A DNA stretch of 64,000 nucleotides from Taeniopygia guttata. Its lineage: Eukaryota > Chordata > Aves > Passeriformes > Estrildidae. Both the position numbers and the translations under genes were made by a program. Position 1 is the first letter of the stretch. Each line of letters opens with the position of its first letter. This document shows, in pieces, positions 1 to 64,000 of this stretch. Below the pieces are notes generated by a model. The model worked only from the letters and a program-made list of their open reading frames with translations, was not told the origin of the DNA and did no database searches. The stretch lies in the NCBI RefSeq assembly GCF_048771995.1, contig NC_133060.1, forward strand, positions 1,323,501 through 1,387,500. The letters run 5' to 3'.

Positions 1-3000
1 GAGAACCCCAGGACCTCCTGGGATACCCCTGGGACACCCCCAGAGCCCCTCGGGACACCCCCAGAGACCCCCAGAGACCCCTGGGACACCCCCAACACCC
101 CCCAGAGCCTCCTGGGATACCCTCAGAGACCCCCAGGACATCTCCTAGAGCCCCCCAGAATCCACTGGGACACCCCCAGAGACCCCCTGAGATACCCCCA
201 GAGCCCCCGAGGACACCCTGGGATACCCCCAGAACCCCTTAGGACCTCTTGTGACACCCCCAGAGACCCCTGGGACACCCTCAAGACCCCCTGGGACACC
301 CCCAGAACCCTCTGGGACACCCCCAAAGCCCCCTGAGACATCCGCAGAGACCCCCAGAGACCCCCGGGAGACCCCCAGAGACCCCTGGGACACCCCCGGG
401 ACATCCCCAGAGCCCCTGGGACACCCCCGGGACCTCCTGGGACACCCCCAGAAACCCCCGGGACACCCCCACAGACCCCCAGGACCCCCCCAGCCCCCCC
501 AGCCCCCCAGTTTGGAGCCCCCCTGACCCCCTGGGACACCCCCAGAGACCCCCAGAGACCCCCGGGACTTCCTGGGACACCCCCAGAGCCCCTCGAGACA
601 CTCTGGGACACCCCCAAGACCCCCCAGAGCCCCTCGGGACCCCCCCAAGATTCCCTAGGACCACCTAAGATACCCCTGGGACACCCCCAGGGACCCCCTG
701 AGATACCCCTGGGACACCCCCAGGGACCCCCAGGACACCCCCAGAACCCCCCAGGACCCCCTGGGATACCCCCAGAGACCCCTGGGACACCCCCAGAGAC
801 CCCTGGGACACCCCCAAGACCCCCTGAGATACGCCCAGAGACCCCCAGGACACCCCAGAAACCCCCGGAACACCCCCAGAGCCCCCCAGGACCTCCTGGG
901 ACACCCCCAGAGACCCCCAGAGACCCCCGGGACACCCCCAGACACCCTCGGGACACCCCCAGAGCCCTCCAGGACATCCCCAACACCCCCCAGCACCCCC
1001 TGGGATACCCCGGGGACGCCCAGACGCCCCTGGGACACCCCCAGAGCCCCCCAGGACCTCCCGGGACACCTCCAGAGACCACTGGGACCCCCTGGGACAC
1101 ATCTGGGACACCCCCAGAGCCCCTCGGGACCCCCCCAAGATTCCCTAGGACCACCTAAGATACCCCTGGGACACCCCCAGAGACCCCCAGGACATCTCCT
1201 AGAGCCCCCCAGAACCCCCTGGGACACCCCTGGGACACCCCCAGAGCCCCCCAGGACATCCCCAAGACCCCCAGAGCCCCCCAGGACCTCCTGGGACACC
1301 CCCAGAGCCCCTTGGGACACTCCGGGAGACCCCCAGAGACCCCCCAGCACCCCCTGGGACACCCTCAAGACCCCCTGGGACACCCCCAGAGACCACTGGG
1401 ACACCCCCAGAGATCCCCAGGACATCCCCAACACCCCCAAAGCCCTTCAGGACCTTCTGGGACACCCCCAAGACCCCCCAGAGCCTCTCGGGACTACCCC
1501 AAGATTCCCTAGGACCACCTAAGATACCCCTGGGACACCCCCAGAGACCCCCAGGACACCCCCAGAGCCACCCAGGACCTCCTGGGACACCTCTGGGACA
1601 CCCCCAGAGTCCCTTGGGACCCTCAAGAACAACCCCAAGACCTCCCAGAGACCCCCGGGACTCCCCCAGATCCCCATGGGACCCCCCCAGACCCCCTGGG
1701 ACCCCCCCAGCCCCCCAGTTTTGACCCCCCCTGACCCCCTGGGATATCCCCAGAGCCCCCCAGACCCCCCAGGACCCCCCCCAGCCCCCCCAGCCCCCCA
1801 GTTTGGAGCCCCCCTGACCCCCTGGGACACCCCCAGAGACCCCCGGGACACCCCCGGGACACCCTCAAAACCCCCTGGGACGCCCTCAGGACCTCCTGGG
1901 ACACCCCCAGAGACCCCCGGGACACCCCCAAAGCCCCCTGGCACACCCCCAGACCCCCTGGGACACCCCCAGCACCCCCTGGGATACCCTCAGAGACCCC
2001 CAAGACATCTCCTAGAGCCCCCCAGAATCCACTGGAACACCCTCAAAACCCCTGGGACACCCTCAAGACCCTCTGGGACACCTCCAGAGACCCCCAGGAC
2101 AACCCCAACACCCCCCAGCACCCCCTGGGATACCCCGGGGACCCCCAGGACCCCCTGGGACACCTCTGGGACACCCCCAGAGACCCCCAGAGCCCCTCGG
2201 GACACTCTGGGACACCCCCAGAGACCCCCAGAGCCCCTCGGGACCCCCCCAAGATTCCCTAGGACCACCTAAGATACCCCCGGAACACCCCCAGAGCCCC
2301 TGGACATCCCCAGAGACCCCCTGAGACCCCCAGAGACCCCCTGAGACCCCCGGGACACCCCCAAGACGCCCTGAGACCCCCGGGACACCCCCAAGACCCC
2401 CCAGAACCCCCTGGGACACCCCCAGAGACCCCCAGGACCTCCTGGGACCCCCTGGGACACCTCTGGGACACCCCCAGAGACCCCCTGGAACCCCTGGGAC
2501 CCCTTCAGCCCCCCCAGCCTCCAGTTTGGAGCCCCCCAGAACCCCCTGGGACACCCCCAGAGACCCCCAGGACATCCCCGACACCCGCAGAGACTCCCAG
2601 AGACCCCCGGGACACTCTGGGACACCCCCAAGACCCCCCAGACCCCCTGGGACATCCCCAGAGACCCCTGGGACACCCAGAGACCCCCAGGACATCCCCA
2701 GAGACCCCCAGGACCTCCTGGGACACCCCCAGAGACCCCCAGGACACACCCAGAGACCCCCTGAGATACCCCTGGGACACCCCCAGAGACCCCTGGGACA
2801 CCCAGAGACCCCCAGGACATCCCCAGAGACCCCCAGACCCCCCTGGGACACCCCCAGAGACCCCCAGGACATCCCCAGAGACCCCCAGACCCCCCTGGGA
2901 CACCCCCAGAGACCCCCGGACCTCCTGGGACACCCCCAGAGACCCCCAGAGACCCCCGGGACACCCCCAGAGCCCCCCAGGACTTCCTGGGACACCCCCA

Positions 3001-6000
3001 GAGACCCCCTGAGACCCCCAAAACCCCCTGAGATACCCCCAGAGACCCCCTGAGACCCCCGGGACACCCTCAGAGACCCCCAGAGACCCCCTGAGATACC
3101 CCCTGGGACACCCCCAGAGACCCCCAGAGACCCCCTGAGACACCCCCAGAGACCCCCAGAGACCCCCTGAGACACCCCCAGAGACCCCCTGGGACACCTC
3201 CAGAGCCCCCTGGGACACCCAGAGACCCCTGGGACACCCTCAGGACCTCCTGGGACACCCTCAAGACCCCCAGGACACCCCCAGAGACCCCCGGGACATC
3301 CCCAGACCCCCCTGGGACACCTTCAAGACCCCCGCGACACCCCCAGAGACCCCCAGGATATCCCCAACACCCCCCAGCACCCCCTGGGATACCCCCAAGA
3401 CCCCCAAGAACCCCCTGGGATATGCTCACAGACACCCAGGACACCCCCAGAAACCCTCAAGACCCCCTAGGACACCCCCAGAGACCCTGAGATACCCCCA
3501 GAGACCCCCAGGACCCCCTGGGACACCCTCAGGACCCCCTTGGGACACCCCCAAGACCCCCGGGACACCCCCAGACCCCCAGGACACCTCCAGCCCCCGC
3601 AGCCCCCCAGTTTGGAGCCCCCCTGACCCCCTGGGACACCCCCAGAGCCCCCCAGGACCCCCTGGGACACCCTCAAGACCCCCCAGAACCCCCTGGGATA
3701 CCCTCAGAGACCCCCAGGACACCCCCAGAGACCCCCTGAGATACCCTCGGGACACCCCGAGACCTCCCTGGGACACCCCCAGAGCCCCTCGGGACCCCCC
3801 CAAGATTCCCTAGGACATCCTAAGATACCCCTGCGACACCCCCTGAGACCCCTGGGACACCCTCAGAGCCCCCCAGGACCCCCTGGGACTCCCCCAGAGA
3901 CCCCCGGGACACCCCCAGACCCCATGAGACACCCCCAGACCTCCTGAGATACCCCTGGGACACCCCCAGGACCTCCTGGGACACCCCCAGAGCTCCCCAG
4001 AGACCCCCAGAGTCCCCCAGGACCTTCTGGGACATCCCTAGCCCCCCCTGGGACGCCCCCAGCCCCCCAGTTTGGAGCCCCCCTGACCCCCTGGGACACC
4101 CTCAGGACCTCCTGGGACACCCCCAGAGATCCCCTGAGATACCCCTGGGACACCCCCAGAGACCCCTGGGACACCCCCAGACCCCCTGAGATACCCCCAG
4201 AGACCCCCAGGACACCCCCAAGACCCCCCAGCACCCCCTGGGATACCCCCAGAGACCCCTTGGGACCCCCTGGAATACCCCCGGGATACCCCCAGAGACC
4301 CCCAGGACCTCCTGGGACACCTCTGGGACACCCCCAGAGCCCCCCGGGACCCCCCCAAGATTCCCTAGGACCACCTAAGATACCCCTGGGACACCCCCAG
4401 AGACCCCCGGCACCCCCTGGGACACCCCCAGGAACCTCAAGACCCCCTGGGACATCCTCAGGACCCCCCGGGACACCCCCAGAGCCCCCCAGGACATCCC
4501 CAGAGACCCCTGGGACACCCCCAGACCCCCTGGGACACCCTCAAGACCCCCTGGGACACCTCCAGAGACCCCTGGGACCCCCTGGGACACCTCTGGGACA
4601 CCCCCAAGACCCCCCAGAGCCCGGTGGGATACCCCCAGGAACCTCAAGACCCCCTGGGACACCCTCAAGACCCCCTGGGACACCCTCAAGATCCCCTGGG
4701 ACACCCCCAGAGCCCCCCAGGACATCCCCAACACCCCCCTGCACCCGCTGGGATACCCCCAGGGACCCCCAGACCCCCCTGGGGCACCCTCAAAACCCCC
4801 TGGGACACCCTCAGGACCTCCTGGGACACCCCCAGAGACCCCTGGGACACTCTGGGACACCCCCAAGACCCCCCAGAGCCCCTCGGGACCCCCCCAAGAT
4901 TCCCTAGGACCACCTAAGATACCCCTGGGACACCCCCAGGGACCCCCAGGACACCCCCAGAACCCCCCAGGACCCCCTGGGATACCCCCAGAGACCCCCG
5001 GGACACCCTCAGAGACCCCTGGGACACCCTCAAAACCCCCTGGGACACCCCCAGAGACCTCCAGGACCTCCTGGGACACCCTCAAACCCCCTGGGACACC
5101 TTCAGAGACCCCCTGGGACACCCCCAGACCCCCTGGGACACCCCCAGAGACCCTCAGGACCTCCTGGGACACCCTCAAGACCCCCTGGGACACCCTCACA
5201 GACCCCCAGGACATCCCCAACACCCCCAAAGCCCCCCAGGACCTCCTGGGACACCTCTAAGACACCCCCAGAGCCCCTCAGGACACTCTGGGACACCCCC
5301 AAGTCCTCCCAGAGCCCCTCGGGACACCCCCAGAGCCCCCCAGGACCTCCTGGGACACCCCCAGAGACCCCCGGGACACCCCCAGAGCCCCCTGGGACAC
5401 CCCCAGAGACCTGCAGACCCCCCTGGGACACCCCCAGACCCCCTGGGACACCCCCAGACCCCCTGGGACACCCCCAGAGCCCCCCAGGACACCCCCAGAC
5501 CCCCTGGGACCCCCCGAGCCCCCCCAGCCCCCCAGTTTGGACCCCCCCTGACCCCCTGGGACATCCCAGAACCCCCTGGGACCCACTGGGACCCCCCCAG
5601 CCCCCCAGTTTGGAGCCCCCCTGACCCCCTGGGACCCCCTGGGACACCCCCAGACCCCCTGGGACCCCCCCAGCCCCCCAGTTTGGAGCCCCCCTGACCC
5701 CCTGGGACCCCCCAGAGACCCCTAGAGACCCCTGGGACACCCCCAGGGACCCCCAGAACACCCTCAGAGACCCCCAGAGACCCCCGGGACACCCCCAGAG
5801 CCCCCCTGAGATACCCCAGGGACACCCCAGAACCACCTGGGAACCCCCAGAGACCCCCTGGGACACCCCCAGAGGCCCCTGGGACACCCCCAAGACCCCC
5901 CAGCACCCCCTGGGACACCCCGAGACCCCCAGGACCCCCCCAGACCCCCCCTACCCCGCAGTTTGGAGCCCCCCTGACCCCCTGGGACACCCCCAGAGAC

Positions 6001-6167
6001 CCCCGGGACACCCCCAGACCCCCCTGGGACACCCCCAAGACCCCCTGGGACCCCCCCAGCCCCCCAGTTTGGAGCCCCCCTGACCCCCTGGGACACCCCC
6101 AGAGCCCCCAGCCCCCCCAGGACCCCCCAGCCCCCCATTTTTGACCCCCCTGCCCCCGGTGCCGCAG
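1..6167 (+). repeat. CSNK2B intron minisatellite, GACACCCCCAGAGACCCCC type
   Basis: This is the intron between the unseen first coding exon and the exon at 6168. It is a C-rich array of imperfect units such as GGGACACCCCCAGAGACCCC. Embedded marker motifs show higher-order structure: AAGATTCCCTAGGAC recurs at about 647, 1137, 1501, 2251, 3802, 4357 and 4896, and CCCAGTTTGGAGCCCCC recurs at irregular spacing. No coding exon or conserved protein segment is visible. Stop-poor frames on both strands are products of the repeat. Confidence 0.9.
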
Positions 6168-6270
6168 GTGGACGAGGATTACATCCAGGACAAGTTCAAC
6201 CTGACGGGGCTGAACGAGCAGGTCCCGCACTACCGCCAGGCCCTGGACATGATCCTGGACCTGGAGCCGG
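6168..6270 (+). CDS. CSNK2B: CSNK2B exon (residues 25-58 plus first base of Asp59)
   Basis: The acceptor is tgccgcag and the exon opens in phase 0 with [12 protein letters not shown]. It ends ...DLEP plus one base of the Asp59 codon, before the donor GTATGG. The 103-nt length equals the distance expected from the human residue count. Confidence 0.96.
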
Positions 6271-9200
6271 GTATGGATCTGGGGGGGTTTGGGGGGGGGC
6301 TGGGGGGTCTGGGGGGGTCAGGAAAGGGGTTTGGGGGGGTTTGGGGGTGTCTGAGAGGTCTTGGGGGTCAGGAAAGGGGTTTGGGTGGTCTGAGGGGGCT
6401 TGTGGGGGGTCAGGAGGGGTTTTGAGGTGGTTTGGGGGGGTCTGAGGGGGTTTGGGGGGTCTGAGGGGGTTTGAGGGGGTTTAGGGGGGTCTGAGGGGGT
6501 CTGGGGGGGTCTGGGGGGGTCAGGAGGGGTTTTGGGGGGCTCAGGAGGGGGTCTGGGGGTGTCAGGGTGGGTTTTGAGGGGGTCTGGGGGGGTCAGGAGG
6601 GGTTTTGAGAGGGTTTGGGGGGGTTTGGGGGTGTCAGGAGGGGGTTTGGGGGTGTCAGGAGGGGGATTGGGGGGATCAGGAGGGATTTGGGGGGGTCAGG
6701 AGGGGGTTTGAGGGGGTTTGGTGGGGTCAGGAGGGGTTTTGGGGGGCTCAGGAGGGGTTTTGAGGGGGTTTGGGGGGAGTCTGAGAGGGCTTGGGGGGGC
6801 TCAGGAGGGGTTTTGAGGGAGCTTGGGGGGGGTCAGGAGGGGTTTTGAGGGGGTTTGGGGGGGTTTTGGGGGTGTCTGAGAGGGGTTTTGAGGGCTCTGA
6901 GGGGGCTTCGGGGGGGTTTTGAGGGGGTTTGTGGGGGTCAGGAAAGGGGTTTGGGTGGTCTGAGGGAGCTTGTGGGGGGGTAAGGAGGGGGTTTGAGGGG
7001 GTTTGAGGGGGTCAGGAGGGGTTTTAAGGGGGTTTGGGGGGCTCAGGAGAGGGTTTGAGGGGGTTTGGAGGGGGTCAGGAGGGGGATTGGGGGGGGTCAG
7101 GATGGGGTTTGAGGGGGTTTGGGGGGCTCAGGAGGGGCTTTGAGGGGGTTTGAGGGATTTTGGGGGGGCTTTGGGGGGGTCTGGGGGGGTCAGGAAAGGG
7201 TTTTGGGGGGGTTTGGGGGTGTCTGAGAGGGGTTTTGAGGGGGTTTGGGGTGGCTAGGAGGGGCTCAGGATGGGTTTTGAGGGGGTTTGGGGGGTCTGAG
7301 GGGGTCTGGGGGGGTCAGGAGGGGCTTGGGGGGTGTCAGGAGGGGGTTTGGGGGGCTCAGGAGAGGTTTTGGGGGGATCAGGATGGGTTTTGAGGGGGCT
7401 TGGGGGGCTCAGGATGGGCTTTGATGGGGTTTGAGGGGGTCAGGAGGGGTTTTGAGGGGGTTTGGGGGAGTCTGAGGGGGATCAGGAGGGATTTGGGGGG
7501 GGTCAGGAGGGGGTTTGGGGGGCTCAGGAGGGGGTCTGGGCGGGTCAGAAGGGGTTTTGAGGGGGTTTAGGGGGGTCTGAGGGGGCTTGGGGGGATCTGA
7601 GGGGGATTAGGGGGGGATTTGAGGGGGTTTGGGGGTGTCTGAGAGGGGTTTTGAGGGGGTTTAGGGGGGTCTGAGGGGGCTTGGGGTGGTCAGGAAAGGG
7701 GTTTGGGGCGGGTCTGAGGGGGCTTGTGGGGGGGTCAGGAGGGGTTTTGAGGGGGTTTGAGGGGGTCAGGAGGGGTTTTGGGGAGCTCAGGAGGGGTTTT
7801 GGGGGGGCTTGGGGGGGTCAGGAAAGGGGTTTGGGGGGGTCTGAGGGGGCTTGTGGGGGGGTCAGGAGGGGTTTTGAGGGGTCTTGGGGGGTCAGGAGGG
7901 GTTTTGGGGGGGTCAGGAGGGGGTTTGGGGGGGCTTGGGGGGGTCAGGAAAGGGGCTTGGGCGGGTCAGGAGGGGGTTTGAGGGCATTTGAGGGGGTCAG
8001 GAGGGGGTTTGAGGGGGTTTGGGGGGGTCAGGAGGGGGTTTGAGGGGTCTGGGCGGGTCAGGAGGGGGTTTGAGGGGGTCAGGAGGGGTTTGAGGGGGTT
8101 TGAGGGGCTTTGGGGGGGTCTGGGGGGGTCAGGAGGGGGTTTGAGGGGGTCAGGGTGGGGTTTGAGGGGCTTTGGGGGGGCTTGGGGGGTCAGGGTGGGT
8201 TTTGGGGGGGTTTGGGGGTGTCTGAGAGGGGTTTTGAGGGGTTTTGAGGGGGTCAGAAGGGGGTTTGAGGGGGTTTGAGGGGGTCAGGAGGGGTTTTGAG
8301 GGGTCTGGGGGGATCTGAGGGGGTTTGGGGGGGTCTGGGGGGATCTGAGAGGGTTTTTGGGGGGGGTCAGGAGGGGTTTTGAGAGGGTTTGGGGGTCCCT
8401 GGACATTTCTGGGGGTCTCTGTGGACCTCTGGGGATTTCGGGGGGGGTCTCTGGGGGTCTCTGGGGGTCTCTGGGGGTCTCTGGGGGTCTCTGGGGGTCC
8501 CTGGGGGTCCCAGCCCCCCACTGACCCCCCCCGTACCCCATTTCCCCCTCCCCAGACGAGGAGCTGGAGGACAACCCCAACCAGAGCGACCTGATCGAGC
8601 AGGCGGCCGAGATGCTGTACGGGCTGATCCACGCGCGCTACATCCTCACCAACCGCGGCATCGCCCAGATGGTGGGACCCCCGAGACCCTCCCCAAATTA
8701 CCCTGAGACCCCCGAACCCCTGAGACCCCCACCCAAATTACCCCGAACCCCCTGAGCCACCCTGAGCTCCCCCAGAGCCACCCTGAGCTCCCCATAGCGT
8801 CACTGAGACCCCCGATCCATCCTCACCAACCGCGGCATCGCCCAGATGGTGGGACCCCCGAGACCCCCGGGACCCCCCCAAATCACCCTGAGACCCCCAA
8901 ACCCCTGAGACCCCCCAAACCCCCTGAGACCCCTGAGACTCCCACCCAAATCAACCCAGAGCCACCCTGAACCACATTGAACCAGCCCGATCCATCCTCA
9001 CCAACCGCGGCATCGCGCAGATGGTGGGACCCCCGGGACCCCCGAGACCCCCCCCCAAAATCCCTGAGACCCCCCCCCAAATCATCCTGAACCCCTGAGC
9101 CCCCCAGAGCCACCCTGAGCCCACCCTGAGCCCCCCAAATCAACCCAGAGCCAACCAGAGCCACATTGAACCACCCCGATCCATCCTCACCAACCGCGGC

Positions 9201-12200
9201 ATCGCCCAGATGGTGGGACCCCCGAGACCCCCGAGACCCTCCCCAAATTACCCTGAGACCCCTGAGCCCCCCAGAGCCCCCCTGAGACCCCCCAGAGCCC
9301 CCCCAAATCAACCCAGAGCCATCCTGAGCCACCCCGATCCATCCTCACCAACCGCGGCATCGCCCAGATGGTGGGACCCCCGGGACCCCCGGGACCCCCC
9401 CCCAAATCACCCTGAGACACCCAAACCCCTGAGACCCCCACCCAAATTACCCTGAGCCACCCTGAGCCACCCTGAGCCACATTGAACCACCCCATAGCAC
9501 CCCTGAGCCAACCCTGATCCATCCTCACCAACCGCGGCATCGCCCAGATGGTGGGACCCCCGAGACCCCCGGGACCCCCCCCAAATCCCTGAGACCCCCG
9601 AACCCCTGAGACCCCCCCAAACCCCCTGAGACCCCCACCCAAATCACCCTGAGCCTCCTGAGCCACCCTGAGCCCACCCTGAGCCACCCTGAGCCATCCT
9701 CACCAACCGCGGCATCGCTCAGATGGTGGGACCCCCGAGACCCCCGGGACCCCCCCCAAATCCCTGAGACCCCCCCCAAATTACCCTGAGACCCCTGAAC
9801 CCCTGAGACCCCCTGAGACCCCCACCCAAATCACTCTGAGCCTCCTGAGCCACCCTGAGCCCCATTGAACCACCCCGATCCATCCTCACCAACCGCGGCA
9901 TCGCCCAGATGGTGGGACCCCCGAGACCCCCGGGACCCCCCCCAAATTACCCTGAGACCCCCAAACCCCTGAGACCCCCCCCAAATCACCCTGAGACCCC
10001 CACCCAAATCACCCTGAGACCCCCGAACCCACAGAGCCCCCCTGAGACCCCCCAGAGCCCCCCCAAATCAACCCAGAGCCACCCTGAGCCCACCCTGAGC
10101 CCCCCAAACCCCCTGGGACCCCCATAAACCCCCATAACCCCCCTGAGACCCTCTGGGACACCCCCTAAGCCCCCCTGGGACCCCCCATGAGCCCCCCAAG
10201 CCCCCCTGAGCCCCCCCAGGACCCCCATAACCCCCCTGAGACCCTCTGGGACACCCCCTAAGCCCCCCTGGGACGCCCCAGGACCCCCCCAAGACCCCCA
10301 GGACCCCCCCCCAGGACCCCCAGGACCCCCATAACCCCCCTGAGACCCTCTGGGACACCCCCTAAGCCCCTCTGGGACCCCCATAACCCCCCCAAGACCC
10401 CCAGGACCCCCCCACGAGACCCCCAGGACCCCCCATAACCCCCCTGAGCCCCTCTAGGACCCCCCATAAACCCCCATAACCCCCCTGAGACCCTCTGGGA
10501 CACCCCCTAAGCCCCCCTGGGACCCCCCAGGACCCCCCTGAGCCCCTCTGACCCCCCCCAGGACCCCCAAGCCCCCCTGGGACCCCCCATGAGCCCCCCA
10601 AGACCCCCATAAACCCCCTGAGACCCTCTGGGACACCCCCGAGACCCCCAGGACCCCCTGTGAGCCCCCCATAACCCCCCTGAGACCCTCTGGGACACCC
10701 CCATGAGACCCCCAAGCCCCCCAGGATGCCCCCCAGGACCCCCAGGACCCACCATAACCCTCCTGAGCCCCTCTGGGACCCCACCCTGAGCCCCCCAAGC
10801 CCCTCTGAGCCCCCCCAGGACCCCCATAACCCCCCTGAGACCCCCTGGGACACCCCCTAAGCCCGCCTGGGACCCCCCATGAGCCCCCCAAGACCCCCCA
10901 GGACCCCCCCTGGACCCCCTGACCACCCCCAGGACCCCCCATAACCCCCCTGAGACCCTCTGGGACACCCCCTAAGCCCGCCTGGGACCCCCATAACCCC
11001 CCTGAGACCCCCTGGGACACCCCCTAAGCCCGCCTGGGACCCCCCATGAGCCCCCCAAGACCCCCAGGACCCCCATAACCCCCCTGAGCCCCCCTGGGAC
11101 CCCCCATGAGCCCCCCAAGCCACCCAGGACCCCCCTCAGGACCCCCATAACCCCCCTAAGCCCCTCTGGGACCCCCCCCCCAGGACCCCCAAGACCCCCA
11201 GGAGCCCCAGGACCCCCCATAACCCCCCTGAGACCCCCTGGGACCCCCCCAGGATCCCCAAACCCCCCTGACCCCCCTAAGCCCCTCTGGGACCCCCATA
11301 ACCCCCCTGAGACCCCCCCAAATCACCCTGAGACCCCCAAACCCCCTGAGACCCCCCGAATCCCCCCCCGAACCCCCTTGAACCCCTCCTCAGACCCCCC
11401 TGAACCCCCTGAGACCCCCTGAACCCCCACCTGAGACCCCCTGGGACCCCCCTGAACCCCACTAAGACCCTCCTGAACCCCCCCAGAAAGCCCCTGGGAC
11501 CCCCCTGAGACCCCCTGGGACACCCCCTAAGCCCCACTGGGACCCCCATAACCCTCCCATAACCCCCCTGAGACCCTCTGGGACACCCCATGAGCCCCCC
11601 AGGACCCCCCCCAGGACCCCCAAGCCCCCCTGGGACCCCCCATAAACCCCCATAACCTCCCTGAGACCCCCTGGGACACCCCCTAATCCCCCCTGGGACC
11701 CCCATAAACCCCCATAACCCCCCTGATCCCCCCCCCAGGACCCCCAGGACCCCCATAACCCCCCTGAGACCCTCTGGGACACACCCTAAGCCCCCCTGGG
11801 ACCCCCCATGAGACCCCCAAGACCCCCAGGACCCCCCCCCAGGACCCCCAGGACCCCCAGGAGCCCCAAGACCCCCAAGACCCCCAGGACCCCCCCCCAG
11901 GACCCCCAAGCCCCCCTGGGACCCCCCATAACCCCCCATAACCTCCCTGAGACCCCCATAAACCCCCATAACCCCCCAGGACCCCCAGGACCCCCCATTA
12001 ACCCCCCTGAGACCCTCTGGGACACCCCCTAAGCCCCCCTGGGACCCCCCATGAGCCCCCCATAAACCCCCTGAGACCCCCTGAGACCCTCTGGGACCCC
12101 CCAGGACCCCCCCAAGACCCCCCAGGACACCCCAAGACCCCCCATAACCCCCAAGCCCCCCTGGGACCCCCATGAGCCCCCCAAGCCCCTCTGACCCCCC

Positions 12201-15200
12201 CCCGAGACCCCCATAAACCCCCATGACCTCCCTGAGACCCCCTGGGACCCCCCCAAGACCCCCAGGACCCCCATAACCCCCCTGAGACCCTCTGGGACAC
12301 CCCCTAACCCCCCCTGGGACACCCCCATATCCCCCCTGGGACCCCCCCCCCAAGACCCCCAGGACCCCCCCAAGACCCCCAAGACCCCCCCCAGGACCCC
12401 CCATAAGCCCCCATAACCCCCCTGAGACCCTCTGGGACCCCCCGGGACCCCCCGTGAGCCCCCTGGGACCCCCCATAAACCCCCATAACCCCCCTGAGAC
12501 CCCCAGGACCCCCCCCAGGACCCCCAAGCCCCTCTGGGACCCCCCATGAGCCCCCCAAGACCCCCCAGGACCCCCATAAACCCCCATAACCCCCCTGAGA
12601 CCCTCTGGGACCCCCATAACCCCCCTGAGACCCCCTGGGACACCCCATAACCCCCCTGAGACCCTCTGGGACGCCCCCTAAGCCCCCCTGGGACCCCCAT
12701 AACCCCCCCCAGGACCCCCAGGACCCCCCATAACCCCCCTGAGACCCTCTGGGACCCCCCATGAGCCCCCCAAGCCCCCCTGACCCCCCCCATGACCCCC
12801 CATAACCCCCCTGAGACCCCCTGGGACACCCCCTAAGCCCCTCTGGGACCCCCCCATGAGCCCCCCAAGACCCCCAGGACCCCCCATAACTCCCCTGAGA
12901 CCCTCTGGGACCCCCCTAAGCCCCTCTGGGACCCCCCATGAGCCCCCCAAGACCCCCAGGACCCCCCATAACTCCCCTGAGACCCTCTGGGACCCCCCTA
13001 AGCCCCTCTGGGAGCCCCCATGAACCCCCCAAGACCCCCCAGGACCCCCCATAACCCCCCTGAGACCCTCTGGGACACCCCCTAAGCCCCTCTGGGAGCC
13101 CCCATGACCCCCCCAAGACCCCCTGAGACCCCCTGGGACCCCCCTTCAGCTCCCCAAGACCCCCAGGACCCCCCCCAAGACCCCCAAGACCCCCCAAAAT
13201 TCCCCTGAACCCCACTAAGACCCTCCTGAACCCCCCCATAGAGCCCTTGGGACCCCCCTGAGACCCCCAGGACCCCCCCAGGACCCCCCCATAAAGCCCC
13301 ATAACCCCCCAGGACCCCCATAAACCCCCTGAGACCCTCTGGGACACCCCCTAAGCCCCTCTGGGACCCCCCATGAGCCCCCCAAGACCCCCATGACCCC
13401 CCCCAGGACCCCCAGGACCCCCATAACCCCCCTGAGACCCTCTGGGACCCCCTATGAGCCCCCCAAGCCCCTCTGACCCCCCCCTCAAGACCCCCAGGAC
13501 CCCCCTGAAACCTTCTGGGACACCCCCTAAGCCCCCCTGGGACCCCCCCTGACCCCCCCCAGGACCCCCCATAACCCCCCTGAGACCCTCTGGAACACCC
13601 CTGGGACCCCCTGGGACCCTCTGGGACCCCCCTTGAGCCCCCCAAGACCCCCAGGACCCCCCATAACCCCCCCCATGAGCCCCCCAAGACCCCCAGGACC
13701 CCCCTGACCCCCCCCCAGGACTCCCCCAGGACCCCCAGGACCCCCCCCCAGGACCCCCAGGACCCCCCATAACCCCCCTGAGACCCTCTGGGACCCCCCA
13801 TGAGCCCCCTGACCCCCCCCCAGGACCCTCCATGAGCCCCCCATAACCCCCCTAAGCCCCTCTGGGACACCCCCTAAGCCCCCCTGGGACCCCCCCCAAG
13901 ACCCCCAGGACCCCCAAGCCCCCCTGACCCCCCCCCAGGACCCTCCATGAGCCCCCCCAGGACCCCCCCAAGCCCCCCCTGACCCCCAGGACCCCCCCCC
14001 AGGACCCCCCAAGCCCCCCAGGACCCCCAAGCCCCCCTGACCCCCCCCCCAAGCCCCCCTGACGCCCCCCTGACCCCCCCGTGCCCCCCAGTTGGAGAAG
14101 TACCAGCAGGGAGATTTCGGGTACTGCCCGCGGGTGTACTGCGAGAACCAGCCCATGCTGCCCATCGGTACTGGGACAAACTGGGAGCACTGGGAGCACT
14201 GGGAGGGGATTTTGGGGAGATTGGGGGGCACTGGGAGGGGATTTGGGGGGCACTGGGACAAACTGGGACAAACTGGGAGCACTGGGAGGGACTGGGAGGG
14301 ACTGGGAGGGACTGGGAGGGGATTTTGGGGAGATTTGGGGGTCACTGGGAGGGACTGGGAGGGACTGGGAGGGGATTTTGGGGGGCACTGGGGGGTCACT
14401 GGGAGGGACTGGGAGCACTGGGAGCACTGGGAGGGACTGGGAAGGGATTTGAGGGAGATTTGGGGGTCACTGGGAGGGACTGGGAGGGAACTGGGAGGGG
14501 ATTTGGGGGGGACTGGGACAAACTGGGAGGGACTGGGAGGGACTGGGATTAACTGGGAGGGACTGGGGGGGGATTTGGGGGGCACTGGGAGGCACTGGGA
14601 GGGACTGGGAGGGGATTTGGGGGGACTGGGACAAACTGGGACAAACTGGGAGGGGACTGGGAGGGACTGGGGGGCACTGGGAGGGAACTGGGAGGGACTG
14701 GGAGGGACTGGGATGGACTGGGGGGACTGGGAGGGACTGGGATGGACTGGGGGGGACTGGGAGGGACTGGGAGGGACTGGGAGCACTGGGAGGGGACTGG
14801 GAGGGACTGGGAGGGACTGGGAGAGGGACTGGGATGGGTTCAGGGGGCACTGGGAGGGACTGGGATGGCACTGGGAATGACTGGGGGGCACTGGGAGGGA
14901 ACTGGGATGGTTTGGCGGGGCACTGGGAGGGAACTGGGAGGGACTGGGAGGGACTGGGAGGGGGTTGGCGGGCACTGGGAGGGGATTTGGGGGGGACTGG
15001 GATGGTTTGGGGGCACTGGGGGTTCCCTTTGGCGGGGTTTTTTTTATTTATTGGGGATTTTTTTGGGGCTTTATTTGGGGTTTTTTTGGGTTTATTTGAG
15101 TTTTTTCATGTTTCCCCCCACGGGATCCCTTCAGACCGCATTTATTTTATATTTATTTATCTTTTATTGATATTTTTCCATATTTCCCCGCACAGAATCC

Positions 15201-18200
15201 CTTTGGGCTGTGTTTATTTTGAGTTTATTTTATCTTTTATTTATATTTTTCCTTATTTCCCCACACAAACCCCCTTCAAACCACCTTTTTTTCACCTTTT
15301 CTCCCTCTTTTCTCCCGTTTCCCCCCACAGGTCCCCTTTGGGCTGTGTTTATTTTGGGTTTATTTGGCTTTTTTTGGGTTATTTTTGGGTTTATTTGCAT
15401 TCTACTTATGTTTCCCCCCACGGGATCCCTTCAAACCGCGTTTATTTTATATTTATTTATCTTTTATTTATATTTTTCCCTATTTCCCCCCACGGAACCC
15501 CTTTGGGCCGTGTTTATTTTGGCTTTATTTTATCTTTTATTTATATTTTTCCCTATTTCCCCGCACAAACCCCCTTCAAACCACCATTTTTTCCCCTTTT
15601 CTCCCTTTTTCCAGGGCTGTCGGACATCCCTGGCGAGGCCATGGTGAAGCTGTACTGCCCCAAGTGCATGGACGTGTACACGCCCAAATCCTCGCGGCAC
15701 CACCACACCGACGGCGCCTATTTCGGCACCGGCTTCCCGCACATGCTGTTCATGGTGCACCCCGAGTACCGCCCCAAGCGCCCCGCCAACCAGTTCGTGC
15801 CCAGGTCTCAGACAAAAATCTACATTTTTATAATTTCCCTACGGTTTTTATACATTCCCCTGAATTTCCCTCCAGTTTTCCTCCATTTTCCTCAATTTTC
15901 CCAAAATTCCCTGAATTTTCTCTCCAATTCTACTTAATTTTCTGCAAATTTTCCTTCATTTCCATGAATTTTCCCCAAATTTCCCACAATTTTTTTCAAT
16001 TTCCCCAAATTTCCCCAAATTTTCCCCAAATTTCCCCGAATTTTCCTTAATTTTTCCAAATTTTCCTCAATTTCCCTGAATTTTCCTCAGTTTCCTGAAA
16101 TTTTCCCAAAATTTCCCCAAATTTTCTTCAATTTCTCCGAATTTTCCCCAATTTTCCTCAATTTCCCTGAATTTTTCTTAATTTCCCCAAATTTCCCAGA
16201 ATTTTTCTCAATTTCCCTGAATTTTCCTTAATTTCCCCGAATTTTCCCCAAATTTCCCTGAATTTTCCTCAGTTTCCCCGAATTTTTCTCAATTTCCCCA
16301 AAGTTCCCTGAATTTTTCTCAATTTTCCCTAAATTTCCCTGGATTTTCTCTCAATTCCACTTAATTTTCCACGAATTTTCCTTCCTTTCCACGAATTTTC
16401 CCCCAATTCTTCTCAATTTCCCCAAATTTCCCACAATTTTTTCAATTTCCCCAAATTTCCTTCAATTTCCCTGAATTTTCCCTAATTTCCCCAAATTTCC
16501 CACAATTTTTTTCAATTTCCCCAAATTTCCCCAAATTTTCCCCAAATTTCCCCGAATTTTCCTCAATTGCCCTGAATTTTTCTCAATTTCCCCAAAGTTC
16601 CCTGAATTTTTCTCAATTTTCCCAAAATTCCCTGAATTTTCTCTCCAATTCTACTTAATTTTCTGCAAATTTTCCTTCATTTCCCCAAATTTTCCCAAAT
16701 TTTCCTCAATTTTTTTCAATTTCCCCAAATTTTTCTCAATTTCCCCAAATTTTTCCCAAATTTCCCTGAATTTTCCTCAGTTTCCCTGAATTTTCCTCAA
16801 ATTTCCCTGAATTTTCCCCAGTTTCCCTGAATTTTTCTCAATTTCCCCAAAGTTTCCTCAATTTCCCCGAATTTTCCCCAAATTTCCCTGAATTTTCCTC
16901 AAATTTCCCTGAGTTTTCCTCAGTTTCCATGAATTTTCCTCAATTTCCCTGAATTTTCCTCAATTTCCTCGGATTTTCCTCAGTTTCCCTGAATTTCCCT
17001 CAATTTCCCCGAATTTTCCCCAAATTTCCCTGAATTTTCCCCAAATTTCCCACAATTTTCTTCAATTTCCCCGAATTTTCCCCAATTTTTCCCAAATTTT
17101 CCTCAGTTTTCCGGAATTTTCCTTAATTTCCCCAAATTTTCCTCAATTTCCTCGGATTTTCCCCAAATTTCCCTGAGTTTTCCTTAATTTCCCCAAATTT
17201 TCCTCAATTTTCCCAAATTTTCCCCAAATTTCCCTGAATTTTTCTCAATTTCCCCAAAGTTTCCTCAATTTTCCCAAATTTTTCCCAAATTTCCCGGAAT
17301 TTTCCTTAATTTCCCCAAATTTTCCTCAATTTCCCCGAATTTTCTTCAATCTACCCAAATTTCCCTAAATTTCCCTGAATTTTCTCTCCAATTCCACTTA
17401 ATTTTCCACAAATTTTCCTTCCTTTCCACGAATTTTCCCCCAATTTTCCTCAGTTTCCCTGAATTTTCCCTAATTTCCCCAAATTTCCCCGCCTTTTCCC
17501 CAATCCTCGCGGCACCACCACACCGACGGCGCCTATTTCGGCACCGGCTTCCCGCACATGCTGTTCATGGTGCACCCCGAGTACCGCCCCAAGCGCCCCG
17601 CCAACCAGTTCGTGCCCAGGTCTCACACAAAAATCTACATTTTTATAATTTCCCTACGGTTTTTATACATTCCCCTGAATTTCCCTCCAGTTTTCCTCCA
17701 TTTTCCTCAATTTTCCCAAAATTCCCTGAATTTTCTCTCCAATTCTACTTAATTTTCTGCAAATTTTCCTTCATTTCCATGAATTTTCCCCAAATTTCCC
17801 ACAATTTTTTTCAATTTCCCCAAATTTCCCCAAATTTTCCCCAAATTTCCCCGAATTTTCCTTAATTTTTCCAAATTTTCCTCAATTTCCCTGAATTTTC
17901 CTCAGTTTCCTGAAATTTTCCCAAAATTTCCCCAAATTTTCTTCAATTTCTCCGAATTTTCCCCAATTTTCCTCAATTTCCCTGAATTTTTCTTAATTTC
18001 CCCAAATTTCCCAGAATTTTTCTCAATTTCCCTGAATTTTCCCTAATTTCCCCAAATTTTCCCAAATTTTCCTCAAATTTCCCTGAATTTTCCTCAGTTT
18101 CCCTGAATTTTTCTCAATTTCCCCAAAGTTTCCTCAATTTCCCCAAATTTTCCTCAATTTCCTCAAATTTCCCTGAATTTCCCAAATTTTCCCCAAATTT

Positions 18201-20701
18201 CCCCGCATTTTCCCCGCCCCAAGCGCCCCGCCAACCAGTTCGTGCCCAGGTCACACACAAAAATACACATTTTTATCATTTCCCTCCGGTTTTCAGCCAT
18301 TTCCCTCAAATTTCCATCCAGTTTTCTTCCATTTTCCTCAATTTTCCCAAAATTCCCTGAATTTTCCCCGCCCCAAGCGCCCCACCAACCAGTTCGTGCC
18401 CAGGTCACACACAAAAATCCAAATTTTTGTCACTTCCCTCCAGTTTTCATCCATTTTCCCAAAATTCCCTGAATTTTCTCTCAAATTTCACTTAATTTCC
18501 CCAAATTTCCCCGCATTTTCCCCGCCCCAAGCGCCCCGCCAACCAGTTCGTGCCCAGGTCACAGACACAAATACACATTTTTATCACTTCCCTCCAGTTT
18601 TCCTCCATTTCCCTGGATTTCCCTAAATTTCCTTGAAGTTTCTCTCCAATTTCACTTAATTTCCACAAATTTTCCCCAAATTTCCCCCAATTTTTCTCAA
18701 TTTTCCCAAAATTCCCTGAATTTTCTCTCCAATTCTACTTAGTTTTCCACAAATTTTGCTTCATTTCCCTGAATTTCCCCCAATTTCATTCAATTTTCCC
18801 AAATTTTTCTCAATTTCCCTGAGTTTTCCTTAATTTCCCCAAATTTTCCCAAATTTTCCTCAATTTCCCCGAATTTCCCCCAATTTCATTCCATTTTCCC
18901 AAATTTCCCTGAATTTCCCTAAATTTCCCTGAATTTTCTCTCCAATTCCACTTAATTTTCCGCAAATTTCCCCAAATTTTCCCAGAATTTCCCCAAATTT
19001 TCCTCAATTTCCCCAAATTTCCCTAAATTTCCCCCATTTTTTTCCCAATAACCCCCATTTCCCCCCCCAAAACCCCCATTTTTTCCCCCTCCAAAACCCC
19101 CATTTTTTCCCCCCAAAACCCCCATTTTCCCCCCAAAAAACCCCCATTTTTTCCTAATAACCCCCTTTCCCCCCCCAACCCCCATTTCCCCCCAAAAACC
19201 CCCATTTTCCCCCACCAAAACCCCCATTTTTTCCCCCCCAAAACCCCCATTTCCCCCCCCAAAAAAACCCAATTTTTTTCCCCCAAACCCCCATTTCCCC
19301 CCCAAACCCCCCATTTCCCCCAGAAAAAAACCCCCATTCTCCCCCCAAATCCCCATTTTTTCCTGAAGAAAATCCCAGTTTTTTCCCCCCAAATCCCCAT
19401 TTTTCCCAATAACCCCCATTTTTTCCCCCCAAAACCCCCATTTCCCCCCCAAAAAACCCAATTTTTTCCCCAAAAACCCTCATTTTCCCCCCAATAACCC
19501 CCATTTCCCCCAAAAACCCCCATTTTTCCCCTTCCAAAACCATTTCCCCCCAAAAAAACCCCATTTTTTCCCCAAAAACCCCCATTTTCCCCCCAAATCC
19601 CCATTTTTTCCCCCAAACACCCATTTTCTCCCAAATACCCATTTTTCCCCAAAAAAATCCCATTTTTTTTTCCCAAAACCCCCATTTCCCCCCCAATACC
19701 CCCATTTCCCCCCCCAAAAAATCCCATTTTTTTCCCAAAAACCCCCATTTTTTTCCCAATAACTTCCCATTTCCCCCCACAAAAAAACATTTTTTTTCCC
19801 AAAAACCCCCATTTTTTCCCCCCCAAATCCCCATTTTCCCCCCCAAAAAATGCAATTTTTTTTCCCAAAAACCCCCATTTCCCCCCCCACCAAAACCCCC
19901 ATTTTTTCCCCCCCAAAACCCCCATTTCCCCCCCCCAAAAAACCCAATTTTTTTCCCCCAAACCCCCATTTTTCCCCCCAAAAAACCCCCATTTCCCCCA
20001 GAAAAAAAACCCCATTCTCCCCCCAAATCCCCATTTTTTCCTGAAGAAAATCCCAGTTTTTTCCCCCCAAATCCCCATTTTTCCCAATAACCCCCATTTT
20101 TTCCCCCCAAAACCCCCATTTTTCCCCCCAATAAACCCCCATTTTTTTTCCCAAAAAACCCCCATTTTTTCCCCCTTCCAAAACCCCCTTTTCCCCCAAA
20201 TCCCCCATTTTTTCCCCCTCCAAAACCCCCATTTCCCCCCCAAGAAATCCCATTTTTTTCCCAAAAACCCCCATGTTTTCCCTTCCAAAACCCCCATTTA
20301 CCCCCATAAAAACCCATTTTTTTTCCCAAAAACACCCATTTTTTTTCCCCTTCCAAAACCCTCATTTTTCTCCCAAAAACCCCCATTCTCCCCCCAAATC
20401 CCCTTTTTTTCTTGAAGAAAATCCCAGTTTTTTCCCCCCAAATCCCCCATTTTTCCCAAAATCCCAATTTTTCCCCCCAAAACCCCCATTTCCCCCAACC
20501 CCCATTTTTCCCAAAATGCCGTTTTTTCTCCCCAACCCCCATTTTTCCCAAAATGCCGTTTTTTTCCCCCAAACCCCCATTTTTCCCAAAATCCCTGTTT
20601 TTCTCCCCAGGCTGTACGGGTTCAAGATCCACCCCATGGCGTACCAGCTGCAGCTCCAGGCCGCCAGCAACTTCAAGAGCCCCGTCAAGACCATCCGCTG
20701 A
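6168..20701 (+). CDS. CSNK2B: CSNK2B, casein kinase II regulatory subunit beta (5' end outside window; five coding exons)
   Basis: CK2 beta is the non-catalytic subunit of the protein kinase CK2 tetramer; it dimerises through a zinc finger and docks two catalytic alpha subunits. The five exons join without a frame break into 191 residues, corresponding to residues 25-215 of the 215-residue vertebrate protein, and match the human sequence as I remember it at every position. The acidic loop (DLEPDEELED) and the four zinc cysteines (YCPRVYC, YCPKC; Cys109, 114, 137, 140) are present, and the protein ends in SPVKTIR. The first coding exon (about 24 residues, MSSSEEV onward in other vertebrates) is not in the window, so the gene starts upstream. 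Exons total 576 nt in a 14.5-kb span; the introns are tandem repeats. No canonical AATAAA or ATTAAA is visible after the stop. The next gene, ABHD16A, is on the same strand 3.4 kb downstream. Confidence 0.97.
6271..8555 (+). repeat. CSNK2B intron, G-rich GGGGGTTTGAGGGGGTTTGG array
   Basis: The intron is made of imperfect units such as GGGGGTTTGGGGGGGTCAGGA, with dense runs of four or more G on the sense strand, so the transcript could form G-quadruplexes. The last ~150 bp shift to a GGGTCTCTGG repeat and then a C-rich acceptor tract. No gene is seen inside. Confidence 0.9.
8556..8671 (+). CDS. CSNK2B: CSNK2B exon (residues 59-97)
   Basis: The acceptor ctccccag is followed by bases completing Asp59, then [12 protein letters not shown] through RGIAQM. 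The donor is ATG|GTGGGA, phase 0. The last ~30 nt and the donor are repeated seven more times in the following intron. Reading past the first donor meets TGA after 27 codons, so this proximal donor must be used for a normal product. Confidence 0.96.
8672..9911 (+). repeat. Exon-tail array: seven further copies of the CSNK2B exon 59-97 3' edge plus donor
   Basis: Copies of ATCCTCACCAACCGCGGCAT followed by CGCCCAGATG and GTGGGACCCCC end at 8848, 9023, 9212, 9370, 9550, 9725 and 9911; the true exon ends at 8671. Spacing is 177, 175, 189, 158, 180, 175 and 186 bp. The last ten codons ([10 protein letters not shown]) are almost unchanged; one copy has GCGCAG and one GCTCAG. Between them lie CCACCCTGAGCC and GACCCCCCCCAAAT units. 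The copies have a donor but no obvious acceptor of their own. Confidence 0.92.
9912..14091 (+). repeat. CSNK2B intron, CCCATAACCCCCCTGAGACC array
   Basis: This C-rich satellite has units mixing CCCATAACCCCCCTGAGACC, CTCTGGGACACCCCCTAAGC and CCCCTGGGACCCCCCATGAG in variable order. It ends in a pure CCCCCCAGGA tract before the acceptor at 14091. No coding segment is seen. The long antisense open frames are repeat products. Confidence 0.88.
14092..14167 (+). CDS. CSNK2B: CSNK2B exon (residues 98-122 plus one base)
   Basis: The acceptor gcccccccag precedes [20 protein letters not shown], which holds the first zinc pair, Cys109 and Cys114. The donor GTACTG runs directly into an ACTGGGA minisatellite. 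Confidence 0.96.
14168..15035 (+). repeat. ACTGGGAGGG decamer minisatellite in CSNK2B intron
   Basis: The array starts at the donor (GTACTGGGACAAACTGGGAG) and continues as ACTGGGAGGG with interspersed GGATTTTGGGG variants. The same decamer with the same variants fills ABHD16A intron 12 at 49195-50660. Confidence 0.92.
15036..15614 (+). repeat. T-rich intron end with a 300-bp tandem duplication next to the acceptor
   Basis: The stretch from about 15105 to 15310 recurs at an offset of 300 bp (TTTCCCCCCACGGGATCCCT at 15111 and 15411) and runs up to the true acceptor at 15614. The duplication therefore repeats the polypyrimidine-rich intron end. Several ccccacag or cgcacag trinucleotide contexts inside could act as decoy acceptors. 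The AT/T-rich base composition contrasts with the flanking repeats. Confidence 0.85.
15615..15804 (+). CDS. CSNK2B: CSNK2B exon (residues 123-185, second zinc pair)
   Basis: The acceptor is tttttccag. The exon encodes [17 protein letters not shown] through KRPANQFVP plus two bases of an Arg codon, and carries Cys137 and Cys140. The donor is CAG|GTCTCA. Its 3' part recurs once as a 118-nt copy and three times as short copies in the next intron. Confidence 0.96.
15805..19030 (+). repeat. CSNK2B intron, AATTTTCCCCAAATTTCCC array with exon-tail copies
   Basis: The array consists of imperfect AATTTTCC, CAATTTCCCC and AAATTTCCCTG units. Four copies of the preceding exon's 3' edge are embedded: 17502-17619 (118 nt plus ~420 bp of the following intron, offset 1815 bp from the original) and short copies ending at 18249, 18403 and 18557 (154-bp period). 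All keep a GT donor (GTCTCA or GTCACA). Confidence 0.9.
17502..17619 (+). pseudogene. Duplicate 3' part of the CSNK2B exon 123-185
   Basis: The 118 nt encode [15 protein letters not shown] through KRPANQFVP and are essentially identical to the true exon at 15687-15804. The donor CAG|GTCTCA is kept and the downstream intron copy extends to about 18040. No acceptor-like tract lies directly upstream (TTTTCCCCAATCC), so this looks like a duplicated exon tail that is not itself a complete exon. Confidence 0.9.
19031..20610 (+). repeat. CSNK2B intron end, AACCCCCATTTTTTCCCCCC array
   Basis: The array is CCCCCATTTTTTCCCCCCAA with variants. A larger duplicated block is visible: the AAAATCCCAGTTTTTTCCCC context recurs near 19368, 20047 and 20417. 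No exon is seen. The long antisense frames ([15 protein letters not shown]) are repeat products. Confidence 0.88.
20611..20701 (+). CDS. CSNK2B: CSNK2B last exon (residues 186-215 and TGA)
   Basis: The acceptor ttctccccag is followed by the base completing Arg, then [14 protein letters not shown] and the C-terminus SPVKTIR with stop TGA at 20699-20701. The 3' UTR runs into a G/T-rich tandem repeat with no AATAAA seen. Confidence 0.96.
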
Positions 20702-22340
20702 GGGACCCGAAATCCCCCGAAACCGCCCCAAAAACGCCCCAAAAACCCCCAAAAACCCCCAAAATGGATTTGGGCTCCGACCCGCCCGGCTCCGCCTCTT
20801 TTTTGGGGTGTTCGGGGCGGGTTTTGGGGTGGTTGAGTGATTTTTGGTGATTTCGGGGTGGTTTGGATGGAATTTGGGTGATTTGGATGATTTTGGGTTG
20901 GTTTGGGTGGAATTTTGGGTAGTTTGGTGGAATTTGGGCAATTTTGGGGTGATTTGGATGATTTTGGGGTGGTTGAGTGATTTTTTTGTGATTTTGGGGT
21001 GTTTTGGGGTGGTTGAGTGATTTTTGGTGATTTTGGGGTGGGTTTGGGGTGGTTTCGTGGAATTTGGGCGATTTTGGGGTGGTTTGGGTGGAATTTGGGT
21101 GATTTTGGGGTGGTTGAGTGATTTTTGGTGATTTCGGGGTGCTTTGGGGTGGCTTTGGGGTCGTTTGGTGGAATTTGGGTGATTTTGGGTTGGTTTGGGT
21201 GAAATTTGGGTGCTTTTGGGGGGGGGGTTGGGTTGGTTTTGGGGTAGTTTGGTGGAATTTGGGCGGTTTTGGGGTGGTTTGGGTGGAATTTTGGGTGATT
21301 TTGGGGGTGAATTGGATGATTTTGGGGTGGTTGAGTGATTTTTGGTGATTTGGGGTGGGTTTGGGGTAGTTTCGTGGAATTTCGGCAATTTTGGTGTGGT
21401 TTGGGTGATTTTGGGGTGATTTGGATGATTTTGGGGTGGTTTGGGTGGAATTTAGGCGATTTCGGGGTGTTTTGGGGTGGTTTGGGTGGAATTTGGGTGA
21501 TTTTGGGGTGGTTTGGGTGAATTTGGGTGGAATTTGGATGATTTCGGGGTAGTTTGGGTGGAATTTGGGGGGTTTTGGGGTAGTTTGGGTGATTTTTGGT
21601 GATTTGGATGATTTTGGGGTGGTTTGGGTGATTTTTGGTGATTTCGGGGTGGTTTGGGTGGAATTTGGGTGATTTTGGGGTGGTTTGGGTTGGTTTTGGG
21701 GTGGTTTGGGTGATTTTTGGTGATTTCGGGGTGGGTTTGGGGTGGTTTGGGTGGAATTTGGGTGGAATTTGGATGATTTCGGGGTAGTTTGGTGGAATTT
21801 GGGTGATTTTGGGTTGGTTTGGGTAGAATTTGGATGATTTTGGGGTGATTTGGATGATTTTGGGGTGGTTGAGTGATTTTTGGTGATTTCAGGGTGGTTG
21901 GGTGATTTTGGGTTGGTTTGGATGGAATTTGGGCAATTTTGGGGTGGTTTGGGTGGAATTTGGGTGGTTTCGGGGTGGTTTGGGTTGGTTTTGGGGTAGT
22001 TTGGTGGAATTTGGGTGGTTTGGTGGAATTTGGGTGATTTTGGAGTAATTTGGGTGATTTTGGGGTGGTTCGGATGGAATTTGGGCGATTTTGGGGTGGT
22101 TTGGGGTGGTTTTGGGGTCGTTTGGTGGAATTTGGGTGATCTCGGGGTGGTGTGGGTGGAATTTGGGTGATTTTGGGGTCATTTTGTGGAATTTGGGTGA
22201 TTTTGGGGTGGTTTGGGTAGAATTCGGGTGATTTTGGGGTGGTTTGGATGGAATTTGGATAATTTCGGGGTGGTTTGGGGTGGCTTTGGGGTTGTTTGGT
22301 GGAATTTGGGTGATTTTGGGGAGTTTTGGGTAGAATTGGG
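20702..22340 (+). repeat. CSNK2B 3' flank, TTTTGGGGTGGTTTGGGTGG array
   Basis: After a ~110-bp possible 3' UTR, the sequence becomes a G/T-rich repeat built from GGTTTGGGTGG, AATTTGGGTGA and TTTTGGGGTGA. No polyadenylation hexamer AATAAA or ATTAAA is seen. No gene is seen. Confidence 0.87.
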
Positions 22341-22579
22341 GTAATTCAGGTGCTTTGCTGCGTTTCGGGGCGCTCTGAGCCGCTCTTGGGGTTGTTCCTG
22401 ACAATTTTGGGGAATTTTGGGTGGATTTGGTGCATTCCCGGCCGGCTTTGGGGTGACTTTCGGCTGTTCTGAGTCAACTCCGGCCGCTTTTGGGGTCCCT
22501 TTGCCCCATTCCCGCCCCTCGCGCTGAATTTTGGGGCGATTTCCGCCGATTTTGGGGCCTTGTCGGGCCTTTTCTGGCC
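22341..22579. other. Unique intergenic stretch, function unknown
   Basis: About 240 bp of non-repetitive, moderately CpG-rich sequence lies between the G/T repeat and the 36-bp array. I see no open frame resembling a protein and no recognisable motif beyond short GC-rich boxes (for example cccgcccctcgcgc). Confidence 0.5.
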
Positions 22580-24015
22580 TCGTTCCCATGGCAACGCCGC
22601 CATCTTGTCCCGCCCCTGTTTCCATAACAACGCCGCCATTTTGTCCCGCCCATATTTCCATGGCAACGCCGCCATTTTGTCCCGCCCCTGTTTCCATAAC
22701 AACGCCGCCATTTTGTCCCGCCCCTGTTTCCATGACAACGCCGCCATTTTGTCCCGCCCCTGTTTCCATAACAACGCCGCCATTTTGTCCCGCCCATATT
22801 TCCATAACAACGCCGCCATTTTGTCCCGCCCCTGTTTCCATAACAACGCCGCCATCTTGCACGTTATCATGACAACGCCGCCATTTTGTCCCGCCCATAT
22901 TTCCATGACAACGCCGCCATCTTGTCCCGCCCCTGTTTCTATAACAACGCCGCCATTTTGTCCCGCCTATATTCCCATGGCAACGCCGCCATTTTGTCCC
23001 GCCTATATTTCCATAACAACGCCGCCATTTTGTCCCGCCTATATTCCCATAACAACGCCGCCATTTTGTCCCGCCCCTGTTTCCATAACAACGCCGCCAT
23101 TTTGTCCCGCCTATATTCCCATAACAACGCCGCCATTTTGTCCCGCCCATGTTTCCATAACAACGCCGCCATTTTGTCCCGCCCATATTCCCATGGCAAC
23201 GCCGCCATTTTGTCCCACCCATATTCCCATGGCAACGCCGCCATTTTGTCCCGCCCCTGTTTCCATGGCAACGCCGCCATCTTGTCCCGCCCATATTCCC
23301 ATGGCAATGCCGCCATTTTGTCCCGCCCATGTTTCCATGACAACGCCGCCATTTTGTCCCGCCCCTGTTTCCATAACAATGCCGCCATTTTGTCCCGCCC
23401 ATTCTCCATGGCAACGCCGCCATTTTATCCCGCCCCCGTTTCTATGGCAACGCCGCCATTTTATCCCGCCCCTGTTTCCATGGCAACGCCGCCATTTTTG
23501 TCCCGCCCCTATTTCCATAACAACGCCGCCATTTTGTCCCGCCCCTGTTTCCATAACAACGCCGCCATTTTGTCCCGCCCCTGTTTCCATAACAACTCCG
23601 CCATTTTGTCCCACCCCTGTTTCCATGACAACGGCGCCATTTTGTCCCGCCCCCATTTCTATGGCAACGCCGCCATCTTGGACGTTATCATGACAACGCC
23701 GCCATTTTGTCCCGCCCCTGTTTCCATGGCAACGCCGCCATTTTGTCCCGCCTATATTCCCATGGCAACGCCGCCATTTTGTCCCGCCCCTGTTTCCATG
23801 GCAACGCCGCCTTCTTGCACGTTATCATGACAACGCCGCCATTTTGTCCCGCCCCTGTTTCCATGGCAACGCCGCCATCTTGCACGTTATCATGACAACA
23901 CCGCCATCTTGTCCCGCCCATATTTACACGGCAACGCCGCCATTTTGTCCCGCCCATATTTCCATGGCAACGCCGCCATCTTGCCCGTTATCATAACAAC
24001 GCCGCCATTTTTTCC
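22580..24015. promoter_or_regulatory. ~41-copy 36-bp array with RFX X-box-like, YY1-like and GC-box-like motifs upstream of ABHD16A
   Basis: The typical unit reads GTTTCCATGGCAACG then CCGCCATTTTGTCCCGCCCC, with a CATAACAAC alternative. Three known motif types are visible in each unit. GTTTCCATGGCAAC differs by one base from the palindromic RFX X-box GTTGCCATGGCAAC. CCGCCATTTTG is the complement of CAAAATGGCGG, the YY1 consensus. CCCGCCC resembles a Sp/KLF GC box. I counted 41 NCCGCCAT-type cores; a minority of units have a CACGTTATCATGACAAC spacer instead. The array stops about 90 bp before the ABHD16A start codon. Regulatory function is inferred from motif content and position only. Confidence 0.75.
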
Positions 24016-24104
24016 CCCGTTCCCATGACAACGCCCCACGCCGCCGCGGCCCCGCCCCGGAAGCGCCGTTTCCCGGTAGCGCCGCCGCTTCCGCCGCCGC
24101 CGTC
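24016..24104 (+). promoter_or_regulatory. ABHD16A proximal promoter / 5' UTR
   Basis: This short CpG-rich stretch carries a GC box (CCCCGCCCC, 24050-24058) overlapping an ETS/GABP-type CCGGAAG (24057-24063), and a second ETS core on the other strand (CTTCCG, 24088-24093). There is no TATA box, typical of a housekeeping promoter. The start codon context is strong (G at -3, G at +4). The transcription start cannot be placed exactly. Confidence 0.6.
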
Positions 24105-24212
24105 ATGGCGAAGCTGCTGAGCTGCGTCCTGGGCCCGCGGCTGTACCGGGTGCACCGGCCCCGCCTGCCCGGGCCGGCGGCGGGCGGGGAGCCCCGGGGG
24201 GAACCGAACTGG
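24105..24212 (+). CDS. ABHD16A: ABHD16A exon 1 (residues 1-36)
   Basis: The exon opens with [14 protein letters not shown] and ends in Trp36 before the donor GTGAGC, phase 0. Residues 15-35 are Pro/Gly/Arg-rich and shorter than in human, accounting for most or all of the 14-residue difference. Confidence 0.95.
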
Positions 24213-27200
24213 GTGAGCCGCGGGGCCGGGGCGGGCTCGGGGCCGGGAGCGGGGCCGGTTCCGGTGTGGGAGCCCCGCGCTGAGCCCCGGTGCCCCCGCA
24301 GGACTCGTACTACCAACCGCGGGGGCTGGAGAAGCACACGGACAGCGTCCTGGCGCTGGTGAGCGCTCCCGCTGCGCTTCCCTTCAATTCCCCCCAATTT
24401 CCTCCATTTCCCCTCCATTTCCCTGAATTTCCCCGAATTTTCCTCAATTTTCCCTGAATTTTCCTCCATTTCCCCTCAGTTTCCCCGAATTTCCTCCATT
24501 TCCCCCGAATTCCCCTGAATTTCCCCTCAGTTTCCCCCAATTCCCTCCATTTCCCCTCAATTTCCCCCAGTTTTCCCCCAATTTCCTCCATTTCCCCTCC
24601 ATTTCCCCGAATTTCCTCGAATTTTCCTCAATTTTCCCTGAATTTTCCTCCATTTCCCCTCAATTTCCCCTGAATTCCCCCGAATTTTCCTCAATTCCCC
24701 TGAATTTCCCCCAATTTCCTCGAATTTTCCTTAATTTTCCTCCATTTCCCCTCAATTTCCCCCAATTTCCTCCATTTCCCCTCCATTTCCCCCAGTTCCC
24801 TCCATTTCCCCTCCATTTCCCTGAATTTCCCCGAATTTCCTCAATTTCCCCTCTATTTCCCCGAATTTCCCCGAATTTCCTCCATTTCCCCTCCATTTCC
24901 CCTGAATTCCCCTGAATTTCCCCCAATTTCCTCCATTTCCCCTCAATTTCACCCAATTTTCCTCCATTTCCCCTCCATTTCCCCGAATTTTCCTCCATTT
25001 TCCCTCCATTTCCCCCAATTTCCCCCGAATTTTCCTCAATTCCCCCAATTTCCTCCATTTCCCCTCCATTTCCCCCAATTTCCTCCATTTCCCCTCAATT
25101 TCCCTGAATTTCCTCAAATTTTCCTCCATTTCCCCTGAATTTCCCTGAATTTCCCCTCAATTTCCCTGAATTTCCCCGAATTTTCCTCCATTTCCCCTCA
25201 ATTTCCCCCAATTTCCCCCGAATTTTCCTCAGTTCCCCCCAATTCCCTCCATTTCCCCTCAGTTTCACCCAATTTTCCTCCATTTCCCCTCAATTTCCCT
25301 GAATTTCCCCCGAATTTTCCTCAGTTCCCCTGAATTTTCCTCAATTTCCCCCAATTTCCTCCATTTCCCCTCAATTTCCCCCGAATTTTCCTCAGTTCCC
25401 CCCAATTTCCTCCATTTCCCCTCAATTTCCCTCCATTTCCACCAATTTCCTCCATTTCCCCTCAATTTCCCCGAATTTCCTGCATTTCCCCCAATTTTCT
25501 CCATTTCCCCTGAATTTCCCTGAATTTCCTCGAATTTTTCTCAATTTCCCCCAAATTTCCCCTGAATTCCCCCAATTTCCCCCAAATATCCCAAATTTTC
25601 TCCTAAATTCCCCCAATTTTCCCCTAAATTCCCCCAATTTTCCCCTAAATTCCCCCAATTTTCCCCTGAATCCCCCCAAATCCCCCAAATATCCCAAATT
25701 TTCCCCTAAATTCCCCCAATTTCCCCCAATTTCCCCCGAATATCTCTGATTTTCCCCCAATTTTCCCCTAAATTCCCCCAATTTCCCCCTAAATCCCCCC
25801 AAATACCCCAAATTTCCACTAAATCCCCCCAATTTTCCCCTGAATCCCCCCAATTTCCCCCGAATATCTCTGATTTTCCCCAATTTTCCCCTGAATTTCC
25901 ACCAAATTTCCCCCAAATCCCCCCAAATTCCCCCTGAATCCCCCCAATTTCCCCCAAATATCCCAAAATTTCCCCGAATTCCCCTAAATTCCCTCAAATT
26001 TCCCCTAAATTCCCCCAATTTTCCCCTGAATTCCCCCAAATTTCCCCTAAATTCCCCCAAATTTCCCCTAAATTCCTCCAATTTCCCCCTGAATTCCCCC
26101 AAATTTCCCCCAATTTTCTCCTAAATTCCCCCAATTTCCCCTGAATATCTCTGATTTTCCCCAATTTTCCCCCAAATTCCCCCAATTTTCCCCTCAAATT
26201 TCCCCCAATTTTCCCCTAAATTCCCCCAATTTTCCCCCTAAATCCCCCAAATTCCCCAAATTTCCCTTAAATCCCCCCAATTTCCCCCAAATCCCCCCCA
26301 ATTTCCCCCGAATATCCCAAATTTTCCTCAAATTTCCCCTAAATTCCCCCAATTTTCCCCTGAATTCCCCCAAATTTCCCCCAAATTCCCACAAATACCC
26401 CAAATTCCCGCAAATCCCCCCCAATTTCTCCCAAATATCCCAAATTCCCGCAAATCCCCCCCAATTTCCCCTAAATCCCCCCAATTTCCCCCAATTTTCC
26501 CCTGAATTCCCCCAAATTTCCCCCAAATCCCCCCAAATTCCCCCTGAATCCCCCCAATTTCCCCCAAATATCCCAAATTTTCCCCTGAATTCCCCTAAAT
26601 TCCCTCAAATTTCCCCTAAATTCCCCCAATTTTCACCTAAATTCCCCCATTTCCCCTAAATTCCCCCAAATCCCCCAAATATCCCAAATTTTCCCCTGAA
26701 TTCCCCCAAATTCCCCCTCAATTCCCCCAAATTTCCCCTAAATCCGCCCAATTTCCCCCAAATATCCCAAATTTTCCCCTGAATTCCCCTAAATTTCCTC
26801 AAATTTCCCCTAAATTCCTCCAAATATCCCAAATTTTCCCCTAAATCCCCCCCAATTTCCCCAATTTTCCCCTGAATTCCCCCAAATTTCCCCCTGAATC
26901 CCCCCAAATTTCCCCCAAATCCCCCCAAATCCCCCCAAATTTTCCCCAAAATCCCCCAAATCCCCCCAAATCCCGTGGGGGGTCCCGCAGGCCTCGGTGC
27001 TCTGGTCCATCTCGTGCTACGCCTCTCCCCTGGCGCTGCTCTACCTGTACCGGAAAGGTGAGACGGGATTTGGGGATTTGGGGGGATTTGGGGGAGTTTT
27101 GGGGGATTTGGGGGATTTGGGGGGATTTGGGGGGATTTGGGGGGATTTGGGGGGATTTGGGGGGGATTTGGGGGATTTAGGGGGGGATTTGGGGGGATTT

Positions 27201-30200
27201 GGGGGTTTTGGGGGGATTTGGGGGGGGGTTTGGGTAAATTTGGGGGGAATTTGGGGGGATTTGGGGGGATTTTTGGGTGTTTTTGGGGGGATTTTGGGGG
27301 GATTTGGGGGATTTGGGGGGATTTGGGGGGGATTTCATGAGGATTTGGGGGGATTTGGGGGGATTTTGAGGGGATTTGGGGCAGATTTGGGGGGGTTTGG
27401 AGGGGATATGGGGGAGTTTTGTGGGGCAGATTTGGGGTGGGTTTGGGGGGAATTTTGGGGATTTGGGGGAATTCGGGGAGATTTGAGGCAATTTGGGGTT
27501 ATTTTTGGGCTGTTTCTTGGTTATTTTTGGGTTATTTTTGGGGTTTTTTTGGGCTGTTTTGGGCTGTTTTGGGTTATTTTTGGGCTGTTTTGGGAGGATT
27601 TTTAGGGATTATTTTGGGTTATTTATGGGTTACTTTTGGGGTATTTTTGGGTTATTTCTGGGTTATTTTTTGGGCTGATTTGGGGCTATATTTTGGGTTA
27701 TTTCTGGGTTATTTCTGGGCTATTTCTGGGTTATTTTTGTGCCATTTTTGTGCCATTTCTGTGCCATTTCTGTGCCATTTTTGTGCCATTTTTCCCCATT
27801 TCTCCCCCCAGGCCTGCTGACCATGTCCCGCGTGGTTCGGGGTTGTTTTGGGGGTCATTTTTGGGGGTTATTTTTGGGGTTATTTTTGGGCTTATTTTTG
27901 GGCTTATTTTTGGGCTTTTTTCTGGGTTATTTTTGGGTTATTTTTGGAGTTATTTTTGGGTTATTTTTGGGCTGGTTTGGGAGGATTTTTAGGGATTGTA
28001 TTGGGCTGTTTCTGGGTTATTTCTGGGCAGTTTCTGGGTTATTTCTGGGCTGTTTCTGGGTTATTTTTGGGTTATTTTTGGGGTTATTTCTGGGCTGATT
28101 TGGGCTATATTTTGGGTTATTTCTGGGCTGTTTCTGGGTTATTTCTGGGTTATTTTTGGGCTAATTTGGGCTATATTTTGGGTTATTTCTGGGCAGTTTC
28201 TGGGTTATTTCTGGGCTGTTTCTGGGCTATTTTTGGGCTGTTTTGGGAGGATTTTTAGGGATTATTTTGGGTTATTTCTGGGTTATTTTTGGGCTGATTT
28301 GGGCTATATTTTGGGCTATTTTTGGGTTACTTTTGGGCTGATTTGAGCTATATTTTGGGCAGTTTCTGGGTTATTTCTGGGCAGTTTCTGGGTTATTTCT
28401 GGGCTGTTTCTGGGTTATTTTTGGGTTATTTTTGGGGTTTTTTTTGGGCTGTTTTGAGTTATTTTTGGGGTTATTTTTGGGCAGTTTCTGGGTTATTTCT
28501 GGGCAGTTTCTGTGTTATTTTTGAGCTGATTTGGGCTATATTTTGGGTTATTTCTGGGTTATTTCTGGGCAGTTTCTGGGCTATTTTTGAGCTGTTTTGG
28601 GAGGATTTTTAGGGATTATTTTGGGTTATTTTACGGATTATTTTGGGTTATTTCTGGGTTATTTCTGGGCAGTTTCTGGGCTGTTTCTGGGCTATTTTTG
28701 GATTATTTTTGTGCCGTTTTTGGGTCATTTTTGGATGATTTTTGTGCCATTTCTCCCCAGGCCTGCTGACCATGTCCCGCGTGGTGCCCCTGTCCCACTG
28801 CGCCGCCACCCTGGGGCTGCTGCTGGCGGGGGTCGCGTGCCTGCGAGGTCAGGGGGGATTTTGGGGGTCCCACAGATTTTTGGGGGACCCCCAGGACCCC
28901 CCAAAAATGGTTTTGTGCCCCCCAACCCCAGGGCTGGGCCGCTGGAGCAACCCCCAGTACGTGGAGTTCATCGCCGCGCTGGAGGAGAGTCACCGCTCGG
29001 ACAGCGCCGAGAGCAGGGTGGGGTGGGATTTTGGGGGGATTTGGGGGGATTTGGGTGGGATTTTGGGGGATTTGGGGGGATTTGGGGGAGATTTGGGGCG
29101 ATTTGGGGGAGATTTAGGGGTGATATTGGGGGGATTTGGGGGTTTTGGGTGGGATTTTGGGGGATTTGGGGCGGATTTGGGGGGGATTTTGGGGGGATTT
29201 GGGGGGATTTTGGGGCTTTGGGGGGGATTTTGGGGTGATTTGGGGGGATTTGGGGGGGATTTGGGGGGATTTGGGGGGGATTTGGGGGGATTTTGGGGGG
29301 ATTTGGGGGGATTTGGGGGGGATTTGGGGCGATTTGGGGGAGATTTAGGGGTGATATTGGGGGGATTTGGGGGTTTTGGGTGGGATTTTGGGGGATTTGG
29401 GGCGGATTTGGGGGGGATTTTGGGGGGATTTGGGGGGATTTTGGGGCTTTGGGGGGGATTTTGGGGTGATTTGGGGGGATTTGGGGGGGATTTGGGGGGA
29501 TTTGGGGGGGATTTGGGGGGATTTTGGGGGGATTTGGGGGGATTTGGGGGGGATTTGGGGGGATTTGGGGGGGATTTGGGGGGATTTTGGGGAGATTTGG
29601 GGTGATTTGGGGGGGATTTGGGGGGGATTTGGGGGGATTTTGGGGTGATTTGGGGTGATTTTGGGTAAAATGGGGTGATTTTGGGAGATTTGGAGTGATT
29701 TTGGGTAAAATGGGGTGATTTTGGGTGATTTTGGAGAAATTAAGGGGGATTTGGGGGGGATTTGGGGTGATTTGGGGTGATTTTGGAGCATTATGGGGAG
29801 ATTTGGGGACATTTTAGGGAGATTTTGGGGTGATTTTGGGTAAAATGGGGAGATTTCGGGGCATTTGGGGGGATTTGGGGAGATTTTGGGGAGGTTTTCG
29901 GTGGGATTTGGGGGTTTTAGGGGGGTTTTGGGTGGGATTTTGAGGGGATTTGGGGGATTTTGGGGGGGATTTGGGGATTTTGGGTGGGATTTGGGGGGAT
30001 TTTGGGGTGATTTGGGTGGGATTTGAGGGGATTTTGGGAGATTTTGGGAGATTTGCGACCAAATGGGGAGATTTTGGGAAGATTTGGGGTGATTTTGGGG
30101 AGATATGGGGTGATTTTGGGGATATTTGGGGTGATTTTGGGGAGATTTTGGGTGATTTTGGGGCATTCTCGGGAGATTCTGAGGAGATTATGGGGAGAAT

Positions 30201-33200
30201 TTAAGGCATTTTAGGAGATTTTTGGGTGATTTGGGGAAATTTTGGGAGATTTCGGGTGATTTTGGGGCATTCTGGGGAGATTTTGGGTGATTTTGGGAGA
30301 TTTGGGGTGATTTTGGGGATATTTTGGGCAAAATTGGGAGATTTTGGGGAGATTTGGGGAGATTTTGAGAGATTTTGGGAGATTTTGGGCAAAATGGGGA
30401 GATTTTGGGGAAATTTTGGGAGATTTCGGGTGATTTTGGGGCATTCTGGGGAGATTTGGGGTGATTTTGGGGAGATTTGGGGTGATTTTGGGAGATTTGG
30501 GGACAATTTTGGGGAGATTTTGGGGACGTTTCCGGGACTTTTTTGGGAATGTTCTGGGGAATTTTGGGGGGGATTTTGGGGAGATTTTGGGGACAATTTT
30601 GGGGACATTTTGGGGACATTTTGGGGACAATTTTGGGAAGATTTTGGGGACATTTTGGGGACATTTTGGGACATTTTCCCCAGCGGAAACTCGGCCTCTA
30701 CACCTTCGACTTCCGCAGTTGGCCCGTGGATTTCCGCTGGGACAGCGCCGGCCCCGCCTGGTCAGGGACCCCAAAATCCCCCCGGGACCCCCAAAAACAC
30801 CCCTGGGACCCCCAAAATCCCCCCTGGGACCCCCAAAATCCTCCATGGGACCCCCAAAATCCCCCCTGGGACCCCCAAAATCCCCCCTGGGACCCCCAAA
30901 AACCCCCCTGGGACCCCCAAAATCCCCCCGGGACCCCCAAAATCCCCCAAAAAACCTCCCCAAAATCCTCCCAGGGACCCAAAAAACCCCCCTGGGACCC
31001 CCAAAATCCTCCCCGGGACCCCCAAAATCCTCCATGGGACCCCCCAAACCCCCCCAGGACACCCCAAACCCCCCCAGGACCCCCCAAAAACCCTCTGGGA
31101 TCCCCCAAAAGCCATCCAGGACCCCCAAACTCCTCCCAGGACCCCCCAAAACCCACCCAGGACACCCCAAACTCCCCCTGGGACACCCCAAAACCCCCCT
31201 GGGACCCCCCAAAACCCCCCTGGGGACCCCCAAATTCCCCCTGGGACCCCCCAAATTCCCCCCAAACCCCCCCCAGGACCCCCCAAACCCCCCCCAAGAC
31301 CCCCCAAAACCCCCCCAGGACCCCCCAAACCCCCCCAGGACCCCCCAGGACCCCCCAAATTTCCCCCAAATCCCCCCTGGGACACCCCAAACCCCCCCAG
31401 GACCCCCCAAAACCCTCCTGGGACACCCCAAAACCCACCGAGGACCCCCCAAATCCCCCCTGGGATCCCCCAAATCCCCTTCAAACCCACCTGGGGACCC
31501 CCAAAACCCCCCCAGGATCCCCCAAATTCTCCCCTAACTCCCCCCAGGAACCCCCAAAATCCCTCTGGGACCCCCCAAAACCCCCCCAGGACCCCCCAAA
31601 CCCCTTCCAGGACCCCCCAAAACCCCCCCAGGACCCCCTAAATTTCCCCCAAACCCCCCCTGGGACACCCCAAACCCCCCCAGGACCCCCCAAACCCCCC
31701 CTGAGACCCCCCCAAACCCCCCCTGGGACCCCCGAAATTCCCCCCAAACCCACCTGGGGACCCCCAAACCCCCCCCAGGACCCCCTAAATTTCCCCCAAA
31801 CCCCCCAAACCTCCCCCAAATCCCCTCCAAACCCCCCCCAGGACCCCCAAACCCCACTGGGACCCCCCCAAATCCCCTCCTAACCCACCTGGGGACCCCC
31901 AAACTCCCCCCAGGACCCCCCAAACCCCCCCCAGGACCCCCCAAATCCCCTCCAAACCCACCTGGGGACCCCCCAAACCTCCCTGGGACCCCACAAAATC
32001 CCCCTGGGACCCCCCAAGACCCCCCCAGGACCCCCCAAATCCCCCCCAAGACCCCCCAAAACCCCTCCAGGACCCCCCAAACCCCCTCCAGGACCCCCCA
32101 AACCCCCCCAGGACCCCCCAAAATCCTCCCTGGGACCCCCAAAACCCCCCCAAACTCCCCCCAGGACCCCCAAAACCCCTCCAAGACCCCTCCAGGACCC
32201 CCCAAACCCCACCTGGGACCCCCGAAACCCCCCCCAGGACCCCCCAAATTCCCCCCAAACCCCCCTGGGACCCCCCAAACCCCCCCAGGACCCCCTAAAT
32301 TCCCCCCAAATCCCCTCCAGACCCCCCCAGGACCCCCCCAAACCCCCCCAGGACCCCCCAAAATCCTCAGCCCCCCCCCCCAATTCCGTTCCAGGGGCGG
32401 CTCTCGGGCGGTCCCGCTGCTCCCGACCCCAAAGCGGCCCCGGGGGGGGTCCCGGGGGGTCCTGGGGACGCTCCGGAAGGTTCCGTGCGCCCTGGCCAGG
32501 TGGGCGGGGCCTGAATGGGTGTGGCCGGGAGGGGGCGGGGCTTGGGGAAAGGGCGTGGCCTGAAAGGGTGTGGTCAGGTGGGGGGAGGTGACCCTGGAAC
32601 CCCAAAAGTGACCCCAAAAGTGACCCCAAAACTGACCCCAAATGTGACCCCAAAAGTGACCCCAGGACCCCAAAAGTGACCCCAGAAGTGACCCCAGGAC
32701 CCCAAAATTGACCCCAGAAGTGACCCCAGGACCCCAAAACCGACCCAAAAAGTGACTCCAGGACCCCAAAAGTGACCCCGGGAACCCAAAACTGACCCCA
32801 AAAGTGACCCTGGGACCCCAAAAGTGACCCCAAAAGCGACCCTCTGACCCCAAAAGTGACCCCAGGACCCCAAAAGTGACCCCAGGACCCCAAATCTGAC
32901 CCCAAAAGTGACCCTGGAACCCCAAAAGTGCCCCCAGGACCCCAAAAGTGACCCCAGGACCCCAAAATTGACCCAGAGACTCCAAATCTGACCCCAAAAG
33001 TGACCCTGAAACCCCAAAAGTGGCCCCAAGACCCCATAAGTGACCCCAAAAATGACCCCAAAAGTGACCCTGGGACCCCAAAAGTGACCCCAAGAGTGAC
33101 CCTCTGACCCCAACAGTGACCCCAAAAGTAGCCCTGGGACCCCAAAAGTGACCCTGGGACCCCAAAAGTGACCCCGGGACCCCAAAAGTGACCCTGGGAC

Positions 33201-36200
33201 CCCAAAAGTGACCCCGGGACCCCAAAAGTGACCCTGGGACCCCAGAAATGACCCCAAAAGTGACCCCAGGACCCCAAAATTGACCCCAAGAGTGACCCCA
33301 GGACCCCAAAAGTGACCCCAGGACCCCAAAAGTGACCCCAAGAGTGACCCCAGGACCCCAAAACTGACCCCAGGACCCCAAAATTGACCCCAAAAGTGAC
33401 CCCAGAACCCCAAAAGTGACCCTGAAAGTGACTCCGGGACCCCAAAGGTGACCCTGGAACCCCAAAAATGACCCTGGGACCCCAAAAGTGACCCCAAAAC
33501 TGACCCCAAAAGTGACCCCGGGACCCCAAAAGTGACCCCAAGACCCCAAAAGTGACCCCAAAAGTGACCCTGTGACCCCAAAAGTGACCCCAAAAGTGAC
33601 CCCAAAATGACCTCTGCCCCCAGGCTGCTCCTGGCCCACACCATCGGCCGCCGGATGCTGTTCCCGGGCTCGGTGCGGCTGCTGCAGAGAGCGCTGCTGC
33701 CCGCCCTGCTGCAGGGCCAGGCCCGCCTGGTGGAGCAGGTGAGAGCCCCAAAACACCCCGAATTTATCCCAAAATATCCCCCAAAATATCCCTGAAAATA
33801 TCCCAAAAATATCCCGAAATATTCCTGAGATATTCATAAAAATATTCCAAAATATCCCTGAAATTCCCCACCCAGCCCCGCCCTGCTGCAGGGCCAGGCC
33901 CGCCTGGTGGAGCAGGTGAGAGCCCCAAAACACCCCGAATTTATCCCAAAATTCATCCCAAAATATCCCCCAAAATATCTCTGAGATAGCCCAAAGTATA
34001 CCTGAGATATTCCAAAATATTCCCCAAAATATCCCAAAATATCCCTGAAATTCCCCCCCCAGCCCCGCCCTGCTGCAGGGCCAGGCCCGCCTGGTGGAGC
34101 AGGTGAGAGCCCCAAAATATCCTAAATTTATCCCAAAATATCCCCCAAAATATCCCTGAAAATATCTCTGAGATATCCCAAAGTATACCTGAGATATTCC
34201 AAAATATTCCCCAAAATATCCCTGAAATTCCCCCCCCAGCCCCGCCCTGCTGCAGGGCCAGGCCCGCCTGGTGGAGCAGGTGAGAGCCCCAAAATACCCC
34301 GAATTTATCCCAAAATTCATCCCAAAATATCCCTGAAAATATCTCTGAGATAGCCCAAAGTATTCCTGAGATATCCCAAAATATTCCCCAAAATATCCCT
34401 GAAATTCCCCCCCCAGCCCCGCCCTGCTGCAGGGCCAGGCCCGCCTGGTGGAGCAGGTGAGAGCCCCAAAACACCCCAAATTTACCCCAAAATATCCCTG
34501 AAATATTCCCCAAAATATCCCAAAAATATTCCAAAGTATTCATGAAATATCCCAAAATATCCCTGAAATTCCCCCCCCAGCCCCGCCCTGCTGCAGGGCC
34601 AGGCCCGCCTGGTGGAGCAGGTGAGAGCCCCAAAATATCCTAAATTCATCCCAAAATATCCCTGAAATATTCCCCAAAATATCTCTGAGATATCCCAAAG
34701 TATCTCTGAGATATTCCAAAATATTCCCCAAAATATCCCTGAAATTCCCCCCCCAGCCCCGCCCTGCTGCAGGGCCAGGCCCGCCTGGTGGAGCAGGTGA
34801 GAGCCCCAAAACACCCCAAATTTACCCCAAAATAATCCCCAAAATATCCCCCAAAATATCTCTGAGATAGCCCGAAATATACCTGAGATATCCCAAAATA
34901 TTCCCCAAAATATCCCTGAAATTCCCACCCAGCCCCGCCCTGCTGCAGGGCCAGGCCCGGCTGGTGGAGCAGGTGAGAGCCCCAAAACACCCTAAATTCA
35001 TCCCAAAATATCCCCCAAAATATCCCCCAAAATATCCCAAAAATATCCCAAAGTATTCATGAAATATTCCTGAAAATATCCCAAAATATCCCTGAAATTC
35101 CCCCCCCAGCCCCGCCCTGCTGCAGGGCCAGGCCCGGCTGGTGGAGCAGGTGAGAGCCCCAAAATACCCCGAATTTATCCCAAAATATCCCTGAAATATT
35201 CCCCAAAATATCTCTGAGATAGCCCAAAGTATTCATGAGATATTCCAAAATATTCCCCAAAATATCCCTGAAATTCCCACCCAGCCCCGCCCTGCTGCAG
35301 GGCCAGGCCCGGCTGGTGGAGCAGGTGAGAGCCCCAAAATATCCCAAATTCATCCCAAAATTCATCCCAAAATATCCCTGAAAATATCCCAGAAATATCC
35401 CGAAATATCCCTGAGATATTCCAAAATATTCCCCAAAATATCCCTGAAATTCCCACCCAGCCCCGCCCTGCTGCAGGGCCAGGCCCGCCTGGTGGAGCAG
35501 GTGAGAGCCCCAAAATATCCTAAATTCATCCCAAAATATCCCTGAAATATTCCCCAAAATATCTCTGAAATATCCCGAAATATACCTGAGATATTCCTGA
35601 AAATATCCCAAAATATCCCTGAAATTCCCCCCCAGCCCCGTCCTGCTGCAGGGCCAGGCCCGCCTGGTGGAGCAGGTGAGAGCCCCAAAACATCCTAAAT
35701 TCACCCCAAAATATCCCTGAAATATTCCCCAAAATATCTCTGAAATATCCTGAAATATTCCCCAAAATATCCCTGAGATATCCCAAAGTATACCTGAAAT
35801 AGCCCTTAAAATATCCCTGAAATATCACAAAACAGTCCCCAAAATATCCATGAAATATCCCAAAATAGTCATGAAAATATCCCAAAATATCCCCCAAAAT
35901 ATCTCTGAAATATCCCGAAATATCCCCCAAAATATCCCTGAGATATTCCAAAATATTCCCCAAAATATCCCTGAAATTCCCACCCAGCCCCGCCCTGCTG
36001 CAGGGCCAGGCCCGCCTGGTGGAGCAGGTGAGAGCCCCAAAATATCCTGAATTCATCCCAAAATATCCCTGAAATATTCCCCAAAATATCCCAAAAATAT
36101 CCCAAAGTATTCATGAAATATTCCAAAATATTCCCCAAAATATCCCTGAAATTCCCCACCCAGCCCCGCCCTGCTGCAGGGCCAGGCCCGGCTGGTGGAG

Positions 36201-39200
36201 CAGGTGAGAGCCCCAAAACACCCCAAATTTATCCCAAAATATCCCTGAAATATTCCCCAAAATATCCCAAAAATATCCCAAAGTATTCCTGAAATATTCC
36301 AAAATATTCCCCAAAATATCCCTGAAATTCCCCCCCCAGCCCCGCCCTGCTGCAGGGCCAGGCCCGCCTGGTGGAGCAGGTGAGAGCCCCAAAATATCCC
36401 AAATTTACCCCAAAATATCCCCCAAAATATCCCTGAAAATATCCCAAAAATATCCCAAAATATACCTGAGATATTCCTTAAAATATGCCAAAATATCCCT
36501 GAAATTCCCACCCAGCCCCGCCCTGCTGCAGGGCCAGGCCCGCCTGGTGGAGCAGGTGAGAGCCCCAAAATATCCTAAATTCATCCCAAAATATCCCCCA
36601 AAATATCCCTGAAAATATCTCTGAAATATTCCAAAGTATTCCTGAAATATTCCAAAATATTCCCCAAAATATCCCTGAAATTCCCCACCCAGCCCCACCC
36701 TGCTGCAGGGCCAGGCCCGCCTGGTGGAGCAGGTGAGAGCCCCAAAATATCCCAAATTTATCCCAAAATATCCCTGAAATATTCCCCAAAATATCCCAAA
36801 AATATCCCAAAGTATTCATGAAATATTCCTGAAAATATCCCAAAATATCCCTGAAATTCCCCCCCCAGCCCCGCCCTGCTGCAGGGCCAGGCCCGCCTGG
36901 TGGAGCAGGTGAGAGCCCCAAAACACCCCGAATTTACCCCAAAATATCCCCCAAAATATCCCTGAAAATATCTCTGAGATATCCCAAAATATACCTGAGA
37001 TATTCCAAAATATTCCCCAAAATATCCCTGAAATTCCCCCCCCAGCCCCGCCCTGCTGCAGGGCCAGGCCCGCCTGGTGGAGCAGGTGAGAGCCCCAAAA
37101 CACCCCGAATTTACCCCAAAATATCCCCCAAAATATCCCTGAAAATATCTCTGAGATAGCCCAAAGTATCCCTGAGATATTCCAAAATATTCCCCAAAAT
37201 ATCCCTGAAATTCCCCACCCAGCCCCGCCCTGCTGCAGGGCCAGGCCCGCCTGGTGGAGCAGGTGAGAGCCCCAAAATATCCCAAATTCATCCCAAAATA
37301 TCCCCCAAAATATCCCTGAAAATATCTCTGAAATATCCTGAAATATCCCCCAAAATATCCCTGAGATATCCCAAAGTATACCTGAAATAGCCCTTAAAAT
37401 ATCCCTGAAATATCACAAAATGGTCCCCAAAATATCCATGAAATATCCCAAAATAGTCATGAAAATATCCCAAAATATCCCCCAAAATATCCCTGAAATA
37501 GCCCAAAATATCCCTGAAATATTCATGAAAATAGTCCCCAAAATATCCCTGAAATACCCCAAATATTCCTGAAATATCCCAAAATATCCCTGAAATACCC
37601 CAAAATATCCCTGAATTACCCCAGAATATTCCTGAAAGTATCCCAAAATATCCCCCAATGTATCCCCAAAATATCCCAAAAATATCCCAAAGTATCCCTG
37701 AGATATTCCTGAAAATATCCCAAAATATCCCTGAAATTCCCCCCCCAGCCCCGCCCTGCTGCAGGGCCAGGCCCGCCTGGTGGAGCAGGTGAGAGCCCCA
37801 AAATATCCTAAATTCATCCCAAAATATCCCTGAAATATCCCCCAAAATATCCCAAAAATATCTCTGAAATAGCCCAAAATATTCCCCAAAATATCCATTA
37901 AATATTCCAAAATAGTCCCCAAAATACCCCTGAAATATTCCAAAATATTCCTTAAAATATTCCCCAAAATATCCATGAATTTATCCCAAATTATCCCCCA
38001 AAATACCCCAAAATATCCCTTAAAATATTCCTGAAATATCCCAAAATATTCCTGAAAATACCCCAAAATATCCCTGAAATATCCCCCAAAATATCCCCAA
38101 AATTTATCCCAGAATATCCCTCAAATATCCCAAAATATTCCAAAATATCCCCAAAATCCCCCCAAATTCCCCAAAACCGCCCCAAAATCCCCCAAAATCG
38201 CCCCAAATCTCAAAATCCCCCCAAATTCCCCAAATCCCCCTAAATCCCCCCAAATCCCCCCAAATCCCCCCAAATCCCCCCAAAATCCCCCCAAAATCCC
38301 CCCAAATCCCCCCAAAATCCCCCCAAAATCCCCCCAAATCCCCCCAAATCCCCCCCAAATCCCCCTAAATCCCCCCAAATACCCCCAAATCCCCCCCAAA
38401 TCCCCCCAAAACCCCCCAAATCCCCCCCAAATCCCCCCCAAATCCCCCCAAATCCCCCCAAAATCCCCCCAAATCCCCCCAAAATCCCCCCAAAATCCCC
38501 CCAAATCCCCCCAAATCCCCCCCAAATCCCCCTAAATCCCCCCAAATACCCCCAAATCCCCCCCAAATCCCCCCAAAATCCCCCCAAATCCCCCCAAATC
38601 CCCCCCAAATCCCCCCAAATCCCCCCCAAATCCCCCCAAAATCCCCCCAAATCCCCCCCAAAATCCCCCAAATCCCCCCAAATCTCCGCAAATCCCCCCC
38701 AAATCCCCCCAAATCCCCCTCCCCACAGTTTGGGGGGCAGCGGGCCAAGCTGGTGGCGTGTGACGGGAACGAGATCGACGCCATGGTCATCGACCGGCGC
38801 GGGAGAGACCCCCGAGGGGACACCCTGGTGGGATTTGGGGGTCCCTGGGGGGGTTTTGGGGGTCCCAGAGTGGTTTTGGGGTGATTTTGGGGGTCCCTGG
38901 GGGATTTGGGGGGGATTTTGGGGGTCCTTGGGGGGATTTTGGGGGTCCCTGGTGTAATTTAGAGGTTTTTTTGGGGGATTTGGGGGGTCCCAGGGGGGTT
39001 TGGGGGGTCCCATGGGGGATTTGGGACACCCTGGTGGGGTTTTGGGGGGTCCCTGGGGGGGTTCTGGGGGGATTTTGGGGGTCCCTGGGGGGATTTTGGG
39101 GGTCCCTGGGGGGGTTTTGAGGGTCCCTGGGGGGATTTGGGGGTCCCGGGGGGGGGGTTTGGGGGTCCCTGGTGGGGTTTTGGGGTCCCAGAGTGGTTTT

Positions 39201-42200
39201 GGGGGGATTTTGGGGGTCCCAGAGTGATTTTGGGGGTCCCTGGGCGATTTTGGGGGTCCCAGGGGGGATTTTGGGGGTCCCTGGGGGGATTTTGGGGGTC
39301 CCAGAGTGATTTTGGGGGTCCCTGGGGGGTTTTGGGGGTCCCTGGGGGGATTTTGAGGGTCCCTGGGGGAATTTTGGGGTTCCAAGGGGGATTTTGGGGG
39401 TCCCTGGGGGGATTTTGGGGTTCCAAGGGGGATTTTGGGGGTCCCGGGGGGGATTTTGGGGGTCCCTGGGGGGGATTTTGGGGGTCCCTGGGGGGGGTTT
39501 GAGGGGTCCCAGGGGGGTTTTGGGGTTCCAAGGGAGATTTTGGGGGTCCCTGGGGGGGATTTTGGGGGTCCCTGGTGGGATTTGGGGCTCCCTGGGGGAT
39601 TTTGGGGGGATTTTGGGGGTACCTGGGGGGGTTTGGGGGGGATTTTTGGGGTCCCTGGGGGGTTTGGGGGTATTCGGGGGTCCCGGGGGTGTTTTTGGGG
39701 GTCCCAGGGGGGATTTTGGGGTTCCAAGGGGGATTTTGGGGGTCCCTGGTGGGATTTTGGGGGTCCCTGGTGGGATTTTGGGGGTCCCAGAGTGGTTTTG
39801 GGGGTTCCAAGGGGGATTTTGGGGGTCCCTGGTGGGATTTGGGGGTCCCTGGGGGGTTTGGGGGGTCCTGGGGGGATTTGGGGGTTCCTGGGGGGATTTT
39901 GGGGGTCCCAGGTGGGATTTTGGGGGTCCCAGGTGGGTTTTTGGGGGTCCTAGGGAGATTTTTGGGGGTCCCTGGGGGATTTGGGGGTCCCTGGTTGGAT
40001 TTTGGGGGTCCCTGAGGGGATTTTGGGGGTCCCAGGGGTGTTTTGGGGGTCCCTGGGGGGATTTTGGGGGTCCCTGGGGGGGGGTTGGGGGGATTTTGGG
40101 GGTCCCAGAGTGATTTTGGGGGGATTTTGGGGGTCCCAGGGTGGTTTTGGGGGTCCCAGGTGGGATTTTGGGGGTCCCAGGGGGGTTTTTGGGGGGCTCT
40201 GACCCCTCCCCACAGGTGATTTGCTGCGAGGGCAACGCCGGATTCTACGAGGTCGGGTGTCTGAGCACCCCCCTGGAGGGTACGGGACCCCAAATGTGAC
40301 CCCAAAAGTGACCCCAAAACTGACCCCGGGACCCCAAAACTCACCCCAAAACTGACCCCAAAAATTACCCCAAAAAGTGACCCCAAAAGTGACCCCAAAA
40401 CTGACCCCAAAAGTGACCCCAAAACTGACCCCAAAACTGACCCCAAAGTGACCCCAAAACTGACCCCGGGACCTCAAAAGAGACCCCAAAAGTCACCCCA
40501 AAAATTACCCCAAAAAGTGACCCTGAGACCCCAAAAGTGACCCCAAAACTGACCCCAAAAGTGACCCCAAAAATTACCCCAAAAAGTGACCCCAAAAGTG
40601 ACCCTGGGACCCCAAAACTGACCCCAAAAAGTGACCCCGGGGACCCCAAAAGTGACCCCAAAAGTCACCCCAAAAATTACCCCAAAAGTGACCCCGGGAC
40701 CCCAAAACTCACCCCAAAACTGACCCCAAAACTGACCCCAAAAGTGACCCCAAAAGTGACCCCAAAAGTGACCCCAAAAATTATCCCAAAAGTGACCCCG
40801 GGACCCCAAAAGTCACCCCAAAAGTCACCCCAAAAGTGACCCCAAAACTGACCCCGGGACCCCAAAACTGACCCCAAAAGTTACCCCAAAAATTACCCCA
40901 AAACTGACCCCAAAACTGACCCCAAAAAGTGACCCCGGGACCCCAAAACTGATCCCAAAACTGACCCCAAAAATTACCCAAAAAAGTGACCCTGGGGACC
41001 CCAAAAAAGACCCCAAAAGTGACCCCGGGACCCAAAAAATTACCCCAAATGGATCCTGGGACCCCAAATCTGCTCCCAGAACCCCAAAACTGAGCCCAGA
41101 ACTGAAATTTTGGGGGGTTTTGGGGGTTTTTGGGGTGGGATTTTGGGGGATTTTGGGTTGGATTTTGGGGGTTTTTGGGTTGAATTTTGGGGGATTTTGG
41201 GGTGGGATTTTGGGGGGTTTGGGGTTGGATTTTGGGTTGGATTTTGGGTGGGATTTTGGGGTTTTGAGTCAGATTTGGGGGTTTTTGGGGTTGGATTTTG
41301 GGGGATTTTGGGGTGGGATTTTTGAGGTTTTTGGGTTGAATTTTGGGGGATTTTGGGGCAGTTTTGGGTTGGATTTTGGGGTTGGATTTTGGGGGGGTTT
41401 TGGGGGTTTTGGGGTGGGATTTTGGGAGGTTTTGGGGTTGGATTTTGGGGGATTTTGGGGGGTTTTGGATCGAATTTTGGGTGGGATTTGGGAGGTTTTG
41501 GTGTTGGATTTTGGGTGGGATTTTGGGGGGTTTGGGGTTGGATTTTGGGTGGGATTTTGGGGAATTTGGATTTGGGAGGTTTTGGATCGAATTTTGGGTT
41601 GGATTTTGGGTGGAATTTTGATGGGTTTTGGGTTGAATTTTGGGTGGGATTTTGGATGTTTTGACTCAGATTTGGGGGTTTTTGGGGTTGGATTTTGGGT
41701 GGGATTTTGGGGGTTTTGGGGTTGGATTTTGGGGGTTTTGAGTCAGATTTGGGGGGATTTGGATTTTGGGGGATTTTGGGTTGGATTTGGGGAATTTTGG
41801 GGTTGGATTTTGGGTGGGATTTTGGGGGGTTTTGAGTCAGATTTGGGGGTTTTGGGGCTTGGATTTTGGGTGGGATTTGGGAGGTTTTGGGTTGGATTTT
41901 GGGGGATTTTGGGTGGGATTTTGGAGGTTTTTGGATTGAATTTTGAAGGATTTTGGGTTGGATTTTAGGGCATTTTGGGGGATTTTGGGGCAGTTTTGGG
42001 GTTGGATTTTGGGTGGGATTTTGGGGGGTTTGGATCGAATTTTGGGTGGGATTTTGGGGGGTTTGGGGTTGGATTTTGGGGAATTTTGGGGTTGGATTTT
42101 GGGGGGGATTTTGGGGGTTTTGGGGTGGGATTTTGGGAGGTTTTGGGGTTGGATTTTGGGTGGGATTTGGGAGGTTTTGGGTTGGATTTTGGGTGGGATT

Positions 42201-45200
42201 TTGGGGGATTTTGGGTGGGATTTTGGGGGATTTTGGGTGGGATTTTGGAGGGATTGGGGTTGGATTTTGGGTTGGATTTTGGGTGGGATTTTGGGGGGTT
42301 TTGGATCGAATTTTGGGGTTGGATTTTGGGTGGGATTTTGGGGGGTTTTGGATCAAATTTTGGGGTTGGATTTTGGGTGGGATTTGGGGTTGGATTTTGG
42401 GTGGGATTTTGGGTGTTTTGAGTCAGATTTGGGGTTTTTTTGGGTTGAATTTTGGGGTGTTTTCTGTCGCATTTTGGGGGGTTTTGTGTTGCTTTTTGTG
42501 GGTTTTGGGGTCAGATTTGGGGTTTTTCGAGTCTCCCTCAGCTCTCTGCAGATTTTGGGGGGGGGGGGAGGGGCCGTCGCTGCCCCTCCCCCCCATTTTT
42601 GGGGGTCCCAAATCCCGGAGTGACCCCCCCGTGTTCCCCCCCCCCCAGCCGGGTACTCGGTGCTGGGCTGGAACCACCCGGGATTCGGGGGCAGCACCGT
42701 GAGTTGGGGGTCCCGGGGGGATTTGGGGGGGTTTGGGGGATTTAGGGGGGTCCTGGGGGGATTTGGGGGGATTTGGGGGGGATTTGGGGGGATTTGGGGG
42801 GGATTTGGGGGGGATTTGGGGGGATTTGGGGGGGATTTGGGGGATTTAGGGGGGTCCTGGGGGGATTTGGGGGGGATTTGAGGGGGATTTAGGGGGGATT
42901 TGGGGGGATTTGGGGGGGATTTGGGGGTCCCTGGGGAGGATTTGGGGGGGATTTGGGGGGGATTTGGGGGGATTTTTGGGGGTCCCAGGGGGGATTTGGG
43001 GGGGATTTGGGGGTCCCAGGGGGGGATTTGGGGGTCCCTGGGGGGGATTTGGGGGTCACAGGGGGGATTTGGGGGGGATTTGGGGGGGCTCAGGGGGGAT
43101 TTGGGGGGATTTGGGGGGTCCCTGGGGTGATTCGGGGGGATTTGGGGGAGATTTGGGGGGGATTTGGGGAGATTTTGGGGGTCCCTGGGGGGATTTGGGG
43201 GTTTTTTGGGGGTCCCAGAGTGGTTTTGGGGGGATTTTGGGGGTCCCAGGGGGGATTTTGGGGTTCCCTGGTGGGATTTTGGGGTTCCAAGGGGGATTTT
43301 GGGGGTCACAAAGGGGATTTGGGGGGATTTGGGGGGATTTGGGGGATTTTGGGGGGGATTTGGGGGATTTTGGGGGGGATTTGGGGGGGATTTGAGGGGA
43401 TTTGGGGGGATTTGGGGGGGATTTGGGGGGGATTTGGGGGGTCCTGGGGGGGTTTTTGGGGGTCCTACGTGGGGATTTGGGGTCCCAGGGGGGATTTGGG
43501 GGGATTTTGGGGGGGATTTGGGGGAGATTTGGGGGGATTTGGGGGTCCCTGGGGGGGATTTGGGGGTCCCGGGGGGATTTGGGGGGATTTGGGGGGATTT
43601 GGGGGGGATTTGGGGGATTTTGGGGGGATTTGGGGGGATTTGGGGGGTCCTGGATGGATTTTGGGATCCCTGGGGGGATTTTGGGGCGTCCCAGGGGGGA
43701 TTTGGGGGGGATTTGGGGGGGATTTGGGGGGATTTGGGGAGGATTTGGGGGGATTTGGGGGGATTTGGGGGGGATTTGGGGAAATTTGGGGGGTCCCGGG
43801 GGGATTTTGGGGGTCCCACGGGGGATTTGGGGGATTTGGGGGGGATTTGGGGGGATTTGGGGGGGATTTGGGGGGTCCCAGGTGGGATTTTGGGGGTCCC
43901 GGGGGGGGTTTTGGGGTTTTTTTGGGTGGATTTTGGTGCTTTTGGGGCGAATTTTTTGGGTTTTTTGGGGTTTTTAAGGGTCCCCGAATTCGGAATTTTT
44001 TGGGGGTTTTTTTGGGGTGTCGGGGCGGATTTTGGGGGTCCCAGGTGGGGATTTGGGGGGGTTTTTGGGTGCATTTTGGGTGGATTTTGGTGCATTTTGG
44101 TGCATTTTTAATGGATTTTTTGGGGATTTTTTGGGGTTTTTGGGGCTCCCCGAACCCGGAATTTTTTGGGGTTTTTTTTGGGGTGCCGGGGCGGATTTTG
44201 GGGGTCCCCCTGACCCCCCCGGCCCCTCCCCAGGGGGTTCCCCTCCCCCAGAGCGAGGCCAATGCCATGGACGTGCTGCTGATTTTGGGGCATTTTTTGG
44301 GTTTTTTTTTGGGATTTTTCGGGTTTTTGGGGGTCCCAAACCCGGAATTTTTTGGGGTTTTTTTTGGGGTGTCGGGGCAGATTTTGGGGGTCCCAGGGGG
44401 GATTTTGGGGGGTCCCAGGAGGGTTTTGGGGTTTTTTTTGGGTGTATTTGGGTGGATTTTGGTGCATTTTTTGAGTTTTTTTTGGGATTTTTGGGGTTTT
44501 TGGGGTTCCCGAATCCGGAATTTTTTGGGGTTTTTTTTGGGGTGCCGGGGCGGATTTTGGGGGTCCCAGGGGGGGATTTTGGTGCAATTTTTGGGTGGAT
44601 TTTTTTGCATTTTGGGTGGATTTTGGTGCATTTTGGGTGGATTTTGGTGCATTTTTTGATGGATTTTTTGGGTTTTTTGGGGTTTTTGGGGGTCCCCGAA
44701 CCCGGAATTTTTTGGGGTTTTTTTTGGGGTGTCGGGGCAGATTTTGGGGGGTCCCAGGGGGGGATTTTGGGGGTTTTTTGCGTGGATTTTGGTGCATTTT
44801 GGGTGGATTTTGGTGCATTTTGGGTGGATTTTGGTGCATTTTTGGGTTTTTTTTGCTGTTTTTTGGGGTTTTTGGGGGTCCCCGAACCCGGAATTTTTTG
44901 GGGTTTTTTTTGGGGTGTCGGGGCGGATTTTGGGGGTCCCCCTGACCCCCCTGGACCCTCCCCAGGGGGTTCCCCTCCCCCAGAGCGAGGCCAATGCCAT
45001 GGACGTGCTGCTGATTTTGGGGCATTTTTTGGGTTTTTTTTGGGGGTCCCCAAACCCGGAATTTTTTGGGGTTTTTTTGGGGTGTCGGGGCAGATTTTGG
45101 GGGGTCCTGGGGGGGATTTGTGGGGTCCCATGGGAGGATTTGGGGGGGTTTTTGGGTGGATTTTGGTGCATTTTGGGTGGATTTTGGTGCATTTTGGGTA

Positions 45201-48200
45201 CATTTTGGTGCATTTTTTTGGGGATTTTTGGGGTTTTTGGGGGTCCCCGAACCCGGAATTTTTTGGGGTTTTTTTTGGGGTGTTGGGGCGGATTTTGGGG
45301 GGTCCCAGGGGGGATTTGGGGTTTTTTTGGGTGTATTTTGGTGCATTTGGGGTGGATTTTGGTGCATTTTGGGTGGATTTTGGTGCATTTTTTGAGGTTT
45401 TTTTTGGGTTTTTTGGGGTTTTTGGGGCTCCCCGAACCCGGAATTTTTTGGGGTTTTTTTTGGGGTGTCGGGGCGGATTTTGGGGGGTCCCAGGGGGGAT
45501 TTTGGGGTTTTTTGGGTGCATTTTGGTGCATTTTGGGTGGATTTTGGGTGTATTTTTGGGGGTTATTTTGCTGTTTTTTGGGGTTTTTGGGGCTCCCCGA
45601 ACCCGGAATTTTTTGGGGGTTTTTTTGGGGTGCCGGGGCAGATTTTGGGGGTCCCCCTGACCCCCCCGGCCCCTCCCCAGGGGGTTCCCCTCCCCCAGAG
45701 CGAGGCCAATGCCATGGACGTGCTGCTGATTTTGGGGCATTTTTGGGGTTTTTTTTGGGGTTTTTGGGGTTTTTGGGGGTTTCTGGTTATGGGGTTTTTT
45801 TTGGGGTGTCGGGGCAGATTTTGGGGGGTCCCAGGGGCGATTTTGGGGGTCCCAGGGGGGTTTTTGGGGGGGTCCTGGGTGGATTTTTGAGGGTCCCAGG
45901 GGGGATTTTGGTGCATTTTTTGGGGTTTTTTTGCTGTTTTTTGGGGTTTTTGGGGGTCCCCGAACCCGGAATTTTTTGGGGTTTTTTTTGGGGTGTCGGG
46001 GCGGATTTTGGGGGTCCCCCTGACCCCCCCGGCCCCTCCCCAGGGGGTTCCCCTCCCCCAGAGCGAGGCCAATGCCATGGACGTGCTGCTGATTTTGGTG
46101 CATTTTTTGGGGGATTTTTGGGTTTTTGGGGCTCCCCGAACCCGGAATTTTTTGGGGTTTTTTTTGGGGTGTCGTTGCGGATTTTGGGGGGTCCCAGGGG
46201 GGGATTTTGGGGGTCCCGGGGGGGTTTTGAGGGGTTTTTTAGGTGCATTTTGGTGCATTTTTTATGGATTTTTTGGGGTTTTTTTTGGTTTTTTGGGGTT
46301 TTTGGGGCTCCCCGAACCCGGAATTTTTTGGGGTTTTTTTTGGGGTGTCGGGGCAGAATTTGGGGGGTCCCAGGGGGGGATTTTGGGGGTCCCAGGGAGG
46401 GATTTTGGGGGTGTTTTTGGGTGGATTTTGGTGCATTTTGCGTGGATTTTGGTGCATTTTTTGGGGGATTTTTTGGGATTTTTGGGGTTTTTGGGGCTCC
46501 CCGAACCCGGAATTTTTTTGGGTTTTTTTTGGGGTGTCGGGGCAGATTTTGGGGGTCCCAGGTGGGGATTTGGGGGGGGTTTTGGGTGCATTTTGGTGCA
46601 TTTTGGGTGGATTTTGGTGCATTTTTTGAGGTTTTTTTTGGTTTTTTTGGGGTTTTTGGGGGTCCCCGAACCCCGAATTTTTTGGGTTTTTTTTTGGGGT
46701 GTCGGGGCAGATTTTGGGGGTTTTTTTGGGTGGATTTTGGTGCATTTTGGGGGTTTTTTGGGTGCATTTTGGGTGCATTTTGCTGCATTTTTTATGGATT
46801 TTTTGGGGTTTTTTTTGGGTTTTTTGGGGTTTTTGGGGCTCCCCGAACCCGGAATTTTTTGGGGTTTTTTTTGGGGTGCCGGGGCAGATTTTGGGGGTCC
46901 CCCTGACCCCCCCGGCCCCTCCCCAGGGGGTTCCCCTCCCCCAGAGCGAGGCCAATGCCATGGACGTGCTGCTGATTTTGGGGCATTTTTTGGGGGATTT
47001 TTTGGGGTTTTTTTGGGTTTTTGGGGCTCCCCGAACCCGGAATTTTTTGGGGTTTTTTTTGGGGTGTCGGGGCGGATTTTGGGGGTCCCAGGGGGGATTT
47101 TGGGGGTCCCAGGGGGGGATTTTGGGTTTTTTTGGGTGGATTTTGGTGCATTTTGGGTGGATTTTGGTGCATTTTGGGTGCATTTGGGTGCATTTTGGGT
47201 GCATTTTTTGAGGTTTTTTTTTGGTTTTTTGGGGTTTTTGGGGCTCCCCGAACCCGGAATTTTTTGGGGTTTTTTTTGGGGTGTCGGGGCGGATTTTGGG
47301 GGGTCCCAGGGCAGAATTTTTGGGTGTTTTGGGTGCATTTTGGTGGATTTTGGTGCATTTTTTATGGATTTTTTGGGGTTTTTTTTGGTTTTTTGGGGTT
47401 TTTGGGGCTCCCCGAACCCGGAATTTTTTGGGGGTTTTTTTGGGGTGTCGGGGCGGATTTTGGGGGTCCCAGGGGGGGATTTGGGGGGTCCCAGGGGGAA
47501 TTTTGGAGTATTTTTGGGTGGATTTTGGTGCATTTTTTGGGGTTTTTTTTGGTTTTTTGGGGTTTTTGGGGCTCCCCGAACCCGGAATTTTTTGGGGTTT
47601 TTTTTGGGGTGCCGGGGCAGATTTTGGGGGGTCCCCCTGACCCCCCCGGCCCCTCCCCAGGGGGTTCCCCTCCCCCAGAGCGAGGCCAATGCCATGGACG
47701 TGCTGCTGATTTTGGGGCATTTTTGGGGTTTTTTTTGGGATTTTTGGGGTTTTGGGGCTCCCCGAACCCGGAATTTTTTGGGGTTTTTTTTGGGGTGTCG
47801 GGGCAGATTTTGGGGGTCCCAGGGGGGGATTTGGGGGGTCCCGGGGGGGGGGATTTGGGGGTTTTTTAGGTGCATTTTGCTGCATTTTGGTGTTTTTGGG
47901 GCAAATTTTTTGGGGTTTTTTGGGGTTTTTGGGGGTCCCCGAACCCGGAATTTTTTGGGGTTTTTTTTGGGGTGTCGGGGCAGATTTTGGGGGGTCCCGG
48001 GGGGGGATTTTGGGGGTCCCAGGGGGGGATTTTGGGGTTTTTTGGGTGCATTTTGGTGCATTTTTTGGGGGTTTTTTTGGGTTTTTTGGGGTTTTTGGGG
48101 GTCCCCGAACCCGGAATTTTTTGGGGTTTTTTTTGGGGTGTCGGGGCAGATTTTGGGGGTCCCAGGGGGGTTTGGGGTTTTTTTGGGGTTTTTTTTGGGT

Positions 48201-51200
48201 GTATTTGGGTGGATTTTGGTGCATTTTGGGTACATTTTGGTGCATTTTTTTGGGATTTTTGGGGTTTTTGGGGGTCCCCGAACCCGGAATTTTTTGGGGT
48301 TTTTTTTGGGGTGTCGGGGCAGATTTTGGGGGTCCCCCTGACCCCCCCGGCCCCTCCCCAGGGGGTTCCCCTCCCCCAGAGCGAGGCCAATGCCATGGAC
48401 GTGCTGCTGATTTTGGTCCATTTTTTGGGGGATTTTTTAGGATTTTTGGGGTTTTTGGGGGTTTCTGGTTTTGGGGTTTTTTCTGGGGTGTCGGGGCAGA
48501 TTTTGGGGGGTCCCAGGGGGGGATTTTGGGGGTCCCAGGGGGGTTTTTGGAGGGGTCCTGGGTGGATTTTTGGGGGTCCCAGGGGGGATTTTGGTGCATT
48601 TTTTGGGGATTTTTTGGGGTTTTTGGGGCTCCCCGAACCCGGAATTTTTTGGGGTTTTTTTTGGGGTGTCGGGGCGGATTTTGGGGGTCCCCCTGACCCC
48701 CCCGGCCCCTCCCCAGGGGGTTCCCCTCCCCCAGAGCGAGGCCAATGCCATGGACGTGCTGCTGATTTTGGGGGTTTTTTTGGGGGATTTTTTTGGTTTT
48801 TTGGGTTTTTTGGGGCTCTCCAAACCCGGAATTTTTTGGGGTTTTTTTTGGGGTGTCGGGGCAGATTTTGGGGGGTCCCAGGGGGGGATTTTGGGGATCC
48901 CAGGGGGAATTTTTGGGTTTTTTAGGTGCATTTTTATGGATTTTTTGGGGTTTTTTTTGGGATTTTGGGGGTTTTTGGGGCTCCCCGAACCCGGAATTTT
49001 TTGGGTTTTTTTTTGGGGTGCCGGGGCAGATTTTGGGGGTCCCCCTGACCCCCCCGGCCCCTCCCCAGGGGGTTCCCCTCCCCCAGAGCGAGGCCAATGC
49101 CATGGACGTGGTGATTCGCTTCGCGCTGCAGCGGCTCCGCTTCGCCCCCCCCAACATCGTCCTGTACGCCTGGTCCATCGGGGGCTTCACTGGTACGGAC
49201 TGGGAGCACTGGGAGGGACTGGGAGGGACTGGGAGGGGATTGGGAGGGGATTAGAGGTCACTGGGAGGGGATTTGGGGGCACTGGGACGGACTGGGAGGG
49301 AACTGGGAGGGGGTTGGGGGGGACTGGGGGGAGATTTGGGGGGGACTGGGAGGGACTGGGATGGACTGGGAGGGACTGGGAGAGGATTTTGGGGGGATTG
49401 GGGGGGACTGGGAGGGGATTGGGGGGGACTGGGAGGGACTGGGAGGGACTGGGGGATACTGGGAGGGGTTTGGGGGGGACTGGGAGGGACTGGGATTAAC
49501 TGGGAATGGACTGAGAGGGACTGGGAGGGGATTTTGGGGGATTGGGGGGGACTGGGAGGGACTGGGATTAACTGGGACGGACTGGGAGGGACTGGGAGGG
49601 GATTGGGGGGAATTGGGAGGGAACTGGTTTATACTGGGAGGGGACTGGGAGCACTGGGATTAACTGGGAGGGGACTGGGGGGGACTGGGAGGGACTGGGA
49701 GGGACTGGGAGGGACTGGGAGGGACTGGGAGGGACTGGGAGCACTGGGAGGGACTGGGAGGGACTGGGAGGGACTGGGAGGGACTGGGAGGGACTGGGAG
49801 GGGATTGGGGGGGATTTTGGGGCGATTGGGGGGGACTGGGAGGGGACTGGGATGGACTGGGACGGACTGGGAGAGGGGCTGGGGGGGACTGGGAGGGACT
49901 GGGAGGGAAATGGTTTATACTGGGATGGGACTGGGAGGGCACTGGGAGGGACTGGGATTAACTGGGAATGGACTGGGAGCACTGGGAGGGGATTGGGAGG
50001 GGATTGGGGGTCACTGGGATGGACTGGGAGGGAGTGGGGGATACTGGGAGGGACTGGGAGGGGATTTTGGGGGGATTGGGAGGGACTGGGATTAACTGGG
50101 AGGGGATTGGGAGGGACTGGGAGGGGATTGGGAGGGGATTTTGGGGGGATTGGGGGGGACTGGGAGGGACTGGGAGGGACTGGGAGGGGACTGGGTTATA
50201 CTGGGAGGGACTGGGAGGGACTGGGAGGGGCTGGGAGGGACTGGGAGGGGATTGGGGGGGGACTGGGAGGGACTGGGAGGGACTGGGAGGGGGTTGGGGG
50301 GCACTGGGAGGGACTGGGAGGGGATTTTGGGGGGATTGGGGGCACTGGGATATACTGGGAGGGGATTTGGGGGGTCTGGGAGGGACTGGGAGGGACTGGG
50401 AGGGACTGGGAGGGACTGGGAGGGGATTCTGGGGGGATTGGGAGTTACTGGGAGGCACTGGGAGGGTAGTTTGGGGGGACTGGGACGGACTGGGATTAAC
50501 TGGGAATGGACTGGGAGAGACTGGGGGATACTGGGAGGGACTGGGGGGCACTGGGAGGGACTGGGAGGGACTGGGAGGGGATTTTGGGGGGATTGGGGGT
50601 CATTTGGGGGGCACTGGAGAGGACTGGGGGGGACTGGGAGGGAACTGGGATATACTGGGGGTCTCCCGCAGCCACCTGGGCCGCCATGTCCTACCCCGAG
50701 CTCGGGGGTCCCCATCCCCATTTCGGGGGTCCCCATCCCCATTTCGGGGGTCCCTCTCCCCATTTCGGGGGTCCCCATCCCCATTTTGGGGGTCCCCATC
50801 CCCATTTCGGGGGTCCCCATCCCCATTTTTGGGGTCCCCATCCCCATTTTGGGGGTCCCCATCCCCATTTTTGGGGTCCCCATCCCCATTTTGGGGTCCC
50901 CATCCCCATTTCGGGGGTCCCCATCCCCATTTTTGGGGTCCCCATCCCCATTTCGGGGGTCCCCATCCCCATTTCGGGGGTCCCCATCCCCATTTTTGGG
51001 GTCCCCATCCCCATTTCGGGGGTCCCCATCCCCATTTCGGGGGTCCCCATCCCCATTTTGGGGTCCCCATCCCCATTTCGGGGGTCCCTCTCCCCATTTT
51101 TGGGGTCCCCATCCCCATTTCGGGGGTCCCCATCCCCATTTTTGGGGTCCCCATCCCCATTTTGGGGGTCCCCATCCCCATTTCGGGGGTCCTCTCCCCA

Positions 51201-54200
51201 TTTTGGGGGTCCCTCTCCCCATTTTGGGGGTCCCCATCCCCATTTCGGGGGTCCCCATCCCCATTTCGGGGGTCCCCATCCCCATTTCGGGGGTCCCTCT
51301 CCCCATTTCGGGGGTCCCCATCCCCATTTCGGGGGTCTCTCCCCATTTCGGGGGTCCCCATCCCCATTTCGGGGTCCCTCTCCCCATTTCGGGGGTCCCC
51401 ATCCCCATTTTTGGGGTCCCCATCCCCATTTCGGGGGTCCCCATCCCCATTTCGGGGGTCCCCATCCCCATTTCGGGGGTCCCCATCCCCATTTTTGGGG
51501 GTCCCCATCCCCATTTTGGGGGTCTCCATCCCCATTTCGGGGGTCCCCATCCCCATTTCTGGGTCCCTCTCCCCATTTTGGGGTCCCCATCCCCATTTCG
51601 GGGGTCCCCATCCCCATTTCGGGGGTCTCCCGCAGCCACCTGGGCCGCCATGTCCTACCCCGAGCTCGGGGGTCTCGTCCTCGACGCCTCTTTCGACGAT
51701 CTCGTCCCGCTGGCGCTGAAGGTGCTGCCCCACAGCTGGCGTGAGTGCCCCGAAAAACCCCAAAATCACCCCAAAAACTGACCAAAACCAGCCCAAAAAC
51801 AGCCCTAAAACAGCCCAAAACAAACACCCCAAAAACAGACCAAAAACAGACCAAAAACACCTCAAAAACACCCCGAAATCCCCCAAAATCACCCCAAAAA
51901 CAGCCCAAAAACAGCCCCAAAACAGCCCTAAAACAGACACCACAAAAACAGCCCAAAATCCCCCCAAAAACAGCCCAAAATCCCCCCAAAAACCCTCAAA
52001 AACCAAAAAAATATCCCCAAAAACACCCTAAAAACACCCCAAAAACAAATGCCACAAAAACAGCCCCAAAACACCCCAAAAACCCAAAAAACGCCCTCAA
52101 AAACAGCCCCAAAACAAATACCACAAAAACAGCCCAAAAATCCAAAAAAAACCCACAAAAACACCCCAAAATCCCCCCAAAAACACCCGAAAAACAGCCC
52201 AAAAACAAGCACCCCAAAAACAGCCCAAAAACCCCAAAAAAACCCCGCAAAAACAAAAAAAAAAAAGCCCAAAACCAGCCCAAAAACACCCCAAAACCAC
52301 TCCAAAATCCCCCAAAATCACCCCAAAAACAGCCCCAGAACACAGAAAAAACAGAAAACCCAAAGAACCGAGAAAAAATCCCCCAAAAATCCCAAAAAAC
52401 ACCCCAAAAACCCCCAAAATCACCCCAAAAACAGACCCAGAACACGAAAAAAACAAAAAACACAAAGAACTGAGAAAAAATTCCCCAAAAATCCCAAAAA
52501 AACACCCCAAAAACAGCCCCAAAACACGAAAAAACCAAAAAACCCAAAGAACCGAGAAAAAAATCCCCCAAAATTCCCCAAACTCCTCAAAAATCCCCAA
52601 AAATCCCCCAAAAACCCAAAAAATGCCCAGAAACCCCAAAATCCCCCCAAAACCTCCAAAATCCCCCCGAAACCTCCAAAAATCCCACAAAAACTTCCCC
52701 AAAAACCTCCAAACCCCCCCAAAAATCCCACAATCCCTCAAAATTCCCCAAATATCCTTAAAAACTCCCCAAAACCCCTCAAAAAAAACCCAAAAAAATC
52801 CCCCAAAACCCCAAAAAATCCCCAAAAAACCCAAAAATCCCCCAAAAATCCCCCAAAACTTCCAAAATCCCCCCCAAACCCCACAAAAATCCCCAAAAAA
52901 CCCAAAAAATCCCCCAAAACCCCCCCAAAATTCCCCCAAAAATCTCTTTTTAGGGGACCTGGTGACGCAGACGGTTCGGGAGCACCTGAACCTCAACAAC
53001 GCCGAGCAGCTCTGCAGGTGGGACCCCAAAATCCCCCAAATTCACCCCAAAATTCCCAAATTCCCCCAAATTTCCCCAATTCCACCTGACATTCCCTAAA
53101 TTCCACCTAAAATCACCCAAAATCCCCCCAAAAAAATCCTCCAAAATCCCCCAAATTCCACCTGAAATTCCATAAATTCTACCTAAAATCACCCAAAATC
53201 CCAAAAAATTCCCCCAAAATTTCCCAAATTCACTCAAGATTTCCCAAATTCCACCTGAAATTCCCTAAATTCCGCCTAAAATCACCCAAAATCCCAAAAA
53301 ATTCCCCCAAAATCCCCCAAATTCACCCAAAATCCCTCAAATTCCACCCAAGATTTTGCAAATTCCACCTAAATTCACCCAAAATCCCCAAAAATTCCCC
53401 CAAATTCACTCAAGGTTTCCCAAATTCCACCTAAAATTCCCTAAATTCCGCCTCAAATCACCCAAATTCCATCCAAAATCTAAAAAAATTTCCCCAAAAT
53501 CTCCCAAATTCACCCCAAATTCCCTAAAATCCCCCTAAAATTCCTACAAAATCCCCCAAATTCCCCTAAAAATCCCAAAAATCCACTAAAAATCCACTAA
53601 AAATCCAAACAATCCTCCCAATCCCCCAAAAATTCCCCAAAAATCCCCAAAAATCCCCAAAAATCCCCCAAAAATCAAAAAAAAATCCCCCGAATTCCCC
53701 CCAAAATTGTCCCAAATCCCCTAAAAATCCCCCAGAAATCAAAAAAAATCCCCCAAATTCCCCCCAAAATTTCCCCAAATCCCCTAAAAATCCCCTAAAA
53801 ATCCCCAAAAAATCATAAAAAATCCCCCGAATTTCCCCCAAAATTGCCCCAAATCCCCTAAAAATCCCCCAAAATCCCCCAAAATCCCCCCAAAATTCCC
53901 CCCCAGGTATCAGGGCCCCGTGCTGCTGGTGAGGAGGACGAAGGACGAGATCATCACCACCACGTGAGACCCCCAAAAACCCCCCGGGGACCCCCAAAAA
54001 AACCCACCTGGGACCCCCCAAAAAATCCCACCTGGGACCCCCAAAAAACCCACCTGGGACCCCCAAAAAATCCCCCTTGGGACCCCCAAAAAACCCACCT
54101 GGGACCCCCAAAAAACCCACCTGGGACCCCCCAAAAAAACCCACCTGGGACCCCCAAAAAACCCACCTGGGACCCCCCAAAAAATCCCAACTGGGACCCC

Positions 54201-57200
54201 CAAAAAAACCCACAGGGGACCCCCAAAAAAACCCACCTGGGACCCCCAAAAAACCCACCTGGGACCCCCCAAAAAACCCCCCGGGGACCCCCCAAAAATC
54301 CCACCTGGGACCCCCAAAAAACCCACCTGGGACCCCCAAAAACCCACCTGGGACCCCCAAAAAACCCCACCTGGGACCCCCAAAAAAACCCAACTGGGAC
54401 CCCCAAAAAACCCACCGGGGACCCCCCCAAAAAACCCACCTGGGACCCCCAAAAAAACCCACCAGGGACCCCCAAAAAATCCCACCTGGGACCCCCCAAA
54501 AAAATCCCACCTGGGACCCCCAAAAAAACCTTTTGGGACCCCCAAAAAAACCCAACTGGGACCCCCAAAAATCCCACCTGGGACCCCCAAACCCCTCCCA
54601 GGACCCCCAAATCCCCCCCAGGACCCCCCAAAACCGCCCCCAGGGACCCCCCAAAACCCCCCCAGGGACCCCAAAACCCCCCCAGGGACCCCCAAAAAAA
54701 CCCACCTGGGACCCCCAAATCCCTCTGGGGACCCCCCAAATCCCCCCTGGGACACCCTAAACCCCCCAGGGACCCCCCAAATCCCCCCTGGGACCCCCCA
54801 AATCCCCCTGGGGACCCCCCAAAATTCCCCCAAGACCCCCCAAACCCCTTTGGGGACACCCCAAACCCCCCCTGGGCACTCCCAAATCCCCCCAGGACCC
54901 CCCAAACCCCACCCAGGACCCCCAAACCCCCCCAGGGACCCCCCAAACCCCCCCAGGACCCCCCAAAACCCCTCTGGGGACCCCCAAAACCCCCCTGGGA
55001 CCCCCCAAACCCCCCCAGGGACCCCCCAAACCCCTCTGGGGACCCCCCAAAACCCCCCCTGAACACCCCAAAACCCCCCTGGGCAGCCCCAAACCCCACC
55101 CAGGACCCCCCAAAACCCCCTGGGGACCCCCTAAAACCACTCTGGGACCCCCCAAACCCCCCCCAGGACCCCCCAAACCCCTCTGGGGACACCCCAAAAA
55201 CCCCCCTGGGCACTCCCAAATCCCCCCAGGACCCCCCAAAACCCCCCCAGGGACCCCCAAAATTCCCCCAGGACCCCCCAAATCCCTCTGGGGACCCCCC
55301 AAAATTCCCCCAGGACGCCCCCAAAACCCCCCAGAGCCCCCCAAAATCCCCGCAGGGTCCCCGATGACATCGCCTCCAACCGCGGCAACGACCTCCTGCT
55401 GAAACTGCTGCAGCACCGGTGGGTGGGGAGGGGGATTTGGGGGGGTTTTGGGGGGTCCTGGGGGGGATTTGGGGGGTCCTGGGGGGGTTTGGGGGGTCCT
55501 GGGGGGGGTTTGGGGGGTCCTGGGGGGGGGTTGGGGGGTCCCCAGGTGGGTTTGGAGGGGATTTGGGGGGTCCTGGGGGGGTTTGGGGGGTCCCCAGAGG
55601 GGTTTTGGGGGGTCCCCAGAGGGATTTGGGGGGTCCTGGGGGGGTTTTGGGGGTCCCCAGGTGGGTTTGGAGGGGATTTGGGGGGTCCTGGGGGGGATTT
55701 GGGGGGTCCTGGGGGGGTTTTGGGGGTCCCCAGGTGGGTTTGGAGGGGATTTGGGGATCCCTGGGGGGGGGGTTGGGGGGTCCCAGGGGGGTTTTGGGGG
55801 GTCCTGGGGGTGTTTGGGGGGTCCTGGGGGGGTTTTAGGGGGTCCCCAGGTGGGTTTGGAGGGGGTTTTGGGGGGTCTTGGGGAGATTTTGGGGATCCCT
55901 GGGGGGGTTTTGGGGGTCCCTGGGGAGATTTGAGGGGTCCCCAGGGGGGATTTGGGGGGTCCTGGGGGGATTTGGGGGTCCTGGGGGGGTTTTGGGGGGT
56001 CCTGGGGGGAATTTTGGGGGTCCCGGGGGGGGTTTGGGGGGTCCCGGGGGGGTTTTGGGGGGTCCTGGGAGGGGTTTTGGGGTCACTGGGGGGGTTTGGG
56101 GGGTCCTGGGGGAGTTCTGGGGGGTCCTGGGGGGACTTTGGGGGGTCCCCAGGTGGGTTTGGAGGGGATTTGGGGGGTCTTGGGGGGGTTTTGGGGGGTC
56201 CTGAGGGGAGTTTTGGGGGGTCCTGGGGGGTTTTGGGGGGTCCTGAGGGGGTTTTGGGGGGTCCTGGGGGGGGTCTGGGGGGTCCTGGGGGGGTTTGAGG
56301 GATCCCCAGGAGAGTTTTGGGGATCTTGGGGGGGTCCTGGGGGGGTTTGGGGGTCCTGGGTGGGGTTTGGGGGTCCCTGGGGGACTTCTGGGGGGTCCTG
56401 GGGGGGTTTGGGGGGCCCCAGGGGGGATTTGGGGGGTCCTGGGGGGGGTTTTGGGGGGTCCTGGGGGGACTTTGGGGGGTCCCCAGGTGGGTTTGGAGGG
56501 GGTTTTTGGGGTCCCCAGGTGGTTTTAGGGGTCCCCAGGTGATTTTTGGGGTCCCCAGGTGGTTTTAGGGGTCCCCAGGTGGTTTTTGGGGGTCCCTGGA
56601 ATGTTTTTGGGGGTCCCCAGGTGGTTTTTGGGGTCCCCAGGTGAGGTTTGGGGGTCCCCAGGTGGTTTTTGGGGGTCCCCAGGTGCATTTTGGGGGTCCC
56701 CAAGTGTTTTTTGGGGGTCCCCAGGTGGTTTTTGGGGGTCCCGGGGATGTTTTTGGGGGTCCCTGAGGGTCTCTGACCCCCCATTTCTCCCCCCCAGGTA
56801 CCCCAAAATCGTGGTGGGGGAGGGGCTGGAGGTGGTTCGGGAGTGGCTGGAGGCGGCGACCCCCGAGGAGGAGAGTGAGTGACCCCCAAAATTTGGGTGT
56901 GACCCCCCAAATTCGGGTCTGGGACCCCCAAAATTCGGGGGAGACCCCCCCCTAAATTCTGGGTGCAAATTCCCCCCAAATTCGGGTCTAAACCCCCAAA
57001 AATTTGGGTCTGAATCCCCCAAATTTCGGGTCTGAACAACCCCAAAATTTGGGTCTGAACCCCCCAAATTCTGGCTGAGACCCCCCCCCTAAATTCGGAC
57101 TGTGATCCCCCCCAAATTCGGGTCTGAACCCCCCAAAATTTGGGTCTGAGCCCCCAAAAATTTGGGTCTGAACCCCCCCAAAATTCGGCTCTGAACCCCC

Positions 57201-60200
57201 CAAAATTTGGGTCTGAGCCCCCCCAAAATGTGGGTCTGAACCCCCCAAAATTCGGGTCTGAACCCCCAAAAATTTGGGTCTGACCCCCCAAAATTTCGGT
57301 CTGAACCCCCCCAAAATTTGGGTCTGAACCCCCGAAATTTGGGTCTGAACCCCCCCAAAATTTGGGTCTGAGCCCCCCAAAATTCGGGTCTGAACCCCCC
57401 AAAATTGGGCTGTGACCCCCAAATTTGGGTCTGAACCCCCCAAATTTGGGTCTGAACCCCCCAAAATTTGGGTCTGAGACCCCCAAAATTCGGGGGAGAC
57501 CCCCCCCTAAATTCTGGGTGCGAATCACCCCCAAATTCGGGTCTGAACCCCCCAAAATTTGGGTCTGAGCCACCCAAATTTGGGTCTGAGCCCCCCAAAA
57601 TTCGGGTCTGAACCCCCCAAAATTTGGGTCTGACCCCCCCAAATTCGTGTCTGAACCCCCCCAAATTTGGGTCTGAACCCCCCAAAAATCGGGGGAGACC
57701 CCCCTTGAATTCTGGGTGCAAATCCCCCCCAAATTCGGGTCTGAGCCCCCCAAAATTTGGGTCTGAAACCCCAAAATTTGGGTCTCAACCCCCCAAATTC
57801 GGGTCTGAGCCCCCCAAATTTGGGTCTGAACCCCCCAAAATTTGGGTCTGAACCCCCCCAAAATTTGGGTCTGAGCCCCCCAAATTTGGGTCTGAGCCCC
57901 CCAAATTCCGCCTGAGACCCCCCCCCTAAATTCTGGGTGCGAATCCCCCCCAAATTCTGGTCTGAGCCCCCCAAATTTGGGTCTGAGCCCCCCAAATTCC
58001 GGCTGAGACCCCCCCCCAAAATCTGACTGTGGCCCCCCAAATTCTGTGTATGACCCCTCCCCAAATTTGGGTCAGACTTCCCCCAAATTTTGGGGTTTTT
58101 GGGCTCCCACCCCCCATTTTTGGGTTCCCAATCCCCATTTTTCGATTTTAACTCTCAATTTTTGGGTTCCAATCCCCATTTTTTGGGTTCTAATTCCCAT
58201 TTTTTGGGTCCCACTCCCCATTTTCTGGTTCCCATTCCCCATTTTTTGGGTTCCAATCCCCATTTTTCAATTTTAACTCTCAATTTTCGTGTCCCGATCC
58301 CCATTTTTGTGTCCCACCCCCCATATTTGGGTTCCAATCCCCATTTTTTGGGTTCCAATCCCCATTTTTCGATTGTAACTCTCAATTTTTGTGTCCCACT
58401 CCCCATTTTTCGTGTCCCCCTCCCCATTTTTTGATTTTGCCTCTCAATTTTTGGGTTCTAATCCCCATTTTTTGGGTTCTAATCCCCATTTTCTGGTTCC
58501 CATCCCCCATTTTTTGTTTCCCACCCCCCATTTTTTGGGTTCCAATCCCCATTTTTCGGGTCCCGCTCCCCAATTTTCAATTTTAACTCTCAATTTTTGT
58601 GTCCCACTTCCCATTTTTGTTTCCCACTCCCCATTTTTTGGGTCCCCCTCCCCATTTTTTGATTTTAACTCTCAATTTTTGGGTTCCAATCCCCATTTTT
58701 TATTTCTCACCCCCCATTTTTGGGTTCCAATCCCCATTTTTTGGGTCCCAGTCCCCACATTTCGATTTTAACTCCCATTTTTTTGCTTCCAACTCCCCAA
58801 TTTCCGTGTCCCACTCCCCAATTTTCAATTTTAACTCCCAACTTTTGGTTCCAAATCCCCATTTTTTGGGTTCTAATCCCCATTTTTTGGGTCCCAGTCC
58901 CCACATTTCGATTTTAACTCTCAATTTTAGGTTCCAAATCCCCAATTTCCGTGTCCCCCTCCCCGATTTTCGATTTAAACTCTCAATTTTTGGGTTCCAA
59001 TCCCCATTTTTTATTTCTCACCCCCCATATTTGGGTTCCAATCCCCATTTTTTGGGTCCCAGTCCCCACATTTCAATTTTAACTCCCAACTTTTGGTTCC
59101 AAATCCCCATTTTTTGGGCTCAAATCCCCATTTTTTGGGTTCCACTCCCCATTTTCCGGTTCCCATCCCCCATATTTGGGTTCCAATCCCATTTTTAGAT
59201 TTTAACTCTCAATTTTAGGTTCCCAATCCCCATTTTTTGTTTCCCACCCCCCATTTTTTGGGTTCCAATCTGCATTTTTGGATTTTAACTCTCAACTTTT
59301 GGTTCCAAATCCCCATTTTTTGGGTTCTAATCCCCATTTTTTGGGTCCCCCTCCCCATTTTTCGATTTTAACTCTCAATTTTGGGTTCTAATCCCCATTT
59401 TTTTGGGCTCCAATCCCCATTTTCCGGTTCCCATCCCCCATTTTTTGGGTTCTAATCCCCATTTTTTGGGTTCCAATCCCCATTTTTTGGGTTCCAATCC
59501 CCATTTTTTGTGTCCCACTCCCCATTTTCCGGTTCCAATCCCCATTTTTGGTTCCCAATCCCCATTTTTGGGTTCCAATCCCCATTTTTTGGATTTTAAC
59601 TCTCAATTTTCGTGTCCCACTCCCCGATTTTTGATTTTAACTCTCAATTTTAGGTTCCCACTCCCCAATTTTGGATTTTAACTCTCAATTTCCGTGTCCC
59701 ACTCCAAATTTTCGATTTTAACTCTCAATTTATGGGTTCCACTCCCCATTTTAGGTTCCCACTCCCCAATTTCCGTGTCCCCCTCCCCATATTTGGGTTC
59801 CAATCCCCATTTTTCGTGTCCCCCTCCCCAATTTTGGATTTTAACCCTTCAATTTCCGTGTTCCCCTCCCCGATTTTGGATTTCTACTCTCAATTTTTGG
59901 GTTCCAATCCCCATTTTTTGGGTTCCAATCCGCATTTTTGGATTTTAACTCTAAATTTTGGTTCCAAATCCCCAATTCCCACATTAACCCTTCCCTCCCC
60001 GTGGCAGCGGCGCTGCTGGGGCGGGTGGGGCCGGACGAGCGCTGGTGCCGCGAGCGCCTCCAGGGATTCGCCGCAGACCGACGGCCGCCCTTCCCCTGGG
60101 GCATGGGTACGGCGGGGCCGGGGCGGGGCCAGGGGCGTGGTCAATGACATGGGTGTGGTCAGGGTGGGGCTGGGGGCGTGGTCAGGGTGGGGCTGGGGGC

Positions 60201-61383
60201 GTGGTCAAAGTGTTTATGGGGCGTGGTCAGGGGGCTGGGGTGGGTCTGGGGGTGTGGTTGGGGCGTGGTCAAACGTTAACAGGGTGTGGTCAAGGTGTGG
60301 TTAGGGTGTGGTCTGGACGTGGTCTGGGCGTGGTTGGGGGCGTGGTCAAAGAGTTTATGGGGGCGTGGTCGAGGGTGTGGTCAGGGTGTGGTCAAGGAGT
60401 GACCAGGGTGTGGTTTGGGGCGTGGTCAGGGTGTGGTCAGGGCGTGACATGGGTGGGGCTGGGGGCGTGGTCAATGAGTGACCAGGGCGTGGTTTAAGGG
60501 CGTGTTCAATGAATGACATGGGTGTGGTCAGGGTGGGGCTGTGGGCGTGGTCAAAGTGTTTATGGGGCGTGGTCTAGGGCGTGGTTAGGGTGTGGTTAGG
60601 GTGTGGTTGGGGGCGTGGTCATGGTGTGGTTGGGGTGTGGCTTGGGGGCGTGGTCAGGGTGTGGTTTAGGGGCGTGGTCAGGGTGTGGTCAATGAGTGAC
60701 CAGGGGCGTGGTCAAAGTGTTTATGGGGCGTGGTCAGGGCGTGGTCAGGGTGTGTTTGGGGCGTGGTCAGGGCGTGGCCAATGATTGGTCAGGGGATGGT
60801 TTAGGGGCGTGGTCAGGGTGTGGGTTGGGGCGGGGTCAGGGGGCGTGGTCAGGAGGCTGGGATGGGGCTGGGGGGCGTGGTCTGGGTGTGGTCAATGAGT
60901 GATCAGGGTGTGGTTGGGGGCGTGGTCAATGAGTGACCAGGGCGTGGTCAGGGTGTGGTTTAGGGGCGTGGTCAAAGTGTTTATGGGTGTGGTCAATGAG
61001 TGGTCAGGTTGTTGCCAATGAGTGACCAGGGCGTGGTCGGGGTGTGGTTTAGGGGCGTGGTCAGGGTGTGGTTTAGGGGCGTGGTCAGGCTGTGTCTGTG
61101 GGCGTGGCCCCTCCCTGCCTTTAGCCCCGCCCCCTCCCCAGGTGAGGACCTAAGCCCCGCCCACCGCCGCCAGCTGGCGCTCTACCTGGTGAGTGTGGGC
61201 GTGGCCCGGGTGGGCGTGGCCCGGGTGGGCGTGGCCTGGCTGGGCGTGGCCTGGGGGCGTGGCCACACCCTGACCACGCCCTCCCGCCCCTCCCCCCAGG
61301 CCCAGAAGCACCTGCAGAACTTCGAGGCCTCGCACTGCACGCCCCTCCCCCCCCACGCCTTCCGCCTGCCCTGGGCGCTGTGA
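24105..61383 (+). CDS. ABHD16A: ABHD16A, alpha/beta-hydrolase phosphatidylserine lipase (complete, 20 coding exons)
   Basis: ABHD16A (BAT5) is a membrane-anchored serine hydrolase that converts phosphatidylserine to lyso-phosphatidylserine. Twenty GT-AG exons join without a frame break into 544 residues (human 558). The start [14 protein letters not shown] matches the family's conserved N-terminus. Two hydrophobic segments lie at about residues 55-74 ([20 protein letters not shown]) and 86-105. The hydrolase fold follows: the [14 protein letters not shown] strand, [10 protein letters not shown] oxyanion-side loop, nucleophile elbow YAWSIGGF with Ser341, and RRTKDEI with Asp416. These align gaplessly, at a constant offset of 14, with human Ser355 and Asp430. 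The same offset puts Arg493 at the position of human catalytic His507, which is unexpected. The C-terminus ([16 protein letters not shown]) is conserved. Introns are nearly all tandem repeats: 1.6 kb of coding sequence in 37 kb. Confidence 0.96.
24213..24301 (+). other. ABHD16A intron 1 (short, GC-rich)
   Basis: This 89-nt GC-rich intron with gtgagc...cccgcag ends is one of three short introns in the gene and is not a multi-copy array. Confidence 0.9.
24302..24358 (+). CDS. ABHD16A: ABHD16A exon 2 (residues 37-55)
   Basis: The exon encodes [19 protein letters not shown], in phase 0 at both ends, with donor GTGAGC. Human has DTYYQPRALEKHADSILAL here. Confidence 0.95.
24359..26990 (+). repeat. 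ABHD16A intron 2, AATTTCCCC-type array
   Basis: The first half is CATTTCCCCTCAATTTCCCC units. From about 25560 it shifts to AAATTCCCCCAATTTTCCCC with CAAATATCCC inserts. No exon is seen before the acceptor gtcccgcag. Confidence 0.88.
26991..27057 (+). CDS. ABHD16A: ABHD16A exon 3 (residues 56-77, first membrane segment)
   Basis: The exon encodes [20 protein letters not shown] then RK plus the first base of Gly78, with donor GTGAGA. The hydrophobic run is the first predicted transmembrane helix. Confidence 0.95.
27058..28760 (+). repeat. ABHD16A intron 3, GGGGGGATTTGG then GGGTTATTTCTGG arrays, with an exon 4 head copy
   Basis: From 27062 to ~27480 the unit is GGGGGGATTTGG; from there to ~28740 it is GGGTTATTTCTGGGCTGTTT. 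A 25-nt copy of the start of exon 4, with its acceptor (ctcccccccag), sits at 27812-27836. The GTGCCATTT run before each acceptor is also shared. Confidence 0.88.
27812..27836 (+). pseudogene. Duplicate 5' edge of ABHD16A exon 4 with acceptor
   Basis: GCCTGCTGACCATGTCCCGC plus GTGGT follow a polypyrimidine-AG exactly as at 28761, then the sequence departs into TCGGGGTTG repeat. It lacks the rest of the exon ([11 protein letters not shown]), so the true exon is the downstream copy. Confidence 0.88.
28761..28847 (+). CDS. ABHD16A: ABHD16A exon 4 (residues 78-106, second membrane segment)
   Basis: The exon encodes [20 protein letters not shown] through LAGVACLR; human has [23 protein letters not shown]. 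Acceptor ttctccccag, donor GTCAGG. Confidence 0.95.
28932..29017 (+). CDS. ABHD16A: ABHD16A exon 5 (residues 107-135)
   Basis: It follows an 84-nt intron, the shortest in the gene. The exon encodes [20 protein letters not shown] then HRSDSAESR; human has GRWTNPQYRQFITILEATHR here. The donor AGG|GTGGGG is phase 0. Confidence 0.94.
29018..30683 (+). repeat. ABHD16A intron 5, GGGGGGATTTGG array containing a 231-bp tandem duplication
   Basis: G-rich units such as GGGGGGATTTGGGGGGATTT change to TTTTGGGGAGATTTTGGG after about 29640. A block containing GATTTAGGGGTGATATTGG and GGCTTTGGGGG is repeated at an offset of 231 bp (29111 and 29342). No exon is seen. Confidence 0.88.
30684..30760 (+). CDS. 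ABHD16A: ABHD16A exon 6 (residues 136-160)
   Basis: The exon encodes [19 protein letters not shown] then DSAGPA plus two bases of Trp161. The [10 protein letters not shown] core is conserved. Acceptor ttttccccag, donor GTCAGG. Confidence 0.94.
30761..32394 (+). repeat. ABHD16A intron 6, GGGACCCCCAAAATCCCCCC array
   Basis: Units are GGGACCCCCAAAATCCCCCC and AGGACCCCCCAAACCCCCCC, C-rich on the sense strand. No coding segment is seen up to the acceptor ttccgttccag. Confidence 0.9.
32395..32499 (+). CDS. ABHD16A: ABHD16A exon 7 (residues 161-195, variable linker)
   Basis: Frame is fixed by both neighbours. The first two-thirds ([20 protein letters not shown]) is divergent and basic. The end ([12 protein letters not shown]) aligns gaplessly with human LNRVKKLPCQIT. 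Donor GTGGGC. Confidence 0.9.
32500..33623 (+). repeat. ABHD16A intron 7, GACCCCAAAAGTGACCCC array
   Basis: After ~80 bp of GGGCGTGGCC-like sequence, the intron is an array of GACCCCAAAAGTGACCCCGG units. The same family occurs in intron 10 and, more diverged, between ABHD16A and VARS1. No exon is seen. Confidence 0.9.
33624..33738 (+). CDS. ABHD16A: ABHD16A exon 8 (residues 196-234)
   Basis: The exon encodes [20 protein letters not shown] then [18 protein letters not shown]; human has LVAHTLGRRMLYPGSVYLLQ. The donor CAG|GTGAGAG is near-consensus, phase 0. The last ~36 nt and donor seed the array that follows. Confidence 0.95.
33739..37790 (+). repeat. Exon 8 tail array: 20 copies of a 40-nt microexon-like unit, ~176-bp period
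   Basis: Copies of CCCCGCCCTGCTGCAGGGCC AGGCCCGCCTGGTGGAGCAG, each preceded by a C-run ending in CAG and followed by GTGAGAGCCCC, start at 33876, 34063, 34240, 34417, 34581, 34757, 34933, 35110, 35285, 35461, 35636, 35988, 36164, 36340, 36516, 36693, 36869, 37046, 37223 and 37749. Spacing is 175-177 bp with few exceptions; gaps of 352 and 526 bp equal two and three units lacking the exon piece. The two gaps share a rarer block (TACCTGAAATAGCCCTTAAA at 35791 and 37379), nine units apart. Spacers are AAATATCCC repeats. Confidence 0.95.
37791..38728 (+). repeat. ABHD16A intron 8 end, AAATATCCC then AAATCCCCCC array
   Basis: ATATCCC units without exon pieces continue to about 38140. From there to the acceptor the unit is CCAAATCCCCCC, the reverse complement of the GGGGGGATTTGG family found in introns 3, 5 and 11. 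Confidence 0.88.
38729..38827 (+). CDS. ABHD16A: ABHD16A exon 9 (residues 235-267)
   Basis: The exon encodes [20 protein letters not shown] then [17 protein letters not shown] and ACDGNEID match human. Acceptor tccccacag, donor GTGGGA, phase 0 at both ends. Confidence 0.94.
38828..40215 (+). repeat. ABHD16A intron 9, GGGGGTCCCTGGGGGGATTTTG array
   Basis: G-rich units of about 20 bp alternate GGGGGTCCCTGG or GGGGGTCCCAGG with GGGATTTTGG. No exon is seen. Confidence 0.9.
40216..40279 (+). CDS. ABHD16A: ABHD16A exon 10 (residues 268-288)
   Basis: The exon encodes [21 protein letters not shown] plus one base of Ala289; human differs by one residue here. This is the core beta-strand and oxyanion region of the hydrolase fold. 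Donor GTACGG. Confidence 0.96.
40280..42648 (+). repeat. ABHD16A intron 10, GACCCCAAAACTGACCCC then TTTTGGGTGGGATTTTGGG arrays
   Basis: From 40290 to ~41060 the unit is GACCCCAAAAGTGACCCC. At ~41100 it switches to the G/T-rich GGGATTTTGGGTTGGATTTT. The last ~200 bp are unique and end in a long C-tract acceptor. Confidence 0.9.
42649..42698 (+). CDS. ABHD16A: ABHD16A exon 11 (residues 289-305)
   Basis: The exon encodes (A)[16 protein letters not shown], with one change from human. Acceptor is a C-tract plus cag, donor GTGAGT. Confidence 0.96.
42699..43880 (+). repeat. ABHD16A intron 11 first part, GGGGGGATTTGG array
   Basis: The array is GGGGGGATTTGG with GGGGGTCCCAGG inserts, the same family as introns 3 and 5. 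No exon is seen. Confidence 0.88.
43881..49068 (+). repeat. Exon-head array: eight copies of the ABHD16A exon 12 5' edge plus acceptor in ~178-bp satellite
   Basis: A satellite with marker CCCGAACCCGGAATTTTTTG recurs about every 178 bp (about 28 intervals from 43984 to 48985). At some boundaries it carries CTCCCCAG plus the first 42 nt of exon 12 ([14 protein letters not shown]) followed by CTGCTGATTTT instead of the true GTGATTCGC. Copies begin at 44234, 44966, 45681, 46044, 46927, 47661, 48362 and 48717; the true exon begins at 49069. Spacings (732, 715, 363, 883, 734, 701, 355, 352) are roughly 2, 4 or 5 satellite units. The copies have no donor at the homologous break. Confidence 0.93.
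49069..49192 (+). CDS. ABHD16A: ABHD16A exon 12 (residues 306-346, nucleophile elbow Ser341)
   Basis: This is the only copy that continues past MDV into [20 protein letters not shown] then WSIGGFT. Ser341 in A-W-S-I-G is the nucleophile (human Ser355). An in-frame AG at 49085-49086 (CCTCCCCCAG) could act as a second acceptor, removing GVPLPQ. Donor GTACGG. Confidence 0.96.
49193..50660 (+). repeat. ABHD16A intron 12, ACTGGGAGGG decamer minisatellite
   Basis: The array begins a few bases after the donor (GTACGGACTGGGAGCACTGG) and consists of ACTGGGAGGG with GGATTTTGGGGGGATTGGG and ATTAACTGGGA variants, the same set as in CSNK2B at 14168-15035. Confidence 0.93.
50661..50710 (+). pseudogene. 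Duplicate 5' edge of ABHD16A exon 13 with acceptor
   Basis: From GGGGGTCTCCCGCAG through the exon head ([10 protein letters not shown]) to CTCGGGGGTC, the sequence repeats 51624-51674. It then passes into the CCCCATTTCGGGGGT array instead of LVLDASFDD, so it is not the functional exon. Confidence 0.92.
50711..51635 (+). repeat. GGGGTCCCCATCCCCATTTC minisatellite between two exon 13 heads
   Basis: About 44 units of roughly 20-21 bp (GGGGGTCCCCATCCCCATTTC minus small variants) lie between the duplicated and the true exon 13 start. Units end in CGGGGGTC, identical to the exon sequence at the break point. Confidence 0.93.
51636..51740 (+). CDS. ABHD16A: ABHD16A exon 13 (residues 347-381)
   Basis: The exon encodes [20 protein letters not shown] then [29 protein letters not shown] is identical to human. 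Acceptor tctcccgcag, donor GTGAGT. Confidence 0.96.
51741..52953 (+). repeat. ABHD16A intron 13, CCCCAAAAACAGCCC array
   Basis: A/C-rich units (CCCAAAAACAGCCCC, later CCCCCAAAAATCCC). No exon is seen; the acceptor is tctctttttag. Confidence 0.88.
52954..53017 (+). CDS. ABHD16A: ABHD16A exon 14 (residues 382-402)
   Basis: The exon encodes (R)[20 protein letters not shown] plus two bases of Arg403. [11 protein letters not shown] is identical to human. Donor GTGGGA. Confidence 0.96.
53018..53906 (+). repeat. ABHD16A intron 14, A/C-rich AAATTCCACCT array
   Basis: Units are AAATTCCACCTAAAATC and later CCCCTAAAAATCCCC. No exon is seen. Confidence 0.85.
53907..53963 (+). CDS. ABHD16A: ABHD16A exon 15 (residues 403-421, catalytic Asp416)
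   Basis: The exon encodes (R)[18 protein letters not shown] plus two bases of Thr422. Asp in RRTKDEI corresponds to human catalytic Asp430. Donor GTGAGA. Confidence 0.96.
53964..55355 (+). repeat. ABHD16A intron 15, GGGACCCCCAAAAAACCCACCT array
   Basis: Roughly 20-bp units (CCCACCTGGGACCCCCAAAA) shift at ~54590 to CCCCCCAGGACCCCCCAAAC. No exon is seen. Confidence 0.9.
55356..55418 (+). CDS. ABHD16A: ABHD16A exon 16 (residues 422-442)
   Basis: The exon encodes (T)[20 protein letters not shown] plus two bases of Arg443. [14 protein letters not shown] is identical to human. Donor GTGGGT. Confidence 0.96.
55419..56797 (+). repeat. ABHD16A intron 16, GGGGGGTCCTGGGGGGGTTT array
   Basis: G-rich ~20-bp units on the sense strand; the last ~280 bp change to GGGGTCCCCAGGTGGTTTTT. 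No exon is seen. Confidence 0.9.
56798..56874 (+). CDS. ABHD16A: ABHD16A exon 17 (residues 443-468)
   Basis: The exon encodes (R)[19 protein letters not shown] then ATPEEE plus one base of Thr469; human has RYPRVMAEEGLRVVRQWLEA. Donor GTGAGT. Confidence 0.94.
56875..60007 (+). repeat. ABHD16A intron 17, CCCCCCAAAATTTGGGTCTGAA then TTCCAATCCCCATTTTTTGG arrays
   Basis: The array to ~58080 has ~20-bp units AATTTGGGTCTGAACCCCCC. From 58090 to ~59990 it has GGGTTCCAATCCCCATTTTT with TTTTAACTCTCAATTTT inserts. No exon is seen before ccgtggcag. Confidence 0.88.
60008..60106 (+). CDS. ABHD16A: ABHD16A exon 18 (residues 469-501; catalytic His position is Arg493)
   Basis: The exon encodes (T)[19 protein letters not shown] then [13 protein letters not shown]. 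From the shared WC to the shared FPW both this and human have 19 residues, so the alignment is gapless and human His507 falls on CGA (Arg493, 60079-60081). No histidine is encoded anywhere in this exon. Donor GTACGG. Confidence 0.92.
60107..61141 (+). repeat. ABHD16A intron 18, GGGGCGTGGTCAGGGTGTGG array
   Basis: G/T-rich units such as GGCGTGGTCAGGGTGTGGTC with CAATGAGTGACCAGG inserts. No exon is seen. Confidence 0.9.
61142..61188 (+). CDS. ABHD16A: ABHD16A exon 19 (residues 502-517)
   Basis: The exon encodes (G)[15 protein letters not shown]; human has GEDMSADGRRQLALFL. Acceptor ctccccag, donor GTGAGT, ending in phase 0. His508 is encoded here, but one residue off in human numbering (Asp521). 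Confidence 0.95.
61189..61299 (+). other. ABHD16A intron 19 (short, GTGGGCGTGGCC repeats)
   Basis: This 111-nt intron contains about five GTGGGCGTGGCC units, the same motif family as intron 18. Confidence 0.9.
61300..61383 (+). CDS. ABHD16A: ABHD16A exon 20 (residues 518-544 and TGA)
   Basis: The exon encodes [20 protein letters not shown] then FRLPWAL and stops at 61381-61383. Human ends similarly (NFEATHCTPLP, MPWHL). Confidence 0.96.
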   Translation, partial: AQKHLQNFEASHCTPLPPHAFRLPWAL

Positions 61384-61450
61384 CCCCTCCCCCACCCCCC
61401 CCGCACGCGTTAATTAATCACTGCATTAATTAATTAATTAATTAATTAAA
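61384..61450 (+). terminator. ABHD16A 3' UTR with (TTAA)n tract and ATTAAA polyadenylation signal
   Basis: A 26-nt C-rich stretch is followed by TTAATTAATCACTGCATTAA and further TTAA units (61410-61450), ending in ATTAAA at 61445-61450, the commonest variant signal. It is the only notable AT-rich tract in the 3' end of the window. Confidence 0.7.
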
Positions 61451-61544
61451 AGGATTTTTTTATTATAAATCGGTCCCCGGGCGTCGTCATTGGGGCGGGA
61501 AAAAGAGGGGGCGGGGCGAAAAAATGGACCAAAAATCACCCAAA

Positions 61545-62755
61545 AAATGGCCAAAAATAGGGCAAAAATGTGCTAAAAAAGTGACAGCAAAAGTGATCCT
61601 GGGAGAGCCAAAATTGACCCAAAATCACCCAAAAACTGTCCCAAAAATCACCCAAAATTGGCCCAAAACTGACTCCAAAACTGAGCTCCTAAAGTGACCC
61701 CAAAATTCATCCTGGGAGAGCCAAAATTGACCCAAAATCACCCAAAAACTGACCCAAAACTGTGCTCCAAAAGTGACACCAAAATTGATCATGAGAGAAC
61801 CGAAACTGACCCAAAATTGACCCAAAATCACCCAAAAATTGGCCAAAAATGTGCTACAAAAGTGACACCAAAATTGATCCTGGGAGAGCCAAACTTGACC
61901 CAAAATCACCCAAAAACTGACCCAAATTCAGCCCAAGAATCACCCAAAATCAGCCCAAAATCACCCAAAAAATGACCCAAAATCGACCCAAAAATCACCC
62001 AAAACTGACCCAAATTCAACCCAAAATCGACCCAAAAACTGACCCAAAAATCACCCAAAACTGACCCAAAATCAGCCCAAAATCACCCAAAAAATGACCC
62101 AAAATCGACCCAAAAATCACCCAAAACTGACCCAAATTCAACCCAAAATCGACCCAAAAACTGACCCAAAATCGACCCAAAATCAGCCCAAAATCACCCA
62201 AAACTGAGCTCCAAAAGTGACCCCAAAATTGATCCTGGGAGAGCCAAATTAGACCCAAAATCGGCCCAAAATCACCCAAAAATCACCCAAAATTGACCAA
62301 AAAGTGACCCCAAACTGAGCTCTAAAAGTGATCCCAAAATTGATCCTGGGAGAGCAAAAAATGACCCAAAATGTCCTAAAATCACCCAAAAACTGACCCA
62401 AAATCGACCCAAAATCACCCAAAATTGGCCAAAAACGTGACCCCAAAATTGATCCTGGGAGAGCCGAAACGGACCCAAAATCACCCAAAATCAGCCCAAA
62501 ATCACCCAAAAACTGACCCAAAAATCACCCCAAAATCAGCCCAAAATCACCCAAAATTGTGCTCCTAAAGTGACCCCAAAATTGATCCTGGGAGAGCCAA
62601 AATAGACCCAAAATCGGCCCAAAATCACCCAAAAACTGACCCAAAAATCACCCAAAATTGACCCAAAACTGTGCTCCAAAAGTGACCCAAAAATTCATCC
62701 TGGGAGAGCCAAAATGGACCCAAAATTGACCCAAAATCAGCCAAAAACTGACCCA
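61545..62755. repeat. Intergenic array between ABHD16A and the VARS1-like gene
   Basis: The array consists of ACCCAAAATCACCCAAAAAC units with nine dispersed copies of a GATCCTGGGAGAGCC marker (near 61583, 61708, 61792, 61876, 62231, 62342, 62453, 62587 and 62697). It separates two convergent polyadenylation signals. No gene is seen. Confidence 0.85.
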
Positions 62756-62759
62756 AACC

Positions 62760-62765
62760 TTTATT
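62760..62765 (-). terminator. AATAAA polyadenylation signal of the VARS1-like gene
   Basis: TTTATT on the + strand reads AATAAA on the - strand, 35 nt after the stop codon of the exon at 62868-62800. Confidence 0.75.
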
Positions 62766-62799
62766 TGGGGAGGGGTCTCGGGGGGAATTTGGGGAGGGG

Positions 62800-62868
62800 T
62801 CACAGCATTTTCTTCATCAGCTCCTCGGCTTCCAGAACGTTCTGCAGCTCCGACTCCAGCTGGGCCAG
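62800..62868 (-). CDS. VARS1: Last coding exon of a VARS1-like gene (valyl-tRNA synthetase C-terminus)
   Basis: On the - strand, a C-run ending in CAG precedes 22 codons, LAQLESELQNVLEAEELMKK then ML, and TGA. The human VARS1 terminus as I remember it ([20 protein letters not shown], ML) is also 22 residues and aligns gaplessly with about 12 identities, including the terminal K-M-L. This tail is the C-terminal coiled coil of the cytosolic enzyme that charges tRNA-Val. VARS1 is an MHC class III gene, which fits its neighbours. An AATAAA follows within 40 nt. With only 22 residues the call is probable, not certain; another coiled-coil C-terminus is possible. Confidence 0.68.
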   Translation of the reverse strand: MAQLESELQNVLEAEELMKKML

Positions 62869-64000
62869 CTGGGGGGGGGCAGGGGATGGGACCCCCCGAA
62901 AAAACCCCAAAATCCACCCCAAAAAACCCCAAAATCCACCCCAAAAATGCCCCAAAATCCACCCCGAGACCCCCGAAAAAAACCCAAAATCCACCCCAAA
63001 AAACCCCAAAATCCACCCCGAGACCCCCCCCAAAAAACCCCAAAATCCACCCCAAAAAAACCCCAAAAATGCCCCAAAATCCACCCTGAGACCCCCAAAA
63101 AACCCCAAAATCCACCCCAAAAAAACCCAAAAATGCCCCAAAATCCACCCGAGACCTCCCCCAAAATCCACCCCGAGACCCCCCAAAAAAAAAACCCAAA
63201 AATGCCCCAAAATCCACCCCAAAAAACCCCAAAATCCACCCCGAGACCCCCCCAAAAAACCTCAAAAATGCCCCAAAATCCACCCTGAGACCCCCCCAAA
63301 AAAACCCACAAAAATGCCCCAAAATCCACCCCAAAAAACTCCAGAAATGCCCCAAAATCCACCCCGAGACCCCCCCAGAAAAACCCCAAAAATGCCCCAA
63401 AATCCACCCCGAGACCCCCCCCAAAATCCACCCCAAAATTCCCCAAAATCCCCCCAAATCCCCCCCAAATCCCCCCAAATCCCCCCAAAATCCCCCCAAA
63501 ATTCCCCAAATCCCCCCAAATCCCCCCAAAATCCCCCCAAATCCCTCCAAAATCCCCTGAGACCCCCAAACCCCCCCAAAAATCCCCCCCAAACCCCCCC
63601 AAAAATCCCCCCCAAATCCCCCCCAAATCTCCCCCAAAATCCCCCCAAATTTACCCAAATCCCCCCAAATCCCCCCAAATCCCCCCAAATCCCCCCAAAT
63701 CCCCCCAAATCCCCCCCAAATCCCCCCAAAATCCCCCCAAATCCCCCCCAAATCCCCCCAAATCCCCCAAATCCCCCCAAATCCCCCCAAATCCCCCCGA
63801 AATTCCCCCAAATCCCCCCAAATCCCTCCAGGACCCCCCAAATCCCCCCCAAATCCCCCCAAATCCCCCCAAATCCCCCCAAATCCCCCCCAAATCCCCC
63901 CTGTGACCCCCCAAATCCCCCCCAAATCCCCCCAAAATCCCCCAAAATCCCCCCCAAACAGCTCCTGGACCCCCCAAATCCCCCCAAATCCCCCCAAATC
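62869..64000 (-). repeat. Intron of the VARS1-like gene (GGGGGGATTTGG and GGGGTTTTTTGGGGTGGATT arrays)
   Basis: Read on the - strand (gene sense), the distal half is GGGGGGATTTGG and the half nearer the exon is GGGTGGATTTTGGGGCATTT with GGGGGTCTCGG inserts. The same GGGGGGATTTGG family lies sense-oriented in ABHD16A introns 3, 5 and 11. The preceding VARS1 exon is not in the window. Confidence 0.8.

What the first reader, a model, noticed from the sequence alone, without database searches (positions are those of the whole stretch)
33739..37790. Twenty tandem 40-nt microexon-like copies of the ABHD16A exon 8 tail, each with acceptor and strong donor
Seen: 20 copies of the last ~36 nt of exon 8, nearly all on a 175-177 bp period, each flanked by a pyrimidine/C run ending in CAG and by CAG|GTGAGAG. 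The original exon has no acceptor at this internal point, so the acceptor arose with the repeat unit. A 40-nt insert shifts the frame: joined between exons 8 and 9 it gives TGA inside exon 9 after GTT TGG GGG GCA GCG GGC. Three inserts (120 nt) would stay in frame. Inference: this could act as a cassette of poison exons or decoy sites, or be a neutral repeat tolerated because the proximal donor wins.
Basis: partly seen in the sequence, partly recalled or inferred. Interest (0 to 1): 0.85.

Follow-up and report, generated by a model that had tools for sequence, protein, structure and literature searches.

The report
Exon stuttering in finch ABHD16A
A songbird gene carries twenty broken-off copies of the end of one of its exons inside the next intron, a recently described kind of local DNA stutter on tiny bird chromosomes that most likely does nothing to the gene but leaves a row of ready-made false exons.

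Summary
After ABHD16A exon 8 (33624-33738), 20 further 40-nt copies of its tail were found (33876-37788). Each is preceded by a C-rich AG and followed by exon 8's own strong donor. The assembled protein is 100% identical to zebra finch ABHD16A.

It is not unique here. A published screen's settings, applied to this window, give 41 partial exon copies in 6 of 23 introns of ABHD16A and CSNK2B. All 41 are on the coding strand, touch an exon border and lie in the adjacent intron. This matches "exon stuttering", described in 2026 for chicken dot chromosomes (PMC12954441).

The copies most likely arose by local tandem duplication across the exon 8/intron 8 border, were shuffled, and are spliced out with the intron. 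The exon-like block is no better conserved than its intronic flanks. A sister array lacking any fair donor is equally invariant. No homologue examined contains the copies.

New here: an acceptor at the same place in every copy makes complete pseudo-exons. They shift frame if one or two are inserted, but one used instead of exon 8 keeps it. No RNA data were available.

The parts
33624..33738 (+). ABHD16A coding exon 8 (115 nt), source of the copies; the copied part is 33700-33738
33739..37790 (+). stuttered array in intron 8: 20 exon-tail copies on a ~176-bp period, each with AG before and GTGAGAG after
33876..33915 (+). copy 1
34063..34102 (+). copy 2
34240..34279 (+). copy 3
34417..34456 (+). 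copy 4
34581..34620 (+). copy 5
34757..34796 (+). copy 6
34933..34972 (+). copy 7 (CGC to CGG)
35110..35149 (+). copy 8 (CGC to CGG)
35285..35324 (+). copy 9 (CGC to CGG)
35461..35500 (+). copy 10
35636..35675 (+). copy 11 (one C to T)
35676..35987 (+). long interval (copy ends 352 bp apart, about 2 periods) without an exon copy
35988..36027 (+). copy 12
36164..36203 (+). copy 13 (CGC to CGG)
36340..36379 (+). copy 14
36516..36555 (+). copy 15
36693..36732 (+). copy 16 (one G to A)
36869..36908 (+). copy 17
37046..37085 (+). copy 18
37223..37262 (+). copy 19
37263..37748 (+). long interval (copy ends 526 bp apart, about 3 periods) without exon copies
37749..37788 (+). copy 20
38729..38827 (+). 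ABHD16A exon 9, where a single inserted copy produces a stop
8818..9911 (+). sister case: 7 copies of the tail of the window's second CSNK2B exon (8556-8671) in the next intron
17502..18557 (+). sister case: 4 copies (118, 36, 36, 36 nt) of the tail of the window's fourth CSNK2B exon (15615-15804)
27812..27836 (+). sister case: 1 copy of the head of ABHD16A exon 4 (28761-28847) with its acceptor
44234..48758 (+). sister case: 8 copies of the head of ABHD16A exon 12 (49069-49192) with its acceptor
50672..50710 (+). sister case: 1 copy of the head of ABHD16A exon 13 (51636-51740) with its acceptor

Best explanation
This is exon stuttering: local tandem amplification of a DNA block spanning an exon/intron border, on what is probably a repeat-rich bird dot chromosome. 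Step 1 (inferred from the junction shared by all 20 copies): one duplication joined a point about 137 nt inside intron 8 to a point inside exon 8, 39 nt before its end. The junction happened to create an AG behind a C-rich tract, so every later copy inherited it. Step 2 (pattern shown, process inferred): the ~176-bp unit multiplied to 20 exon-bearing copies and variants were shuffled among units. Step 3 (inferred): exon 8 and its own equally strong donor stay intact and come first in the transcript, so the copies are normally removed with the intron. They are at most a source of rare mis-spliced, mostly NMD-targeted RNA. The array is a near-neutral by-product of a mutational process, tolerated because it leaves the coding sequence untouched.
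For: The coding sequence is intact: 20 exons, 544 aa, 100% identical to zebra finch ABHD16A. The published screen settings, applied here, give 41 proximal and 0 distal hits at 42.1 bits or more. All 41 are plus-strand and touch an exon border, in 6 of 23 introns. Copied exon parts are 25-118 nt, median 39; published values are 20-187, median 36. The exon block (6 of 720 minor letters) is no more conserved than its donor-side flank (0 of 270) or acceptor-side flank (2 of 347); the sub-repeat middle varies (187 of 1642). In the exon 12 head array all 8 copies are 100% identical over the first 42 exon bases, although no GT within 25-200 nt downstream scores above -0.3 as a donor and their spacer varies. 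201 of 253 pairs of biallelic columns fail the four-gamete test, and identity does not fall with distance (Mantel r 0.05, p 0.68). No two of the 18 aligned units are identical (best 0.977), which argues against an assembly echo.
Against: The e8 array is the only one of three tail arrays here with an acceptor at the same distance in every copy; the other two have acceptors of 0.4 or more only in 1 of 7 and 3 of 4 copies, at varying distances. Its donors match the strongest real donor in the window. Such sites could be used in some tissue. Intraspecies length variation, a main feature of the published phenomenon, was not testable, and the chromosome was not shown. The four-gamete failures could partly reflect repeated changes in sub-repeats rather than exchange. 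6 of 23 introns is well above the 190 of 5572 published for chicken dot chromosomes (Fisher p 1e-4), but this window was picked for its repeats, covers only two genes, and my hits had neither the paper's manual review nor its filter on hits with several sources.
Confidence: 0.87

Rival explanations
1. Poison-exon cassette: copies are included at a regulated rate, shift the frame and send the RNA to decay, so copy number tunes ABHD16A level.
For: Every copy has AG and a top-rank donor; one or two copies give a premature stop. Acceptor/donor pairs at least as good as the weakest copy, 30-200 nt apart, occur 31 times in the array and once elsewhere in the introns.
Against: Acceptors are weak to moderate, the CTGA-type branch candidate is 13-14 nt from the AG, the exon block is not specially conserved, and no homologue with the copy-derived peptides was found among those examined. 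One-copy products would be too short.
Confidence: 0.07
2. Alternative exon 8: a copy is used in place of exon 8, giving an in-frame protein short of 25 residues.
For: Exon 7 joined to copy 1 joined to exon 9 stays in frame to the normal end (519 aa).
Against: One chance in three by length alone; exon 8's own acceptor lies upstream and scores 1.3, inside the copies' range of 0.4-2.5; none of the 120 listed homologues holds the expected junction peptide.
Confidence: 0.04
3. Assembly artefact: copy number inflated by misassembly of a repeat.
For: Such introns are hard to sequence and assemble; the published work warns of technical variation.
Against: No two of 18 aligned units are identical; five other borders in the window show the same kind of copying; in chicken PHF8 the general structure of such repeats was verified with raw nanopore reads by an independent group.
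Confidence: 0.03

Closest known systems
Exon stuttering / sequence stuttering of chicken dot chromosomes (Hron et al. 2026, PMC12954441)
   Same: Edge fragments of a coding exon with the adjacent splice site, repeated in direct orientation inside the neighbouring intron only; exon intact; introns filled with imperfect tandem repeats; similar copy length and number.
   Different: Zebra finch instead of chicken (the paper says local repeat expansions were seen in some other birds too); ABHD16A and CSNK2B are not named in its main text (its supplementary gene list was not seen); here each e8 copy also carries an acceptor and is a complete pseudo-exon; a higher share of introns is affected in this two-gene window.
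Intronic minisatellites (VNTRs), recalled
   Same: Tandem units of tens to hundreds of bp, shuffled variants.
   Different: The unit contains coding sequence and a splice border.
Poison exons, recalled
   Same: Insertion of one copy shifts the frame and gives a premature stop.
   Different: No special conservation of the element, no evidence of inclusion, 20 near-identical copies.
Arrays of mutually exclusive exons such as Dscam, recalled
   Same: Many tandem exon-like copies, phase-compatible with the exon they would replace.
   Different: Copies are only the last third of the exon and almost identical.

Membership tests
[quoted passage not shown]
   20 copies after exon 8; 41 of 41 hits in the window proximal and on the plus strand, 0 distal
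Exon stuttering (PMC12954441) | BLASTn bit score at or above the 42.1 cut-off and above a shuffled-intron control | tested here: met
   e8 hits 69.9-77.8 bits; one shuffle per intron gave no hit of 20 nt or more
Exon stuttering (PMC12954441) | Source segment at the exon border (over 90% within 1 base in chicken) | tested here: met
   41 of 41
Exon stuttering (PMC12954441) | Coding exon itself unaltered | tested here: met
   544-aa reading frame, 100% identical to the deposited zebra finch protein
Exon stuttering (PMC12954441) | Intron densely filled with simple/tandem repeats | tested here: met
   Lag analysis with 176-177 bp dominant in intron 8; Tandem Repeats Finder rows at the start of the intron (whose list was cut after 150 of 412 rows)
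Exon stuttering (PMC12954441) | Location on a dot chromosome (190 of 236 introns in chicken) | tested here: inconclusive
   The contig holding the identical protein is 4,884,911 bases; chicken dot chromosomes are about 4 Mb and include chromosome 16; the chromosome of this window was not shown, and the genome search was unreachable
Exon stuttering (PMC12954441) | Intron length varies between individuals | not testable with these tools
   No reads or second haplotype held
Poison exon | Inclusion triggers a premature stop | tested here: met
   One or two copies do, three do not
Poison exon | Element conserved more than surrounding intron | tested here: not met
   Among copies: exon block 6/720 minor letters against 0/270 and 2/347 in the intronic flanks. 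Conservation between species was not testable
Poison exon | Observed inclusion in RNA, raised when decay is blocked | not testable with these tools
   No RNA data held
Neural microexon (SRRM4 type, recalled) | UGC element just upstream of the acceptor | tested here: not met
   No TGC in the 45 nt upstream of copy 1 or in the last 22 nt upstream of any of the 20 copies

The most novel reading that the evidence does not exclude
Stuttering at an exon border has here built a mutable splicing dial: 20 two-sided, phase-matched pseudo-exons whose number changes between individuals and whose occasional use, as poison exons or as a short substitute for exon 8, sets the output of ABHD16A, so that intron copy number becomes heritable expression variation.
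Probability: 0.06. Interest if true: 0.85.

Novelty: new member of a known kind. Interest (0 to 1): 0.42.

Why it matters
Exon stuttering was described in 2026, chiefly from chicken. This window shows it at high density in a songbird, at both tail and head borders of two genes. The ABHD16A array is a clean natural test of how splicing ignores, or fails to ignore, twenty identical strong donors and complete pseudo-exons beside a real exon. It also offers a readable record of how the units arise and shuffle.

Tried and rejected
Selection on the copies: the exon block looked conserved against the whole spacer, but its immediate intronic flanks are just as invariant and the exon 12 head array, without a fair donor, shows the same. 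Rejected as evidence of function.

A common ~176-bp period (nucleosome scale): the second CSNK2B exon's array also averages about 177 bp and three single steps of the exon 12 array are 353-363 bp, but top lags of 100 bp or more in other introns scatter widely. Left as a curiosity.

Sequential tandem growth, where neighbours are most alike: not supported (Mantel r 0.05, p 0.68).

Source of the junction sequence ACCCAGCCCC: no other exact match in the window.

Copy-derived peptides in deposited proteins: none in the 120 listed of 944 homologues, nor the exon 7-to-copy junction peptide in the same 120 (11 of these lack my exon 8 head pattern, which I did not follow up). A region search with a hypothetical three-copy isoform gave 307 candidates and none at E 1 or better. 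Truncated one-copy products would be too short for that search's length filter, so their absence means nothing.

Literature searches. One search paired ABHD16A with splicing (56 papers, 15 listed) and I saw nothing about intron copies in the listing. PMC12954441 was read as abstract, sections 7 and 9 whole, section 8 part 1 and passages. PMC9974502 was read as passages only. All others were search listings.
Full report
What is there. The window carries CSNK2B (five exons seen, 6168-20701) followed by ABHD16A (20 coding exons, 24105-61383), both on the + strand. Pfam identifies ABHD16_N and CK_II_beta. The joined ABHD16A reading frame is 544 aa and 100% identical to the deposited zebra finch protein P0001, which lies on a contig of 4,884,911 bases. 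The CSNK2B part, 191 aa, matches residues 25-215 of a solved casein kinase II beta chain over its whole length. So ABHD16A is intact.

The array. After exon 8 (33624-33738), 20 more copies of its last 39 nt plus one junction base were found. The true exon end and the 20 copy ends are spaced 164-187 bp apart, with two longer intervals of 352 and 526 bp, about two and three periods. All 20 have AG before and GT after. The donor is exon 8's own, identical in every copy, and the highest-scoring of 23 real donors (6.9; next 6.7); its U1 pairing is -11.1 kcal/mol. The acceptors score 0.4-2.5, in the lower half of 24 real acceptors (-1.8 to 13.0). Exon 8's own acceptor is 1.3 and exon 9's 2.8. The splice matrices are recalled approximations. 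Donors this strong are rare by chance: 21 of 1644 intronic GTs, 20 of them in intron 8. Acceptors of this grade are common: 210 of 1506 intronic AGs, copies included. With an unrounded cut-off of 0.4, 16 of 20 copies pass; the other four fall just below. The CTGA-type branch candidate checked lies 13-14 nt from the AG, closer than usual (recalled).

Frames. One inserted copy gives a stop in exon 9. Two give one just inside exon 10. Three keep the frame (584 aa). All 20 give a stop. Extending exon 8 to a later donor meets a stop after 18 intronic codons (three donors tested).

It is one of six. A self-comparison, and then the published exon-stuttering screen settings applied to the 23 introns, give 41 partial exon copies. 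There are 20 after ABHD16A exon 8, 8 before exon 12, 1 before exon 4, 1 before exon 13, 7 after the second CSNK2B exon in the window and 4 after the fourth. All 41 are plus-strand, in the adjacent intron and touching the exon border; no distal hit reached 42.1 bits; one shuffle of each intron gave no hit of 20 nt. That is 6 of 23 introns. Published for chicken dot chromosomes: 190 of 5572, a difference with Fisher p 1e-4. This window was chosen for its repeats and my hits had no manual review, so the comparison is biased.

Selection or not. In 18 aligned units (the true exon end and 17 of the 20 copies; copies 11 and 19, followed by long intervals, and the last copy were left out), the exon block has 6 of 720 minor letters. 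The first 15 intronic bases after it have 0 of 270, and the 24 columns before the C tract 2 of 347. The sub-repeat middle has 187 of 1642. Invariance therefore follows the non-repetitive core, not the exon. The exon 12 head array is a control: its copies carry an acceptor, but no GT within 25-200 nt downstream scores above -0.3 as a donor. Yet all 8 are 100% identical over the first 42 exon bases while the spacer varies. I therefore see no sign that splicing keeps the copies.

How it grew. All 20 copies share the junction, so one founding duplication is the simplest start (inference). Variants are shuffled: 201 of 253 column pairs fail the four-gamete test, and nearer units are not more alike (Mantel r 0.05, p 0.68). 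Repeated change within 10-11-bp sub-repeats may add to this. No two of the 18 units are identical, so a simple assembly echo is unlikely.

What is known. Hron and colleagues (PMC12954441; abstract, sections 7 and 9, part 1 of section 8 and passages read) describe this kind of thing in chicken. A lateral part of an exon with its donor or acceptor is copied through the adjacent intron, with 1-44 copies of 20-187 bp (median 36), the exon left intact, and introns varying in length between birds. They saw local repeat expansions in some other birds too. They note that potential alternatively spliced transcripts are created, and report no RNA test in the parts I read. Dot chromosomes in chicken include chromosome 16 (PMC9974502, passages), which carries the chicken MHC (PMC4988538, listing only). 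ABHD16A and CSNK2B have no occurrence in the main text of PMC12954441 and zebra finch one, in the introduction. The supplementary gene list was not available.

RNA. None was available. Proteins: among 120 listed homologues of 944, none holds the copy-derived peptides or the exon 7-to-copy junction peptide. A targeted search with a hypothetical three-copy isoform found nothing.

Verdict. A real, striking, but already explained kind of feature: a new member of exon stuttering, with the twist that each unit is a complete two-sided pseudo-exon. Interest 0.42; the splicing-dial reading is kept at 6%.

Noticed in passing
22582-23987: About 40 copies of a 36-bp repeat just upstream of the ABHD16A start codon. 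It holds a YY1-like core (GCCGCCATTTTG, 26 exact, 39 with up to one mismatch) and an X-box/RFX-like stretch (3 exact, 31 with up to two mismatches); neither exact motif occurs elsewhere in the window (counted over 22501-24104). Motif names are recalled. A stuttered promoter element?
   Followed up: partly
15805-18557: A 1815-bp lag in the CSNK2B intron after exon 15615-15804: a copy with 118 nt of the exon tail (17502-17619), then three 36-nt copies 154 bp apart; three of these four have acceptors of 2.8 or more upstream but weak donors.
   Followed up: partly
44234-49069: Head copies of ABHD16A exon 12 spaced by 353-363 bp or longer steps of 701-883 bp; the e8 and second CSNK2B exon arrays have periods near 176-177 bp. 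Possibly coincidence.
   Followed up: partly
P0025 (Myotis brandtii predicted ABHD16A): The segment corresponding to exon 8 appears twice in this predicted bat protein: a tandem exon duplication or a model error.
   Followed up: no
P0004, P0006, P0008 (songbird ABHD16A models): These deposited songbird models contain stretches that look like translated intron at exon joins, as if repeat-filled introns confuse gene prediction.
   Followed up: no
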